Below, in pieces: positions 1 to 62,053 of a DNA stretch of 62,053 bases. A model generated the notes under the pieces. The model worked only from the letters and a program-made list of their open reading frames with translations, searched no databases and was not told the DNA's origin. The stretch's first letter is position 1. Every line of letters starts with the position of its first letter. The position numbers and the translations under genes are program-made. The DNA is from Ilumatobacteraceae bacterium (lineage in GTDB: Bacteria > Actinomycetota > Acidimicrobiia > Acidimicrobiales > Ilumatobacteraceae), in the NCBI GenBank assembly GCA_009691255.1, contig SHUT01000008.1:1-62053 (forward strand), read 5' to 3'.

Positions 1-246
1 GCATCATCAATTGTGCGACATACTTTTGATCGCACATCCCCGATTGCGCAATACTCCACGGTTCCACGGGCTTTTGTTTTTATTCAGCGCATTAATTTAG
101 GGCTGTATGCCTTGCTCGGACAGCTTGGCGCCATCGGTAACTATCGTTTAATGGCAGAAGAACTATGGCCCATGACGAACTCGGGGGCATCAACGCCAAT
201 GGGAGAACAAGAAGAACAATGGCTGCAGTTGCGAGCCAAAGGCTGA
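1..246 (+). CDS. AarF/ABC1/UbiB-family protein, C-terminal fragment
   Basis: An open frame runs in from the left edge with no stop (frame 1: A-S-S-I-V-R-H...) and ends at TGA 244-246, so only about the last 81 residues are present. The tail contains the stretch INLGLYALLGQLGAIGNYR, then AEELWP and STPMGE. I recognise this as the extreme C-terminus of actinobacterial ABC1/UbiB-like atypical kinases. The kinase core lies outside the window, so the family call rests on the tail alone. An internal GTG at 13 is in frame but is unlikely to be the true start. The gene converges on nadC with no gap between the stop codons. Confidence 0.55.
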   Translation, partial: ASSIVRHTFDRTSPIAQYSTVPRAFVFIQRINLGLYALLGQLGAIGNYRLMAEELWPMTNSGASTPMGEQEEQWLQLRAKG

Positions 247-1167
247 CTACAGCACAGTCTCGAGATCGAGGCCAAGATCAAGAATCGGCGCAGAATGTGT
301 AAGTGCGCCAACAGAAATAAAATCAACACCGGTTTGAGCGACTTCTGCGGCTCGCTCAATGGTTAGACCACCACTTGCTTCGAGCATCACGCCAACACCG
401 GTGCGAGCGGTGTGATCCCTGGCCATTTTGACTGCCTGCACCATTGTTGGCGTCGACATATTGTCGAGCAAGACCAAGTTTGCACCAGCCACCATCGCCT
501 CGGTTAATTGCTCGAGCGTGTCTACTTCTATTTCAAGGGCAATTGTTGGAGCGTGCTCTCGCACTCGCTGAAATGCTTCCGCCACTCCGCCCGCAGCAGC
601 AATGTGATTGTCTTTGACTAGTGCGGCGTCACTGAGTGCCATTCGATGATTTTGACCGCCGCCACAACGCACTGCATATTTTTCAAGTGCACGCAGTCCC
701 GGATTAGTTTTGCGAGTGTCGCGAATAATGGTTGCAGTGCCCTGAACTGCATCAACCCACTTGGCTGTCGCAGTTGCAACACCGGACATATGGCACATCA
801 AGTTCAGCGCCGTTCGCTCTGCAGTTAGCAGCAACTGAGTCGGAGCCTCGACTCGCGCCACGACATCACCCGCGACCACGCGGTATCCGTCAGTCATCAA
901 TCGGGTGAACTCATTTGCAAGTGGCCCACACACAACTTCGATCACGGCTGACGCAATATCAATTCCTGCAAGACATCCGTTTGACCTAGAGCCAAACGTG
1001 GCGATACTTCGTTGTGAAATCGGCACAGTTGATGTACTGGTGATGTCGATGCCACCAGCGAGGTCTTCAAGAACTGCACGTTGCACAAGGTCGTATACAT
1101 ACGAAGCATCTAGACCAGCAGAGCGCAGTCGTTGCGAGAGATTATCGGAAAGATGATGCAGTTTCAT
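247..1167 (-). CDS. nadC: Nicotinate-nucleotide pyrophosphorylase (carboxylating)
   Basis: Quinolinate phosphoribosyltransferase: converts quinolinate and PRPP to nicotinate mononucleotide, CO2 and PPi, the last step of de novo NAD synthesis in the cytoplasm. The 306 residues match the family length. Visible signatures are TRKTNPGLR (about 151-159), GGGQNHR (169-175) and KDNH (185-188), which supply the Arg/Lys/His substrate-binding residues, and a C-terminal glycine-rich barrel end (SGGLTIE, then ISVGALTHS). The start overlaps the end of nadB by 4 bases, indicating translational coupling. It is the last gene of the nadA-nadB-nadC run. Confidence 0.95.
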   Translation of the reverse strand: MKLHHLSDNLSQRLRSAGLDASYVYDLVQRAVLEDLAGGIDITSTSTVPISQRSIATFGSRSNGCLAGIDIASAVIEVVCGPLANEFTRLMTDGYRVVAGDVVARVEAPTQLLLTAERTALNLMCHMSGVATATAKWVDAVQGTATIIRDTRKTNPGLRALEKYAVRCGGGQNHRMALSDAALVKDNHIAAAGGVAEAFQRVREHAPTIALEIEVDTLEQLTEAMVAGANLVLLDNMSTPTMVQAVKMARDHTARTGVGVMLEASGGLTIERAAEVAQTGVDFISVGALTHSAPILDLGLDLETVL

Positions 1168-2786
1168 TGCGGTGCGATTGTCCCGACGGCATCAACCACC
1201 AGCAAATGACGCTGCCACTCTGGCAATGCTTGGGTAAAATCAGTGCGGCGATGGCAACCCCTGCTTTCTGTGCGGGCTGTGGCCGCAGCAACTACAGCAA
1301 CGGCAACGGTGAGCAGATTGGTCGCTTCAAACGATCGTCGCGTGGCAATCACATCAGCATTGACTTTGTCAAGCAACCGTTCAAGCGTGTCATGGGCCGA
1401 TATCAAACCATCTGGATGGCGCAACACGCCAACATGTTTTGACATTGTGCTACGTAACTCAGCGCGTAACTCAGCAGGCAAAAGTCCGCTGACACGTTCA
1501 TCATCTGTGGGTGCAGCATTGTCGGGCAACGACCAACTCAGAGCTCGCCCCACCCGGGTACCCGACACCACACCTTCTGTCAGGCTGTTTGATGCCAATC
1601 GATTTGCACCGTGTACACCAGTGCACGCAGCTTCTCCGACAGCAAATAGTCCGATGAGCGACGTGACGCCATCAAGATTTGCCCGAATGCCACCACATGC
1701 ATAGTGAGCAGCTGGGGCAACAGGAATCAGATCATGAACTGGATCGATGCCAACAGCAAGACACGAAGCAGTAATCGAAGGAAAACGTGTGGCAAATCGC
1801 GCACCAATTGATCGCGCATCTAAAAACACATGGTCATCTACGCCAGCAGGTGACTCTGACATTCGTTTGCTGATTGCAGCAGCAACAATGTCTCGCGGCG
1901 CAAGGTCTTCTTGCGCATGCACTCCTTTCATGACACGTTGTCCAGCAGCATCAAACAAAATTGCACCTTCACCTCGAACGGCTTCGCTAATCAGCGCCTG
2001 CTGTCCTGTTGCATCGGGGCTAGTCCACAACACGGTCGGATGAAACTGAATGAACTCAATGTCGACAATCTCTGCACCTGCGCGCAAAGCAAGAGCAATA
2101 CCATCCCCTGTTACTGCTGGCGGATTTGATGTTGATGCATACACCTGTCCGAACCCACCAGTTGCGACCACGACTGCGCGTGCTGTGATGTCGCCAACAC
2201 TTTGGACATCGCCGTTCTCATCCAAGAGCGCAACCCGAACGCCAGCCACACAACGCTGACCTTGCGCATTGTGCCCAATCAAAAGATCTAATCCAAATGC
2301 ATGCTCGACAACACGAACACCCGCATGTCGAACTGATTCATCAAGAGTTCTCTGTACTTCTGCTCCGGATTGGTCGCCACCTGCGTGCACAACGCGATCA
2401 TGCGAGTGGCCACCTTCACGAGTGAGCGCGATGCCACCGTCAGCGCCGGGATCAAATGCAGCGCCAAGACGCGACAAATACCTGATAGCCGTTGGCGCTT
2501 CAGTTACCAGTGTGCGCACTGCAGCCTCATTGCATAAGCCGGCACCTGCTACCAATGTGTCGCGCACATGATTTTCGATCGAGTCATTGGGATCTAACAC
2601 AGCAGCTAAACCACCTTGTGCCCACTGAGTGCTGCCGGCATCGAGTGTGTCTTTAGTGATCAAGATGACATCGCGCACAGGTCGTGCAGCGAGCGCTACT
2701 GATAACCCTGCAGCTCCAGATCCAAGCACAACAACATCTATGTCAATCTCCCACGTTGGTTCTGGCGAAGCCAGTCGTTGCGACAT
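1164..2786 (-). CDS. nadB: L-aspartate oxidase
   Basis: Flavoprotein that oxidises L-aspartate to iminoaspartate, the substrate of NadA. The 540 residues begin with an FAD Rossmann motif (VVLGSGAAGLSVA, about 20-32). They carry STQWAQGGLAA near 52-62 and the fumarate-reductase/succinate-dehydrogenase-type active-site region (HSHDRVVHAGGDQSG, then EFIQFHPT). A second FAD segment, LFAVGEAACTGVHGANRLASNSL, lies near 390-415. The C-terminus is the helical domain found in NadB. It lies between nadA (3 bases upstream) and nadC (4-base overlap), which supports NadB over a succinate dehydrogenase subunit. Confidence 0.95.
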   Translation of the reverse strand: MSQRLASPEPTWEIDIDVVVLGSGAAGLSVALAARPVRDVILITKDTLDAGSTQWAQGGLAAVLDPNDSIENHVRDTLVAGAGLCNEAAVRTLVTEAPTAIRYLSRLGAAFDPGADGGIALTREGGHSHDRVVHAGGDQSGAEVQRTLDESVRHAGVRVVEHAFGLDLLIGHNAQGQRCVAGVRVALLDENGDVQSVGDITARAVVVATGGFGQVYASTSNPPAVTGDGIALALRAGAEIVDIEFIQFHPTVLWTSPDATGQQALISEAVRGEGAILFDAAGQRVMKGVHAQEDLAPRDIVAAAISKRMSESPAGVDDHVFLDARSIGARFATRFPSITASCLAVGIDPVHDLIPVAPAAHYACGGIRANLDGVTSLIGLFAVGEAACTGVHGANRLASNSLTEGVVSGTRVGRALSWSLPDNAAPTDDERVSGLLPAELRAELRSTMSKHVGVLRHPDGLISAHDTLERLLDKVNADVIATRRSFEATNLLTVAVAVVAAATARTESRGCHRRTDFTQALPEWQRHLLVVDAVGTIAPQ

Positions 2787-2789
2787 GAT

Positions 2790-3767
2790 TTATTCTCCGG
2801 TGCGAGACGGTGTGCCGATGGCGATCATTCGCTCTACCGACAACCGCGCCTGATTAGCAATATCTTGGGGTACATCAACAACATCGTTTCCGTGTATCAG
2901 TGTGTGTTCGAGTTTCTCGGGTGTAATCATCTTCATGTACTTGCATATTGCCGCTGGGTTGACAGGTTGAAATACTGTTAGCGCATTAACTTTGCGCAAT
3001 TGGTGAAGCATTCCGGTCTCAGTTGCCACAAGCACCTTGCGCGCAGTTGAGTTCTGGGCTGCAGTAACCATTCCGGCGGTGGACAGGATCTTTGTGCGTT
3101 CTGCTGGCACTACACCAGAAGAGGCTAGATACATCGCACTCGTTGCACAGCCACACTCTGGGTGAATAAACAGTTCTGCGTCTGGCTCGGCAGAAACCAT
3201 TGCTTTTAACTCGGCGCCATTAATGCCTGCATGCACATGACACTCGCCCATCCAGATGTGCATGTTGTCGCGTTGCGTCAAGCGCTGTACGTGTGCTCCC
3301 AAAAATTGGTCGGGGCAAAACAAAATCTCAGTGTCGCGCGGAATCGACGCAACGACATCAACGGCGTTTGAACTTGTGCAGCAGATGTCGGTCTCAGCTT
3401 TGACTGCTGCGGTTGTATTGACATAACTCACCACCACCGCTCCGGGATGCGAAGATTTCCATTCACGAAGTTGATCTGCCGTGATTGTGTCGGCGAGCGA
3501 ACAGCCTGCTCGTTCATCGGGGATCAGTACAGTCTTGTCATACGACAAAATCTTGGCTGTTTCTGCCATGAAGTGCACTCCACAAAAAACGATGGTGCTT
3601 TGCGAGGCAGTGGCTGCGATACGCGACAACGCCAGCGAGTCACCTACATGATGGGCGACATCTTGTATCTCGGGAACCTGATAGTTGTGCGCAAGTATCA
3701 CCGCATCGCGTTGATCTGCGAGCGCCCTGATTCTCTTGGCCCATTCGCCATACGTGTGGTCTGCCAC
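2790..3767 (-). CDS. nadA: Quinolinate synthase
   Basis: 4Fe-4S dehydratase that condenses iminoaspartate with dihydroxyacetone phosphate to give quinolinate. The 325 residues form the usual three-repeat fold. The likely cluster ligands are Cys89 (AGCSLAD), Cys176 (GECHVHAG) and Cys275 (AAICKYMKM), which match the conserved NadA triplet. The first repeat contains ILAHNYQ (24-30) and GDSLALS. It is followed 3 bases later by nadB. The cluster makes the enzyme oxygen-sensitive, as is known for the family. The ATG start is 20 bases after the preceding unknown gene. Confidence 0.95.
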
Positions 3768-3787
3768 GCCTTCAGGCTAAAGGCTGA

Positions 3788-4366
3788 CTAGCGAGTTTCA
3801 ATGATCACTGGACCCTGTGCCCAATAACCATTGATGGCATCAGCAAGTGATCCTGTTGCTGATCCGGCATCGGTGATGATGTCGTCTGGCTCGTCGGCAA
3901 AGCGCACGACTGATGCGACTCCTTGATTAGAGACCACCACAGTGAGTCGAACGCGTCGGCGCTTGGCATGTTGACTTGGCGCGCCTTGGACCTCACCATT
4001 TTCGCCAAGCGGAGCAGCCCATCCTGTGGTGACCACGGCAACGGCATCAAACATACGCCCGAGCGAACTTGATGGGGCTTCAAGTAATTCATACACGTCT
4101 GGATGCTCTGCCAAAAAAGAGAGCCGAAATGCAGCATCGACATCTTGATCGAATTCTTTTGAGTCAACGACCGTGACTCCATAAAGACGGGCTCCGGCTA
4201 GCTCAAATGAGTCCAGCGTTGTGTGTAGTCGCTGCTCAACGAATGTCGCAAGCGAAACTGTATCTGGAAGTTCAGGACATGGTTCTGGAAGGTCAAGGTT
4301 CATGCCAACAAAGTGTGCGGTGTTGCATGCTTCGTGGAAAAAGATCTCCCCGTTGTACTGTGACAA
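3788..4366 (-). CDS. Unrecognised 192-residue protein upstream of nadA
   Basis: I do not recognise the family. The frame opens with a TTG at 4366 and encodes an acidic soluble protein with no signal peptide or membrane segment. It has a basic patch (SQHAKRRRVRLTV, about 130-142) and a C-terminal segment DEPDDIITDAGSATGSLADAINGYW. The mixture of short strands and an Asp-rich tail suggests a small alpha/beta fold, but no catalytic motif is clear. It is 20 bases upstream of nadA on the same strand, so it is probably the first cistron of the nad operon. It is divergent from the phosphotransferase at 4395, with a 28-base gap that must hold both start regions. Confidence 0.7.
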   Translation of the reverse strand: MSQYNGEIFFHEACNTAHFVGMNLDLPEPCPELPDTVSLATFVEQRLHTTLDSFELAGARLYGVTVVDSKEFDQDVDAAFRLSFLAEHPDVYELLEAPSSSLGRMFDAVAVVTTGWAAPLGENGEVQGAPSQHAKRRRVRLTVVVSNQGVASVVRFADEPDDIITDAGSATGSLADAINGYWAQGPVIIETR

Positions 4367-4394
4367 CAGTCAAAGTACTGCCTGAGGGGGATAC

Positions 4395-5495
4395 ATGAAC
4401 ACGGCACGTCCATCAACACGCCCGTTGACGCCAGATGATGTCACCCCAACATGGCTCACTGCGGCGCTGCAATCAACTGAAGTTTTGCCCCGCGACACCG
4501 ATGTCATATCGCTACACCATGAATCCCTTGGTGGTGGCACAGGAGTTTTTGGTGTGCTTGTTCGCTTAGTCGTTCAATACAACAAGCCAACATCTGCTCC
4601 AACTCACATGGTTCTGAAATTACCCACAGCGGCACCAGAAAACAAAGCCGTTGCACTTGCGCTTGGTATTTATGTGCGCGAAACAAATTTCTTTAGTCAT
4701 CTTGCAGCGCGTACTCCCATTGCTTCGGTGCACTGTTTGTATTCCGACATGGACATCGATGCCGGCGAGTTTGTTCTTATCCTTGAAGAAATAACGCACC
4801 TTGCAGTAGGCGACCAACTTGGTGGAGCGAACATTGCCCAACTCGAACTCGCCCTAAAAGAAATCGCTAAATGGCACGCTGCATGGTGGATGCATCCAGA
4901 CCTCGACGCCTACGAGTGGTTGCCAACCAACGACAGCCCCGTACAAATGGCCGTTGTTCCTGACATCATGCGTGCTGCATTGCCCGTCATTGAGGCTCAA
5001 TGGGTGGAGCGTTTAGGGCAAGAAGCTGTCGCTTTGGGTCGCGATACTGCAGACAAATTCGAAGAAATCCTGCACCGCACAGCTGCTTGTGCCAAGACAC
5101 TGTGCCACGGCGACTTACGACTTGAAAACATTTTCTTTGATGACGATACCACCAGCATCATGTTCATCGATTTTCAGATGATACTCAAAGCAACCCCTGC
5201 TCAAGACGTTCAGTACCTGTTTAATTCTTCAGTAGAACCAGATGTCTGGCACTCACATGGCATGCGATTGCTGCATCTTTATCATGACGAACTCATTGCA
5301 CTCGGTGTCACGGATTACACATGGTCAGAATTTTGGTTTGAGTTTCAATTACAGTGTTTATGGGGCATGGTGGCGCCAGCATCAACTGTTGGCGGATTCA
5401 ACATGGGCGACGAAAAAGGCAAGCAACTTGCCGAGCGCTGGATGATGCGGGGTTGGCTCTTGCCTACGGCTGCGCATGCACGCGAAGTGCTTTAA
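4395..5495 (+). CDS. Phosphotransferase family protein (APH / ecdysteroid-kinase-like)
   Basis: A 366-residue kinase-like protein with the aminoglycoside-phosphotransferase fold. The brackets are HGDLRLENIFF (catalytic Asp and metal-binding Asn, about 237-247) followed by MFIDFQMI (the DFG-equivalent IDFQ). The N-terminal half has a glycine-rich segment SLGGGTGVFG and MVLKLP with the ATP-binding Lys. The combination and the long C-terminal helical tail resemble the CHK/DUF1679 subgroup common in Actinobacteria, which phosphorylates unknown small alcohols, rather than true antibiotic kinases. The start has a clear Shine-Dalgarno (GAGGGGG, 7 bases before ATG). Substrate unknown. Confidence 0.8.
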   Translation: MNTARPSTRPLTPDDVTPTWLTAALQSTEVLPRDTDVISLHHESLGGGTGVFGVLVRLVVQYNKPTSAPTHMVLKLPTAAPENKAVALALGIYVRETNFFSHLAARTPIASVHCLYSDMDIDAGEFVLILEEITHLAVGDQLGGANIAQLELALKEIAKWHAAWWMHPDLDAYEWLPTNDSPVQMAVVPDIMRAALPVIEAQWVERLGQEAVALGRDTADKFEEILHRTAACAKTLCHGDLRLENIFFDDDTTSIMFIDFQMILKATPAQDVQYLFNSSVEPDVWHSHGMRLLHLYHDELIALGVTDYTWSEFWFEFQLQCLWGMVAPASTVGGFNMGDEKGKQLAERWMMRGWLLPTAAHAREVL

Positions 5496-5513
5496 CGCAA
5501 ACCATCAATGGTG

Positions 5514-6158
5514 TCAACTGTCCTCGCCAAGCAGACGCGCAGCTTTAACTAACTTTGCACCATATTTTTTACCGGGCGTTCGCGACAGGCGCTCTAGTGG
5601 ACCAGACACACTTAATGCCGCAATCATGTCGCCTGATGCATCGTAAATTGGCGCACTCACAGAAGCCACTCCTTTTTCGCGCTCTTCAACAGAGTCGATC
5701 CAACCTCCTGCAGACAACTTCTGACCCGCCAACACACGACCAGCACTCCCCTTGGACAGCGGCAACAAAGAACCTTCTGGAACAATCCACCGTAGGCCGT
5801 GTGTGGACTCAAGCGACACTACGCATCGACGACCAGCCAATTCAGCTACATACACCTGAACGCTTTCACCAATGACATCACGCAGATCACGTGCAACACG
5901 CCGTGCCTGCTCTACGAACGGATACTGCATCTGAGCACCGTACCCGAGCCCGATGAGTGTTGTGCCCAGGCAAAATTGTCCATCGTCGATTCGGCGCACT
6001 GCTCCGTGTTGCTCAAGTGCGAGTAGCAGTCGATGCGCTGTGGCGCGTGGCATGTCGGTTACTTGCACGAGTGTCGCCAATGAGTGTGGTCGCTGCGCCA
6101 ATGCGTTAAGAACCATAAAGGCCTTGTCTATGACTCCAACTCCTGATACGCTGTCCAT
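5514..6158 (-). CDS. IclR-family transcriptional regulator, divergent from leuCD (LtbR/NdgR-like)
   Basis: A 214-residue IclR protein. The N-terminal winged helix (about 8-60) contains VIDKAFMVLNALAQ, the recognition helix ATAHRLLLALEQHG and the wing VRRIDDGQFCLG. The effector domain follows, with ESVQVYVAELAGRRCVVSLES and the C-terminal SAPIYDASGDMIAALSVSGP typical of the family. In Actinobacteria the IclR regulator encoded divergently from leuCD (LtbR of Corynebacterium, NdgR/AreB of Streptomyces) represses or modulates leucine genes. The same arrangement here supports that role by inference. A perfect palindrome lies in the 54-base gap to leuC. Confidence 0.9.
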   Translation of the reverse strand: MDSVSGVGVIDKAFMVLNALAQRPHSLATLVQVTDMPRATAHRLLLALEQHGAVRRIDDGQFCLGTTLIGLGYGAQMQYPFVEQARRVARDLRDVIGESVQVYVAELAGRRCVVSLESTHGLRWIVPEGSLLPLSKGSAGRVLAGQKLSAGGWIDSVEEREKGVASVSAPIYDASGDMIAALSVSGPLERLSRTPGKKYGAKLVKAARLLGEDS

Positions 6159-6171
6159 TGATTGAGAAGTC

Positions 6172-6190
6172 TATCCCATATATTGGGATA
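6172..6190. promoter_or_regulatory. Palindromic operator between the IclR gene and leuC
   Basis: TATCCCA-TATAT-TGGGATA is a perfect inverted repeat with 7-base arms and a 5-base spacer. It is centred in the 54-base region between the start codons of the divergent IclR gene (6158) and leuC (6213). Its position, overlapping any promoter for either gene, and its symmetry suggest the binding site of the adjacent IclR dimer. Binding is inferred, not shown. Confidence 0.6.
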
Positions 6191-6212
6191 ATGAAAGCAA
6201 AGGATGCACGTT

Positions 6213-7613
6213 ATGGCGCCAAAAACATTGCCGCAAAAAGTGTGGGATGACCATGTCATTCATCAGGCCCAAGGCGAGCCAGATTTGCTATACATCGATT
6301 TGCATCTGGTGCACGAAGTCACCAGCCCTCAGGCATTTGACGGCTTGCGTTTGTCAGGCCGTACGGTGCGCAGACCAGAACTGACAATTGCCACAGAAGA
6401 TCACAACGTGCCTACTGCAGATATTCATCTGCCAATTGCTGATCCTATTTCAGCACGACAAGTACAAGTATTGCGTGATAACGCTAAAGAATTCAATGTC
6501 ACACTCTTTCCGATGGGCGACCCGAATCAAGGAATCGTGCACGTCATCGGACCTGAGCAGGGTCGTACATTGCCAGGCATGACCATTGTGTGTGGAGACA
6601 GTCACACCGCCACTCACGGAGCATTCGGTGCACTTGCATTTGGAATCGGCACAAGTGAGGTCGAACATGTTCTTGCTACGCAGACACTGCCGCAGTCTCG
6701 CCCCAAGTGGATGGCGGTCAATGTCGAAGGCACAGCTCCAAGTGACGTCACCGCTAAGGACATCATCTTGGCAATCATCGGCACAATCGGAACAGGTGGT
6801 GGCATCGGTCATATCATCGAATACCGAGGAGCAGCGATTCGCGCTCTGTCAATGGAGGGGCGCATGACAGTGTGCAATATGTCCATTGAAGCGGGCGCTC
6901 GCGCTGGTCTTATCGCGCCAGACGACACAACATTTGCTTATCTTAAGGGTCGCGCCCAAGCACCAAGTGGTGAGCAATGGGATGCTGCGGTTGCATCGTG
7001 GCGCACCTTGCACACTGATGATGGTGCGACATGGGATCGCGAAGTCACCATTGATGCATCTACTTTGCGACCACATGTGTCATGGGGAACCAACCCGGCT
7101 CAAGTTTTGAGTATCGATTCGGTACTGCCTTCTCCGCAGAGTGCACCTGACGCCACAGGTGCTGACACCATCGCCCGAGCGCTCGAGTACATGGGTCTCA
7201 GTGCTGGGACTCGTATTCGCGACATTAGTGTCGACACGGTTTTTATCGGATCATGCACCAACAGTCGCATCGAAGACTTACGCGCCGCCGCAGCCGTGCT
7301 CAATGGTCGCACTGTCACAGTAAAACGCACGATGGTGGTGCCTGGCAGTCATGCCGTGAAGAAGCAAGCCGAAGCCGAAGGCCTTGACAAAATTTTTATC
7401 GCGGCCGGAGCAGATTGGCGAGAGCCTGGTTGCTCAATGTGTTTGGCTATGAACCCTGACAAATTAGCTCCAGGAGAACGCGCCGCCAGCACAAGCAATC
7501 GCAACTTTGAAGGACGCCAGGGACGCGGTGGTCGCACCCATTTGGTGTCCCCCGCCATCGCTGCAGCCACCGCAGTTGCTGGCCATTTCGCTACACCAGA
7601 AGACCTGTCATGA
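6213..7613 (+). CDS. leuC: 3-isopropylmalate dehydratase large subunit
   Basis: Catalytic subunit of isopropylmalate isomerase, which interconverts 2- and 3-isopropylmalate with LeuD. It is an aconitase-superfamily protein of about 466 residues. Cluster ligands are seen in GSCTNSR and [13 protein letters not shown]. The substrate-loop segments [27 protein letters not shown] and the arginine-rich [16 protein letters not shown] segment are intact. I chose the ATG at 6213 rather than the in-frame ATG at 6204, because AAAGGA (6198-6203) then sits about 9 bases upstream. It overlaps leuD by 4 bases (ATGA). The palindrome at 6172-6190 lies just upstream. Confidence 0.95.
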
Positions 7614-8197
7614 AAATAGTTCGAATTGTTTCTGGAACTGCGATTCCGCTTAAGCGCAGTGACGTTGATACTGATCAAATCATTCCAGCAGAGTGGCTCA
7701 AACGCGTCGAGCGCACGGGCTTTGAGGCTGGTTTGTTTTCGTCATGGCGCGACGATCGCAACTTTGTTCTTAACGACGAGCGATACATGGGCGCCACTAT
7801 TTTGGTTGCGGGTCCAAGTTTTGGAGTCGGTTCATCACGCGAGCACGCAGTCTGGGCGATACAGCAATACGGATTCAACGCTGTCATTGCACCAAGCTTC
7901 AGCGATATTTTCAGAAACAACTGCACCAAGAACGGACTCATCCCTGTCGTGCTTGACGAATCAATTGTGCGTCAGTTGTGGGATCTAATCGAGGCCGATG
8001 CATCAACAGAGATCACTGTCGACATGGAACGTCTCTTGGTTGAAGTTCCGGCTGCCGGATTATCCGTTTCGTTTCCGATGGATCTTTCGACACAACATCG
8101 TTTTTTGAACGGACTCGACGACATCGGCATCACCCTGTCTCATCAGAGCGAGATTGATTCTTTTGAGACCAGACGTCCGGCCTGGCTGAGTAAATAA
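7610..8197 (+). CDS. leuD: 3-isopropylmalate dehydratase small subunit
   Basis: Small 'swivel-domain' subunit of isopropylmalate isomerase, 195 residues, as usual for LeuD. It contains [16 protein letters not shown] near the N-terminus, the substrate-binding [21 protein letters not shown], and [18 protein letters not shown]. The start codon overlaps the leuC stop, so the two subunits are probably made in equal amounts by coupled translation. The gene converges on the helicase with a single base between stop codons, leaving no space for a separate terminator. Confidence 0.96.
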
Positions 8198-8198
8198 C

Positions 8199-9401
8199 TT
8201 ACGAAAGAAACTTGCGTAGGTCGCTCAACCGAGCGTCGTTGCTAAAAACTTCGGTGGGCACGTCAGTCGAAAGTCGCAGTGCTCGCTGAATAATGCGACA
8301 AGTGGTGTGCTGGTTATATTCAGCAAGTGTGACCGCCCAACCATCTCTGCCAGCGCGTGCGGTTCTGCCTGATCGGTGTAGATAGTTCTTGGGGTCAATC
8401 GGCGGTGCATAGTGAATAACTACGCCGATGTCGTCAATGTCAATGCCGCGTGCTGCAACGTCTGTAGCAACCAAAATGTTGATCTCGCCTTTCGTGAATC
8501 GCACGAGTGCTTTTTCGCGAGCAGATTGCGTGAGGTCGCCGTGAATAGCGGCGACTTTGGCTCCGAGATCTTGCAGGTTCTCAGTGACACGGTCACACAA
8601 ACGCTTTGTGTCACAAAACACCAATGTTTTTCCGCCGCCAGCAGCGACCACATTAATCACCCTGTCTTTGTCTAGTTTGTGAACAGCCAGAAATAGATGA
8701 TGCATTGTTCCGACCGTGTCGGTAGGTGCATCGATTGATACTTCTGTTGGAGATTTCATGTATCGACGAACCAAGTTTCCGACCTGCCCGTCAAGGGTCG
8801 CCGAGAACAACATTGTCTGGTGTTCACCCGTGACATGCCGCAGGATCCATTCCACTTGCGGAGTAAAACCATCATCGGCCATGCGATCTGCTTCGTCCAA
8901 AACAACGACCTGAATATCTTTCATTGATACTTCGCCAGCCTTCATTAGGTCAATCAACCTGAGCGGCGTTGCCACAATCAGTTCGATCCCGTCGTTGAGT
9001 GCATCAATCTGATCATCCCGAGATGCTCCGCCATATACGGCGAGCACCCGACGTCCACATGATTTTCCGATTGGGGCCAATACTTCTGCTACCTGCAAGG
9101 CCAACTCGCGAGTAGGAACTAACACCAAGCCACGTGGTGCACGCACCTCGGCAGCAACATCCATCCGCGCCATCATCGGTACGCCAAACGCAAGTGTCTT
9201 GCCAGAACCAGTTCGAGCGCGCCCACAAACATCAACGCCGCTCAACGCAACGGGAATAGCTTCGGTCTGGATCGCAAATGGTGCAGTGAAGCCGGCTTCG
9301 AAGAGACCGCGATCGATATTCTCGGGTACGCCGATTGACGCAAACCCGGTGGGTTCGTAACGGTCAGCGTCGGCCTGAGGGGTCTGATGGCGCTGAGGCA
9401 T
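8199..9401 (-). CDS. DEAD-box RNA helicase
   Basis: ATP-dependent RNA helicase, 400 residues. Motifs in order: a Q-motif region (GFTAPFAIQTEAIP), motif I ARTGSGKT, motif Ia PTRELALQV, motif II DEAD in VVLDEADRM, motif III SAT in LFSATL. The second RecA domain follows with TDVAARGIDI and motif VI HRSGRTARAG. It stops soon after the core, without the basic or RNA-binding tail seen in DeaD/CsdA, so it is a minimal RhlE-like helicase. Likely roles are ribosome assembly or RNA turnover; the precise target cannot be read from the sequence. It is transcribed away from the leuA leader region. Confidence 0.92.
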   Translation of the reverse strand: MPQRHQTPQADADRYEPTGFASIGVPENIDRGLFEAGFTAPFAIQTEAIPVALSGVDVCGRARTGSGKTLAFGVPMMARMDVAAEVRAPRGLVLVPTRELALQVAEVLAPIGKSCGRRVLAVYGGASRDDQIDALNDGIELIVATPLRLIDLMKAGEVSMKDIQVVVLDEADRMADDGFTPQVEWILRHVTGEHQTMLFSATLDGQVGNLVRRYMKSPTEVSIDAPTDTVGTMHHLFLAVHKLDKDRVINVVAAGGGKTLVFCDTKRLCDRVTENLQDLGAKVAAIHGDLTQSAREKALVRFTKGEINILVATDVAARGIDIDDIGVVIHYAPPIDPKNYLHRSGRTARAGRDGWAVTLAEYNQHTTCRIIQRALRLSTDVPTEVFSNDARLSDLRKFLS

Positions 9402-9550
9402 GTGAGTGACAGGCTACCTCCCGTTATGTGTCAACGACTGACTCAGTACTCAGTATCGGCTGATAAGTCAGACAGTAGATAAATGTTTTCAAAACAAGTA
9501 TGGTCACTTTGCCTGTTGCGGAATCTCTCCGCACAGAAAGGAAACATCAA

Positions 9551-9598
9551 CGGCTGTAGCCCGATAAATCATCGAGCAAAGCCAACCCAGGTTGGGAG
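9551..9598 (+). ncRNA. Candidate structured leader RNA before a 54-codon ORF
   Basis: Three short hairpins follow one another immediately: GGC-TGTA-GCC (9552-9561), CGAT-AAATC-ATCG (9562-9574) and CCAAC-CCAG-GTTGG (9582-9595). The last hairpin overlaps a strong Shine-Dalgarno GGGAG (9594-9598) that sits 6 bases before the ATG at 9605. That geometry would let RNA folding control translation of the small ORF. I matched it to no riboswitch class with confidence: the word GCAAAGCC also occurs in c-di-GMP-I switches, but the rest does not fit. The 9402-9550 stretch further upstream shows only a TGTTTTCAAAACA inverted repeat and no gene. Confidence 0.35.
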
Positions 9599-9604
9599 TA
9601 ATTA

Positions 9605-9769
9605 ATGAACGCAGTATTAGACGCCACTCAAACAAGTGGTCGCAAGGGACAGCCCTACGATTGGCAGGCACTCTTTGTGCCAGCAGAGCCTGCATTTAGC
9701 GATGAACTCGACGATCTCGTCACCCGCCACTCCCCAGTGGCCGCCGAATCAGCCTCTGATATCTCCTAA
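9605..9769 (+). CDS. Unrecognised small protein (54 residues)
   Basis: ATG at 9605 to TAA at 9767-9769 encodes MNAVLDATQTSGRKGQPYDW, continuing with QALFVPAEPAFSDELDDLVT and an Ala/Ser-rich tail ending SASDIS. I do not recognise it. It has no membrane segment or cysteine, the tail is acidic, and a central aromatic patch PYDWQALFVP could be a binding motif. It is supported by a good Shine-Dalgarno (GGGAG, 6-base spacing) and by its isolation: nothing else explains 9402-9900. It is too long and lacks the codon bias expected of an attenuator leader peptide. It lies 135 bases before the leucine leader peptide and might be part of the leuA transcript or independent. Confidence 0.45.
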   Translation: MNAVLDATQTSGRKGQPYDWQALFVPAEPAFSDELDDLVTRHSPVAAESASDIS

Positions 9770-9821
9770 TATTTCCTGATTACAGTTCTGACATGCTTGC
9801 TGGCGTTGGGTTGTAGCCAAG

Positions 9822-9842
9822 TACCACTGTGCTGGAGTGGTA
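9822..9842 (+). repeat. Hairpin in the leuA leader region
   Basis: TACCACT-GTGCTGG-AGTGGTA is a perfect 7-bp inverted repeat with a 7-base loop, located between the small ORF and the leader peptide. No T-run follows, so it is not a typical terminator. It may be an mRNA-stabilising or regulatory stem within the leader. Confidence 0.4.
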
Positions 9843-9904
9843 ACACCAAAACTCACCGTAAAGACCTCTGGCAATTTGTCAGCATCTTGGTGTAAGTTAG
9901 AGGC

Positions 9905-9940
9905 GTGACTTACGTGCGTCAGAACCTACTACTTATGTAA
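9905..9940 (+). CDS. leuL: Leucine-operon leader peptide (VTYVRQNLLLM)
   Basis: A short ORF (GTG 9905, TAA 9938-9940) encodes MTYVRQNLLLM when initiated with Met, with three consecutive leucine codons CTA-CTA-CTT just before its end. A second in-frame GTG at 9914 is an alternative start with better spacing from AGAGG (9899-9903). An inverted repeat GTAAGT / ACTTAC (9892-9897 / 9908-9913) encloses the start. Followed 28 bases later by an intrinsic terminator and then leuA, this is a classic ribosome-mediated attenuator: stalling at Leu codons under leucine shortage would prevent termination. An obvious antiterminator strand was not found, so the exact alternative fold is unresolved. Confidence 0.8.
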   Translation: MTYVRQNLLLM

Positions 9941-9968
9941 CGGCGACAGCCCCATAATGCTGTTGTCG

Positions 9969-10000
9969 AAACCTCCTGCGCTCCGGCCAGGAGGTTTTTT
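9969..10000 (+). terminator. Attenuator terminator upstream of leuA
   Basis: AAACCTCCTG (9969-9978) pairs perfectly with CAGGAGGTTT (9988-9997) around a 9-base loop, and six consecutive T residues span 9995-10000. This is a strong rho-independent terminator lying between the leucine leader peptide and leuA. A weaker stem, CGACAGC with GCTGTTG (9944-9950 / 9959-9965), precedes it. Confidence 0.88.
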
Positions 10001-10019
10001 ATTTACCTGAACTCATTGA

Positions 10020-11771
<1,752 letters not shown>

Positions 11772-11872
11772 AATACACCACTCACGGGTTATGCGACTAG
11801 TTTTTAAGGAGCCCTTGTATATCGTTCTGATGGGTCAATAAATTAACCAAAGAATACCCAGGAGGGTTAGAG

Positions 11873-12064
11873 ATGAAAGTAAGCGTTGACTTTGATATTT
11901 GTGCGTCGACAGGAGCATGCACCCAAGTTGCTCCAGAGATCTTTGAAGTTCGCAAAGATGGCTACCTCTACATCTTGCAAGAAAACCCTGGCGAAGAACT
12001 CCGTGAAAAAGCAACACAAGCTGCTGACCTCTGCCCCACTGCAGCAATAACGATCGAAGGCTGA
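11873..12064 (+). CDS. 3Fe-4S-type ferredoxin
   Basis: A 63-residue small acidic ferredoxin. The cysteines are spaced C10-x5-C16 and C54-Pro (DICASTGAC, then DLCPTAAI). With only three ligands, this is the single-cluster 3Fe-4S type that in Actinobacteria often feeds electrons to cytochromes P450. The Shine-Dalgarno AGGAGGG is strong. No P450 or ferredoxin reductase is adjacent; it lies between leuA (102 bases upstream) and pyrF (9 bases downstream). Its redox partner is therefore unknown. Confidence 0.88.
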   Translation: MKVSVDFDICASTGACTQVAPEIFEVRKDGYLYILQENPGEELREKATQAADLCPTAAITIEG

Positions 12065-12073
12065 TACTCCTCC

Positions 12074-12874
12074 GTGAGTTTTCTCTCTACACTCGCCGCA
12101 CGATGGGCCGAGACTGGCTCATTGTTGTGTGTTGGATTAGATCCGGATCCTGACAAGTTTCCGAGTGCACTGCGCAATGACGTTGACAGTATCGCTCGAT
12201 TTTGTATTGACATTGTTGATGCCACTGCCGAGTTTGTTTGCGCCTTTAAACCTCAGATCGCCTACTTTGCAGCAGTTGGCGCAGAACATCAACTCGAACA
12301 ACTCTGCCAACACATTCGCGCTAATCACCCCACAATCCCGCTTATTCTTGATGCCAAACGCGGAGACATTGGAGACACTGCTGCTCTTTATGCCCGCGAA
12401 GCATTTGATCGCTATGGCGCGCATGCCGTCACAGTGAGTCCCTATTTGGGAACCGACAGCATTGAACCATTCTTGGCGCATTCCGGAAAAGGTGTTTTCG
12501 TTTTATGCCGCACGTCAAATGCTGGCAGTGGCGAGTTTCAGTCTCAAGTCAGTGATGGTCTGCCCCTCTATCAACATGTTGCTACTCGCGCAGTTACTGA
12601 TTGGGCGACCAAAGGCGAAGTTGGACTCGTGGTCGGCGCTACATACCCAGCAGAACTAAAAATCGTGCGCGACATTGTTGGCGATATGACACTGCTGGTT
12701 CCAGGTATTGGCGCTCAAGGCGGCGATCCGCATGCAGTTATCACTCATGGCTCCAACAGCGTGGGTCGTGGACTGATCATTAATTCTTCTCGCGCCATCT
12801 TGTATGCAAGTGATACCGATCATGCCGCAGGCGCCCATGCCGCGGCTCGCGCTACTGCAGCATCACTGATTTAA
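12074..12874 (+). CDS. pyrF: Orotidine 5'-phosphate decarboxylase (type 2)
   Basis: Decarboxylates OMP to UMP, the last step of de novo pyrimidine synthesis. The 266 residues form a TIM barrel. LCVGLDPDPDKFP lies near the N-terminus, the catalytic Asp-x-Lys-x-x-Asp motif is LDAKRGDIGDTA (about 94-105), and the phosphate-binding end is VPGIGAQGGDP. The length and the PYLGTDSIEPF segment indicate the longer type 2 subfamily found in Actinobacteria. It starts with GTG 9 bases after the ferredoxin stop. Confidence 0.95.
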   Translation: MSFLSTLAARWAETGSLLCVGLDPDPDKFPSALRNDVDSIARFCIDIVDATAEFVCAFKPQIAYFAAVGAEHQLEQLCQHIRANHPTIPLILDAKRGDIGDTAALYAREAFDRYGAHAVTVSPYLGTDSIEPFLAHSGKGVFVLCRTSNAGSGEFQSQVSDGLPLYQHVATRAVTDWATKGEVGLVVGATYPAELKIVRDIVGDMTLLVPGIGAQGGDPHAVITHGSNSVGRGLIINSSRAILYASDTDHAAGAHAAARATAASLI

Positions 12875-12884
12875 TCGTTGCTTG

Positions 12885-14459
12885 TTAGGCGTGAAGAACA
12901 GTTACTTCAATGATTCCGGGTGCTTGACGCAGAGCATCTAGTACCTCCACTGACACAGCCGCCGACGGAGAAATCACCATCAGTGCAGTGCCAGCAGTCA
13001 GAGCGCGGCCAACATCCATATCTGCAATATTGACTCCGGCGTTTCCGAGCAATGTTCCGACTAAACCGATCACGCCAGGGCGATCATCGTTACGCACTAC
13101 CAACATGTGATCAGATGGCGGCATATCAGTGATGTGATCATCCACCATGACGATGCGAGCCTGTCGGCGCGGTCCAACAAGGGTCACAGCCAAACTGTGG
13201 CTGCCAGCACGCAGTGTCACCAAGTTGACATAGTCACTATTTGAAGAACCCGTCGCGACTTTTGTTTCTTTTACTTCTACGCCAACAGCCGCTGCAATTT
13301 GGGGAGCATTTACATACGTCACAGGATCATTTTGCACAATCGAAAAGAATCCTTTGAGTGCGCTTAGTGTCAAAATGCGAGTGTCGTAGCCAGCAATTTC
13401 ACCAGTCGCAATAACTTCTAGTTGGGTAGGCGAAGAACCGATCATTGAAGCAAACAGGCGTCCAAGACGTTCTGCAAGTGGCAAGAAAGGTTTGAGTGTT
13501 TCGTTAGCATCTGCTGCAGAAATATTGACTGCGTACGGCACAAAGTCTCCGGCTAACGCCAAATTAATCATGTCGGCAATATCGTCTCCGGCTTTATCTT
13601 GTGCTTCGCGAGTGCTCGCACCCAAATGCGGCGTGACAACTACACCGTCTAGACCAAAGAGGGGTGATTGAGTAGTTGGTTCTTTATTAAATACATCAAG
13701 TGCAGCGCCCGCAATGACTCTGGACTTGATCGCCTCAGCAAGTTCTGCCTCATCAATGATGCCACCTCGCGCCACGTTGATAACCCGCAACGATGGTTTT
13801 GCCTTCAGCAACAACTCACGACCAATGAGTCCGATTGTTTCTTTGTTTTTGGGCAGATGAACGGTCAAAAAGTCTGCTTCTGTGATGAGCCGATCTATGT
13901 CCATTAACTCAATGTTCATGGCGCGTGCGCGTTCTTCAGAAACGTATGGATCAAACGCGATAATACGCATTCCGAATGCAGCAGCGCGTTGCGCTACTAG
14001 TTTGCCGATTCGTCCGAGTCCGGCAATTGCGAGTGTCTTGTCAAGAAGTTCGACACCTTCCCATTTGCTTCGCTCCCATCTGCCTTGCATTAATGCAGCA
14101 TGAGCTTGGGGAACATTTCTGGCAACAGACAACAGCATCGCCATCGTGTGCTCTGCCGCTGACACAATGTTTGATTCAGGAGCATTGGCAACCATCACAC
14201 CGCGCTTTGTGGCGGCTTCAACATCAACGTTGTCCAGGCCGACTCCGGCGCGACCCACCACAATGAGATCTGAGCCGGCCTCAAGCAAGGCCGCGTCTAC
14301 TTGGGTAGCAGAACGCACGATCAATGCGCGCGCGCCCTTGATCGCAACATGCAACTGCTCTGGAGTGAGATCTACTTGGACGTCCACCTCATGTCCGGCT
14401 TGACGAAGTCGGTCAAGACCACGTTCGGCGAGTTCTTCAGAAACAAGGATTCGTGCCAT
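12885..14459 (-). CDS. serA: D-3-phosphoglycerate dehydrogenase
   Basis: Oxidises 3-phosphoglycerate to 3-phosphohydroxypyruvate, the first step of serine synthesis. About 524 residues form the long actinobacterial type. The substrate/NAD domain has [19 protein letters not shown] (nucleotide fold), [10 protein letters not shown] and the catalytic His in [10 protein letters not shown]. An intervening ASB domain follows, then a C-terminal ACT domain ([28 protein letters not shown]) for serine feedback. The frame can begin 17 codons earlier (14510), but the ATG at 14459 ([14 protein letters not shown]) fits the family start. serC, which uses its product, is in this window at 58465. Confidence 0.94.
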
Positions 14460-14577
14460 ATATCTATTCTCGCTGACAAACCAGCAGAAACTGCTATTGA
14501 TTAGGTCCACTTAACAAAACGTTCACATCTACGAGTAGCGTTTGGACTGTTCGAACCACATCCCAAAGGAGAAAATC

Positions 14578-14985
14578 ATGACCCATATCTTTTTATCTGA
14601 TGAATGGATGGTCGCGACACGCGCAATTCGCGAAAAATACGCTGCAGAAGCAGCCAAGATCACCGTATCTTTGCGCATCAACCAGACCATCACGGGGGTA
14701 CCGTTTGGCAGTGGCACGGTCTATGCGTTCTTGGACACATCAAGCGGCGCGATTAACACCGACTTGGGTGTTCTTGAAAATGCCGACGCCACAATCATCA
14801 CTGACTACGACACAATGCGCAAACTCTTGATCGATCAAGACCAGGCAGCCACCATGCAGGCATTTATGGGCGGAAAAATAAAAGTCGAAGGTGACATGAT
14901 GAAAATCATGAGCATGCAGACCGCTATGCCCCAGGATGCCGTGGCAATCAAGATTGCAGAAGAAGTAAAAGAGATAACTTCGTAG
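14578..14985 (+). CDS. SCP2 sterol-transfer-like domain protein
   Basis: A 135-residue single-domain protein resembling the SCP-2 lipid-binding fold. It has an N-terminal helix (DEWMVATRAIREKYAAEAAK), a central beta sheet (VYAFLDTSSGAINTDLGVLENADATIITDYDTMRKLL) and the signature C-terminal QAFMGGKIKVEGDMMKIM. The ATG at 14578 is preceded by a strong AAAGGAG, so the in-frame ATG at 14542 is rejected. It is probably a cytoplasmic lipid or acyl-CoA carrier. It is divergent from serA and converges on the MFS gene with 6 bases between. Confidence 0.82.
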   Translation: MTHIFLSDEWMVATRAIREKYAAEAAKITVSLRINQTITGVPFGSGTVYAFLDTSSGAINTDLGVLENADATIITDYDTMRKLLIDQDQAATMQAFMGGKIKVEGDMMKIMSMQTAMPQDAVAIKIAEEVKEITS

Positions 14986-14991
14986 GTTTTG

Positions 14992-16494
14992 CTATACCGC
15001 AGTACGAAACTCACTGCGGTCGGTTGATGTCACCTTTGAAGCAACAAGCATTCCTGCCCCAGCACAAACTGCGCCTGCCAAAAGTGCATAACCGAAACTT
15101 TCTATTTCGCCATGCGACATCGTGGATTCATGAATCGAAATCATCACCGTTGATCCAACTACTGCTCCCATTTGATTCATGAGTTGTTGCATGGCTCCGG
15201 CAACTCCAAGATGATCATCATCTACTGCGTTGGCGACAAGGGCTGTCAGTGCGGGTGATGCAAGCCCAAGCCCAACACCTGACAGCGCCAACGCACCCAC
15301 AATAAATACATCCCGAGTTTCTAGCCCCACGAGTGACAATGACACCATCGAGGCCATTACAAATCCAGCACCAACCATGCTCGATGCTCGTTCGCCGACG
15401 CGCATGGTTATAAAACTTCCTAGTGGTGCCACGATCGAAAACGTGAGCGGCCTAGCGATGACCAACCAACCGATATGACCACTTGTCATTCCTAAACCTT
15501 TGTCAAGTAATTGCGGAACAATAATAAAGCCACCCATATAGGCGAAATTTGTTAGTGATTGACTCATAATCGGAAACGCAATATTGGGTGTTCGAAACCA
15601 ATGCAGTGGCATTAATGGCTCTTCGACACGACGTTCTACGCGAACAAATTGCCACAGCAATATCAACCCAAGTGCCATACAAACAACAATGCGCGGGCTA
15701 GTCCAACCCCAAGCATGTCCCCTGCTCATTCCGAATAGCACTGCCGTGGCGCCAGCACCAAGTGTCAACGACCCCAGCACATCAAACTTGACGTTCTTCA
15801 TCCGACTCGTTTGGGGCAACAACCTAAATGCAATGGCTGCTCCCACAATGCACAACGGCGCCTGCACAATAAAAATTGTTCGCCAACCAATGGAATCCAC
15901 AAGAGGTGCGCCCAATACCACCCCTAAGACAGGAGCTCCTGCCGTCGTAAAACTCCAGAGCGACAACGGCATCACTCTGTCTTGGGGCTCAAATAAGCGA
16001 TTGATATATGCCATTGCAGCTGGTCCCGTGGCCGATCCCGCACTTGCCGACAAGATTCGAAACGTAATCATTGATGCGGCGTTCCATGCAAGAGCCGTCA
16101 GTATTCCAAAAAATCCGGCAAACAAAAGGCCCAGCACAAACACCCGTTTGTGCCCCCATAGGTCACCAGCTTTGCCATAGGCGGGCCCCACGACACCAAA
16201 CGCCAACATCGGACCAATGATTGCCCAGTTCAATGCACTCACTGATGTGTGCAGGTCGGTGGCGATTCCTTCTAGCGAAACAACAAGCACGGTGATCGTA
16301 AAACTCGTGGCAAATAGACCGCCTAACACCACTGACAATGTTGCCCATTGGCGAGTGATGCCTACTCTGCGCGCAATTTTGCGCGGCAGCATCATTGTCC
16401 ACGGAACTACCGAGACTTCATCGACTCCAGCATTTTTAACGGTGATCGTGTCCCGAGGACGCAGGATTGAGCCACTGTCATCTTTGGAATTCAC
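14992..16494 (-). CDS. MFS transporter, DHA2-like drug/metabolite exporter
   Basis: A membrane transporter of about 500 residues with roughly 14 hydrophobic segments, typical of the drug:H+ antiporter-2 group. Segments include WAIIGPMLAFGVVGPAYGKAGDLWGHKRVFVLGL, whose GKAGDLWGHKR is the MFS loop 2-3 signature, and the motif-C-like ATGPAAMAY region. The longest frame starts at 16608, inside the upstream SDR; the GTG at 16494, 10 bases after the SDR stop, is the more credible start. The substrate cannot be read. It follows the PASTA pseudokinase and SDR on the same strand. Confidence 0.83.
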   Translation of the reverse strand: MNSKDDSGSILRPRDTITVKNAGVDEVSVVPWTMMLPRKIARRVGITRQWATLSVVLGGLFATSFTITVLVVSLEGIATDLHTSVSALNWAIIGPMLAFGVVGPAYGKAGDLWGHKRVFVLGLLFAGFFGILTALAWNAASMITFRILSASAGSATGPAAMAYINRLFEPQDRVMPLSLWSFTTAGAPVLGVVLGAPLVDSIGWRTIFIVQAPLCIVGAAIAFRLLPQTSRMKNVKFDVLGSLTLGAGATAVLFGMSRGHAWGWTSPRIVVCMALGLILLWQFVRVERRVEEPLMPLHWFRTPNIAFPIMSQSLTNFAYMGGFIIVPQLLDKGLGMTSGHIGWLVIARPLTFSIVAPLGSFITMRVGERASSMVGAGFVMASMVSLSLVGLETRDVFIVGALALSGVGLGLASPALTALVANAVDDDHLGVAGAMQQLMNQMGAVVGSTVMISIHESTMSHGEIESFGYALLAGAVCAGAGMLVASKVTSTDRSEFRTAV

Positions 16495-16504
16495 GACAAC
16501 CTGT

Positions 16505-17392
16505 CTAGCGCAGTGAAGCAGCCATTTCGGCGAGTGCTGCTGTGAGTTCTGCCACGCTCCATCTGTCTTTGTGGTCAACTGACTCAGCCATCTCCCACGA
16601 ACGAACACGAGTCACTTCGCCACCCTTGACAAAAAATGTTTCGCCTGTAAAGGCGCACTCCTCAGATGCCAAATACGCAACTAGTGGTGAAATATTGGCT
16701 GGATCCCACTCGTCAAATGTCGCTGCGTTTTGGGGAACAGCAATATGGTCTCCAAGACCAGGGGTAGCAAGCGTCAGTCGCGTACGGGCCGCTGGAGCGA
16801 TGGAGTTGCTCTTGACATTGAAACGAGAAAGTTCCTTAGCCAAAATCTGCGAGAACGTAGCGATGCCCGTCTTGGCTGCACCGTAATTGGACTGACCAGG
16901 ATTAGACATGAGTCCCGACGTCGAAGAAGTATGCACTAAATTGCGCGCACGAGTGTTTCCGGCCTTGAACTGCTCTCGCCAGTACGCAGCAGCCCATCGA
17001 GACGGCGCAAAGTGCCCCTTTAGATGCACTGCAATAACTGCATCCCATTCAGCTTCTGTCATATTGACCAACAATCTGTCGCGCAAGATTCCGGCATTGT
17101 TCACCAAGATGTCGAGGTCACCAAATGTCTCAACAGCCATGTTCACCATTCGTTGCGCGCCTTCCCAATCAGCGACATTGTCGTAGTTGGCAATTGCGCG
17201 ACCACCCACAGCGATTATTTCATCAACGACTTCTTGTGCTGGCGTAGCATCTTTTCCGGTTCCGTCATTTGCGCCACCTAGATCGTTCACCACAACTTGC
17301 GCGCCTTCGTGTGCAAATAAAAGTGCGTGTTCGCGTCCGATGCCTCGTCCTGCTCCGGTGATAATGGCTACTCGACCATCTAATGCGCCCAT
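16505..17392 (-). CDS. SDR-family oxidoreductase (3-hydroxyacyl-CoA dehydrogenase-like)
   Basis: A 295-residue classical short-chain dehydrogenase. The nucleotide-binding motif is TGAGRGIG (13-20), with VVVNDLGG after beta-2, LVNNAGIL, the catalytic Ser in HTSSTSG and the Tyr-Lys pair in YGAAK. Asp in NDLGG favours NAD over NADP. The GGANDGTGKDATPAQEVVDEI insertion resembles the dehydrogenase domain of peroxisomal multifunctional beta-oxidation enzymes, suggesting a hydroxyacyl-CoA substrate. An inserted C-terminal region (VTRVRSWEMAESVDHKDRWSVAEL) is longer than in FabG. Substrate inferred only. Confidence 0.85.
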   Translation of the reverse strand: MGALDGRVAIITGAGRGIGREHALLFAHEGAQVVVNDLGGANDGTGKDATPAQEVVDEIIAVGGRAIANYDNVADWEGAQRMVNMAVETFGDLDILVNNAGILRDRLLVNMTEAEWDAVIAVHLKGHFAPSRWAAAYWREQFKAGNTRARNLVHTSSTSGLMSNPGQSNYGAAKTGIATFSQILAKELSRFNVKSNSIAPAARTRLTLATPGLGDHIAVPQNAATFDEWDPANISPLVAYLASEECAFTGETFFVKGGEVTRVRSWEMAESVDHKDRWSVAELTAALAEMAASLR

Positions 17393-17460
17393 GATTGTGT
17401 CTCCCTGAATTAATGTGCGACAGAATTGTCACACGGTTGTGTACAGATTAGAGATGAAAC

Positions 17461-19569
17461 CTAGGGGAACACGAGGTCAACGGTATTGCCCATTAGCATT
17501 TTGGTGTAATTGCGTACCGCCTTGCCCTTGACCAACGCTTTCAATAAGCCCTTTGTGCCATTACCGGTGACTTTGCCAATGATAAGGCCATCTTTTTGTA
17601 GACGCTCTTTCACAACATTAAAGGTGCGTCCGTATATTGCCGGCAGGACTATTTGTTTTTGTCCTGACGACACAGCAATAAGCACCCCTGATCCGCGAGG
17701 TACTTTTGCGCCAACGACAGGAAGTTGCGCAAATACTCGACCTCTAGCAACGTCAAGTGTGGGTGATTCACCCAAGCTAGTCATTGTCAATCCCAACTCC
17801 GTCAACTTTGTCGTTGCTTCCTCAACTGTTAACCCAATCAACTTAGGAAGCGTTCGCGGCGCTGGCCCAGACGATACTACAAGAGCAACCGTTGTGCCCT
17901 TCACCAAAGTGTCGCCTACTTTTAGCGTGGGCTGATCTGGGATAGACCACGAAAGAACTGTTCCGATAGCTATGATTTCGTCTGCAAGATCTGTTGTTGT
18001 CGGCACTAGTCCGAGTTCGGCAATCTGTGCCTTTGCTGCATCCAAGCCTAAACCGTTGAAGTCTTTGAGAGCCGTCAGAGTTGGTCCTTCTGACACAAAA
18101 AAAGTAATTGAGTCGCGTTTTTTCACAGCCACACCAATGGCGGGATCGGTGCGAATGATTTGATCTTTTTGCACAACATCACTGCGCTCTTTGGACACCA
18201 ATACTTTCCAGCCATATTGGGACAACATATTCCGAGCTTCAGCTTCGGGTTTTCCGGCTAGATCTGGAACCAGGTGTGATGGGTTCAAGACAGTGTTATA
18301 GGCAACCGCACCTCCGCCGGCAAGCCCCAACACAACCAGAATAGCTAATGAAATACGTAGTTTCCATCGACGCTTTTTGGAAATTGGAGTTTGACTTGTC
18401 GGATCTTGAGCCTCAAGAGATCGCAAAAAATCAGCATCAATCACAGTGGGTTCTGTTGAGTCGCGGCCAATCGTGATTGGGTCTTGTGACGTTGCGTTTG
18501 ATTGCACCACGCTTGCCCCCATCGGAACACGAGCATTCGGCATCGGAAGTAGTGGCGTTGTTCGAATCATGATTGGAGCACCCTGTCCAGGTTGCGGCGC
18601 ACCAAATGCTGACGGCGTTGACACAGGTCTTTCAATTGGTTTAGACGGATCTGTGCTGGCGACTTCGTCATCGAATAGACCAGTTCCGACAACTTCAATC
18701 GGCGTCGGGCGCGGTAAATTTTCTGCAGCCTGCACGAGTGCTTGTCCGAATTCACGAGGCGTAAAACGCTCTGATGCGTCTGGCCTGCCTGCGCGTTCAA
18801 GCACAAGGGCAAGCGCACCAAAATCTGCGTTCACGGGCAAAAGTTTTCCGACTCGATTGCTTAATGCAGCGGCTACCGAATCACCAGCAAACGGAATTGT
18901 TCCAGTAAGTGCTTCTACGAGTGTGAGCGCCAAGGAATACACGTCACTACTCGCGGAGCGATCAAGTCCTTCCGACAACTCTGGCGCGGCATAGTTGGCT
19001 TGCTCGATCCCCAAATTGTCAAGCGAACGAAGTGGTGCTCCGAAGCCCACAACCCGCACGCGTCGATCAAGGCCAAAAATCAATCTTGATGGCCTGATGT
19101 CTCCGTGCACGATTCCTTGCTTTGTGGCAGCGTCAAGGGCACGACAGACATCGATGCCCACAATCAGTGCCTGCGATGGCGTCAGGCGACGACCCCGATC
19201 CAGAAATTCTCTCAATGATCCACCGGCGAGACGTTGCGCCACGGTGTACACGTATCGCGTGCCGCCAATCGTGACGTCTCCGTGATCCAGCATCGACTCA
19301 ATCACTGGATGTTGCAACGATGTTGCCGTCTGGCACTGGCGCTCAAACATGCTTAGCGCATCTGCTGGAGTAGTGGAGCCAAGCGAGATATCCACCAAAC
19401 GATCTAGTTCTGTCAGGCGTACACCCAGAGTTTCATTAGACAACAGATCAAAGGCATCAAACTGCGCGGTTCCTTTGACGGTCAAACCAGAGTCGGCATC
19501 GACGCGAACATGGTCCAATCGGTACCGTCCTGCAAGAACAGTTCCCAGCACGTTCTCCGACCCACTCAT
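17461..19569 (-). CDS. PASTA-domain receptor with a degenerate kinase domain (pseudokinase)
   Basis: A 702-residue PknB-like membrane protein. The layout is a cytoplasmic kinase-fold domain (about 10-290), a Pro-rich linker, a basic stop-transfer sequence, one membrane helix (about 404-425) and about four extracellular PASTA repeats (from about 432 to the end). The kinase motifs are altered. The beta-3 Lys position reads GVRLTEL (Arg51), the catalytic loop is HGDIRPSRL (Asp157 kept, Lys to Arg, Asn to Arg162), and DFG is GFG (Asp to Gly175). The APE-like YAAPE and the helix-F SSDVYSL remain, so the fold is intact. PASTA repeats bind muropeptides in PknB; this protein may sense cell wall without phosphorylating. 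Confidence 0.88.
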   Translation of the reverse strand: MSGSENVLGTVLAGRYRLDHVRVDADSGLTVKGTAQFDAFDLLSNETLGVRLTELDRLVDISLGSTTPADALSMFERQCQTATSLQHPVIESMLDHGDVTIGGTRYVYTVAQRLAGGSLREFLDRGRRLTPSQALIVGIDVCRALDAATKQGIVHGDIRPSRLIFGLDRRVRVVGFGAPLRSLDNLGIEQANYAAPELSEGLDRSASSDVYSLALTLVEALTGTIPFAGDSVAAALSNRVGKLLPVNADFGALALVLERAGRPDASERFTPREFGQALVQAAENLPRPTPIEVVGTGLFDDEVASTDPSKPIERPVSTPSAFGAPQPGQGAPIMIRTTPLLPMPNARVPMGASVVQSNATSQDPITIGRDSTEPTVIDADFLRSLEAQDPTSQTPISKKRRWKLRISLAILVVLGLAGGGAVAYNTVLNPSHLVPDLAGKPEAEARNMLSQYGWKVLVSKERSDVVQKDQIIRTDPAIGVAVKKRDSITFFVSEGPTLTALKDFNGLGLDAAKAQIAELGLVPTTTDLADEIIAIGTVLSWSIPDQPTLKVGDTLVKGTTVALVVSSGPAPRTLPKLIGLTVEEATTKLTELGLTMTSLGESPTLDVARGRVFAQLPVVGAKVPRGSGVLIAVSSGQKQIVLPAIYGRTFNVVKERLQKDGLIIGKVTGNGTKGLLKALVKGKAVRNYTKMLMGNTVDLVFP

Positions 19570-19639
19570 GACCCATAAAATCTACCGTTTTTAGGCCATC
19601 CATGGTGCTAGTCACCCCCGCAAGAGCGAGAATAGAGCC

Positions 19640-22226
<2,587 letters not shown>

Positions 22227-22272
22227 TTACAAACTACCTACGGGCTGTACGACAACTCAGCAATGTCAGTGC

Positions 22273-23364
22273 TCAAGAACCAAGCGTCAAACGCGAGGCG
22301 GTGGCCTGTTCTTGCACCTTGAGCGAGATTTCATCAACAAGCGCCATGACCTGTATTGCAATATCGTCAGTGTGCATTCCCAGACCGCATACTGGCGTGA
22401 CGATGCTTTGTCGCCGAAGCAAAACAGGGTCAACTCCTTTGCGCACTAATGAGCACCACATATCGGTCAGGGATTTCCAGGCCCTATCTGCGCCAGTTGG
22501 AATTGGTCCATCTGTTCGCAATGCACCCCATGCAATAACACCGCCTAATTCGAGATGCTCCGAAATGCGACTCGCGACGGCTTCAATGTCGGCGATCGCA
22601 TGACCACTTGGAACTGGAATTGACATTACGGCTGCACCCATCGAAAACATGGCACTCCATTCAGTATCTGCGCAACAATGGATTCCGTTGAGGTTATGTG
22701 CCGAAATAGCCGCCAACGCTCCTGACACCAAATCAACGATTGCGTCAGGCGACACATCATTCTCGCCAGCCAAGGCCTCGGTGAGTAAGGGCTCATCAAC
22801 CATGATGAGTTGAGTGCTAACTGGCAATGCTGTCGCCACAATTTTTTCTAATGCCTGAATATGTGAGCGCACCGCACGCAATGCCAGGTCAAACGCAACA
22901 GTTGCTGGTACTCCGGTTCGCACGAGTGTCATTCCGAGCGTGACTGGACCAACAAACTGCCATTTAACCAACTGTGCATTGCGTCGTGCTCCGGAAGCAT
23001 CAAGAAACGCTCGATAGCCAACAAAAGCGTCATCCGTTATGTCTGTGACAATGGCAGAGTCTTTCTTGAGCATTGCAACGTCTACGCTGATGCCGCCGTA
23101 CTGTCCGACAGTCACACCGTCGATGCCGACAAGCGCTTGAGCAATCATGGCTTCGGCCGGAGACCGTCGAGGCAATGTTGGCATTGTCGGAATAGTTGTG
23201 GCACTCCACGCAAACTCAGCAGCCACAATCGCATCGCGATGCGGCAGGCTTCCGATGCCCATCGATTCTCCGGGACGCAATGTGGGTAATTGATTCGCTG
23301 TCAACACTGCCTCCCTTGTACTCGGCGCTCTCAATGATGCTAAATCCTTCTTATTCACTAGCAA
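22273..23364 (-). CDS. MetE-like (cobalamin-independent methionine synthase C-terminal domain) protein
   Basis: A 363-residue protein with the MetE C-terminal / UROD-like barrel but no N-terminal MetE half. GIGSLPHRDA near the start is typical. Zinc ligands can be assigned as His and Cys in GIHCCADTEW and Cys in TPVCGLG, matching the His-Cys...Cys pattern of methionine synthases. The substrate-binding Asp-Glu is in MVDEPLL. It is much shorter than MetE and lacks the folate-binding half, so the methyl donor is unknown and may be a corrinoid. A homologue sits next to ligA in other Actinobacteria. The start codon is uncertain (ATG 23364 assumed). Confidence 0.75.
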   Translation of the reverse strand: MLVNKKDLASLRAPSTREAVLTANQLPTLRPGESMGIGSLPHRDAIVAAEFAWSATTIPTMPTLPRRSPAEAMIAQALVGIDGVTVGQYGGISVDVAMLKKDSAIVTDITDDAFVGYRAFLDASGARRNAQLVKWQFVGPVTLGMTLVRTGVPATVAFDLALRAVRSHIQALEKIVATALPVSTQLIMVDEPLLTEALAGENDVSPDAIVDLVSGALAAISAHNLNGIHCCADTEWSAMFSMGAAVMSIPVPSGHAIADIEAVASRISEHLELGGVIAWGALRTDGPIPTGADRAWKSLTDMWCSLVRKGVDPVLLRRQSIVTPVCGLGMHTDDIAIQVMALVDEISLKVQEQATASRLTLGS

Positions 23365-23395
23365 ATACCGCGCTCACTCAACGAACCGTGGAACC

Positions 23396-24316
23396 TTGGC
23401 GCCAACAGAGCAGTATGTAGAGGTGCGAATTCGGACACTTAACGCCTTGTGGGTTCTTCGCGGCCTTTGGCTACTTGTCGCAATTGCGGCTCCCTGGGAT
23501 CTTTTGGCGTGGCATTCCTCCCCAGTCAATGTGGTGTTACAGACTGTCGGTTGGAGCATTTGGGCAATCGGAGCAGTCAGTGTTTTTGCCGTGTTACCCG
23601 CAGGACTTACTGCAATTCGACTCGTCACCCCAATAATATTTGCAGGCTCACTAGTTGCGCTACCCCACGCCCTCGCCCACGACAAATCACTACTGCTGAG
23701 TTTCGTCGCAATACTCAGCACAACTCTGTGCGAGATTGCACTTTTGCTGCCGAGCATCAGCACTGCAATGGTGCAAGGCGGTGCTTATGGCAACGAGAAC
23801 CGCATTGCATTGCGTACTCCTGTTCCGTATATTGCACCTGCCTTTGTCGCGTGGGCAATAACGGCAGCGTCCTCAATTGGTGCACCACTTTTGCTCGCCA
23901 GCAAACAATGGATACTTGGCGGTGGTGTCTGCGCAATCGCCCTTGGGCTTTTATACGTTGTTCCATCACGCATGCACCGCTTGTCGCGGCGTTGGTTAGT
24001 TATCGTGCCATCAGGAATCGTGATCCACGATCATTTAGTACTTGCTGAAACGATGATGCTGAAGTCATCAAATATTTTGTACGTAACTCTGAGCGATGCA
24101 CCTTCTGGTGAGGCAGATCTCACAGGAGGAGTTTTTGGTTCGCGACTTGTCATTAATTTGCATGAGTCCGAAAAAGTTGTTATCTCGGCGATGACAATGA
24201 AATTACTGCACAGCAGTGAAGCACTTCATGTGCAGTCGTTCGCAATCGCTCCTTCAAACACCACGCACGCCAGACAACAGATATTAAACCGTGTGTCGCC
24301 TTTAACTAACGAGTGA
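23396..24316 (+). CDS. Unrecognised integral membrane protein
   Basis: A 306-residue protein with about six hydrophobic segments in the first 200 residues (VLRGLWLLVAIAAPWDLLA, VGWSIWAIGAVSVFAVLPA, RLVTPIIFAGSLVALPHAL, LLSFVAILSTTLCEIALLL, IAPAFVAWAITAASSIGAP, GGGVCAIALGLLYVV). A cytoplasmic C-terminal beta-rich tail with RWLVIVPSGIVIHDHLVLAETMML follows. The tail resembles PH-like domains that follow membrane anchors in actinobacterial proteins; function unknown. The start is probably TTG 23396, with GTG 23423 as an alternative. It is divergent from the MetE-like gene and its end overlaps mnmA by 11 bases. Confidence 0.72.
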   Translation: MAPTEQYVEVRIRTLNALWVLRGLWLLVAIAAPWDLLAWHSSPVNVVLQTVGWSIWAIGAVSVFAVLPAGLTAIRLVTPIIFAGSLVALPHALAHDKSLLLSFVAILSTTLCEIALLLPSISTAMVQGGAYGNENRIALRTPVPYIAPAFVAWAITAASSIGAPLLLASKQWILGGGVCAIALGLLYVVPSRMHRLSRRWLVIVPSGIVIHDHLVLAETMMLKSSNILYVTLSDAPSGEADLTGGVFGSRLVINLHESEKVVISAMTMKLLHSSEALHVQSFAIAPSNTTHARQQILNRVSPLTNE

Positions 24317-25364
24317 CTACGCCACCGCCCAAAACAAACCTGTCCGAGATGTCGTAGAACACCACTGTTTGTCCTGGGGCAATTTTTTTCTGCGGAGTTT
24401 TCCAGTCAACACGAGCAGTCTGTTCGTCAACTATGGTCAAGGTGCCCTCAAAACGTGCTCCGTGGGCACTGCCTTGAACCAAAATTGTTGTTGGCGATTT
24501 AACAGCATCTTTTTGGTATGGCCACGACAATCTGTTTAGAATTATTGAGTCGACGTAAAGATCTTGTTCGCGGCCGATGACAACTTTTTGGTTCGCAACA
24601 TCAACGTCCACCACATAGCGCGTTGGTCCGCCACCTAAGTTGAGTCCACGGCGCTGCCCGACGGTAACCAGCTCCACCGCCTCAACTTGTCCAGCGGTAC
24701 TTCCGTCAATGTCGACTACCTCAGCAGACCGAAACGCGATTCTGGAACCAAGAAATCCCTCTCGGCCAGTAGTGCTGCCAATGAAGCACACATCTTGACT
24801 ATCGGGTTTTCCGGCAGTTCGTAATCCGTATCGTTGAGCAATCTCACGCACTTCTGACTTGTTCATCTGCCCAACCGGAAAGAGCGTGTACGCCAAATCA
24901 TCACTTTTGAGCATGTGCACCACATAGCTTTGGTCTTTCTTGGGGTCTTCACCCCGCACAACACGAAGATCACCCTCTGGCGATGCCTCGATTCTTGCAT
25001 GATGCCCGGTAGCAACTGCATCAAAGCCCAGTGCGTGACCCCGCTCAATCAGACGATCAAACTTGAGGTGACGATTGCACTCAATACAAGGGTTCGGAGT
25101 GACTCCATCGACATGCGCCTGAATATATGGCGCAACGACATGCTCGTTGAATTCTTCAGAGAAATTAAATACCAAGTGATCAATGTCTAATTGTTGCGCT
25201 ACACGACGAGCGTCATCAACGTCGCTCACAGAACAACATCCGGTGTCGCTTTCCCCGCCCCACAACCGCATGGTGACACCCACGACTTCGTGTCCCTGAT
25301 CGCGCAAAATAAGTGCCGCTACAGATGAATCAACTCCACCAGACATTGCGACAAGCACTTTCAT
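24306..25364 (-). CDS. mnmA: tRNA-specific 2-thiouridylase
   Basis: Installs the 2-thio group on wobble U34 of Lys, Glu and Gln tRNAs, using sulfur from a cysteine desulfurase. The 352 residues begin with the PP-loop MSGGVDSSVAA (7-17). The first catalytic Cys is in NPCIECNRHLKFD (about 100) and the second in DSQDVCFIG (about 197). The C-terminal beta barrel ends with TPQKKIAPGQTVVFYD. The start codon overlaps the end of the cysteine desulfurase gene by 4 bases, so donor and acceptor are coupled. Confidence 0.96.
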   Translation of the reverse strand: MKVLVAMSGGVDSSVAALILRDQGHEVVGVTMRLWGGESDTGCCSVSDVDDARRVAQQLDIDHLVFNFSEEFNEHVVAPYIQAHVDGVTPNPCIECNRHLKFDRLIERGHALGFDAVATGHHARIEASPEGDLRVVRGEDPKKDQSYVVHMLKSDDLAYTLFPVGQMNKSEVREIAQRYGLRTAGKPDSQDVCFIGSTTGREGFLGSRIAFRSAEVVDIDGSTAGQVEAVELVTVGQRRGLNLGGGPTRYVVDVDVANQKVVIGREQDLYVDSIILNRLSWPYQKDAVKSPTTILVQGSAHGARFEGTLTIVDEQTARVDWKTPQKKIAPGQTVVFYDISDRFVLGGGVVTR

Positions 25365-26533
25365 TGCGCGGTCACTTTGCGTTGTCCGGCTTGCAATAGT
25401 CGCGTCGCTGCTTGAGCCACCGCATTAATCGTGATATCAATATCAGATTCAGTGGTGGTATGTCCAAGGCTAAAGCGCAATGCTCCTTTGCTGCGCTGTA
25501 ACGGCACTCCCATTGCAGCCAACACATGCGACGGCTCCATTGCACCGCTCGCACATGCCGAAGCAGCAGACGCACAAATACCGTGTTCGTCAAGCAGATA
25601 CAGCAGCGACTCGTTCTCGAGACCTTCAAGACACACGTGGGCAATTCCGGCAACAGTGTCCGAGATCATTGTTCGTTTGGCACAATCAATTGCTGCCTCA
25701 AGTCCGTCTAATAAACGAGACCGCAGCAGGCCAATGCGTCGTATTTCAGAAACACGTTCATTATCGGTTAGTCGCAACGCAGTTGCAGTGCCAACGATTC
25801 CGGCCACATTATGTGTGCCGCTACGCCGATCTCGTTCTTGTCCGCCGCCAAAAAGCAATGGCTCAAGCACAACCCCTTCGCGTACGACCATGATGCCTAC
25901 TCCCTTTGGTCCACCAAACTTATGCGCGGATAGTGTCAGCACATCGACATTGGGCCAGATGTCTCGCAAATCCATCCAACACGCTGATTGCACCGCATCT
26001 GTGTGTAGTACTGCTTCAGGAAACACTCTCCGCACAGCTCGCGAGACTTCTTGCATGTCAGTTATCGATCCGACTTCGTTGTTGACGGCCATCGTTGACA
26101 CGAGTGATACGTCAGACATTTCTCGCAAGGTCTGTCGTAACGCAATCGGATCAATCACGCCAGTCTCTGTGACTGGCAATACACGACCACCGACGTGTTC
26201 GACACAATGCAGCACCGCGTGATGCTCGGCCGATGAGCACACGGCAACTCCGCCGCGACGCCGAATCGTTCCTAGTACAGCAGTATTAGCACCCTCAGTG
26301 CCTCCGCTCGTAAAAACAATTTCTCCAGGCCGACATCCGATTACATCGGCAACATTGTCTCGTGCTTCATCAATTACTCGTCGGGCGTCTCGAGCAAAAC
26401 GATGAGACCCAGATGGATTGGCATATACCTGATCATGAAAAGGCTTCATCACCTCAGCGACGGTGGGCCTCATTGGAGACGTGGCGGCATGATCGAGGTA
26501 CACATAATCACGGGTCAGCCCAATGTTGCTCAC
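25361..26533 (-). CDS. Cysteine desulfurase (IscS/NifS family)
   Basis: PLP enzyme that removes sulfur from cysteine as an enzyme-bound persulfide. The 390 residues show YLDHAATSP (12-20), SGGTEGAN, SAEHHAVLH, the PLP Lys in LSAHKFGGPKG, and the catalytic-loop Cys in ASAASACASG. The long loop places it in the IscS-like group I. The direct coupling to mnmA indicates that tRNA thiolation is a main client; two NifU-type Fe-S carriers elsewhere in the window (31603, 45143) are possible other clients. Confidence 0.93.
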   Translation of the reverse strand: MSNIGLTRDYVYLDHAATSPMRPTVAEVMKPFHDQVYANPSGSHRFARDARRVIDEARDNVADVIGCRPGEIVFTSGGTEGANTAVLGTIRRRGGVAVCSSAEHHAVLHCVEHVGGRVLPVTETGVIDPIALRQTLREMSDVSLVSTMAVNNEVGSITDMQEVSRAVRRVFPEAVLHTDAVQSACWMDLRDIWPNVDVLTLSAHKFGGPKGVGIMVVREGVVLEPLLFGGGQERDRRSGTHNVAGIVGTATALRLTDNERVSEIRRIGLLRSRLLDGLEAAIDCAKRTMISDTVAGIAHVCLEGLENESLLYLLDEHGICASAASACASGAMEPSHVLAAMGVPLQRSKGALRFSLGHTTTESDIDITINAVAQAATRLLQAGQRKVTAQ

Positions 26534-26586
26534 ACCATCAGGCTACCGATGCCCACGACCAGCAGGCGGCGTGGTGTACTGAAGCA

Positions 26587-27384
26587 ATGCCATATTTGCC
26601 TCACGATGAACAGACCAATGAATACGGCCTGTCTGGGTATGGCGCCAGCACTTACGGTGATGCCTTTGCTGATGTCTATGACGAGTGGTACGAGTCGCTA
26701 GATGACGCCGACTTCGTGCGGTTCATGGCAATGCACCTCAACACCCACTGTGCACAGCGTAATGCTTTAGTACTTGAACTAGGCGTCGGCACTGGTCGAC
26801 TGCTGGCACAACTCATCGCTGCCCGCAGTCATCAGGACGTATTCGTTGGCGTTGATTCGTCAGCAGCAATGCTTGCTGTATTGGCTAAACGTGGTCTACC
26901 ATCTTGCGTGAGCACCGTCTGTTGTGACATGTCTCGCGATCTGCCGCCCGGATCTTTTGATTTAGTTTTTGTCGGCTATAACACCCTCTTTAACTTGCCG
27001 TCCGAGCAATCACTCAGCGTGTGTTTATCACTGGTCGCTTCTCGAATACAGCCCGATGGTTTTCTGATAATCGATGCAGTCGTCCCCAATGACGCCGATG
27101 GCGACAATGTGTCGGTTCGCAGCATTACCGCTGACCGTGTTGTTTTGAGCATCAGCACGCATAACAGGGCATCGCAACATATCAGCGGACAATTCATCGA
27201 GTTCTCTCAATCCGATGGTGTTCGTTTGAGACCATGGGCTCTGACCTACTGGACACCATCACAACTCGACACCATTGCGAGCGCCGCAGGGCTCAAGCTT
27301 GTCGACCGATACGCCACCGGAGACGGCCAACCGTTCACCTCTGATTCACCTCGGCACATCAGCAGATACCAAACATCACGCTAA
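26587..27384 (+). CDS. Class I SAM-dependent methyltransferase
   Basis: A 265-residue Rossmann methyltransferase. It starts with the DAFADVYDEWYESL segment common in small-molecule methyltransferases. Motif I is VLELGVGTGRLLAQL, followed by FVGVDSSAAMLAVLA and the motif IV-like FDLVFVGYNTLFNL. The C-terminal part is beta-rich, with RPWALTYWTPSQLDTIASAAGLKLV. I start it at ATG 26587, because the longer frame from 26362 reads back through the cysteine desulfurase coding region. The acceptor is unknown. It is 43 bases upstream of galT on the same strand. Confidence 0.82.
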   Translation: MPYLPHDEQTNEYGLSGYGASTYGDAFADVYDEWYESLDDADFVRFMAMHLNTHCAQRNALVLELGVGTGRLLAQLIAARSHQDVFVGVDSSAAMLAVLAKRGLPSCVSTVCCDMSRDLPPGSFDLVFVGYNTLFNLPSEQSLSVCLSLVASRIQPDGFLIIDAVVPNDADGDNVSVRSITADRVVLSISTHNRASQHISGQFIEFSQSDGVRLRPWALTYWTPSQLDTIASAAGLKLVDRYATGDGQPFTSDSPRHISRYQTSR

Positions 27385-27427
27385 AGACACGTATTTATGG
27401 CGATGTGGTCGTATCCTTATTGCTACC

Positions 27428-28411
27428 GTGAGCCAATTACGCCTGAACCTCTTAACTGGCCGGTGGGTAACTGTCGTTCCTAACCGCGCCAAGCGAACAA
27501 GTGACTTTGCTCCACGCACTCTGCATGTCGAAAATGATCCTGATCGTCTGTGCCCATTTTGTCCCGGCAACGAAGACCCCGGTGTGCCAACTCTTGAGAC
27601 ACGCGACTCAAATGGCAATTGGACAATGCGAGTGGTGCCCAATAAATATCCAGCCTTTGAGGGCGACGATACATTGGCAGTGCGCAACCTCGGACCAGTT
27701 CATGTAATGGCCGAAGCAAGTGGTGTACATGAGATCTTAGTGATTTCTCCAAACCACGATGCTCGCATGAACAATTTCAGCGACGAAGCCATGAAAGACA
27801 TGATGCTCGCACTCAAGAGCAGACTTCTGGCCCACACCGACACTCCCAATATTCGCTATACACAAGCGTTCATTAATCATGGTCGCGAAGCAGGTGCATC
27901 TCTTGCCCATCCGCACGGGCAGTTACTTGGACTGCCTTTTGTTCCAGGCGAGATCCTCGAAGAAGAACGAGCCTTTGAGCGGTTTAAAGGCGGATGTCTT
28001 TTGTGTACCACGATTGAGGCAGAGTCTGTAGACAACAAGCGCGTCGTTCTAGAAAACGAACATGCGGTTGTCATTTGTCCATTCTGGAGCAGTGGGCCAT
28101 TTGAGTTGCTGATTATGCCGCGCTCACACGAACTGCATTTATCGGACTCAAGTGATCAGGCTCTTGCTGGTGTTGGGCGCGCAATTCGCGATGGGCTCGC
28201 TCATTTGGTGGCAGTTCTTGGCGATATTGCTTTCAACATTGTCTTTCACACAGCGCCAGCGCATCACTCTGGCATGTATCACTGGCACATCCATCTGTGG
28301 CCAAAACTCACTACCACCGCTGGCTTTGAGCGTGGTACTGGCGTCATGATTAATCTTGTCCCGCCAGAAGAAGCAGCAGCAGAGTTACGCGCAGTGTCCG
28401 CAACTGTTTAA
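27428..28411 (+). CDS. galT: Galactose-1-phosphate uridylyltransferase
   Basis: HIT-superfamily nucleotidyltransferase of 327 residues, beginning with GTG 27428 (MSQLRLNLLTGRWV). Zinc-site Cys-x-x-Cys is in DRLCPFCPGNE, and two further Cys are in GGCLLCTTIE. The active-site His loop is LAHPHGQLLGLP, in which the second His would carry UMP. The C-terminal MYHWHIHLWPKL matches the GalT tail. The longer frame back to 27275 overlaps the methyltransferase and is rejected. Members of this actinobacterial branch may act on other sugar-phosphate/nucleotide pairs. No galK or galE is adjacent. Confidence 0.88.
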   Translation: MSQLRLNLLTGRWVTVVPNRAKRTSDFAPRTLHVENDPDRLCPFCPGNEDPGVPTLETRDSNGNWTMRVVPNKYPAFEGDDTLAVRNLGPVHVMAEASGVHEILVISPNHDARMNNFSDEAMKDMMLALKSRLLAHTDTPNIRYTQAFINHGREAGASLAHPHGQLLGLPFVPGEILEEERAFERFKGGCLLCTTIEAESVDNKRVVLENEHAVVICPFWSSGPFELLIMPRSHELHLSDSSDQALAGVGRAIRDGLAHLVAVLGDIAFNIVFHTAPAHHSGMYHWHIHLWPKLTTTAGFERGTGVMINLVPPEEAAAELRAVSATV

Positions 28412-28421
28412 AACTGTTCTG

Positions 28422-28862
28422 ATGAGCAGAATCACAGTTTCAATAGACATCTCTACAACTCCCGAAAAACTCTGGGACATCCTCGAGCCGATTGAAAGAC
28501 ACATCGACTGGATGGCAGACGCTGTTGCGATTCGATTCATCGGTGAGAAAACTCGCGGAGTCGGAACTCAATTCTTCTGTGATACCAAAGTTGGTCCTAT
28601 TAAATTAGTAGACCAGATGAACATCACTTCTTGGGATCCCGGCAAACGCATGGGCGTTCAACATATCGGTATTGTGACTGGCACTGGTGAGTTCACGCTC
28701 TCTCCTCTTAACGATGGAGCCGATACGCGTTTTGTCTGGACAGAAGAACTCACTTTCCCATGGTGGCTTGGTGGTCCGATTGGCGCATTTATTGGCGGAC
28801 GAATCGTTCTCTCGGCAATCTGGCGACGCAATTTAAAGGCGTTAAAAAAACTCGCAGAGTGA
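28422..28862 (+). CDS. SRPBCC/START-like small ligand-binding protein
   Basis: A 146-residue polyketide-cyclase/START-fold protein. It has the N-terminal strand ITVSIDISTTPEKLWDILEPIERHIDWMADAV, a middle sheet with MNITSWDPGKRMGVQHIG and RFVWTEELTFPWWLGG, and a long C-terminal helix (IVLSAIWRRNLKALKKL). The ATG at 28422 lies 10 bases after the galT stop. These proteins bind hydrophobic ligands in an internal cavity; the ligand is not evident. It converges on azlD with 3 bases between. Confidence 0.8.
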   Translation: MSRITVSIDISTTPEKLWDILEPIERHIDWMADAVAIRFIGEKTRGVGTQFFCDTKVGPIKLVDQMNITSWDPGKRMGVQHIGIVTGTGEFTLSPLNDGADTRFVWTEELTFPWWLGGPIGAFIGGRIVLSAIWRRNLKALKKLAE

Positions 28863-28865
28863 CTA

Positions 28866-29168
28866 TTACGCAATTGCACGTACAAGTGCTGTTGAACCAA
28901 CTCCCAGCACAATGACGAGTACGAGCGGAACTTTTTTCCAGGTGGCACCAATAGCCACGATCAAGCCTGCAAGACGTGCATCAACAGAAAACTTCTGCGC
29001 CGTCGTAAAGGTGTCCTTGGCAATTAGCGCACCAAGCAATGCCGCCGGAATCAAGACCAGACATCGTTGCAATACAGGTGATAGTTGTCGCCCACCCAAC
29101 AGCACCACTCCCAATGCCTTGAAACCATAAGCCCCAATCGCTAATAAAATTATGAGCCACCAACTCAT
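28866..29168 (-). CDS. azlD: AzlD-type branched-chain amino acid transport protein
   Basis: A 100-residue membrane protein with about four helices (WWLIILLAIGAYGFKALGVVLL, LVLIPAALLGALIAKDTF, RLAGLIVAIGATWKKVPLVLVIVLGVGSTALV). The size and the GAYGFKALG and IPAALLGALI segments fit AzlD, the small partner of AzlC. The start overlaps the azlC end by 4 bases. AzlCD pairs export branched-chain amino acids (BrnFE in Corynebacterium), which fits a genome with two-level leucine control. Confidence 0.85.
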   Translation of the reverse strand: MSWWLIILLAIGAYGFKALGVVLLGGRQLSPVLQRCLVLIPAALLGALIAKDTFTTAQKFSVDARLAGLIVAIGATWKKVPLVLVIVLGVGSTALVRAIA

Positions 29169-29857
29169 ATTGGTTCTGCCTCAGATTGATTCGGCGAGAC
29201 TCCAAACAAAATCCCCAATGTCGCCACCAAGATGGGCAAGCCGATCGGCAAAAAAGGTGCAAGCGCTACTGTTGCAATCGCACCAAATGAAGCAGCTCGC
29301 CGTCCATTGCGGGTGCGCAGATGCGGAACAATCATGGCGGTAAATACCACTGGAAATGCTGCATCAAGTCCGTATGTTTCAGGATCGATCGAGTTGCCGA
29401 TAAGAGCTCCGATCAACGTCCCGATATTCCAAAATATGTACAAGGAAATGCCACACGCCCAAAATGCCCACCGTCGCAATCTCAAGTCCCCATGAGCCGA
29501 AGCCAACGCAGTTGTCTCATCAATCACGAAATGCGCCGCCAGTAGTCGCTTCCCAAGCGATCCGCGCAGCGTGGGTGCAAGACTTAATCCGTAGACACCA
29601 TTACGGGCGGCCAATAACAACGACCCACCAAGAGCACTTGCCACGCTTCCGCCAGCGCCAATCACGCTCACTGCAGAAAACTGTGATGCACCAGTAAAAA
29701 CAAACAACGACAATGCACATGTCTGCATCACCGAAGCACCGCTCGCCACCGACACGACTCCAAATGACACAGCAAAGACTCCAACTGCAACACTTATAAC
29801 GAGCGCTGAACTAATGATTGGTCGAATATCGGCAGGAATTGACCTGCGCTTTTCCAT
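29165..29857 (-). CDS. azlC: AzlC-type branched-chain amino acid permease
   Basis: A 230-residue integral membrane protein. Recognisable features are VISVAVGVFAVSFGVVSVASGASVMQTCALSLFVFTGASQFS near the N-terminus (the ASQF signature), RNGVYGL, and HFVIDETTALA in the middle, with about six to eight helices overall. Known partner: AzlD, immediately downstream with a 4-base overlap. The pair is probably a branched-chain amino acid (and possibly methionine) exporter. Confidence 0.88.
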   Translation of the reverse strand: MEKRRSIPADIRPIISSALVISVAVGVFAVSFGVVSVASGASVMQTCALSLFVFTGASQFSAVSVIGAGGSVASALGGSLLLAARNGVYGLSLAPTLRGSLGKRLLAAHFVIDETTALASAHGDLRLRRWAFWACGISLYIFWNIGTLIGALIGNSIDPETYGLDAAFPVVFTAMIVPHLRTRNGRRAASFGAIATVALAPFLPIGLPILVATLGILFGVSPNQSEAEPI

Positions 29858-29862
29858 CTGCT

Positions 29863-30636
29863 CTATTCCCCTGTGAAACTGGCTTTGCCTGGACCTGCTT
29901 CAAGAAAACTTGCAACACCAATTTGGCTGTCGTGCGTATAAAACACCTGCTCAAACAAACCGCGTTCGAGTAATAGACCGTCTCGCAGGGTCATACTGGC
30001 TCCGTTGTCGACAGCGCTTTTAATCAACCGCTGAGCCTGCACGGCCCCGGATGCCAATGAGCACGCCAGTTCTAGTGCCCGCACATGCAGTTGTTCTGGG
30101 TCGACGACCTCATCGGCTAATCCGATCCGAAATGCCTCCTCGGATTTAACTTGTCGTCCGGTCATCATGATTTCCTTTGCACGACTCACGCCGACGATGC
30201 GCGACAATCGCTGAGTGCCACCGCCACCTGGAATAATGCCAAGCAAAATTTCTGGTTGACCAAAAACTGCTTTGTGCGATGCGACGCGATAGTCACATGC
30301 CATCGCTAGTTCGCAACCACCACCTAAAGCAAAGCCACTCACGGCAGCTATCACCATTGAAGGTATTGAGGCAACTGCGTCTAATGCTCCATGAAATGCT
30401 GCGCCGATTGTTCGTGCCTCTACTGGACCCCCAAACTCAGAGATATCTGCACCAGCAGCAAATAATCGATCTCCGCCAGTAAGTACGACCGCAGCAGCAG
30501 GAGTATTGGTGAGATCAAGTGCAATCTCGTGCAGACGCGCCAATACACCGAATGACAAAGCATTCACCTTTGGATTATTCAGCGTAATAACAGCAACTCC
30601 GTCGGGGCGTCGTTCAAGCAATACAAGATCGGACAT
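29863..30636 (-). CDS. Enoyl-CoA hydratase/isomerase family protein
   Basis: A 257-residue crotonase-fold protein. The oxyanion-hole segments are FAAGADISEFGG (about 58-69) and the helix VSGFALGGGCELAMACD (about 99-115). The second catalytic Glu is suggested in PEILLGIIPGGGGTQRL. Both Glu equivalents of hydratases appear present (GCELA, PEILL). It is 3 bases downstream of meaB, so it probably shares a transcript with meaB and the NifU-like gene. Confidence 0.9.
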   Translation of the reverse strand: MSDLVLLERRPDGVAVITLNNPKVNALSFGVLARLHEIALDLTNTPAAAVVLTGGDRLFAAGADISEFGGPVEARTIGAAFHGALDAVASIPSMVIAAVSGFALGGGCELAMACDYRVASHKAVFGQPEILLGIIPGGGGTQRLSRIVGVSRAKEIMMTGRQVKSEEAFRIGLADEVVDPEQLHVRALELACSLASGAVQAQRLIKSAVDNGASMTLRDGLLLERGLFEQVFYTHDSQIGVASFLEAGPGKASFTGE

Positions 30637-30639
30637 CTT

Positions 30640-31602
30640 CTATGCTCCTATTCCGCGCAACATTTCGTCAGCAGCTGCCCACGGATCAGTGGCGTGTGAC
30701 AACACATCAGATTGCAACTGCTCCCAGCGGTCACCAGTGCATATGTCTTTAGCCCGCTGTTCTAATCGTTGTGCAACAATTGCTCGTAATTCTTCTCGCA
30801 GACGAAACGACCTGCGCTCTGTCAAGACTCCTGATGCTTCAATCGTTGCACGATGTTGCAAAATGTGATCCCAGAGCTCTGGTACACCTTCGCCGGTGGT
30901 GCCAATCGTGCGCACAATTGGTGGTTGCCATGCATCGTGTGGCATGTCACCAAGTTCAAGCATTTGTTCAATATCACGACGAGTTTCTTCGACACCTTTG
31001 CGGTCTGCTTTGTTGATCACAAAAATATCTGCAATCTCCATGAGCCCTGCCTTGTTGGCTTGCACAAAGTCTCCCCATCCTGGGTTCAAAACCACGACAG
31101 TGGTGTCGGCCTTGCCTGCAATCTCGACTTCAACTTGTCCTACTCCGACAGTTTCTACAAAAATGTTTCTTCGACCAACAGCATCAAACAAGCGAATCGC
31201 TTCTGGAGTTGCAAGCGATAGTCCACCCAAATGTCCCCGAGTGGCCATCGAGCGGATAAAAACTCCATCATCCGTGGCATGGTCTTGCATGCGCACTCGG
31301 TCTCCCAAAATTGCACCGCCTGTAAACGGTGACGACGGATCAATTGCCAACACTGTTACATCCATGCCTAATTTACGTAAATGCCCAATGATGGCGCTCA
31401 TTAGTGTGCTCTTGCCAGAACCTGGTGCTCCAGTAAGACCCACCGTGTAGGCAGCACCACTCTTGGGATACGACAAGCGCCCCAACACGCGCGCTGGCTC
31501 GCCACCGCGCTCTAACAGTGACAACAGTCGGGCAAGTGCACCGCGGTCACCGTTGCAGGCGCTCGCAAAAAGTTCTTCCGAGGTGCTGGTTCGACGACCC
31601 AC
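30640..31602 (-). CDS. meaB: Methylmalonyl-CoA mutase-associated GTPase (G-protein chaperone)
   Basis: A 320-residue MeaB/ArgK G3E-family GTPase. The P-loop is GLTGAPGSGKST (about 54-65), the switch region reads AIDPSSPFTGGAILGDRVRM, the G3-like segment is VETVGVGQVEVEIA, and the base-specificity motif is NKAD (about 197). MeaB loads and protects the adenosylcobalamin cofactor of methylmalonyl-CoA mutase. The mutase itself is not in the window, but this gene implies B12 use, matching the B12 importer and riboswitch at 54268-57206. Confidence 0.93.
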   Translation of the reverse strand: MGRRTSTSEELFASACNGDRGALARLLSLLERGGEPARVLGRLSYPKSGAAYTVGLTGAPGSGKSTLMSAIIGHLRKLGMDVTVLAIDPSSPFTGGAILGDRVRMQDHATDDGVFIRSMATRGHLGGLSLATPEAIRLFDAVGRRNIFVETVGVGQVEVEIAGKADTTVVVLNPGWGDFVQANKAGLMEIADIFVINKADRKGVEETRRDIEQMLELGDMPHDAWQPPIVRTIGTTGEGVPELWDHILQHRATIEASGVLTERRSFRLREELRAIVAQRLEQRAKDICTGDRWEQLQSDVLSHATDPWAAADEMLRGIGA

Positions 31603-31836
31603 TTAGGCGACCTGCACGACCTCGGTGACGCCGTCGATACGATCTTTCATGATCCGCTCAATTCCGGCTTTCATTGTTTGGTCAGAGGCCGGGCACGTTG
31701 TGCATGCACCAACAAGAGTGACTGATACAACGCCAGTTTCTTCGTTGACCTCGCGCAACACGATGTCACCACCGTCAGCCTGCAAAGCAGGTCGAATCAC
31801 TTCAATTGTCTCTTCTACCATTTGACGCATTGTCAC
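31603..31836 (-). CDS. NifU-like Fe-S scaffold domain protein
   Basis: A stand-alone NifU C-terminal domain of about 77 residues: MRQMVEETIEVIRPALQADGGDI, then GACTTCPASDQTMKAGIERIMKDRIDGVTEV. The Cys-x-x-Cys (ACTTCPAS) binds a 4Fe-4S cluster between two subunits. I chose the GTG at 31836, 8 bases after GGAG; an in-frame ATG two codons later is possible, and the longest frame (31902) is unlikely. It lies directly upstream of meaB. Confidence 0.82.
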   Translation of the reverse strand: MTMRQMVEETIEVIRPALQADGGDIVLREVNEETGVVSVTLVGACTTCPASDQTMKAGIERIMKDRIDGVTEVVQVA

Positions 31837-31888
31837 ATTGAACACTCCATTGTTGGTTCCTACGATACTGCCCCTACGATTAAGAATC

Positions 31889-32071
31889 ATGTTGGAACGC
31901 ACAGTCTTGCTCGCTCATCAGGGTGGTTGGGATGAGATGCTCTACGTATTGGGCCCCATCTTGATCATTGTGGGTCTTTTGCGCATTGCTAACACCCGCG
32001 CCAAGAAACTTGGTTCTCCCAACTCACACGACGATGCTGCCTCTGGCACTGGCTCTAATCCACACGACTGA
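31889..32071 (+). CDS. Small single-pass membrane protein
   Basis: About 60 residues from ATG 31889: a polar N-terminus (MLERTVLLAHQGGWDEM), one hydrophobic helix (LYVLGPILIIVGLLRIA), a basic cytoplasmic stop (NTRAKKLG) and a Ser/Asp/Gly-rich tail. I do not recognise it. The longest frame begins at 31838 but would overlap the divergent NifU-like gene start. The end overlaps the murA 3' end by 17 bases. Confidence 0.55.
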   Translation: MLERTVLLAHQGGWDEMLYVLGPILIIVGLLRIANTRAKKLGSPNSHDDAASGTGSNPHD

Positions 32072-33371
32072 TTGATGCCCCCAAGCGTGCTAACCGACCC
32101 ACCAGGTCGTCGTACCCACGGTCAATGTGATGAATATCACGAATCTCAGTCATCCCCGATGCAGCCAGACCAGCAACAACAAGAGCTGCACCAGCTCTGA
32201 TATCAGGCGCGTGCACGACAGCACCAGTTAGGCGCTCAACACCCCGCACAACTGCATGATGCCCATCTATCGTTATATCGGCTCCAAACTTGCGCAATTC
32301 CTCGATGTACCGGAAGCGCCCTGGGTACAAGTTCTCGGTGACGACTGCGGTTCCGTCTGATACGGCCAACATCGTGACGAGTAGTGGTTTGTAGTCTGTT
32401 GCAATTCCAGGATACGGCAAGGTCGAAATATCAACGGCTGACAAACGACCATCTCGGTAAACTTGCACACCATCGGTGGTTGGTGCGATCGTCATTCCCA
32501 TATCGGTAAACCGACTGATCAACATCTCCATATGCCCCGAGACCGCACCTTTGATGTGCACATCACCACCACACATTGCAACTGCAGACATATACGTTGC
32601 TGCTTGCACACGATCTGCGACAACCGTGTGCGTTGTGCTTTGCAGACTTGCCTGAGCAACCCCATGAATCACTAATTGTTGCGTGCCAATACCTTCAATG
32701 TGGGCCCCCATCGATCGCAGCATTAGGCACAAGTCGCCAATCTCTGGCTCTCTGGCGGCGTTCACAATCCTGGTGGTTCCCGTGGCACAAACTGCGGCCA
32801 TCAATAGATTCTCGGTTGCACCAACACTTGGAAAATTGAGTGTGATATCTGCACCCTGCAAGCCTGTTGTGCGCCCAATGAGACCTTCATCAGTAAAAGT
32901 AAATGTTGCACCCATTGCTTCAAGGCCACGAAGATGAATGTCAATTGGTCGACCACCAAAGTCATCGCCTCCAGGCAATGCAATGTCAACTTCACCAAAG
33001 CGACCCAATAATGGACCAACGACATTGACTGATGCCCTAATGCGATCAGCAATTTCAAACGGTGCAACTGTGATGACGTTGCCCGAGTTCACAATGCGCA
33101 ACTTCTGTCCGTCCTCCCCAGACTCTGGTACGGCGATTTTTTCAATACGCAGCCCTAGATGTGTCAACAATTCAGACATAATGTCGACATCATCAATCCG
33201 GGGCACATTGGACAACTCATAGACCCCGTCGGCCAATAACGCTGCCGCCATCAACTTGAGGACCGAATTCTTTGCGCCCGGAACCGTGACTTCACCTGTG
33301 AGATGACCACTCTGGGACACCACAATCACTCCAGACGGCTGATCTTCGGGCAAACCTGAATACTCAGTCAC
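32055..33371 (-). CDS. murA: UDP-N-acetylglucosamine 1-carboxyvinyltransferase
   Basis: First committed enzyme of peptidoglycan synthesis, transferring enolpyruvate from PEP to UDP-GlcNAc. The 438 residues form the two-domain EPSP-synthase fold, with VPGAKNSVLKLMAAALLADG at 30-49 (catalytic Lys-Asn) and TDYKPLLVTMLA near 350-360. At the position of the E. coli catalytic Cys115 the loop reads GGDDFGGRPIDIH, so Asp136 replaces Cys. This replacement is known from mycobacterial MurA and makes the enzyme insensitive to fosfomycin. An N-terminal extension of about 15 residues precedes the core. Confidence 0.96.
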   Translation of the reverse strand: MTEYSGLPEDQPSGVIVVSQSGHLTGEVTVPGAKNSVLKLMAAALLADGVYELSNVPRIDDVDIMSELLTHLGLRIEKIAVPESGEDGQKLRIVNSGNVITVAPFEIADRIRASVNVVGPLLGRFGEVDIALPGGDDFGGRPIDIHLRGLEAMGATFTFTDEGLIGRTTGLQGADITLNFPSVGATENLLMAAVCATGTTRIVNAAREPEIGDLCLMLRSMGAHIEGIGTQQLVIHGVAQASLQSTTHTVVADRVQAATYMSAVAMCGGDVHIKGAVSGHMEMLISRFTDMGMTIAPTTDGVQVYRDGRLSAVDISTLPYPGIATDYKPLLVTMLAVSDGTAVVTENLYPGRFRYIEELRKFGADITIDGHHAVVRGVERLTGAVVHAPDIRAGAALVVAGLAASGMTEIRDIHHIDRGYDDLVGRLARLGASISRVD

Positions 33372-33392
33372 GCCTCTCAGTATGCTCCCGCC

Positions 33393-34652
33393 GTGCCTAT
33401 TTCGCGAAGTGTTCTTGGTATCTCACTACCCGTATGGATATCTCCGCCCGCCACACTTAGTCCCCGCCAACGCAAAGTGCTCTGGCTTTTGACTTTGGCA
33501 TCGATGTCGTACGCTTTCGTCAACACCCTCTTCACCCAAACCGTGGCCTTTGCCGCTGATGAGTTCGGAATATCGACATCGACTCAGGGCTTTGCTGCTG
33601 CCGTCGTGCGTTGGGGAATTATTATTTCATTTCCGTTGGTCTTTCTTGCAGATCGTCACGGTCGCCGACGCATTGTCATATTGACGGCCTGGCTCGCACC
33701 TTCTGTATCTGCACTCGGCGCACTGTCACCATCATTTCCGTTCTTGGTTGCCACACAAACCGTAGGTAGACCATTGGGTCTTACTCTCGAGATACTGATT
33801 GCCGTCATCACAATCGAAGAGATGCCCACTCAATGTCGTGCCTACGCCATGGGCGTCTTGGCAGTCGCAAGTGGCATTGGCGCTGGTGTCGCAGTGGCAA
33901 GTTTGCCATTGGCTGATCTTGGTGTATACGCATGGAGATACATCTATGTCATTGCTTTAATCTGGCTAGTCGTTGCAGCATTGCTCACTCGCCATTTGCC
34001 CGAGACACAACGCTTCATCGACCGTGCTGGATACCAAATACCCAAAGCCCATACTGAAAAATCTCGACTACGACTTATTGCCTCTGTTGCATTTCTTGCC
34101 AACATCTTTATCGCTAGCGCATCAATCTTTCAGAACAGATACCTAAAAGATATTCGCGGATACTCAGCGCTCCTCATCGCCATCTTCACCACGGTCACGT
34201 CTGCACCAGCATCGCTCGGATTAGTGCTAGGTGGGCGAATTGCCGATCTGCGTGGTCGCCGACTACTCGCCTCCACAATGATTCCAATTGGGTCGTGCCT
34301 CATTGCTCTTTCTTTTGTTGTGGGCGGTGTTGCCATGTGGATTATTGCCATCGTTGGCGGGCTCGCCTTTGGTCTTAGTTACCCTGCCATGTCTGTATAC
34401 CGCGGTGAACTCTTCCCCACGGGACGGCGCAGCATGGCCGGCGCTGTCATCACGGCATCATCACTGCTAGGCGGAAGCATCGGACTAATTTCCGCTGGCC
34501 GGCTATTAGATACATCAATGAATTACGGATCAGTCATGTGTCTGCTTGCGCTCGCTCCATGTATCGCAGCACTATTGGTGTGGGTTCGCTATCCCGAAAC
34601 AGCGCATCAAGAGCTAGAGGTTCTTAATCCGCTTGATGTGGTGCCAAAATAA
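33393..34652 (+). CDS. MFS transporter
   Basis: A 419-residue transporter with about 12 hydrophobic segments, starting at GTG 33393. The first inter-helix loop has FLADRHGRRRIVI, the MFS GxxxDRxGRR signature, and a repeat in the second half reads GGRIADLRGRRLL. The length and the sugar-porter-like LPETQRFIDRAG loop suggest a solute importer, but the substrate is not evident. It lies at the edge of the catabolism-like block, so uptake of that block's substrate is a possible role. It is divergent from murA by 21 bases. Confidence 0.83.
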   Translation: MPISRSVLGISLPVWISPPATLSPRQRKVLWLLTLASMSYAFVNTLFTQTVAFAADEFGISTSTQGFAAAVVRWGIIISFPLVFLADRHGRRRIVILTAWLAPSVSALGALSPSFPFLVATQTVGRPLGLTLEILIAVITIEEMPTQCRAYAMGVLAVASGIGAGVAVASLPLADLGVYAWRYIYVIALIWLVVAALLTRHLPETQRFIDRAGYQIPKAHTEKSRLRLIASVAFLANIFIASASIFQNRYLKDIRGYSALLIAIFTTVTSAPASLGLVLGGRIADLRGRRLLASTMIPIGSCLIALSFVVGGVAMWIIAIVGGLAFGLSYPAMSVYRGELFPTGRRSMAGAVITASSLLGGSIGLISAGRLLDTSMNYGSVMCLLALAPCIAALLVWVRYPETAHQELEVLNPLDVVPK

Positions 34653-34813
34653 AAAGCACGCCCGTCGCAGTTATATATCGCACCATCTTTTGCCTATACC
34701 GTCAGACCACACATGCTTAATCGCTCATGATCGATGATTATTTTGGACATAAAACTATTCATGAGGATGACATTGCTTGATGAGGACTGCTCCATCTATG
34801 AGATGCGGCGCTA
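34653..34813. other. Gene-free convergent gap
   Basis: A 161-base gap between the ends of the MFS gene and the LLM oxidoreductase gene. Only tiny frames are present (for example 34730-34783, 17 codons, without a ribosome-binding site), and I see no clear terminator hairpin or repeat. Confidence 0.6.
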
Positions 34814-35644
34814 CTACAAGTAGGCATCGTATTTGTCGAGAATACGAAACACTTCATCACGATCCGCGGTTGGCAATCGAAATACAACTTCTGTGCAACC
34901 GATTTCTTCGTAGTACGCCAATTTTTCAGCAGAAGGCAATGTTCCGAATGGCACAACGTCTGGTGAGCCAGACCGACCAGCCTTTTTCCATGCCTCAGTG
35001 AGAGCCGGCAGCGCCTCGCGCACACCAGACCCACCAATGGGAAACCATCCGTCTGCCCACTCGCTGATATGTGCAAAAATTTTTGGTCCGCCTGCACCAC
35101 CGACAAGCGTTCGAATGCGTGGTTGTTGTTTTGGTTTTGGCCATGCCCAACTTGGGTCGAGAGTGATGAATTCGCCAGAAAATGATGCTTCTTCTTGCGA
35201 CCACAGCGCCTGCATCGTCAGCACATACTCGCGCACTTTGTCGCGACGAGTTGAATACTCAACACCGTGATGCGCCATTTCTTCTTTGTTCCAACCAAAA
35301 CCAACGCCCATCACTGCCCGACCACCGCTTACATAGTCCAGAGTGGCCCATTCTTTGGCGTAGCTCACTGGATCATGTTGAGCAACCAATGACACTCCAC
35401 TACCCAGTAGCAAATTCTTGGTCACTGCGGCACAACCACCAAGTGCCACCATTGGGCCGAGAGTGCGCAGGTATTCGTTTGGCAACTCGGGTCCGCCAGT
35501 TGGAGCGGGCGTGGCGCGACTCGAGGGTATATGAGTGTGTTCCGGTAAATATAAACTGATGTAACCACGATTTTCTGCTTCGATTGCTAAATCAGTGAGC
35601 GCAATCGATTGATCTGTGGCAAATATCGTGAGTCCGAGTTTCAT
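34814..35644 (-). CDS. LLM-class (F420-type) flavin-dependent oxidoreductase
   Basis: A 276-residue luciferase-like monooxygenase-fold protein. MKLGLTIFATDQSIALTDLAIEAENRGYISLYLPEHTHIP opens the barrel. SYAKEWATLDYVSGGRAVMGVGFGWNKEEMAHHGV and VGGAGGPKIFAHISEWADGWFP are the diagnostic actinobacterial segments of the Rv-type TIGR03619 group, usually F420-dependent. It may reduce or oxidise a hydrophobic substrate. It is followed on the same strand by an extended SDR, one base away. Confidence 0.87.
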   Translation of the reverse strand: MKLGLTIFATDQSIALTDLAIEAENRGYISLYLPEHTHIPSSRATPAPTGGPELPNEYLRTLGPMVALGGCAAVTKNLLLGSGVSLVAQHDPVSYAKEWATLDYVSGGRAVMGVGFGWNKEEMAHHGVEYSTRRDKVREYVLTMQALWSQEEASFSGEFITLDPSWAWPKPKQQPRIRTLVGGAGGPKIFAHISEWADGWFPIGGSGVREALPALTEAWKKAGRSGSPDVVPFGTLPSAEKLAYYEEIGCTEVVFRLPTADRDEVFRILDKYDAYL

Positions 35645-35645
35645 C

Positions 35646-36599
35646 TCAACCTTTCAGTAAATCTGGCCTGTTTGTTGCAACCAGACGACGAATACCATCA
35701 TGCCAGTCAACTGATGAATTAAACCCTGTGGCATGCAACTTTGTGAGGTCAGGAATAATTGCGGCGATTGTCGCAGTGGTTGGCTCAAATTTTGGCGTCA
35801 GTCCAGTTAGGCGACCCATCTCTTGGCACCAGTCCTCAATGCTCACAACTTGATCTCCGCCCCAGTTGATGATGGTTGCTGGAGCCGAAGAAACCGACAA
35901 CAGATACGGAATACTGCGCGCGATGTCATCTGCGTGGATAGGTGTATAACTCGTTGGCTGATCAATGTGCACTGGCACGGCCATGTCGCGTTCCATCATC
36001 ATTAGATGAAACAACATCCATCCATATGTATCGCCATACGGAACATTGAGTCGCGCAACAACCGTTGGCACCCCCAAACGTTTGGCCGTGTATCGCACCA
36101 ATACCTCTCCAGCAATTTTGGAAATACTGTAGGTCGGCATTCCGGGCATCGGACGATGGCTGTCGCCTAGTAGATCGGTTTCTGCACGCGGGTCATGATT
36201 ATGTGGTGCGTACACGGCAGTCGACGAACAATGCAAAAATGCCGTCATCTTGTCACTCTTTGCCGCTGCGGCCTCCATAAGCATTGCACTGCCATCAGCA
36301 TTTGCGGCAAATGCCTGTTCGAAATCACTGCTCTTTGTCACCGCAAAATGCAAAACAAAATCAAGATCAGTAGGAACTTCATGAAGGAGGCCCTTTTCGA
36401 GATCAATCGACACACAATTCACGCCTTTGGCTAGAAGCGGTTCGCGCTGTTCAGGTTTGCGAAAACGTGCTGCTCCAAATACTTCTGCTCCAGCATTGGC
36501 TAGTGACTCCGCGATTGGTCCAGCAACCCAACCAGTAACACCAGTGACGAGCACTCGCTTGCCGCTGAATTGGCCCAAGTCGTCAGACACTGATGTCAC
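35646..36599 (-). CDS. NAD-dependent epimerase/dehydratase (extended SDR)
   Basis: A 317-residue extended short-chain dehydrogenase. It has RVLVTGVTGWVAGPIAESLANAG (glycine-rich nucleotide loop) and FLHCSSTAVYAPH, and Tyr and Lys in TYSISKIAGEVLV form the YxxxK pair. The C-terminal substrate domain contains INWGGDQVVSIEDWCQEMGRLTG. It resembles actinobacterial sugar epimerases and 3-beta-hydroxysteroid-type enzymes. Substrate unknown; it overlaps the next gene by 4 bases. Confidence 0.85.
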   Translation of the reverse strand: MTSVSDDLGQFSGKRVLVTGVTGWVAGPIAESLANAGAEVFGAARFRKPEQREPLLAKGVNCVSIDLEKGLLHEVPTDLDFVLHFAVTKSSDFEQAFAANADGSAMLMEAAAAKSDKMTAFLHCSSTAVYAPHNHDPRAETDLLGDSHRPMPGMPTYSISKIAGEVLVRYTAKRLGVPTVVARLNVPYGDTYGWMLFHLMMMERDMAVPVHIDQPTSYTPIHADDIARSIPYLLSVSSAPATIINWGGDQVVSIEDWCQEMGRLTGLTPKFEPTTATIAAIIPDLTKLHATGFNSSVDWHDGIRRLVATNRPDLLKG

Positions 36600-37384
36600 A
36601 GTTGATCCGTGTATTTATCGGTTCCAAAGACAGTCTGAATAAAAGGTGCAGTCCAGAGATGCGTAGCAACACCACTGTCGTTTAGCGCTTGACCGTAGTT
36701 CGCGTATCCCTTTTCCCAGCCCTTCATAGGATCACGGTCTACAAAATGAATCTGCAAAAATCGACGATCGGCGTTTGCTGTGCGCGGCACGTCTGGTGGT
36801 GCGTCGTCTAGCAACGGAAGTGGCGTGGAATTGAGAATCAATTCAGGTCCCCACTTCTTGCTCATCGCACGAGGAGCCCACACGTCGCGGGTCCATGCCT
36901 CAACGTCTGCATGAGTCTTGCCTGGGGCAAGTTCACCGACATTAACGATTATTCCGGCAAAGTTTCTGTCTAGGGCTTGTTCTACTGGAGTGTTGCGCTC
37001 ACCATTTTGAATTGACCATTCATGGTTATAAAGCAATGTATGAATATGGTCTCGCTCGGCAAACATGCGTCCTGTTGCGTGCAGATTCTTGACGGTGTCA
37101 ACACTCCAACGGTTCCACTCATCGTGGAACCCTTTGAGCACCCAATAAATAGCCAAATATGAACCAGTCCGAGGGTCTGGGGTCATCGGCGTCACTGCTG
37201 GATACCGCAACTTTTTTAGTTCCTTAGTAGCTACAAATCGATCCCCAGCAAATGTGTTTGCTCCCACTAAACATCCACCGTAAAAATGATCGGTCTCGTA
37301 CCACCTGTTGTAGTCAACCTCGTGACCCTTGCGGGGCTCAACCATCGTGAACAACAATGTTCCTAACTCAATCGGTTTGCTCAC
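36596..37384 (-). CDS. Unrecognised protein, possible tandem alpha-beta-barrel (EthD/NIPSNAP-like)
   Basis: About 262 residues. The fold guess rests on two similar beta-alpha segments: IELGTLLFTMVEPRKGHEVDYNRWYETDHFYGG near the N-terminus and RRFLQIHFVDRDPMKGWEKGYANYG near the C-terminus, each ending in a Tyr/Trp-rich helix, as in dimeric alpha-beta-barrel proteins. No catalytic motif is named with confidence. The GTG at 37384 is preferred because a strong GGGGGAG precedes it by 8 bases; an upstream ATG at 37405 is possible. It overlaps the SDR at 35646 by 4 bases, forming a three-gene run with the LLM enzyme. Confidence 0.7.
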   Translation of the reverse strand: MSKPIELGTLLFTMVEPRKGHEVDYNRWYETDHFYGGCLVGANTFAGDRFVATKELKKLRYPAVTPMTPDPRTGSYLAIYWVLKGFHDEWNRWSVDTVKNLHATGRMFAERDHIHTLLYNHEWSIQNGERNTPVEQALDRNFAGIIVNVGELAPGKTHADVEAWTRDVWAPRAMSKKWGPELILNSTPLPLLDDAPPDVPRTANADRRFLQIHFVDRDPMKGWEKGYANYGQALNDSGVATHLWTAPFIQTVFGTDKYTDQL

Positions 37385-37453
37385 AATTTTTTCTCCCCCG
37401 CTCATGAAATGTCCTTGACCAAAACGGTAGCAAGAAAGAGCCCGAGAGTTTCT

Positions 37454-38095
37454 ATGGGAACCACGAGCAACTACCGTATGGGTATGGATATGAGCGGTCG
37501 ATTCAGCCCTTCAACAACGGCCGTGGTCACGATGGAGATGCAGCGAGGCATCTGCGGAGACCTCGCGGCATTTGTGGCACTCCAAGAAGCAGTCGCCCAT
37601 GGCGTTGCCGATCAGACTGGCGTCTTGCTTGATGCGGCTCGGCTGCATAAATACACGATAATGCATTGCATTTTTAGTTTGCGCGCCGACCGCGTCGGAA
37701 CTCGAATGGATCTTCCACTCATGGCCGCGGCACGCAAAGACCCAAACTATTTATTGCAATCAACAGATGGCGTTGCACTACTACCTCAGTTGCATCAAGC
37801 GACATCAGATCTGGTGTGTGAACGACATCACGGTGTCAGCCCATTTACCGAAACAGACCTTGATGCGCGGCTGCGCGACAAGGGCATAGACACCTTGATA
37901 GTCGCTGGAGTTTCTCTTAATTTAGGCATTGTTGGGCTTTCTATTGAGGCTGTCAATCTTGGATACACAGTAGTTGTTGCCACCGATGCAGTCGCTGGGT
38001 TCCCTGCTGAATATGCACAAAATGTTTTGCGCAATACATTGGCAGCAATAACACTGCAAGCAACAGTTGCTCAAGTCGTTGTCGCCCTTGCGTGA
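37454..38095 (+). CDS. Isochorismatase-fold protein lacking the catalytic triad
   Basis: About 213 residues with the cysteine-hydrolase/isochorismatase Rossmann fold: TTAVVTMEMQRG at the start, DLVCERHHGVSPFTETDLDARLRDKG in the middle, and IVAGVSLNLGIVGLSIEAVNLGYTVVVATDAVAGFP near the end. Compared with active members, the catalytic Asp is Glu (MEMQ), the Lys position appears as Arg (CERHH), and the nucleophilic Cys is Gly (codon GGC 37925-37927). The rest of the fold is well kept, so this is not random decay. The start could be ATG 37409; ATG 37454 has a weak GAGAG upstream. Probable non-hydrolytic role. Confidence 0.8.
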   Translation: MGTTSNYRMGMDMSGRFSPSTTAVVTMEMQRGICGDLAAFVALQEAVAHGVADQTGVLLDAARLHKYTIMHCIFSLRADRVGTRMDLPLMAAARKDPNYLLQSTDGVALLPQLHQATSDLVCERHHGVSPFTETDLDARLRDKGIDTLIVAGVSLNLGIVGLSIEAVNLGYTVVVATDAVAGFPAEYAQNVLRNTLAAITLQATVAQVVVALA

Positions 38096-38102
38096 CTCGG
38101 TA

Positions 38103-38966
38103 CTACAGACCCCACACGCAAATCGGTCCAGCGACTTCTTCTAAATCTTTGCGGCGTGAAAAATCAACACCGAGCGCGAGAGTAACAACACCCCCACTTT
38201 GCATTGCAATCTGTAATTGCAGCATCCTGTCTTGACTAGACAACGGTTGTGCATCTTGTGACCAGACCTCGACTACAAATGCCGAACCAATACTGCGCGC
38301 TCGTTCTAATACTGATTCTGTTACGTCATCAATAGAATCAGTGACGACAACTGCAGTTTGTCCGATTCGCGCTGCTGTTAGCGCAGCAGTTGCTGCGAAG
38401 CCTGGGGTGGGGTTTGTCGGCAATAGCACGCTGCCAAGTTGACGAGTCGGAAATGTTCGTCCTAGCCAGAATCCACAAATATTGGCGTCGGCTGTCACGA
38501 ACGCGTTCTCAGGCATATAAGTCGCAAGGTCTGCTGCGGCACGAGCAGGGTTCATGGGCATTGTGTCTTGTGTATACATTGGTTGACAGACTGCAGCCAA
38601 CGCACCATAAAGTGCCGGTCGTGTAATTACGGTCTCTCGAACATCAATTTGTAGCGCTGATATTTCATTCGTATTGACATCGCGCCACGTGACGCCGAGT
38701 GCCATCAGCAACGCTCGTGGTATTTCTGCCTCGTCCATTCCGAGCATCAATACCTCGTCGGCTTGGTTGAGTTGTGCAAGAACTAGATCGTCGCGTTGCA
38801 AACCAATCGTTCCGAGATGCGCAGGGTTATCCCACTGAAATAATCCCTTTGCGGCCCACGAGTTAAAAACTCCTGTTTGTGTTCTGTCAACAAGTTCTCG
38901 AAGTTCGTGCACTACTCCGTCGCGCACAACACCACCGCCAGCGACAATGATGGTGCCTAATCCCAT
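38103..38966 (-). CDS. Thiamine-diphosphate-enzyme-like protein lacking PYR domain and TPP motif
   Basis: A 287-residue protein resembling the central and C-terminal parts of acetolactate-synthase-like enzymes. TIIVAGGGVVRDGVVHELRELVDRTQTGVFNSWAAKGLFQWDNPAHLGTIGLQ matches the middle domain. The C-terminal part ENAFVTADANICGFWLGRTFPTRQ, then TPGFAATAALTAARIG matches the start of the PP domain. The GDG...N cofactor motif is replaced by VVTDSIDDV, and the N-terminal PYR domain with its catalytic Glu is absent. It cannot bind TPP alone by this evidence, so it is a pseudoenzyme or half of a split partner. The start overlaps the EthD gene stop (TAATG). Confidence 0.72.
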   Translation of the reverse strand: MGLGTIIVAGGGVVRDGVVHELRELVDRTQTGVFNSWAAKGLFQWDNPAHLGTIGLQRDDLVLAQLNQADEVLMLGMDEAEIPRALLMALGVTWRDVNTNEISALQIDVRETVITRPALYGALAAVCQPMYTQDTMPMNPARAAADLATYMPENAFVTADANICGFWLGRTFPTRQLGSVLLPTNPTPGFAATAALTAARIGQTAVVVTDSIDDVTESVLERARSIGSAFVVEVWSQDAQPLSSQDRMLQLQIAMQSGGVVTLALGVDFSRRKDLEEVAGPICVWGL

Positions 38967-39313
38967 TACTTACCAAGGACAATGGTGGGGTCGTCAGTAA
39001 GAGTCCACACAATGTTTGAGGTATCTAAAAACTTCTTCGTGTCGGCGATCATGTCCCCAAAATCAGACTCTCCCATATGGGCAAAAAAAGCCTCCGTCGA
39101 CTCAAACCACTGAATCGTGACCCCGTCATACTCTGGTTCTGGAAAACTGCTGCCAGGTGCTGGCCATGCTGCGGGGTGCTGTTCATAGCGGCTGACATAA
39201 CGAGCCGCCGAAGACCCAGCAATCAATGGGCCATGGGTATTTCGCCAGTATGCCAGGAACTCCTCATGGGTGGTTCCGGGTTTGCGCTTGAGTAACGAGA
39301 TCAACTTCACCAT
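38966..39313 (-). CDS. EthD-domain protein
   Basis: A 115-residue dimeric alpha-beta-barrel protein: MVKLISLLKRKPGTTHEEFLAYWRNTHGPLIAG, the classic EthD opening with the NTHGPL helix, then YDGVTIQWFESTEAFFAHM and a C-terminal EDPTIVLGK-like end. The longest frame starts at 39502, but that region lies inside the divergent SDR, so I start at ATG 39313. EthD proteins accompany P450 or ring-degrading enzymes; exact role unknown. Its stop overlaps the TPP-like gene start by one base. Confidence 0.82.
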   Translation of the reverse strand: MVKLISLLKRKPGTTHEEFLAYWRNTHGPLIAGSSAARYVSRYEQHPAAWPAPGSSFPEPEYDGVTIQWFESTEAFFAHMGESDFGDMIADTKKFLDTSNIVWTLTDDPTIVLGK

Positions 39314-39354
39314 AAGCGCACGGTACCCCATGATGGATTGACTACGGTAACCAA

Positions 39355-40113
39355 ATGGGATTAGTTGAACAAAAAGTAGCTCTCGTGACCGGTGCCGGCA
39401 GGGGAATCGGAGAACATAGTGCTCGCCTCTTTGCCGCTGAAGGAGCGTCTGTGGTTGTAGTAGATCTAGATGGTGATGCCGCGTCACGGGTGGCTCAAGC
39501 AATTGTTGACCTTGGCGGCAAGGCTATTGGTGTGCAAGCAGACGTCACTGACGAGCAACAGGTCATCGCCATGGTTGCAGCCACTGTCGAACATTTCGGT
39601 CGTCTTGATTGTGCGCATAACAATGCTGGCATCAGTGGCAACATGACCGCATTCACTGATCTATCGCTCGATGACTGGAACAAGATGATTGCAATTAATC
39701 TCACCAGTGTTTTCTTGTCGATGAAACATGAAATACCAGCCATGCTCGCATCTGGTGGTGGCGCGATTGTCAACACCTCTAGCGGCGCAGGTGTTGTTGG
39801 GTTTGCAGGTTTACCGCATTATGTGGCCGCCAAACATGGTGTTGTTGGTCTGACCAAAACCGCGGCACTGGAATACGCAAAGAGCAACATTCGAGTAAAC
39901 GCCGTTTTGCCCGGCACCACCAATACTCCGATGATTCAGCAGTTCACAGACTTAAATCCTGATATTGGCAAGATGATTGCAAAATCAGTAGGTCGTGGTT
40001 CGCTCGGACTACCCGAAGAAATCGCTCAGGCCGCAGTGTGGCTGTGCAGCGATCGGGCCAGTTTTGTAAGTGGCGATTCGATGCTAGTTGACGGTGCAAC
40101 AGTGTGCCGATAG
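39355..40113 (+). CDS. SDR-family NAD(P)-dependent oxidoreductase
   Basis: A 252-residue classical SDR. KVALVTGAGRGIGEHSA (8-24), VVVDLDGDAA (NAD-favouring Asp), HNNAGISG, the catalytic Ser in VNTSSGAGVVG and YVAAKHGVVGL give the full catalytic set. The C-terminal end ADSVGRGSLGLPEEIAQAAVWLCSDRASFVSG resembles cyclohexanol/2,5-diketocamphane-type and 3-alpha-hydroxysteroid dehydrogenases. It is divergent from the EthD gene, with 41 bases between starts. The SnoaL-like gene begins 2 bases after its stop. Confidence 0.9.
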   Translation: MGLVEQKVALVTGAGRGIGEHSARLFAAEGASVVVVDLDGDAASRVAQAIVDLGGKAIGVQADVTDEQQVIAMVAATVEHFGRLDCAHNNAGISGNMTAFTDLSLDDWNKMIAINLTSVFLSMKHEIPAMLASGGGAIVNTSSGAGVVGFAGLPHYVAAKHGVVGLTKTAALEYAKSNIRVNAVLPGTTNTPMIQQFTDLNPDIGKMIAKSVGRGSLGLPEEIAQAAVWLCSDRASFVSGDSMLVDGATVCR

Positions 40114-40115
40114 CC

Positions 40116-40820
40116 ATGTTTAACCACGATGAAGTTGAGCGTGCATTTCACGATTTTTTACGCGTTGGTGCGTATGGTCACGACTGGCCAGCATGGTCGG
40201 CAATATTCACTGATGATGCGTTATATACCGAGCACTGCCTTGGCGTGTTTATCGGAGCAGAGCAAATAAATAACTGGATTGTTCCGCAGATGCAGATGGT
40301 TCCGGCGATGACATTTTCTATCGAGTGGTACGACATTGTCGACAACACAATCGCCTTCTGGATCTGGAACCATTTACCAGATCCGACTGGGGGTTCTGCC
40401 CGCTTCGACTTCCCTAACTTTTCTCTACTTACATACGCAGGTAACAGTAGATGGAGCAAAGAAGAAGATGTTTATGACCCACGCAGTAGCGAACCAGTTG
40501 TCATGAGTTGGTTCAAGGCAGGCGGAAATGTCGACACACCCCAGGATCGCACTCTTCGAGCACCCCAGTTCACACATCCGACACTGCCCCAAAACACACC
40601 GACTACTAATCAGATGAATTTGGCTATCGCAGCAGTCGTTCCATCTGGCGCAACACTGCGCCAAAAAATCATCAACGGTGCGCGGGCGTCGTTGGTCTAT
40701 GACACGACAGAACGCACATACGGCACTGTATTGCATGTTGACGACACTGGTGCTGTGGTGTTTCGCGACGATTTCACTAACATGCGTGAGAACTTCACCA
40801 CTAAGGATGTACGCCGATGA
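40116..40820 (+). CDS. SnoaL/NTF2-like protein
   Basis: About 234 residues. The N-terminal half, VERAFHDFLRVGAYGHDWPAWSAIFTDDALYTEHCLGVFIGAEQINNWI, fits the NTF2-like cone used by SnoaL cyclases, ketosteroid isomerases and dehydratases. The C-terminal segment FTTKDVRR is charged. It is unusually long for one NTF2 domain, and the second half (AGGNVDTPQDRTLRAPQFTHP) is not assigned. The ATG at 40116 follows the SDR stop; a GTG at 40104 is the alternative. It overlaps the next gene by 4 bases. Confidence 0.75.
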   Translation: MFNHDEVERAFHDFLRVGAYGHDWPAWSAIFTDDALYTEHCLGVFIGAEQINNWIVPQMQMVPAMTFSIEWYDIVDNTIAFWIWNHLPDPTGGSARFDFPNFSLLTYAGNSRWSKEEDVYDPRSSEPVVMSWFKAGGNVDTPQDRTLRAPQFTHPTLPQNTPTTNQMNLAIAAVVPSGATLRQKIINGARASLVYDTTERTYGTVLHVDDTGAVVFRDDFTNMRENFTTKDVRR

Positions 40821-41521
40821 CCAACCAATGTGTCTATCTACACGAAACAATTGACATTGTTGGACAAGGTCGTGCGGCTTACAACGATCACATGTGTGCG
40901 TACATCCCTACCGCCATCCAAGAGCGCCGACTGCAAATGGTCGGCAATTTCTCTACTGTTGGCACCACCGAACGCTGGCCAGAAAGCATTAACCTCTGGG
41001 AGTTTCTTGACGGGTGGGACGGAGTCGCACGCAATTTCAAGCACGAATTCACCAATGCTGTTCATCAAGATAAAAATTTAGTGCCGTGGTGGACAGAGGC
41101 GCTCAAACATCGCAGCGGCGGATACGACAGACTCATGCTGGCGTCAGCGCAAACACCAAGAGCCGAGCAACTGCACTCACGTGGGGTTACTGGTGAGTGT
41201 TACTACCACGAAATAGTTCAACTTAAGCCCGGAACTGCGACCCGTTATCTGGCAATGATTGACCAACAACGCACAGAAATTGGTGCGTCATATGGCTGGC
41301 AACTTATTGGTGCATATCGCCACGCCCTTGTAAATGACTCTGAAGCAATCGTGGTGTGGGCAGTTCCTACTTGGCAACACTGGGCAGAATGGGAGCACAA
41401 ACGCGGCGGCGACTCAGCAGTGCAAAAGTGGCTAGACAGCACTGACGGAATTGTGATTGATTGGCGCGCCAAGTTATTGGCGGCGAGCGCCCAGAGCCCT
41501 TTGGGTAACTCAGCGCCTTAA
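40817..41521 (+). CDS. Unrecognised tandem alpha-beta-barrel protein (NIPSNAP-like)
   Basis: A 234-residue protein with two repeats of a beta-alpha ferredoxin-like pattern: CVYLHETIDIVGQGRAAYNDHM...SINLWEFLDGWDGV and CYYHEIVQLKPGTATRYLAMIDQQR...EAIVVWAVPTWQHWAEWE. The second resembles NIPSNAP segments, with WAEWEH near the end. No catalytic residue assigned. It overlaps the SnoaL-like gene by ATGA, so it is the third cistron of the SDR run. The C-terminal region up to SAPLGNSAP is disordered-looking. Confidence 0.68.
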   Translation: MTNQCVYLHETIDIVGQGRAAYNDHMCAYIPTAIQERRLQMVGNFSTVGTTERWPESINLWEFLDGWDGVARNFKHEFTNAVHQDKNLVPWWTEALKHRSGGYDRLMLASAQTPRAEQLHSRGVTGECYYHEIVQLKPGTATRYLAMIDQQRTEIGASYGWQLIGAYRHALVNDSEAIVVWAVPTWQHWAEWEHKRGGDSAVQKWLDSTDGIVIDWRAKLLAASAQSPLGNSAP

Positions 41522-41525
41522 CTAA

Positions 41526-42632
41526 TCAGGTTCCTTTGCGCCAACCTCGCAGTACTTCTTGGGCCACATGAGAACCAGGATGAACTGGTTCGCCAGCTTC
41601 AGTGGGAGTCGCCGAAAAACGCGGTGCCGCCTGGGCATGTAAACCACCATTGCGCCGAACCACTGTGCCGCGTGCCTTGGTGTGACGATGGACCTCAACT
41701 TCTTTGGCACTCAACACGGGCGTGGCGCAAGTCTCAAAGCCTTCAAGCAACTCGCTCCACTCATCGCGGGTTCGGGTTGCAAACATCTCTGTCATTTTCA
41801 GTTTCTGCTCTGGCCAAACAGACTTGTCCCACTGTGGCCCGAAATCTACAAACTGCATGCGTTGAATAAGTTCTGCAAAGAACTGATCTTCGATTGCTCC
41901 GATCGCAAAATATTTTCCGTCTTTGCATGCAAATACTCCGTAAAACGGTGCAGCCCCATCAAGATGATTTGTTCCGCGTGGCCCCCAGTTGCCCGTATCT
42001 ACGCCTGGGAAAAACATTCCGCCAACCAGCGCCGCACCTTCGACCATTGAGATATCGATCACTTGACCTTGACCAGTGGTGCGTTGGTGCACCAGTGCCG
42101 CCGAAACTCCCATTGCTAGCAACATTCCACCACCCGCAAAATCACCGAGCAAATTGATCGGAGGTTGCGGTGCCCCGTCGGCTTGTCCGAGCATGTCAAG
42201 CACCCCAGATAGAGAGATGTAGTTAATGTCGTGTCCGGCAACATGGGCAAACGGACCGTCTTGCCCAAACCCAGTCATGCGAGCAAAAATCAGCCCTGGA
42301 TTAAGTGCCATGCATACATCTGGCCCGATACCGAGCCTCTCGCATACACCTGGCCTAAAGGGATCAACCAGTACGTCGGCAATAGCAATAAGTTCTTTAA
42401 GTACCGTCACATCGTCGGCTTTTTTTAGATCAAGTGAAATCATGCGCTTACCTCTTGTGAACGGAGAGATTGATGGTCGTTCTCGCTTCGCTTTTTGAGC
42501 CACCACAGGTCTGTCAACTGCAACGACATCACATCCAAGATCAGCCAAAATTGTTGCGCCCATCGGACCTGGTCCTTGTCCGACGAGTTCAACCACGCGT
42601 ACGCCACTCAGTGGCCCTCGACCAGTTGTCAT
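41526..42632 (-). CDS. Family III CoA-transferase (CaiB/BaiF)
   Basis: A 368-residue acyl-CoA transferase. VVELVGQGPGPMGATILADLGCDVVAVDRP at the N-terminus, LKKADDVTVLKEL, the active-site Asp region HDINYISLSGVLDML, and DISMVEGAALVGG fit the family, which swaps CoA between carboxylic acids via an aspartyl-CoA. The sequence resembles AMACR-like and carnitine-type members. Its first codon overlaps the acyl-CoA synthetase stop by 4 bases, so they are co-transcribed. Confidence 0.9.
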   Translation of the reverse strand: MTTGRGPLSGVRVVELVGQGPGPMGATILADLGCDVVAVDRPVVAQKAKRERPSISPFTRGKRMISLDLKKADDVTVLKELIAIADVLVDPFRPGVCERLGIGPDVCMALNPGLIFARMTGFGQDGPFAHVAGHDINYISLSGVLDMLGQADGAPQPPINLLGDFAGGGMLLAMGVSAALVHQRTTGQGQVIDISMVEGAALVGGMFFPGVDTGNWGPRGTNHLDGAAPFYGVFACKDGKYFAIGAIEDQFFAELIQRMQFVDFGPQWDKSVWPEQKLKMTEMFATRTRDEWSELLEGFETCATPVLSAKEVEVHRHTKARGTVVRRNGGLHAQAAPRFSATPTEAGEPVHPGSHVAQEVLRGWRKGT

Positions 42633-44227
42633 GACGCTTGACCCTTGGCAACAGACTCAATTGCATGCTTCTTTGCCCAACGGTAATCAGGTTTTCCGGC
42701 TGGAGATCTGACAATGTCAGATACCAACACCAATGCACGCGGTACTTTGTATCCAGCAATGTGTTGACGACAATGCGCTTGCAAGTCTTCTAGCGTCAAA
42801 GCGATACCTGGGCGCACCCGCACCAACGCCGTGACGAGTTCGCCCCATCGATCATCCGGAATACCCACCACCACCGCATCAAAAATTGCCCCATGAGACT
42901 TGAGTGAGTTCTCTACTTCTTCGGGAAATACTTTTTCGCCACCAGTATTAATGCTGACTGAACCACGACCCAACATGGTGATGCTGCCGTCTGATTCAAG
43001 TTGGGCGAAGTCTCCTGGAATAACGTACCGAACCCCATCTGCACCAACCACGAATGTCTCGGCAGTTTTTTCTGGATCATTTAGATACCCGATTGGAATG
43101 TTTCCGAATCGTGCAAGTCTTCCGATTTTGTTGGTACCGGCAATCATTGGCCTTAAATCTTCATCGAGCACCACTGCATCTCGTGATGCAGTAACCGTTG
43201 GACCACCTTGCATTTTTGTGCCTTTTGACACCATCGTGATGCCATTGGCGCCACTCTCGCTGCTACCAATGGCATCAGTAATCACCAAATTAGGAAAGTT
43301 GTCAAGAAATTCGTCTTTGCAAGTTTGCGAAAACAAAACAGCACTCGATGAGATTGCAAACAACGAAGACACATCAGGTGCCTCGTGTGCCATTGTCATT
43401 TCTTTCCATGTATCAAGCAACGGGCGCGCCATGGCGTCGCCAGTGATCATGATGAGATTGGCTTTTTCTGAAGCGATTGTGTTCCAGACAACTCTGGCAT
43501 CAAACTTTTCGCGCAGCACGGTGGAATTGCCGACGAAACTCTGCCCCATCACGCTCCATTGCGACGCACCGTGCATTAGTGGTGGCAATGGGTATGTCAC
43601 CATTGAAAATCCAGTATTGCCCTTCGGAATAAAATCAGTTGGCTCTGATACTTTTTCGCCGCTTCGAATATCTATTCCCCCACCCAGTGCCATCAATACG
43701 TCTTCATGTCTCCAGACAACACCTTTTGGCATCCCGGTAGTGCCGCCGGTGAACAAGATGTACTGATCGTCATTTGATCGTGGTGCAAAATCGCGTTGCT
43801 TAGATTCTGTTGCGATTGCGGTCTCGTATTCAGCGCCCATTATCAGCATTGGTAAATCGGGCTGTACTGCTTGTGCTTGCGCCACGAACTCTGGTTGCAC
43901 GACCAAAAAAGACAGTCCGGCATTGGCGAATAAATATGCCAATTCATCAGTGACGTATCGATAGTTGATGTTGATCCAGACGGCCCGCAATTTAAAGACT
44001 GCCCATAATGTTTCTACCCACTCCACGCAGTTGTAGGCATAAATGCCAACATGATCTCCCACGCCAACGCCTCGCGACGCCATGTAGTGGGCAAGTTGGT
44101 TAGCGCGTGCCTCAAGCTCGGCATATGTTCGGCGTGAGCGTTCATCGACCACATAGAGACGGTCAGGCCACTGGTCAACGGCCTGCTCGAAAAGATCAGC
44201 CAAGTTGTAGGTAGTAGTTGCGCTCAT
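42629..44227 (-). CDS. Acyl-CoA synthetase, FadD19/FadD17-like
   Basis: A 532-residue ANL-superfamily ligase that activates a carboxylic acid to its CoA thioester via an acyl-AMP. The phosphate loop is YILFTGGTTGMPKGVVWRHED (the TGGTTGMPKG signature, about 157-175). A-motifs include YIFP-like IGSSESGA, GRGSVSINTGGEKVFPEEVE and the catalytic Lys near the C-terminus (SPAGKPDYRW). The GGTTGMPKGV-W pattern resembles actinobacterial steroid side-chain ligases (FadD17/FadD19). That substrate is inferred, not proven. Confidence 0.86.
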   Translation of the reverse strand: MSATTTYNLADLFEQAVDQWPDRLYVVDERSRRTYAELEARANQLAHYMASRGVGVGDHVGIYAYNCVEWVETLWAVFKLRAVWININYRYVTDELAYLFANAGLSFLVVQPEFVAQAQAVQPDLPMLIMGAEYETAIATESKQRDFAPRSNDDQYILFTGGTTGMPKGVVWRHEDVLMALGGGIDIRSGEKVSEPTDFIPKGNTGFSMVTYPLPPLMHGASQWSVMGQSFVGNSTVLREKFDARVVWNTIASEKANLIMITGDAMARPLLDTWKEMTMAHEAPDVSSLFAISSSAVLFSQTCKDEFLDNFPNLVITDAIGSSESGANGITMVSKGTKMQGGPTVTASRDAVVLDEDLRPMIAGTNKIGRLARFGNIPIGYLNDPEKTAETFVVGADGVRYVIPGDFAQLESDGSITMLGRGSVSINTGGEKVFPEEVENSLKSHGAIFDAVVVGIPDDRWGELVTALVRVRPGIALTLEDLQAHCRQHIAGYKVPRALVLVSDIVRSPAGKPDYRWAKKHAIESVAKGQAS

Positions 44228-44273
44228 TGTCTGCTCGGCTCAACGAAAAATTGCCGCTCCCTGCCTAAAATGT

Positions 44274-44286
44274 AGTGAAATACACT
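44274..44286. promoter_or_regulatory. Inverted repeat in the divergent gap before the crotonase gene
   Basis: AGTG-AAATA-CACT is a short perfect inverted repeat, nested with TGTA...TACA (44271-44284), in the 91-base gap between the divergent acyl-CoA synthetase and enoyl-CoA hydratase genes. It could be a TetR-type operator for the catabolic block, but arms this short arise by chance. No regulator gene is nearby. Confidence 0.25.
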
Positions 44287-44318
44287 CGCCTTACCCGAAT
44301 GCAAAGAAGGATAAATCC

Positions 44319-45125
44319 ATGACCGGAACAGAACACCTCAAAGTCGAACGCCACGGGCATGTTCTCGTGGTCACAATGAATCGGCCTGAAGCCAAGAATG
44401 CGCTGAGTCCTGCCATGTTGGTCGGCATGGCCGACGCATGGAAGTCACTCAATGAAGATGACGATCTGCGATGTGCTGTGCTCACTGGCTCAGGCGGAAG
44501 TTTCTGCACGGGCATGGACCTTAAAGCACGGGCTAGCGAAGGCCAAGAAGAAGCTGAGAATGCGTACAAACAAAGATGGGCTGATGACCCAGATATTCAC
44601 TGGAAAGGTTTGTTGCGCCACTATCGGTTGCACAAGCCATTGATTGCCGCAGTCGAAGGATACGCCGTAGCTGGTGGCACAGAAATTTTGCAAGCAACAC
44701 ACATACGAGTTGCTGGTGAAAGCGCCACGTTCGGAGTCTTTGAAGCCAAACGCGGATTGTTTCCGCTTGGCGGATCAACGGTTCGTTTGCAGCGACAAAT
44801 CGGTTATACAAATGCCCTCGAGATGTTATTGACTGCACGCGGCTACACCGCCCAAGAAGCAAAAGACATCGGACTAATCGGACATGTTGTGCCAGATGGC
44901 GAAGCACTCAACAAGGCCCTCGAACTTGCCCAAATGATTGCTGCCAATGGCCCACTTGCAATAGAAGCAATTCTAAAATCAGTTCAAGAGACTGCATCCA
45001 TGTCAGAAGAAGACGGACTCAAGCGGGAGTTTGAAATCGGGTGGCCAATATTTTCTACAGAAGACTCAAAGGAAGGTCCGCGAGCATTTGCCGAAAAGCG
45101 GGCACCTGTTTGGACTAAAAAATAA
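44319..45125 (+). CDS. Enoyl-CoA hydratase/isomerase family protein
   Basis: A 268-residue crotonase. VERHGHVLVVTMNRPEAKNALS opens the fold. SFCTGMDLKAR and VAGGTEILQATHIRVAGESATFGVFEAKRGLFPLGG supply the oxyanion-hole backbones; the second catalytic Glu region reads EAKRGLF. KRAPVWTKK is the usual tail. AAGGA precedes the ATG by 7 bases. It is divergent from the acyl-CoA synthetase, suggesting a joint fatty- or steroid-acyl-CoA pathway. Confidence 0.9.
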   Translation: MTGTEHLKVERHGHVLVVTMNRPEAKNALSPAMLVGMADAWKSLNEDDDLRCAVLTGSGGSFCTGMDLKARASEGQEEAENAYKQRWADDPDIHWKGLLRHYRLHKPLIAAVEGYAVAGGTEILQATHIRVAGESATFGVFEAKRGLFPLGGSTVRLQRQIGYTNALEMLLTARGYTAQEAKDIGLIGHVVPDGEALNKALELAQMIAANGPLAIEAILKSVQETASMSEEDGLKREFEIGWPIFSTEDSKEGPRAFAEKRAPVWTKK

Positions 45126-45142
45126 CGCCGCAGCGCAACTGA

Positions 45143-45766
45143 CTAGGCGTATGGATTTTCGCCGGTGCTGTGATCTGTGATGTCACGCACCTTGAGCAAC
45201 TCTGGAATCTGTTCTACGAGAGTTGTCTGCACGCCTTCAAGCATTGTCATTTTGCTCATTGAACAACCGTGACAACCGCCGCCCATGGTGAGATACGCGA
45301 TGCCTTCTGTGTCATGACCAGCAAACGTGACAAAGCCACCATGTGCTGCCAATGAAGGATTTATTTCGGTTGCGATGATGGCCTCGATTTGAGCAGACAG
45401 TTCGTCGTCGCTCACCAAGCCCTCAATCACCAATGAAGGTGGCTTATTGGGATTTCGGATCAGTAAACCTTGCCGCTCGCTGAAGTCAAGCGTGGCACCA
45501 CGAATATGGTCCATGCTGGCTTGCGGAACAATTATTTTTAGCCCATCAATTGTTCGTACTTCGTCAGTGAATGCAGCCTGCGTTACGACGTCAAAAGATA
45601 AGTCGTACTTAAATTCTTCGCCTGGGGCTGCCAGAACTTCGATCCGCAATCCGAGACGATCTTTGTCGTCTTCTTCGTCACGCAACTTAAGCAATGTCGC
45701 CAATGCTTCGGGTGTGATTTCGACGAGGGTATCTGGGGCAGTAGGTGCAAATGGGCTCACCCTCAC
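45143..45766 (-). CDS. NfuA-like Fe-S carrier (degenerate A-type domain plus NifU domain)
   Basis: A 207-residue two-domain protein. The N-terminal part (LVEITPEALATLLKLRDEEDDKDRLGLRIEVLAAPGEEFKYDLSF) is an A-type/HesB fold without the Cys ligands, as in E. coli NfuA. The C-terminal NifU domain carries the 4Fe-4S Cys-x-x-Cys in GGGCHGCSMSKMTMLEGVQTTL. It is probably a late-stage Fe-S carrier. It lies 3 bases upstream of an SDR that ends at 45770 on the same strand. Confidence 0.9.
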   Translation of the reverse strand: MRVSPFAPTAPDTLVEITPEALATLLKLRDEEDDKDRLGLRIEVLAAPGEEFKYDLSFDVVTQAAFTDEVRTIDGLKIIVPQASMDHIRGATLDFSERQGLLIRNPNKPPSLVIEGLVSDDELSAQIEAIIATEINPSLAAHGGFVTFAGHDTEGIAYLTMGGGCHGCSMSKMTMLEGVQTTLVEQIPELLKVRDITDHSTGENPYA

Positions 45767-45769
45767 AGG

Positions 45770-46546
45770 CTACCTGCGCGGTCCGCCACCGTCCACCTCT
45801 ATGCGTTGTCCTGTCACATAACCAGCCTCGGCTGAACAGAACCACAACACGATATTGGCGACATCTTCTGGCTGACAGACCCTCCCAAATGGCGCTGCTG
45901 CGTCAAGTGAGCGCAGGTCTTGCATCTCTCGTTGACCCGTCATCGCCCGAGCAAGCCGCAAACCCATATCGGTCTCAACCAAGCCAGGTGCCACCACATT
46001 GACGTGGATACCATGCTCGCGTTCTTCTTTGGCAAGCGTCGCCGCCAATGCTTCTTGGGCTGCTTTGCCCATGTTGTAAGGGGCACCATTTGCCGACATT
46101 GAGTTAGTGGCGACAGACGAAATAAAAATAATGTCACCGCGACCACGTGTGCGCATGCTTGGCAATACGTCTCTGCAGAGTTGATGCGGTCCAAGCGCGT
46201 GTGTTGCGACGAGTCGCCAAAGTTCTTCTGCTTCAGTTTCTGCAACTGATTTTCCACGCGAGGCGATGCCGGCATTAAGAACTAAAATATCGATGCCGCC
46301 GTATTGAGCAAGCACTTGGGCAACAAGCGCTGTGTTTTGCAATGGATCATCAGTCGACCCTTGATGAGACGTGGCCATACCGCCTGCTGTCAAGATCTCT
46401 TTCACGGTTTCATCAGCTGCATCTTTGTCGCGACGATAATTTATGGCGACTGATGCACCGTGTTGCGCGAGCAACAAAGAGATACTTCGTCCTATTCCTC
46501 GGCCACCCCCAGTGACTAGGGCCACCTTGCCTTGTAGTTCTGTCAT
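45770..46546 (-). CDS. SDR-family oxidoreductase (FabG-like)
   Basis: A 258-residue SDR. VALVTGGGRGIGRSISLLLAQ (8-28), AINYRRDK (NADP-favouring Arg after beta-2), LVLNAGIAS, IFISSVATN with the catalytic Ser, and YNMGKAAQEAL with the Tyr-Lys pair are present. The tail GYVTGQRIEVDGGGPRR is the FabG-type end, close to 3-oxoacyl-ACP reductases. It is followed by the nfuA-like gene on the same strand. Confidence 0.88.
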   Translation of the reverse strand: MTELQGKVALVTGGGRGIGRSISLLLAQHGASVAINYRRDKDAADETVKEILTAGGMATSHQGSTDDPLQNTALVAQVLAQYGGIDILVLNAGIASRGKSVAETEAEELWRLVATHALGPHQLCRDVLPSMRTRGRGDIIFISSVATNSMSANGAPYNMGKAAQEALAATLAKEEREHGIHVNVVAPGLVETDMGLRLARAMTGQREMQDLRSLDAAAPFGRVCQPEDVANIVLWFCSAEAGYVTGQRIEVDGGGPRR

Positions 46547-46588
46547 TCCAATCCCCTCTCAATGCTCGCCATATGACAACCTATACGC

Positions 46589-47512
46589 ATGGACGAGGGC
46601 AGCAAGAAAGCAATCATCGCCGCATTCTTTGCCAACCTCGGAATCGCCATCTCTAAGTTCGCGGGCTTTCTCGTCACTGGCTCTGCTGGGCTTGCTGCTG
46701 AGTCCGTGCATTCCTTTGCCGACAGCGCCAACCAGGGGCTGCTCTTGTGGGGAGCAAAGCGTTCTAATCGAAAACGCGATAGCGATCATCCGTTTGGATA
46801 CAGCCGCGAGAGTTACTTTTGGGCATTTGTCGTTGCCATGGTGCTATTTAGTGTGGGCGGATTATTCGCACTCTACGAAGGCGTCCACAAGCTTCGTCAT
46901 CCCCACGAGACAGACAATATCGTCGTAGCGATAGTGATTTTGCTCGTCGCAATCGCTCTTGAATCATTTTCGTTATTAACCGCAGTGCGTAAATCTCGGG
47001 ATTTCAAAAAATCAGACGAATCATGGTGGAGATTTATTCGTGATGCAAAACAGCCAGAACTACCTGTTGTCTTGCTTGAAGACATTGCTGCAGAAATCGG
47101 GTTGATCTTTGCCCTTGTCGGAACTCTGCTTGGTCACTACCTGCACAATTCACGATGGGATGCGGCCGGGTCAGTTGCTATTGGCGTGTTGCTCGTTGGT
47201 GTTGCCGCAATCTTGTCAATAGAAATGAAAAGTTTGCTGATTGGCGAATCGGCATCACCCGCAGATATCTCAAAACTGCATGATGTTGTTCGGGCTGAGC
47301 CACGAGTCCGCCAAATTATCTACCTTCATACAGAGCACCTGGGCGGCGAAGCATTGCTAGTTGGCGTCAAAGCAGAGTTTGACCCCACTTTGTCGGCAGT
47401 CGAGGTAAGTGCCACAATTGACTCCCTCGAAATGGCGATGCGCGATGCTGTGCCGTCCGCCAAAATAATATTTATTGAGCCTGATGTCTTTGATGAGTCG
47501 CGTTCGCACTAG
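46589..47512 (+). CDS. Cation diffusion facilitator family transporter
   Basis: A 307-residue CDF protein exporting divalent metals (Zn, Co, Mn, Fe types are known). The first segments read AAFFANLGIAISKFAGFLVTGSAGLAAESVHSFADSANQGLLLWG; the HxxxD metal site is in SVHSFADSANQ. DHPFGYSRESYFWAFVV, a second EDIAAEIGLIFALVGTLLGH site and a cytoplasmic C-terminal domain (MKSLLIGESAS...HTEHLGGEALLVGVKAEF) complete the family. It ends 16 bases before the TPP riboswitch; there is no evident link to thiamine. Confidence 0.92.
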   Translation: MDEGSKKAIIAAFFANLGIAISKFAGFLVTGSAGLAAESVHSFADSANQGLLLWGAKRSNRKRDSDHPFGYSRESYFWAFVVAMVLFSVGGLFALYEGVHKLRHPHETDNIVVAIVILLVAIALESFSLLTAVRKSRDFKKSDESWWRFIRDAKQPELPVVLLEDIAAEIGLIFALVGTLLGHYLHNSRWDAAGSVAIGVLLVGVAAILSIEMKSLLIGESASPADISKLHDVVRAEPRVRQIIYLHTEHLGGEALLVGVKAEFDPTLSAVEVSATIDSLEMAMRDAVPSAKIIFIEPDVFDESRSH

Positions 47513-47528
47513 TCTGTAGACATAAGCA

Positions 47529-47614
47529 CGGGGAGCTCGCAGGTACAGCGGGCTGAGAGGGTGGTTGCCGCCACCGACCCGAAGACCTGATCTGGGTAAT
47601 GCCAGCGGAGGGAG
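47529..47614 (+). ncRNA. TPP (thi-box) riboswitch
   Basis: The conserved elements are in order: CGGGGAGC (47529-47536), GGCTGAGAG (47551-47559), ACCCG (47577-47581), ACCTGATCTGGGTAATGCC (47585-47603) and AGCGGAGGGA (47604-47613). The terminal GGAGGGAG (47608-47615) lies 5 bases before the ATG at 47621 and doubles as the Shine-Dalgarno, so TPP binding would block translation start. The outer P1 stem looks weak from sequence. It precedes the thiamine operon, as expected. Confidence 0.95.
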
Positions 47615-47620
47615 CAAAAC

Positions 47621-48295
47621 ATGGCGCCACTCAGCCAAACCAAAAAATTTGCAGTCATCATCTTGGGAGGTGCTGAACCTCGCCCCGATATTGCCAAATT
47701 ACTTCCAGTTGATGCAGTCATTGTCGCTGCTGATTCTGGTTGGGGCAATGCCCGAGTATTGGGCCTCACGCCAGATGTATTGATTGGCGATATGGACAGC
47801 ATCTTGCCCGCTGACCTTCTGGCAGCGCGACAGAGTGACGCAACTGTTTTTGAATTCGATGCCGACAAAGATGCCACTGATACTGAACTTGCGCTCACAC
47901 ACGCTCAGAGTATTGGATGCACCGACATCGTGGTGGTCTCTGGTGGGGGCGATCGGATTGATCATGTGCTCGGAATCATTGCCGCACTTGGCCATGCATC
48001 GCTCACTACATGCACCGTGACGGCATTTATCGACACTGCTCGATTCACTGTCGTTCGTGCTGGCTCCCCTGTTCATATTGATGCCCCACTCAATTCATCG
48101 CTCAGCATTTTTGCAATGGGCTCAATGGCAACTGGTGTCACAGTGCGCGGAACAAAATGGCTCCTTGATAACGCCACGTTGTCGCCACATGAATCACGCG
48201 GCGTCAGCAACAGCGTAACGGCATCTCCTGTTGAAGTTTTTGTTACACATGGCACTCTCATCGTCATCCAGCCGCAAGCACTAGCAAACCCATGA
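47621..48295 (+). CDS. thiN: Thiamine diphosphokinase
   Basis: Transfers pyrophosphate from ATP to thiamine to make TPP. The 224 residues show VIVAADSGWG, the metal/ATP site PDVLIGDMDSI (about 60-70), FDADKDATDTELAL, and GGGDRIDHVLG (about 108-118), all characteristic of the family. It is the first gene behind the TPP riboswitch and overlaps thiB by 4 bases. A thiamine importer plus kinase without thiamine biosynthesis genes here suggests salvage from the environment. Confidence 0.93.
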   Translation: MAPLSQTKKFAVIILGGAEPRPDIAKLLPVDAVIVAADSGWGNARVLGLTPDVLIGDMDSILPADLLAARQSDATVFEFDADKDATDTELALTHAQSIGCTDIVVVSGGGDRIDHVLGIIAALGHASLTTCTVTAFIDTARFTVVRAGSPVHIDAPLNSSLSIFAMGSMATGVTVRGTKWLLDNATLSPHESRGVSNSVTASPVEVFVTHGTLIVIQPQALANP

Positions 48296-49281
48296 AGCGA
48301 ACAACAACTGCCGTCATTCTCATCGCGTCAATCGCACTGGGCTCTTGCTCTTCAGACAACACTGCAATCAAATCTGGCGGGACCATTAAATTGTTGGCAT
48401 ACGACGCGTTCACCCCCGAGCCTGAAATTTTTACATCGTTCACTAAAGAAACTGGCATCGATGTCATCGTCGGCCTTGGCGGAGATACTGGCACACTGGT
48501 ATCTAAAGCACTGCTCACTGCTGGAAACCCCGAGGCTGACGTGTTATGGGGCATCGACAACACGCTCATTTCGCGTGCAGTTGATGGTGATTTATTTGAA
48601 TCGTACACAGAAGTAGATACTGCGGCCGTCTGCGTCAACTACGACAAAGATTTTTTCACAAGCGCTGGCATTGCTCCCCCAACTACGCTCGATGAACTTG
48701 CATTACCTGCATATAAAGACATGCTCGTCATCCAAAACCCCATCACGAGTTCTCCGGGACTTGCTTTTATGTTGGCGACAATCTCCAAGTTCGGAGTGGA
48801 CGGCTGGGAGCAATACTGGAGCAGTCTTCGCACGAACGGCGTCAAAATTGTTGACGACTGGACATCTGCATACACCGTCGAGTTCTCTGGTTCAAGCGGT
48901 CAGGGAAAATATCCACTTGTCGTCAGTTACGCAAGCAGCCCGCCTGCAGAAGTTGTCTACAGCGATCCACCTGTGACAGAACCGCCTACTGCCGTGATGG
49001 AGCAAACGTGTTTTGGGCAAGTCGAATATGCCGGAATCTTGCGCGGAACAAAAAAGTCAAAGGTTGCGCAAAAACTGATCGACTTCTTAACGGGCAAAAT
49101 ATTCCAGGAGTCCATGCCACTGACTTTGTTTGTATTACCTATCAACCCAGATGCTGTCTTGCCTGATGTCTTCACTAAATTTGCCGTCATCCCCCAGAAT
49201 CCGCTCACTTTGGATGCTTCCGACATTGCTTCTAACCGCGCTACATGGTTGGACGCATGGACAAACATCATGCTGCGATGA
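48292..49281 (+). CDS. thiB: Thiamine ABC transporter substrate-binding lipoprotein
   Basis: A 329-residue periplasmic/extracellular binding protein. The N-terminus MKRTTTAVILIASIALGSC is a lipoprotein signal peptide with lipobox LGSC (Cys19), so it is tethered to the membrane. The body matches ThiB: LLAYDAFTPEPEIFTSFTKETG, GNPEADVLWGIDNTL, and the diagnostic VVSYASSPPAEVVY near 220. It ends overlapping the permease by 4 bases. Confidence 0.92.
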   Translation: MKRTTTAVILIASIALGSCSSDNTAIKSGGTIKLLAYDAFTPEPEIFTSFTKETGIDVIVGLGGDTGTLVSKALLTAGNPEADVLWGIDNTLISRAVDGDLFESYTEVDTAAVCVNYDKDFFTSAGIAPPTTLDELALPAYKDMLVIQNPITSSPGLAFMLATISKFGVDGWEQYWSSLRTNGVKIVDDWTSAYTVEFSGSSGQGKYPLVVSYASSPPAEVVYSDPPVTEPPTAVMEQTCFGQVEYAGILRGTKKSKVAQKLIDFLTGKIFQESMPLTLFVLPINPDAVLPDVFTKFAVIPQNPLTLDASDIASNRATWLDAWTNIMLR

Positions 49282-50840
49282 TGACGACACTGGCTTCCTT
49301 GCGACGTGGCGCTATCTTGTGCTGTGCGTTACCGCTGGTTTGGTTGTCTTTGTTTTATGTCTTGCCATTAGGCACGATATTTTTTCGTGCTCTTGATGTA
49401 TCAGCTTTAATTGACACAATCGGCAACTCCGGAATCCGTCACGTTTTATGGTTCACATTGTGGCAAGCAACACTCAGCACGGCACTCACGGTGATTATTG
49501 CATTCCCCATCACTTGGGCTTGCTCGCAATGGGACTTCACTGGCAAGCACTTAGTCGTCGGGCTCGTGACAGTGCCCTTTGTGCTTCCCACAGTCATCAT
49601 CGCTGGCGCTATTCGCACTTTACTGCCTGAGTCTTTGAGTTCTGGAGTAGTGGGCATCTTGTGTGCTCATGTGATTTTTAATGTCGCTGTTGTTTTGCGT
49701 ATTGTCAGCGCCCGCTGGCAACAAGTACACCCCAATACTGCTTCAGCATCACGCATATTGGGCGCGTCTTCCTGGAAGACATTTTGGCTCATCACATGGC
49801 CAATGATTCGCTCGGCGGTGGCCAGTGCAGTCGGAATCGTTTTTATCTTTTGTTTTACTTCTTTTGGCGTCATAAAAGTTTTGGGTGGGCCGCGCTACTC
49901 AACAATCGAACTAGAAATTTTTATTCGCGCAGTGCAACTAGGTGACACCAGTACTGCAGTTGCTCTTGTTGTCTTGCAGCTCATTGTCATCGGCGTAGTT
50001 CTGGGGCTCACGATGCCACGTAATACAGCTTCTCTTAAAATAATCACTTACCGCACATCGTGGATTGGTGATTATCCCCGTCAACAAACACTCGTGCGTG
50101 CGTCAGTGTTCGCCACTATTTTATTAATTGGTGCACCATTTTTAACAATGTTCATAAACTCTTTTCGAGTTCGCAGTAACTGGAGCATCAACCCATGGCG
50201 CCACCTTTTTGATGGCACACTTCGCCCAATGGGCGTAGACGTTGCGCCCGCCATGAGCAACTCAGTCATCTTCGCTGCAATAACCATCGTCATCACTGTT
50301 CCGTTGGCACTCTGTCTCGCCTCTATTAGCGCATATTCGTCATCCCACGCTGGACGCAGACTCATTACCGCCTTGGCCAGTGCACCACTCGCAACATCTG
50401 CAGTCGCATTAGGTCTTGGCATGATAATTACTTTTGATCAATCCCCTATTAATTGGCGTGCGCATTGGTTGCTTTTAGTCTGCGCACATTGCACCATTGC
50501 ACTTCCTTTAGCACTGCGCTCACTCACTGCCCCTTTGCAATCGATCCCCCCAGCCCTGCGTGACTCTGCCAGAACGCTTGGAGCATCAGCGCTGCAGACC
50601 TGGTGGCACGTCGACATCGCAATCATACGACGACCACTTTTAGTCGCTGCTGGTCTGAGTGCGGCAGTTTCGCTCGGTGAGTTTGGCGCAACGTCATTCT
50701 TGACACGCACCGGCAACGACACCATCCCGACAACAATTGCGCGGCTGCTTAGCCGTCCTGGAGATGTAGTGCAATCAAGTGGCTATGCACTGGCATCATT
50801 ATTTGTAGTACTAGTGATTGGGGTAATGAGCAATGCTTGA
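49278..50840 (+). CDS. thiP: Thiamine ABC transporter permease
   Basis: A fused two-domain permease of about 520 residues with roughly 12 membrane segments. Two EAA-type loops are seen (ASRILGASSWKTFWLITWPMIR and ARTLGASALQTWWHVDIAIIRR), one per half, as in ThiP. ATG 49278 overlaps the thiB stop (ATGA); an upstream in-frame ATG at 49245 lies inside thiB and is rejected. It overlaps thiQ by 8 bases. Confidence 0.9.
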   Translation: MMTTLASLRRGAILCCALPLVWLSLFYVLPLGTIFFRALDVSALIDTIGNSGIRHVLWFTLWQATLSTALTVIIAFPITWACSQWDFTGKHLVVGLVTVPFVLPTVIIAGAIRTLLPESLSSGVVGILCAHVIFNVAVVLRIVSARWQQVHPNTASASRILGASSWKTFWLITWPMIRSAVASAVGIVFIFCFTSFGVIKVLGGPRYSTIELEIFIRAVQLGDTSTAVALVVLQLIVIGVVLGLTMPRNTASLKIITYRTSWIGDYPRQQTLVRASVFATILLIGAPFLTMFINSFRVRSNWSINPWRHLFDGTLRPMGVDVAPAMSNSVIFAAITIVITVPLALCLASISAYSSSHAGRRLITALASAPLATSAVALGLGMIITFDQSPINWRAHWLLLVCAHCTIALPLALRSLTAPLQSIPPALRDSARTLGASALQTWWHVDIAIIRRPLLVAAGLSAAVSLGEFGATSFLTRTGNDTIPTTIARLLSRPGDVVQSSGYALASLFVVLVIGVMSNA

Positions 50841-51483
50841 CGTTTGCAACATGAGCGTTTCCCTCGGTGGCGTGTCAATCGTGCAGAATTTTTCTCTACA
50901 GGTTTCTGCGGGCACTACAACAGCACTAGTCGGGCCGAGTGGCAGCGGAAAAACAACTATTTTGCAGACCATCTGTGGCGTTGTACCAATGACGTCCGGC
51001 TCGGTCTCGTACGACGGCGTCGACATCACCAACATGCCAATCCATCTGCGCAAAATTGGGATGGTGTTTCAGAACTCCGACCTTTTTTCACATCTCAGCG
51101 TCTGGCACAACATCGCCTTTGGCCTTAGGTTTGTTTCACCACGGCTCGTACCCGAAGCAGTTACACAGCGAGTCCAGGAACTCTTGCATCTTATTGGTAT
51201 GGACACATTTGGTGATCGACGCATCAATGATCTATCAGGCGGAGAACAACGTCGTGTTGCGCTTGCCCGTGCCCTTGCTCCACGACCACACCTGTTGTTG
51301 CTCGACGAGCCATTTAGCGCTCTTGACTCAACCTTGCGCTGGCGGCTCATTGACGACGTACGAGATATTTTATCTGCAACACAAACAACGGCATTGATTG
51401 TCACCCATGACCAGCAAGAAGCAGATGCGCTTGCAACGCATACTGTGTCGATTGCCCCGCCAAGCACTACTGCACTTCACTAG
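50833..51483 (+). CDS. thiQ: Thiamine ABC transporter ATPase
   Basis: A 216-residue ABC ATPase with all motifs: Walker A GPSGSGKTT (about 35-43), Q-loop MVFQNSDLF, signature LSGGEQRR, Walker B LLLLDEPFSALD, and the switch His in VTHDQQEA. It powers ThiP-mediated uptake. It is the last gene of the riboswitch-controlled thiN-thiB-thiP-thiQ run; the GNAT gene begins 10 bases later and may be co-transcribed. Confidence 0.92.
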   Translation: MLDVCNMSVSLGGVSIVQNFSLQVSAGTTTALVGPSGSGKTTILQTICGVVPMTSGSVSYDGVDITNMPIHLRKIGMVFQNSDLFSHLSVWHNIAFGLRFVSPRLVPEAVTQRVQELLHLIGMDTFGDRRINDLSGGEQRRVALARALAPRPHLLLLDEPFSALDSTLRWRLIDDVRDILSATQTTALIVTHDQQEADALATHTVSIAPPSTTALH

Positions 51484-51493
51484 CGTGATAGGT

Positions 51494-51958
51494 ATGCAGG
51501 TGCAACAGTTGTCGCTCGACGACATCATGCCATTACGTGTCGCGGTGTTGCGTGTAAACACACCATCGGCAACAGCGCATTATGCAGAAGACACCGACCC
51601 TACAACCGTGCATTTTGGCATTCGCAAAGATGGCGTTGTTGTGGCTTGCTCGACATGGATAACGCGGCCGTTTCCGACGATAGCTACATCATCTATCGGC
51701 ACCAATAAACCCGCAACACAGCTCAAGGGAATGGCAGTTGCGCATCATCTACAAAGTCAGGGCCTGGGTGCCATTATCCTCTCAGCTGGCGTCGCGCATG
51801 CCGTCGCGCAATCAACGCACATCGTGTGGGCTCGTGCGCGCGACTCTGCGATTGCGTTCTATCAGCGCAACGGATTTGTCGTGGTTGGGGACGTGTTTAT
51901 GGATGATGCCACGGCAATGCCACATCATCTTGTCAAACTAGATCTTGCTAGTCCTTAA
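51494..51958 (+). CDS. GNAT-family N-acetyltransferase
   Basis: About 154 residues of GNAT fold. The acetyl-CoA-binding segment is LKGMAVAHHLQSQGLGAIILSAGVAHAVA (the QxxGxG/A-type pyrophosphate loop) and the last strand is ARDSAIAFYQRNGFVVVGDVFMDD. The longer frame from 51398 reads back into thiQ; ATG 51494 (MQVQQLSLDDIMPLRV) starts the fold, and GTG 51485 is an alternative. The acceptor is unknown. Its 3' end overlaps the convergent CopC-CopD gene by 11 bases. Confidence 0.85.
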   Translation: MQVQQLSLDDIMPLRVAVLRVNTPSATAHYAEDTDPTTVHFGIRKDGVVVACSTWITRPFPTIATSSIGTNKPATQLKGMAVAHHLQSQGLGAIILSAGVAHAVAQSTHIVWARARDSAIAFYQRNGFVVVGDVFMDDATAMPHHLVKLDLASP

Positions 51959-53600
51959 TCTTGACAACCGAAGTAAATGCGATCTGCTCATTTTCCGTTG
52001 GTTTTACCAACACTTCCATTGTCCAGTCACCCGAATACGGCACTTGCACTACACCTGTCCAATGATTGGCGCCGATCGACACCATCTGTACGGGAATCGT
52101 CGGAATATCACGCGCTGGTAATGACAAGCGCGCACTCACCGACACCACCGCTTGCAGCGAGCCACCCTGTGGCGTGAAAAGCGCATGAATCTCTGATCTG
52201 CCGACAACGGCTGGCGTCAAGGTCAAATCAGCAATCAGTCCATTTTGCACCAGTGTGACACTGCTTGATGATTGTGCACGTGCCGACAACGCCGTGGGCG
52301 AAGTTGCAACAAGTCCAGCAGTCAATGCCAAAACCCCAATACCAATCACAGCCTCAGCAATGATTCCGCGACGTATAGAAGCCGGACCTGTCAGTGCCAA
52401 CACCATGCGCGCACTTGCTCCTAACACAACAACCACAACGACTCCCAGTGCTTTGACTATCAATAATCGACCAAAAGTAGAATCACTAATTGTCGAGAAT
52501 CCATGCAGCAACCGCCACGACTGCACCACCCCTGTCGCTACCACAACGGGTAATGCCCAAGTTGCGAGATGCGAGAATCGATTCACGATCTGTACTCCAC
52601 TGACATGAGTTTGTGCATCAAATGACAGCGATCCAAGCAACACAAGCGACATCAAACCACCCATCCACACGCTGACAGCACCGAAGTGCAGTGCATCAAG
52701 GGCCATACTCAACACGGGTTGTGGTTGCACACTTGCATGACCACTCGCACTAAAGGTGACGACAAGCGCGACGCCTACTAAGGCAGCCGTGTTTTGCCAC
52801 AATGCATTATCGTAATAATTTTTCTTTACTGCAACGAGCAAAAGCACTGCTATTGCAATACATACAAAACGAACCACGATTGCAAGTCCAAGACGCGTGC
52901 TAATCACATCACCAATCAATGAGTAGTCAAAAATATCCCCCCAAGAGCCACGTGTCGCATAGGGTCCCTGCAGTAATAACTGACCAAGTGATCCGATGAA
53001 CTGCAACAGCAGTGCAACTGTTGCCAACAACAGTGCCCGTGATCTGCGCAAAATCTCTCCGGCCGATGTGAGTACGCACAACCCCAGCAACAACACAACG
53101 CCTATAAAAGAAAGAAGCCGAAATATTCCCTGCACTTCCCCGAGATTTGATGACTTAGATATCTTTGCCACAACGACGGCAACCAAGCCGTTGCCGATTC
53201 TGGTACTTGTCTTGCCTACTTCAAAAGCAAATGCGCCCTCTACCGGGTGACCATCAGCGCTCGTCATTCGCCACACCACAACATATGCACCATCTTTGAG
53301 TGTTGAGACAGACGCCCGCACAATTGAGTTATCTGTGTCGTCACGCACGACTTGTCCGGTCTTGACTAACTTGCTGTCAGAATCAAACAACTGAATCTTC
53401 CCGAGAGAAAGTTCTATTTTTTCATCGAAGTTGAGCACAATCTCTGTCGGTGACGTTGGCACAATTGACGAAGCCGCTGGTGATGTGCTCTCTAGCACAG
53501 CGTGTGCAGATGCTGTTGGTGCGCTAAGACCACCAACCGTCAGCATGGCGCCAAGAACCACAAAAATTCGAAACCATCTGGCGTGTTTTAGTTTTTGCAT
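51948..53600 (-). CDS. CopC-CopD fusion copper transport/resistance protein
   Basis: About 550 residues: a signal peptide ending ASA (MQKLKHARWFRIFVVLGAMLTVGGLSAPTASA), then an extracytoplasmic CopC domain beginning at the copper-ligand HAVLESTSPA and ending with SADGHPVEGAFAFEVG. About eight CopD membrane helices follow (from VQGIFRLLSFIGVVLLLG), then a C-terminal beta domain (VTLVQNGLIADLTLTPAVVG). It probably imports or handles Cu across the membrane. The ATG at 53600 overlaps the TGA of the upstream isomerase; the longer 53654 start lies inside that gene. Confidence 0.9.
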   Translation of the reverse strand: MQKLKHARWFRIFVVLGAMLTVGGLSAPTASAHAVLESTSPAASSIVPTSPTEIVLNFDEKIELSLGKIQLFDSDSKLVKTGQVVRDDTDNSIVRASVSTLKDGAYVVVWRMTSADGHPVEGAFAFEVGKTSTRIGNGLVAVVVAKISKSSNLGEVQGIFRLLSFIGVVLLLGLCVLTSAGEILRRSRALLLATVALLLQFIGSLGQLLLQGPYATRGSWGDIFDYSLIGDVISTRLGLAIVVRFVCIAIAVLLLVAVKKNYYDNALWQNTAALVGVALVVTFSASGHASVQPQPVLSMALDALHFGAVSVWMGGLMSLVLLGSLSFDAQTHVSGVQIVNRFSHLATWALPVVVATGVVQSWRLLHGFSTISDSTFGRLLIVKALGVVVVVVLGASARMVLALTGPASIRRGIIAEAVIGIGVLALTAGLVATSPTALSARAQSSSSVTLVQNGLIADLTLTPAVVGRSEIHALFTPQGGSLQAVVSVSARLSLPARDIPTIPVQMVSIGANHWTGVVQVPYSGDWTMEVLVKPTENEQIAFTSVVKIKD

Positions 53601-54244
53601 CACAAACCCGGGCTTTGCGGTAATCCGTCTGGATGAGCTCGCCCCACCAGCCAAGCCAGTCGCAATGCTGGGGCCAATGCCAATGCCTCGGGAGGCAAAA
53701 TAGTGAGTCCCATCGGCTTACGCGACGCCCACACCTGCACCTGACGCCCAAGTTCCATGCGCACATACAACTCCGGCCATGACCCGTAGTCGTATCCAAC
53801 ATCAAGATCAGTTAGATGAATCACTACTTCTCGCCAACGTAAAAAAACAATGTCATGCATTGGGATCACTGCTCCAGTTGCTTGCTGCCCGCTTCCGGCC
53901 CACGCCTGTGCTGATGCTCCAGCCCACGCACCTTCGAGTGCGTAGATACTTGATCGCACTGCTTTTACCAACTCATCACGAGTGTCGTTTGCATGATCAT
54001 TGATGCCAGCGTTGCGTGCTTTGTATCCGCCTGGGTACTGCTCTCCTGTTTCGCCCCGTTGCGCACAGTCAAGCAAGTGCACATGACTCATCGCATTGCG
54101 GGCTAAATGCGACAACACGTGTCCGCGAGACCAGTCAACTAGCAATGATGGCTCATGACATTGTGTTTCTGTCAATTCATCAATCACGGTGAGCAATAAT
54201 TGATGTGATGCAGCACATCCAGCTACTTGGTCGTCAAGATCCAC
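53600..54244 (-). CDS. Maleylpyruvate isomerase-family protein (mycothiol-dependent type)
   Basis: A 214-residue DinB-like helical bundle of the MDMPI/TIGR03083 family. The LLVDWSRGHVLSHLARNAMSH segment carries the metal-binding His, and the later LRWREVVIHLTDLDVGYDY supplies another metal-ligand His pair. The C-terminal half (PALRLAWLVGRAH) fits the family domain. These enzymes use mycothiol, a thiol found only in Actinobacteria; substrate unknown. The stop overlaps the CopC-CopD start by TGATG. Confidence 0.82.
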   Translation of the reverse strand: MDLDDQVAGCAASHQLLLTVIDELTETQCHEPSLLVDWSRGHVLSHLARNAMSHVHLLDCAQRGETGEQYPGGYKARNAGINDHANDTRDELVKAVRSSIYALEGAWAGASAQAWAGSGQQATGAVIPMHDIVFLRWREVVIHLTDLDVGYDYGSWPELYVRMELGRQVQVWASRKPMGLTILPPEALALAPALRLAWLVGRAHPDGLPQSPGL

Positions 54245-54267
54245 TTCCCCAAACTAGAACTTTGACA

Positions 54268-55050
54268 TCATGATCGCAAAGAACGACGCGGAATAACGGC
54301 AACGGTGCCATCTGGTTCATGATGAACATGCACCGATACGCCATAAAACTCAGCCAATGTTTCGGCCCGCAGCACCTCTTGAGCCGTACCACCAACCACT
54401 CGATGACCCTCATGCATCAATACCAGCCGGTCAGCGTAACTTCCAGCCAACGTGAGGTCGTGCATCGCCGACACCACGGTGAGCCCATGCTCACGACGCA
54501 GTTTGTCTACTAATTCAAGGGCCTGTTGTTGGTGTCCTATATCAAGAGAACTTGTTGGTTCGTCTAGCAACAAAATCGGTGCTTCTTGGGCAACGGCTCG
54601 AGCGATTGCGACACGTTGGCGCTCGCCGCCAGACAACGTTCCGAGTTGACGATGAGCAAGGTCAGTCAAGTCAAGTCGATCAAACACGCTGTCAACCATT
54701 GAGTTGTCGTGCATCGTCTCAGAACCAAAATGCGAGACATACGGATTGCGCCCCAACAATACATACTCATACGCGTTCATGTCTGTAGGCATCACGGGCG
54801 CTTGTGGAACATAGGCGACAAGTTGAGCACGACGACGTGAATTACGGTCGCGCAGTGTCGTGCCATCCACCACAATGTTTCCGGTAAATGCAACTATTCC
54901 GACAATGGCGCGCAAGAGCGATGATTTTCCGGCGCCATTGGGCCCGATTAAACACAACCACTCGCCTGGTCGAACTGTTTCACTGAATTCCATCACAGCA
55001 TTGCGTTGGCCATACCGAACTGAAACTGTTTCTAAGTTAAGAGATGTCAT
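54268..55050 (-). CDS. btuD: ABC transporter ATPase, BtuD/FecE type (cobalamin uptake)
   Basis: A 260-residue ABC ATPase: Walker A GPNGAGKSS (38-46), Q-loop YVPQAP, signature LSGGERQR, Walker B LLLDEPTSSLD and switch His in AMHDLTLA. The TSSLDIGHQQQALELVDKLR segment is typical of the FecE/BtuD group. It forms an operon with the FecCD-type permease (4-base overlap) and the binding protein behind the cobalamin riboswitch, so vitamin B12 is the likely substrate; siderophore uptake is a less supported alternative. Confidence 0.9.
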   Translation of the reverse strand: MTSLNLETVSVRYGQRNAVMEFSETVRPGEWLCLIGPNGAGKSSLLRAIVGIVAFTGNIVVDGTTLRDRNSRRRAQLVAYVPQAPVMPTDMNAYEYVLLGRNPYVSHFGSETMHDNSMVDSVFDRLDLTDLAHRQLGTLSGGERQRVAIARAVAQEAPILLLDEPTSSLDIGHQQQALELVDKLRREHGLTVVSAMHDLTLAGSYADRLVLMHEGHRVVGGTAQEVLRAETLAEFYGVSVHVHHEPDGTVAVIPRRSLRS

Positions 55051-56096
55051 CGCGATGCCTGACGTGTGCGCAAAATGAGCAAGAAGAATGGCGCTCCAAG
55101 AAACGCGGTCACTACGCCAATAGGCGTTTCTGCCGGATTACTCAAGATGCGCCCTGGTATATCTGCCATGATCAAAAATGCAGCGCCAAACAACAGACTC
55201 AACGGCAACACAACGCGATACGAAGCCCCAGCCAAAAGCCGCACAGCATGCGGGACAATGATTCCAACAAAACCAATAAGACCGCTCACTGCCACGACTG
55301 CTGCTGTTCCTAAAGTTGCCGACAACACCACAACGAGTCGAATGCGCGTGACGTTTGCACCGAGTGCTGTTGCCTCATCATCGCCCACCCGCAATACATC
55401 AAGCAAGCGTCGATGAAAAAGCAAGACAGTTGAGCTCAGCACAACATACGGAACAACAAGTCGCACATCGGTCCATGTGGCTGTTGACAGGCGACCCAGT
55501 ATCCATGAGTACACCTCGCGCATTACATCTGTGTGGCGCTGCAATAAAAATGCCTGCACTGCGGTAACGAGAGATGTCACAGCCACTCCAGCAAGAACCA
55601 ATGTCGTAGAAGATCTTTCGCCACCAAATGCCGTGCCCACGACATAGGTAATCAACACAGCCCCGAGACCACAAGCAAATGCTGCCAGGGGTAGCGGATC
55701 GACCAACCACGTAGAACTTCCGGCCCGGTTGATTGTAAAAACAAATGTGGCTCCGAGCCCTGCACCAGCTGCTACGCCAAGTAAGTACGGATCAACGAGT
55801 GGATTACGAAATACTCCTTGATAGCTCGCTCCGGCAATCGACAAGGTTGCTCCCACTAATCCAGCCAGCACAACCCTTGGCATTCGTACAAGCCAGATGA
55901 TGTTCCATTCGGACGCTGTGACTCCGCTATTAATTGTGAGAAGCGGCAAACGATTCAGCAACTCAAGCGGAACTCGCCACCACGTTGGACCAGCAGGACC
56001 AATCATTGCGCCGCACAACAAAGCAAGCACGAGCGCCGCTACTGCGGTGGGTATCCACCACGGCGACGACGCCCGAACTTGACTCGTTTGCGACAT
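55047..56096 (-). CDS. btuC: ABC transporter permease, BtuC/FecCD type (cobalamin uptake)
   Basis: A 349-residue permease with about ten helices of the BtuC family. It has RMPRVVLAGLVGATLSIAGASYQGVFRNPLVDPYLLGVAAGAGLGA (the classic RNPLadP segment) and VSGLIGFVGIIVPHAVRLL, and the C-terminal GVVTAFLGAPFFLLILRT. It transports a corrinoid delivered by BtuF with energy from BtuD. The stop and the btuF region are 5 bases apart. Confidence 0.92.
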   Translation of the reverse strand: MSQTSQVRASSPWWIPTAVAALVLALLCGAMIGPAGPTWWRVPLELLNRLPLLTINSGVTASEWNIIWLVRMPRVVLAGLVGATLSIAGASYQGVFRNPLVDPYLLGVAAGAGLGATFVFTINRAGSSTWLVDPLPLAAFACGLGAVLITYVVGTAFGGERSSTTLVLAGVAVTSLVTAVQAFLLQRHTDVMREVYSWILGRLSTATWTDVRLVVPYVVLSSTVLLFHRRLLDVLRVGDDEATALGANVTRIRLVVVLSATLGTAAVVAVSGLIGFVGIIVPHAVRLLAGASYRVVLPLSLLFGAAFLIMADIPGRILSNPAETPIGVVTAFLGAPFFLLILRTRQASR

Positions 56097-56101
56097 TTTG
56101 T

Positions 56102-56989
56102 TTACTTAAGTGCCTTCACGGTTGCAGCAATTTGCTTGACAAGATCCACAACTCGTGGCCCCCAACGCGAGGAAATATCATCGTCTAGTTCGACTACTGC
56201 ATTGTTTGTGATTGCCGCAATTGCTGTCCAGCCCGGACGTGCAGCCACTGTTGCTGCACTTTGTGCGCAACACTTTGTGTCAGCCAAGAAGATCATTGAT
56301 GGGTTGGACTTAATGAGCGCCTCAGCATTGAGTTGTGGGTAGTCATTCCCAGATTCAACACCATCTGCAATGTTTGTCAACCCAAGAGATGCCATCAAAC
56401 TTCCAATAAACGTATTCGATGTCACCGTGTAATAGGTGTTGTCGAGTTCATAAAAATACGATGTACCTGCAGGTGCTTTTACTCCGTCAACTGCAGCACT
56501 AATGCCATCTTTGATCGTCTCCACAACTTGCGCTGCTTCGTCAACATGGCCTGTTGCTTCACCAAGTTGCGTGATCTGTGCATATGCATCATCAATCGTT
56601 GCTGCAGCTGTACCGACCCACACTTTTATATCTAGGTCGGCCAATCGTTCCGTTACCGACGACATGTCATTAGAAATAATCACTAGGTCTGGCGTGTAGG
56701 CAGCAATCGCTTCGATATTTGGCTCAAATGCGTTTAACTTCGTGCCCAGTGCCACTGCTTCTGCAGGATAGTTGCTGTATTCATCGACTGCAACTACTTG
56801 TGAACCTGCTCCAATTGCGTACAGCATTTCTGTTGCGGTGGCTGACAAACTCACAATGCGCTGCGGTGTGTCGACCGCAACGGTGGTGTCAGATGAACTC
56901 GACGAACCACATGCCGTTACTAGGGTGATTGATGAGACAGCAAGTGCTGCCGCAAATGCGCGTACCGAGGTACGTAATTGCTTTTTCAT
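56102..56989 (-). CDS. btuF: Cobalamin ABC transporter substrate-binding lipoprotein
   Basis: A 295-residue binding protein. The signal peptide ends with the lipobox VTAC (MKKQLRTSVRAFAAALAVSSITLVTAC), so it is a lipoprotein. The BtuF/FecB core has PQRIVSLSATATEMLYAIGAGSQVVAVDEYSNYP, PDLVIISNDM and ARPGWTAIAAITN, and it ends WGPRVVDLVKQIAATVKAL. The ATG at 56989 has a strong GGAGG(A) 10 bases upstream; the longer frame (57034) is rejected. It is controlled by the riboswitch immediately upstream. Confidence 0.92.
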   Translation of the reverse strand: MKKQLRTSVRAFAAALAVSSITLVTACGSSSSSDTTVAVDTPQRIVSLSATATEMLYAIGAGSQVVAVDEYSNYPAEAVALGTKLNAFEPNIEAIAAYTPDLVIISNDMSSVTERLADLDIKVWVGTAAATIDDAYAQITQLGEATGHVDEAAQVVETIKDGISAAVDGVKAPAGTSYFYELDNTYYTVTSNTFIGSLMASLGLTNIADGVESGNDYPQLNAEALIKSNPSMIFLADTKCCAQSAATVAARPGWTAIAAITNNAVVELDDDISSRWGPRVVDLVKQIAATVKALK

Positions 56990-56992
56990 TTT

Positions 56993-57022
56993 TTCTTCCT
57001 CCGAAGATGCTTGGAGAAAGAA
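56993..57022 (-). promoter_or_regulatory. Hairpin sequestering the btuF Shine-Dalgarno
   Basis: On the minus strand TTCTTTCTCC (57022-57013) can pair with GGAGGAAGAA (57002-56993) in ten contiguous pairs, with one G-U, around a 10-base loop. The second arm contains the btuF Shine-Dalgarno, 3 bases before the start codon. It is placed directly after the cobalamin riboswitch and is the likely translation-blocking expression platform. Confidence 0.7.
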
Positions 57023-57087
57023 GAGTCGGGACAAGAGGCCGGCTATGCCGTTCTCTGCGGACCGCCCTTCCTTCGAGGGTTAGTATT

Positions 57088-57206
57088 CGCGCACAAAGCA
57101 GGCGACCGGACTTATCTGCTTTGGATTGTGTGATCCGAGGCAGCTTCACCGTTGCGGGACAGTGCCGGAGTTAAACCGGACTTCGCTGTTTTTTGTGCAT
57201 CGCGAC
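57088..57206 (-). ncRNA. Cobalamin riboswitch
   Basis: On the minus strand the core carries GAAGTCCGGTTTAACTCCGG (57185-57166), the B12 box GCACTGTCCCGCAACGGT (57165-57148), and AAGTCCGGTCGCCTGC (57115-57100). The outer stem pairs TCGC...GCACAAA (57206-57193) with TTTGTGCGCGA (57098-57088), 11 pairs with a small bulge. The box matches the AdoCbl-type consensus closely. It precedes btuF-btuC-btuD, whose vitamin uptake role it supports. Confidence 0.93.
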
Positions 57207-57237
57207 TATTGCCACAATGCCTCTTACCGTAGCAGAA

Positions 57238-58455
57238 CTAGCGGCGGTTCAGAAGTTTTGACAATCGCTCCATGCCATCGGCAATGTCGGCGTCTCCCAG
57301 AGCAAAAGAGAATCGCGCATACCCTGGCAGACCAAAGGCCTCACCCGGAACACATGCAATCTGAATCTCAGTAAGTAGATAATCTGCCAGCTCCATAGTG
57401 GTGTGCGATGTACGACCACCAATGTCGACTCCGAGTAACCCCGAAAAATTAGGGAAACAGTAAAACGCACCTTGAGGTTGCATACATGTCACCCCTGGCA
57501 TCGCGCTCAACATTTGGTGCATTGTGTTACCACGGCGCTCAAATGCCGACCGCATCATGGCGACTGCCGACAGGTCTCCGCTCACTGCAGCTAGCGCTGC
57601 CACTTGCGACACGTTGCCAACATTTGATGTGGCATGCGACTGAAAGTTCGTGCTTGCTTTGATGACATCTTTTGGACCAATCATCCAGCCAACTCGCCAT
57701 CCAGTCATTGCATATGTCTTGGCGACTCCGTTAACGATGATGCACTGATCAACAAGGTCTGGCACAAGCGTCGGCATAGAAGTAAATAGGTGAGGACCAT
57801 AAGTAAGGTGCTCGTAAATCTCATCTGTAATCACCCAGATGCCATGTTTGACCGCCCACTCCCCGATAGCAATGACTTCTGCTGGTTTATACACCGCGCC
57901 GCTTGGGTTGTCTGGTGAAACAAACAACAACACTTTGGTTCGTGATGTTCGTGCTTTTTCGAGTTGTTCAACAGTCACCCGAAAATCTGTTTCTTCGGTG
58001 GTGTTTATGATGACCGGAACACCGCCAGCCAAGGTGATGGCCTCTGGATACGTTGTCCAATATGGCGCGGGACAAATGACTTCATCACCAGGATCACACA
58101 ATGCAGCAAACGCCGTAAACACTGCATGCTTTCCGCCGTTTGTAACCAACACTTGGTCTGATGTGCACGAAAACGCGCTGTCGCGCAGAGTTTTGTCAGC
58201 AATGGCTTGACGTAATTCTGGCAAACCTGCTGCTGGTGTGTAACGGTGATACTTCACATCCCGACACGCCTTCACTGCGGCCTCCACGATGTGTTCGGGT
58301 GTCGGAAAATCAGGTTCTCCTGCGCCGAATCCAATCACATTGTGTCCTTGTGCTTTCATTGCCTTGGCCTTGGCATCTACCGCCAGGGTGGCAGATTCGG
58401 TAATTGCCGAAAGTCGTGCTGATACGCGTTTGGTTTGAGGAGTCACGGATGCCAT
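57238..58455 (-). CDS. Aspartate aminotransferase (class I, AspB-like)
   Basis: A 405-residue PLP aminotransferase. [22 protein letters not shown] (37-58), [17 protein letters not shown], and [12 protein letters not shown] are typical, and the PLP Lys is in [15 protein letters not shown] (about 238). The C-terminal [11 protein letters not shown] gives the substrate-carboxylate Arg. I start at ATG 58455 ([16 protein letters not shown]), because the longest frame to 58611 reads through the divergent serC. It would serve aspartate/glutamate and nad/leucine-related nitrogen flow. Its stop is 32 bases beyond the riboswitch end, so it precedes the B12 operon on the same strand. Confidence 0.92.
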
Positions 58456-58464
58456 GCTTACACA

Positions 58465-59592
58465 GTGAGCCAAACACCTCCCAATACATTTCAGATTCCT
58501 GCCAAACTTTTGCCCCTTGACGGTCGTTTTGGCTGTGGTCCCTCCAAGGTGCGCCCCGAACAAATCGAGGCAATTCGGCAGCGCGCCAGCAGCGTGATGG
58601 GTACATCTCATCGCCAGGCTCCGGTTAAAAACATTGTCGGCTCAGTGCGCTCAGGGCTCGAACAATTGTTTTCTCTTCCTGACGGTTGGCAAATTGTGTT
58701 GGGCAATGGCGGCTCAACGGTGTTCTGGGATGTCGCAATGTTTGGACTCGTACAACAACGCAGTCAGCATTTGGTATTTGGTGAGTTCTCTTCCAAGTTT
58801 GCCGAAGCCACACTTGCCGCGCCCCACCTTGGTGACCCCGTTGTGATTTCTTCTGAGCCTGGCACTCATCCGACTGCAGTACCAGATGCGAGTTGTGATG
58901 TCTATGCGCTCACTCACAACGAAACATCAACCGGTGTGGCAATGCAACTCAGTCGTCCGCGCGCTGATGGACTCGTTGTCGTCGACGCAACATCTGCTGC
59001 TGGTGGACTCCTCTGGAACCCTGCCGATGTTGATGTCTATTATTTCGCGCCGCAAAAAAGTTTTGCATCAGATGGCGGCTTGTGGTTGGCGGCATGTTCT
59101 CCGGCAGCAATCGAACGTATTCGCCAGATAAAGGCAACCAAGCGCTGGATACCAGCATCTCTTGACATCAGTATCGCTCTTGACAACAGCGTCGCCAATC
59201 AGACCTACAACACTCCAGCACTTGCAACGCTCATCATGCTTGATGACCAAGTGCAATGGATGCTCAACAATGGCGGTCTCGCTTGGGCTGCTGGTCGCAG
59301 TTCTGAATCTGCCCGTATCTTGTATGACTGGGCACAAGCTCGTAAATGGGCGTCGCCATTTGTCAGCAACCCCGCACAACGCTCCAATGTGGTTGGCACA
59401 ATTGACCTTGACGGAGTCGACGCCAACCAAGTATCTGCCATCTTGCGCAGTAATGGTGTGGTCGATACCGATAGTTACCGCAAACTTGGCCGCAACCAGT
59501 TGCGTGTAGGCATGTTTCCGGCTGTTGACCCTGCTGATGTTGAGCAATTAACGCGCTGCATCGACGTAGTGGTCGAGCATCTCACTGCCTAG
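58465..59592 (+). CDS. serC: Phosphoserine aminotransferase
   Basis: A 375-residue PLP enzyme that converts 3-phosphohydroxypyruvate and glutamate to phosphoserine, the second step of serine synthesis after SerA (14459). It contains [30 protein letters not shown], the Schiff-base Lys in [15 protein letters not shown], and [15 protein letters not shown] near the end. It belongs to the actinobacterial long branch. Start at GTG 58465; the start codons of this gene and the divergent aspartate aminotransferase are 9 bases apart, so regulatory signals must lie inside one or both coding regions. Confidence 0.93.
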
Positions 59593-59603
59593 CCTTATTG
59601 ATA

Positions 59604-60497
59604 ATGAGTTTTCATGTCGATGAAGTTCTTGATACCTACTGGGATGACATTGCCCCGTTGCGCAATCCCGTGTTGTTGGTGGCACTGCGTGGACTCTTTG
59701 ATATTGGCGGCGTTGCCACCTCGGCTCTGGACTGGATGCTCAAAGAACGCGACGCCATCACGGTTGCCGGAATAGATCCTGATCCGTTTTTTGACTTCAC
59801 CCAAGAACGCCCAGAGGTATACCTGGACGAAAACGGTGAACGATGTATTCGCTGGCCAGAAAATGAGTTCCTAGTTATCCGGTATCCAGAAGGTGCTCGC
59901 GATCTGATTGTGCTCAACGGATCGGAGCCCCACTTTGCATGGTCAACATTTGCAGACTGCATTGTGTATGTCTGCCAAGGCTTGGGTTGCAACCTCGTTG
60001 TCAGTCTTGGTGCCGCCGCTGAACAAGTCCCTCACACCCGTGTTCCGTTTGTTGTCGGTAGCACCACTAATGACAATCTTGCCCAGCGACTTGCATTAAG
60101 CAAACCCCAGTACCAAGGCCCCACTGGCATGGCTGGTGTTTTGCTTGAAGCGCTTGATCGCTCCAGCATCCCGAGCGTTAGTTTGCGGGTGGGTGTTCCG
60201 CATTACTTAATGGCGGCCCAACACCCCAAAAGTGCAGCGGCCTTGTTACAACACCTCCAACATGTTCTTGGAATCCCTACTGACCACACAAACTTAATTG
60301 AAGAAATCAACCGTTGGCAAGAACTACACAACGAAGCCGTCGAGGGCGATGCACAAGCAACAAATTATGTATCGATTCTAGAGACACGCCATGATCAAAT
60401 CATGCAGGACACCATCGCCACAGGTGAAGACCTTGCTGCTGAACTTGAAGAATTTCTGCGCAACCAAGATCCCGGAAGCGCTGATTCTGGCAACTAG
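59604..60497 (+). CDS. PAC2-family protein (proteasome-assembly-chaperone-like)
   Basis: A 297-residue protein of the PAC2 superfamily, found in Actinobacteria near amino acid or proteasome genes. It has NPVLLVALRGLFDIGGVATSALDWML at the N-terminus, PDPFFDFTQERPEVYLDENGERCIRWPENEFLVIR and FADCIVYVCQGLGCNLVVSLGAAAEQVPHTR, then TGMAGVLLEALDR, typical of the fold. The C-terminal helix (about 230-290) is charged and possibly coiled. Function in bacteria is uncertain. The start ATG 59604 replaces the TTG two codons earlier. It overlaps the metY stop by 4 bases. Confidence 0.82.
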   Translation: MSFHVDEVLDTYWDDIAPLRNPVLLVALRGLFDIGGVATSALDWMLKERDAITVAGIDPDPFFDFTQERPEVYLDENGERCIRWPENEFLVIRYPEGARDLIVLNGSEPHFAWSTFADCIVYVCQGLGCNLVVSLGAAAEQVPHTRVPFVVGSTTNDNLAQRLALSKPQYQGPTGMAGVLLEALDRSSIPSVSLRVGVPHYLMAAQHPKSAAALLQHLQHVLGIPTDHTNLIEEINRWQELHNEAVEGDAQATNYVSILETRHDQIMQDTIATGEDLAAELEEFLRNQDPGSADSGN

Positions 60498-61810
60498 CTG
60501 ATTGCGCTGAAACCGAGGTCGAGGTCTTCCAAGATGTCTTGGATGTTTTCAAGGCCAACAGACAGACGCACCAAACCCGGAACAACGCCAGATGACAATT
60601 GCTCTTCTGGGGTGAGTTGACTATGAGTTGTGCTGGCTGGCTGAATCACCAAACTACGCACATCGCCAATGTTGGCGACATGGCTATGCAGTTTGAGTGC
60701 CTCAACAAACTTTTGTCCGTCAGCGAGTCCGCCCTTGAGAACGAATGCAATAACTGAACCAAAGCCCTTGCCGGCAAAATATTTCTTACCACGCTCATGC
60801 CACGGACTGCTTGGCAGACCTGCATAGTTGATGCTCTCAACGGCACCTTGCTTTTGCAAATACGCAACAACTTTTTCGGTGTTGCTCCAGTGGCGATCCA
60901 TGCGCAATGACAATGTTTCGAGTCCTTGCAGAATCTGCCACGCGTTAAACGGACTAATCGCCATGCCAAGGTCGCGCAACATCTGCACGCGGGCCTTGAT
61001 GATGTAACTACCAGCACCAAGTGCAGGCCAATATGCAAGACCGTGATAGCTCGGATCTGGCTCTGTCATGTTCGGGAAACGACCGCTTGCGCCAAAGTCA
61101 AACTTGCCACCATCAATGATTGCACCTCCGATTGATGTTCCGTGACCTCCGATGAACTTGGTGAGTGAATGCACCACGATGTCTGCACCCCACTCGATTG
61201 GGCGAATTCCGTATGGTGTTGGAACAGTATTGTCAATAATCAATGGCACTCCGGCTGCGTGAGCAACTTTTGAGACGCCCTCAATGTCGAACACATCATT
61301 TTTGGGGTTGGCAAGAACTTCGCCGTAGAACGCTTTTGTATTAGGACGCACTGCGCTCTTCCATTCTTCGAGATTGTGCGGATCACTGACGAACGTTACT
61401 TCGATTCCCATTTTGGGCAATGTGTAATGAAGCAAGTTATATGTGCCACCATAAAGCGACGGTGACGCCACGAGGTGACTTCCTGCTTCTGCCAATGTCA
61501 AAATTGCAAGTGTTTCGGCACTCTGTCCGCTCGCAACAACTAACGCACCAGGAAGACCGACTGCAGTTGCGGTGCCACCTTCAAGTGATGACAAGCGTGC
61601 TTCAAGGACTCCTTGCGTGGGGTTCATGATGCGGGTGTAGATGTTGCCAATTTCGGCAAGTGCAAATAAGTTTTGCGCATGAGTAGCGTCGCGGAACTGA
61701 TAGCTCGTTGTCTGATAAATCGGAAGTGCACGAGCGCCCGTGGTGGGGTCAGACTCTTGGCCTGCATGAATCTGGCGGGTCTCAAAACCCCATGTGTCTT
61801 GTGTCATCAT
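60494..61810 (-). CDS. metY: O-acetylhomoserine aminocarboxypropyltransferase / sulfhydrylase
   Basis: A 438-residue Cys/Met-metabolism PLP enzyme making homocysteine from O-acetyl-L-homoserine and sulfide. It starts TRQIHAGQESDPTTGARALPIYQTTSYQF, has NPTQGVLEARLSSLEGGTA, the PLP Lys in VVHSLTKFIGGHG (about 210), and the family tail SQLTPEEQLSSGVVPGLVRLSVGLEN. The start ATG-ATG follows an AGG. A palindrome and a terminator of the upstream gene lie in the 84-base upstream gap. No SAM riboswitch was found there. Confidence 0.94.
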   Translation of the reverse strand: MMTQDTWGFETRQIHAGQESDPTTGARALPIYQTTSYQFRDATHAQNLFALAEIGNIYTRIMNPTQGVLEARLSSLEGGTATAVGLPGALVVASGQSAETLAILTLAEAGSHLVASPSLYGGTYNLLHYTLPKMGIEVTFVSDPHNLEEWKSAVRPNTKAFYGEVLANPKNDVFDIEGVSKVAHAAGVPLIIDNTVPTPYGIRPIEWGADIVVHSLTKFIGGHGTSIGGAIIDGGKFDFGASGRFPNMTEPDPSYHGLAYWPALGAGSYIIKARVQMLRDLGMAISPFNAWQILQGLETLSLRMDRHWSNTEKVVAYLQKQGAVESINYAGLPSSPWHERGKKYFAGKGFGSVIAFVLKGGLADGQKFVEALKLHSHVANIGDVRSLVIQPASTTHSQLTPEEQLSSGVVPGLVRLSVGLENIQDILEDLDLGFSAIS

Positions 61811-61830
61811 GGCAACCTATCGGCATAATC

Positions 61831-61847
61831 CCGACCTAACAAGTCGG
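61831..61847. promoter_or_regulatory. Inverted repeat upstream of metY (possible operator)
   Basis: CCGAC-CTAACAA-GTCGG (5-bp arms, 7-base spacer) lies about 21-37 bases upstream of the metY start. The form resembles operators recognised by dimeric regulators of sulfur metabolism, but no regulator gene is in the window and the arms are short. Confidence 0.4.
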
Positions 61848-61861
61848 ATTTAGTAAAATAT

Positions 61862-61889
61862 CTAAAACCCTTTGCCACCAAGGGTTTAG
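61862..61889 (-). terminator. Terminator of the RCC1-repeat gene
   Basis: On the minus strand CTAAACCCTT (61889-61880) pairs with AAGGGTTTTAG (61872-61862) with one bulged base around a GGTGGCA loop, a stem of about 10 pairs, followed by ATATTTT. It lies 5 bases after the RCC1 stop codon. The T-run is imperfect, so termination may be moderate. Confidence 0.7.
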
Positions 61890-61894
61890 TGGGC

Positions 61895-62053
61895 CTAAGC
61901 CCCTTGACCCCATTGCCCGAACTCGTTGTTGCCCCAACAACGCACCCCGCCACTGCTGCGAACAGCGCACGTGTGTGTGCCACCCGTGGCCACCACAGTG
62001 CCCGATTCTGCGCCACCACCACTCGCTACTTGCACGGTTACAGGCGACCGCGT
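61895..62053 (-). CDS. RCC1-repeat protein, C-terminal fragment
   Basis: An open frame entering from the right edge ends at TAG (61895-61897) and gives about 52 residues: TRSPVTVQVASGGGAESGTV, then VVATGGTHTCAVRSSGGVRCWGNNEFGQWGQGA. The GGTHTCAV...GGVRCWGNNEFGQ pattern is an RCC1/BNR beta-propeller blade, of the type found in secreted actinobacterial proteins. The protein stops one residue after the usual GQxG end of the blade. Most of the gene lies outside. A competing 71-residue frame in the same region is a shadow. Confidence 0.8.
   Translation of the reverse strand, partial: TRSPVTVQVASGGGAESGTVVATGGTHTCAVRSSGGVRCWGNNEFGQWGQGA

Follow-up and report, generated by a model that had tools for sequence, protein, structure and literature searches.

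Two adjacent genes in the stretch of DNA analyzed here (62,053 nucleotides, an entire contig, referred to throughout as the window) encode an isochorismatase-like protein and a relative of the thiamine diphosphate (ThDP) enzymes. As judged from aligned homologues, the change of canonical catalytic residues in each family predates the divergence of the sampled members and has been fixed since. Both genes belong to a single CoA-linked catabolic cluster, which is gained and lost in the genus in the manner of an island. They look like genes for working proteins with changed jobs rather than for decaying ones, because relatives have the same changes and because both genes are kept in one degradation cluster. 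What is new is the variant residue sets on known folds, together with a good comparative case: the pair affords a clean, conserved instance in which one pathway has put two enzyme folds to new use, and natural variants are at hand for testing. Literature searches returned no description of either subfamily, nor of any member with the Glu/Arg/small-residue set reported below. Our preferred reading of the sequences, held at slightly less than an even chance, is that the isochorismatase-like protein may be a thiol-free acid/base enzyme and that the ThDP-like protein beside it may be a ligand-binding partner that does not use thiamine.

Changed residues in an isochorismatase fold

The open frame at 37409–38095 (+) matches PF00857 with 92.1 bits, against a Pfam cut-off of 27. 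Its start is probably near 37478 rather than at 37409, because four of six genus relatives offer no start codon ahead of the point that aligns with residues 23–26 of the window protein. The coordinates of the pair and of the surrounding genes are collected in Table 1.

Table 1. Genes, domains, and residue positions in and around the pair
Feature	Coordinates	Strand	Basis or remark
F420-type luciferase-like oxidoreductase gene	34814..35644	-	TIGR03619, 206 bits, above cut-off
NAD-dependent epimerase/dehydratase-like gene	35646..36599	-	PF01370; conserved in cluster
Gene c7, divergent from isochorismatase-like gene	36596..37405	-	no Pfam or NCBIfam match
Isochorismatase-like gene, E/R/small-residue subfamily	37478..38095	+	PF00857; probable start, open frame from 37409
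E43, catalytic Asp position	37535..37537	+	aligned to Asp of EntB, RutB, and PncA
R139, catalytic Lys position	37823..37825	+	column of Lys in EntB and RutB
G173, catalytic Cys position	37925..37927	+	Gly of EntB in same column
ThDP-enzyme-derived gene without PYR domain	38103..38966	-	PF00205
T209-D210-S211, place of GDG cofactor motif	38334..38342	-	alignment with IlvI, Oxc, and a full-size relative
Retained central (M) domain, residues 6–116 of ThDP-like protein	38619..38951	-	Pfam span
EthD gene	38966..39313	-	PF07110, 57 bits
Short-chain dehydrogenase (SDR) gene	39355..40113	+	PF13561
SnoaL-like gene	40104..40820	+	PF12680, 29.3 bits against 27
Gene c8	40817..41521	+	no family match
Family III CoA-transferase (CaiB) gene	41526..42632	-	PF02515
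FadD-type acyl-CoA synthetase gene	42629..44227	-	NF005863, 677 bits, above cut-off
Enoyl-CoA hydratase (ECH) gene	44319..45125	+	PF00378; island edge, syntenic NifU/thiamine block next

The Asp-Lys-Cys triad of the cysteine hydrolases is absent from this protein, which has E43, R139, and G173 instead. The register at these positions is backed by E. coli EntB and RutB, both in the alignment and by hhalign; PncA, aligned without hhalign, is consistent at E43 and G173 and poor around the Lys. The first-pass annotation, which had described an isochorismatase-fold protein altered at all three catalytic positions, with Gly for Cys at exactly 37925–37927, was accurate on each point. The free variation of these residues that it named as grounds for doubt is not seen. 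Position 43 is Glu and position 139 is Arg in all 36 aligned homologues, and the position of the Cys is occupied by Gly (19 sequences) or Ala (17) and never by Cys. G167, S169, and N171 are each present in 36 of 36.

These 36 sequences comprise 33 from genomes and 3 from plasmid records. Besides the window and its relative G031, alignment A4 took 23 of the 28 order-wide loci, with L119, L122, L130, L132, and L141 omitted as near copies. The matches of L026, L029, and L031 contain a stop codon and were also left out, as were the contig-edge fragments L033 and L035; the open frames of the first three still have Glu, Arg, and either Gly or Ala. A homologue from a Nonomuraea record, outside the 36 rows, likewise has Glu, Arg, and Gly. 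In contrast to this set, the weak match L030, from a related genome, has the canonical Asp/Lys/Cys triad. An AlphaFold model built from 7 sequences (pLDDT 74.2) finds isochorismatase folds in Foldseek; the 50 matches listed all belong to the superfamily, with 3kl2 the best and RutB, VibB, and AngB among them.

With the isochorismatases EntB, PhzD, and VibB the window protein shares the PF00857 fold and an acid at the Asp position, and with EntB it shares, in addition, a Gly where the cysteine hydrolases have their nucleophile. It differs from them in having Glu for Asp and Arg for Lys, and in that its gene lies in a FadD/SDR/EthD catabolic cluster with no isochorismate genes among the neighbors scanned. 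Isochorismatases such as PhzD and EntB reportedly use the Asp and operate without a Cys nucleophile. Since EntB, a true isochorismatase, has Gly at this position, the Cys-to-Gly change does not by itself show that an enzyme is dead. A MenD/isochorismate pathway was considered for the locus and rejected, because the scan of window proteins turned up neither a MenD-type family match nor isochorismate genes.

The strictly kept Glu/Arg pair in the pocket suggests, insofar as conservation is a guide, either acid/base chemistry or an anionic ligand that is held tightly. In the preferred reading the isochorismatase-like protein would be an enzyme without a thiol, with Glu43 serving as general acid/base and Arg139 holding an anionic intermediate, which might be a carboxylate or an enolate. 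The room vacated by the Cys could be taken by substrate, by analogy with isochorismatase, which has the Asp and no Cys. An enzyme is favored over a scaffold because the pocket residues are conserved, which a scaffold would not require; the odds of a thiol-free enzyme seem no lower than those of a carrier or scaffold. Changes of Asp to Glu and of Lys to Arg often cripple such enzymes, and this counts against the preferred reading. If the isochorismatase-like protein is active, the catalytic needs of the fold can be separated from the Cys chemistry after which the hydrolases are named.

It is improbable that the protein has remained a cysteine enzyme by recruiting another Cys, for example C87 of the HC motif. 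This residue lies beside H86, itself present in 35 of the 36 sequences, and is Cys in 28 of them, including all 8 in the adjacent-pair clade described below; but the other rows have Ala (6), Gly (1), or Asn (1), and at C49 and C137 Cys is seen in just 8 and 5 of the 36 rows, respectively.

Proteins encoded on Rhodococcus and Mycobacterium plasmids (e.g. WP_042447336.1) have an E/R/Ala signature and are 28–33% identical to the window protein. Their genes also lie in catabolic neighborhoods, with FadD, SDR, and P450 genes on two Rhodococcus plasmids; unlike the window gene, they have no ThDP-like match within ~8 kb on either side. L112, L113, and L114, on plasmids of these two genera, are annotated as “cysteine hydrolase,” yet Ala replaces the catalytic Cys. 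The label misnames members of an actinobacterial subfamily.

A ThDP-like protein without a PYR domain

The ThDP-like gene converges with the isochorismatase-like gene, tail to tail, with 7 bases separating the stops. Its central domain matches PF00205 (TPP_enzyme_M) at 58.7 bits against a Pfam cut-off of 30.4, and this domain has 8 of the 11 invariant columns of the family alignment A3 (G10, A39, G41, G55, Q57, D60, G76, and E81). Like acetolactate synthase and oxalyl-CoA decarboxylase, the protein has an M domain and the framework of a PP domain. Unlike them, it is about half their length, lacks the GDG..NN motif of the PP domain that binds ThDP/Mg, and gives no Pfam match to a PYR domain with its activating Glu. 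The missing PYR domain and the substitution of TDS for GDG had both been claimed in the first-pass annotation and are borne out: V-T-G-D-G-S of IlvI aligns with V-T-D-S-I-D of the window protein. None of 35 aligned homologues has GDG at the IlvI column, and the letters occur elsewhere in three rows (L045, L048, and L108). A3 omits L054, L055, L068, and six more matches at E 2e-35 or better, of which two are second copies, whereas L107 and L108 entered it through a phylum-wide sample.

Of the 28 rows from outside the genus, 21 have longer stop-to-stop frames (379–709 residues) and were judged by eye to have an N-terminal remnant of the PYR domain. Among 14 remnants that were aligned, an ADxxG stretch is found in all and HEQ in none; hhalign puts the remnants on the start of the IlvI PYR domain, weakly (probability 46%, E 2e-4). 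The remnant is gone entirely in 14 of the 35 rows. Repeated loss of the PYR domain within the family is probable, because the tree requires five changes in its presence, two of them forced by well-supported branches; the labels behind this count were set by eye from the alignment, and that of L069 is doubtful.

Loss of both GDG and PYR rules out ordinary thiamine chemistry. Because GDG is missing from the aligned place in every row and HEQ from every aligned remnant, the ThDP-like protein is not an ordinary thiamine enzyme, and in that sense “pseudoenzyme” is a safe term for it. On the loss of ordinary thiamine catalysis in this protein the first-pass annotation is supported; a “dead” isochorismatase-like protein is not, as the fixed residues and the Gly of EntB make the same term too strong there. 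Some thiamine enzymes do have split PYR and PP domains, and the window protein might be half of such a two-subunit enzyme, with its PYR domain encoded elsewhere. We consider this very improbable: no PYR-like gene is present among 20 window proteins scanned, and neither GDG in the family nor HEQ in the PYR remnants of the fused relatives is retained.

In the preferred reading, and with less certainty than for the isochorismatase-like protein, the ThDP-like protein would no longer bind ThDP and would act as a ligand-binding partner of the adjacent FadD, SDR, and EthD enzymes, possibly for a CoA-bound intermediate. In its relatives the central, Rossmann-like M domain binds a nucleotide (FAD, ADP). 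Since this domain is also the best conserved, such a role is the best guess. The structure model is poor (pLDDT 61.5; the 50 matches listed are thiamine enzymes with low TM-scores), so retention of a ligand by the M domain is a proposal from sequence. Among solved structures the family profile scores best with acetolactate synthases. A plasmid search with the ThDP-like protein gave 5 weak matches (23–26% identity), 4 of them annotated as acetolactate synthase.

A catabolic island in the genus

The stop codon of the EthD gene overlaps the start of the ThDP-like gene (TAATG), and EthD is placed alike in six genus relatives and in G318, a genome from another family. The EthD, SnoaL, and redox genes that the first-pass annotation had listed as neighbors are indeed there; NIPSNAP, also listed, has no match among the 20 window proteins scanned. 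The FadD, CaiB, enoyl-CoA hydratase, SDR, F420-type oxidoreductase, and EthD genes, with a thiolase in relatives, suggest CoA-dependent degradation, and the compound degraded may be some acid, perhaps branched or cyclic. The cluster speaks for a route of CoA-dependent degradation in uncultured Acidimicrobiia, of which literature searches returned no description.

Within the genus, the pair is adjacent in 7 of 32 genomes and neither gene is found in the other 25; c7 has matches in all 7 pair-bearing genomes and in 0 of the 25 (E ≤ 1e-20). Together with G318, the seven form one clade in both gene trees, with SH-aLRT support of 99 (quick trees without bootstrap) and with G318 outermost in each. 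The gene order of the window recurs in six genus relatives: ECH, FadD, CaiB, c8, SnoaL, SDR, EthD, ThDP-like, isochorismatase-like, c7, epimerase, and luciferase-like. In G318 the cluster is complete except for the SnoaL gene. The order was checked by tblastn; codon-based ORF calling missed single genes. An extra block, consisting of APH, SnoaL-4, thiolase, HMG-CoA-synthase/OB-fold, and second CaiB genes, comes next in G318 and in five of the six genus relatives, though G022 and G318 each lack a match for one member. The contig of G021 ends ahead of the block, and in the window genome the thiolase of the block is found on a separate contig, 95% identical.

The catabolic cluster is an accessory island in the genus, gained or lost whole, because six of six sampled genus-mates without the pair keep the NifU-SDR-thiamine block while the catabolic genes are not found in the 19–20 kb read there. 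A functional link to thiamine had been considered, as a TPP riboswitch, a thiamine diphosphokinase gene, and transport-like genes lie ~8.5 kb from the ThDP-like gene. It was rejected because the block stands without the catabolic genes in those same six genomes; the block is a neighbor of the island, not a partner.

The TPP riboswitch (47521–47627, +; Rfam RF00059) lies ahead of genes at 47621–51483 (+) for the thiamine diphosphokinase and for a thiamine-type transporter made up of binding protein, permease, and ATPase. The kinase, binding protein, and permease are also present in the six genus-mates that lack the island. A match to the cobalamin riboswitch at 57122–57239 (-) is just over threshold (31.9 against 31.5 bits), and the genes downstream of it (54268–57034) appear transporter-like by sequence, perhaps for vitamin B12.

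No stops or frameshifts interrupt either gene of the pair in the window. Compared with G031, the nearest relative, dN/dS is 0.073 for the isochorismatase-like gene and 0.106 for the ThDP-like gene, with dS near 1, and nine neighboring genes give 0.026–0.077; the former gene is faster than seven of these nine and the latter faster than all nine. Over the five pairs tested, the values range over 0.044–0.127 and 0.059–0.236, respectively, the top value coming from the G021–G022 pair, where dS is 0.10 and the estimate is noisy. Both genes are clearly constrained by purifying selection, the ThDP-like gene less so than its neighbors in the window–G031 comparison, and the earlier description of the two as intact and selected is upheld.

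Decay of both genes toward loss, which the first-pass annotation had also raised, might be read from the patchy occurrence in the genus and from the loss of the PYR domain, probably more than once. We give it next to no likelihood, and at present sampling it is refuted: frames are free of stops, purifying selection is strong, the altered residues are common to genera of the order, and gain or loss concerns the whole island.

Distribution and linkage in the order

Among 298 genomes of the order, the ThDP-like gene is found in 36 (E ≤ 1e-50), the isochorismatase-like gene in 121 (E ≤ 1e-30), and c7 in 103 (E ≤ 1e-20). The first cut-off was chosen after the matches had been seen and excludes 6 of 42 matching genomes, in which the best E is 7e-28 to 9e-17 and the frames, 562–767 residues, are of ordinary thiamine-enzyme size. 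Both genes of the pair occur in 34 genomes, the ThDP-like gene alone in 2, the isochorismatase-like gene alone in 87, and neither in 175. The isochorismatase-like gene is thus present in 34 of 36 genomes with a ThDP-like gene versus 87 of 262 without, a comparison that, like the Fisher tests made on such counts, ignores shared ancestry. The two genomes with the ThDP-like gene alone are 67% and 80% complete. For the isochorismatase-like gene and c7 the corresponding counts, read with the same proviso, are 100 with both, 21 and 3 with either alone, and 174 with neither. Across 396 genomes sampled phylum-wide, the ThDP-like profile has matches in 11 at E ≤ 1e-30: eight in the order, one more in the class (a 327-residue frame), and two outside it, whose frames of 589 and 638 residues are again of ordinary thiamine-enzyme size.

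Close linkage is found in 9 of the 34 genomes with both genes, which have them on the same contig no more than 30 kb apart. They are adjacent in the window, G031, and G318, and 19–30 kb apart in G038, G131, G147, G245, G300, and G321; c7 lies between them in all six of the latter. In the remaining 25, the genes are on different contigs (24 genomes) or at least 1.2 Mb apart (G176). With the genus genomes included, the co-occurrence of a TPP-like neighbor, raised as a question in the first-pass annotation, amounts to adjacency in 8 genomes of one clade and a spacing of 19–30 kb in 6 more.

These distributions bear on whether both proteins could be non-catalytic, serving as ligand carriers or as stabilizing partners of the neighboring enzymes. 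Such roles are possible, though we would put them below an even chance. The textbook residues are gone in both families, both genes evolve faster than most of their neighbors, and they co-occur and are paired tail to tail. However, the pocket residues of the isochorismatase-like protein are strictly conserved, EntB too is without the Cys, and 87 of the 121 genomes with an isochorismatase-like gene have no ThDP-like gene, so this protein is independent of the ThDP-like partner. The preferred reading, a thiol-free enzyme beside a ligand-binding partner, has counted against it the faster evolution relative to most neighbors in the window–G031 comparison, which is possible for non-catalytic proteins, and the failure of close linkage in 25 of 34 genomes.

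A broader proposal is that the E/R/small-residue branch may represent a widespread group of unrecognized thiol-free enzymes that, in part of the order, share a pathway with a ThDP-derived nucleotide- or CoA-binding subunit. We hold this tentatively, as appreciably more likely to fail than to stand; its breadth is that of the profile matches in 121 of 298 order genomes, with the signature read in 36 aligned sequences.

Gene c7 is a candidate new family, with a homologue in 103 of the 298 genomes, 100 of which also have the isochorismatase-like gene. The 19–30 kb neighborhood (L168–L179) is common to six genomes from three other families of the order and contains isochorismatase-like, luciferase-like, SDR, EthD, c7, FadD, and ThDP-like genes.
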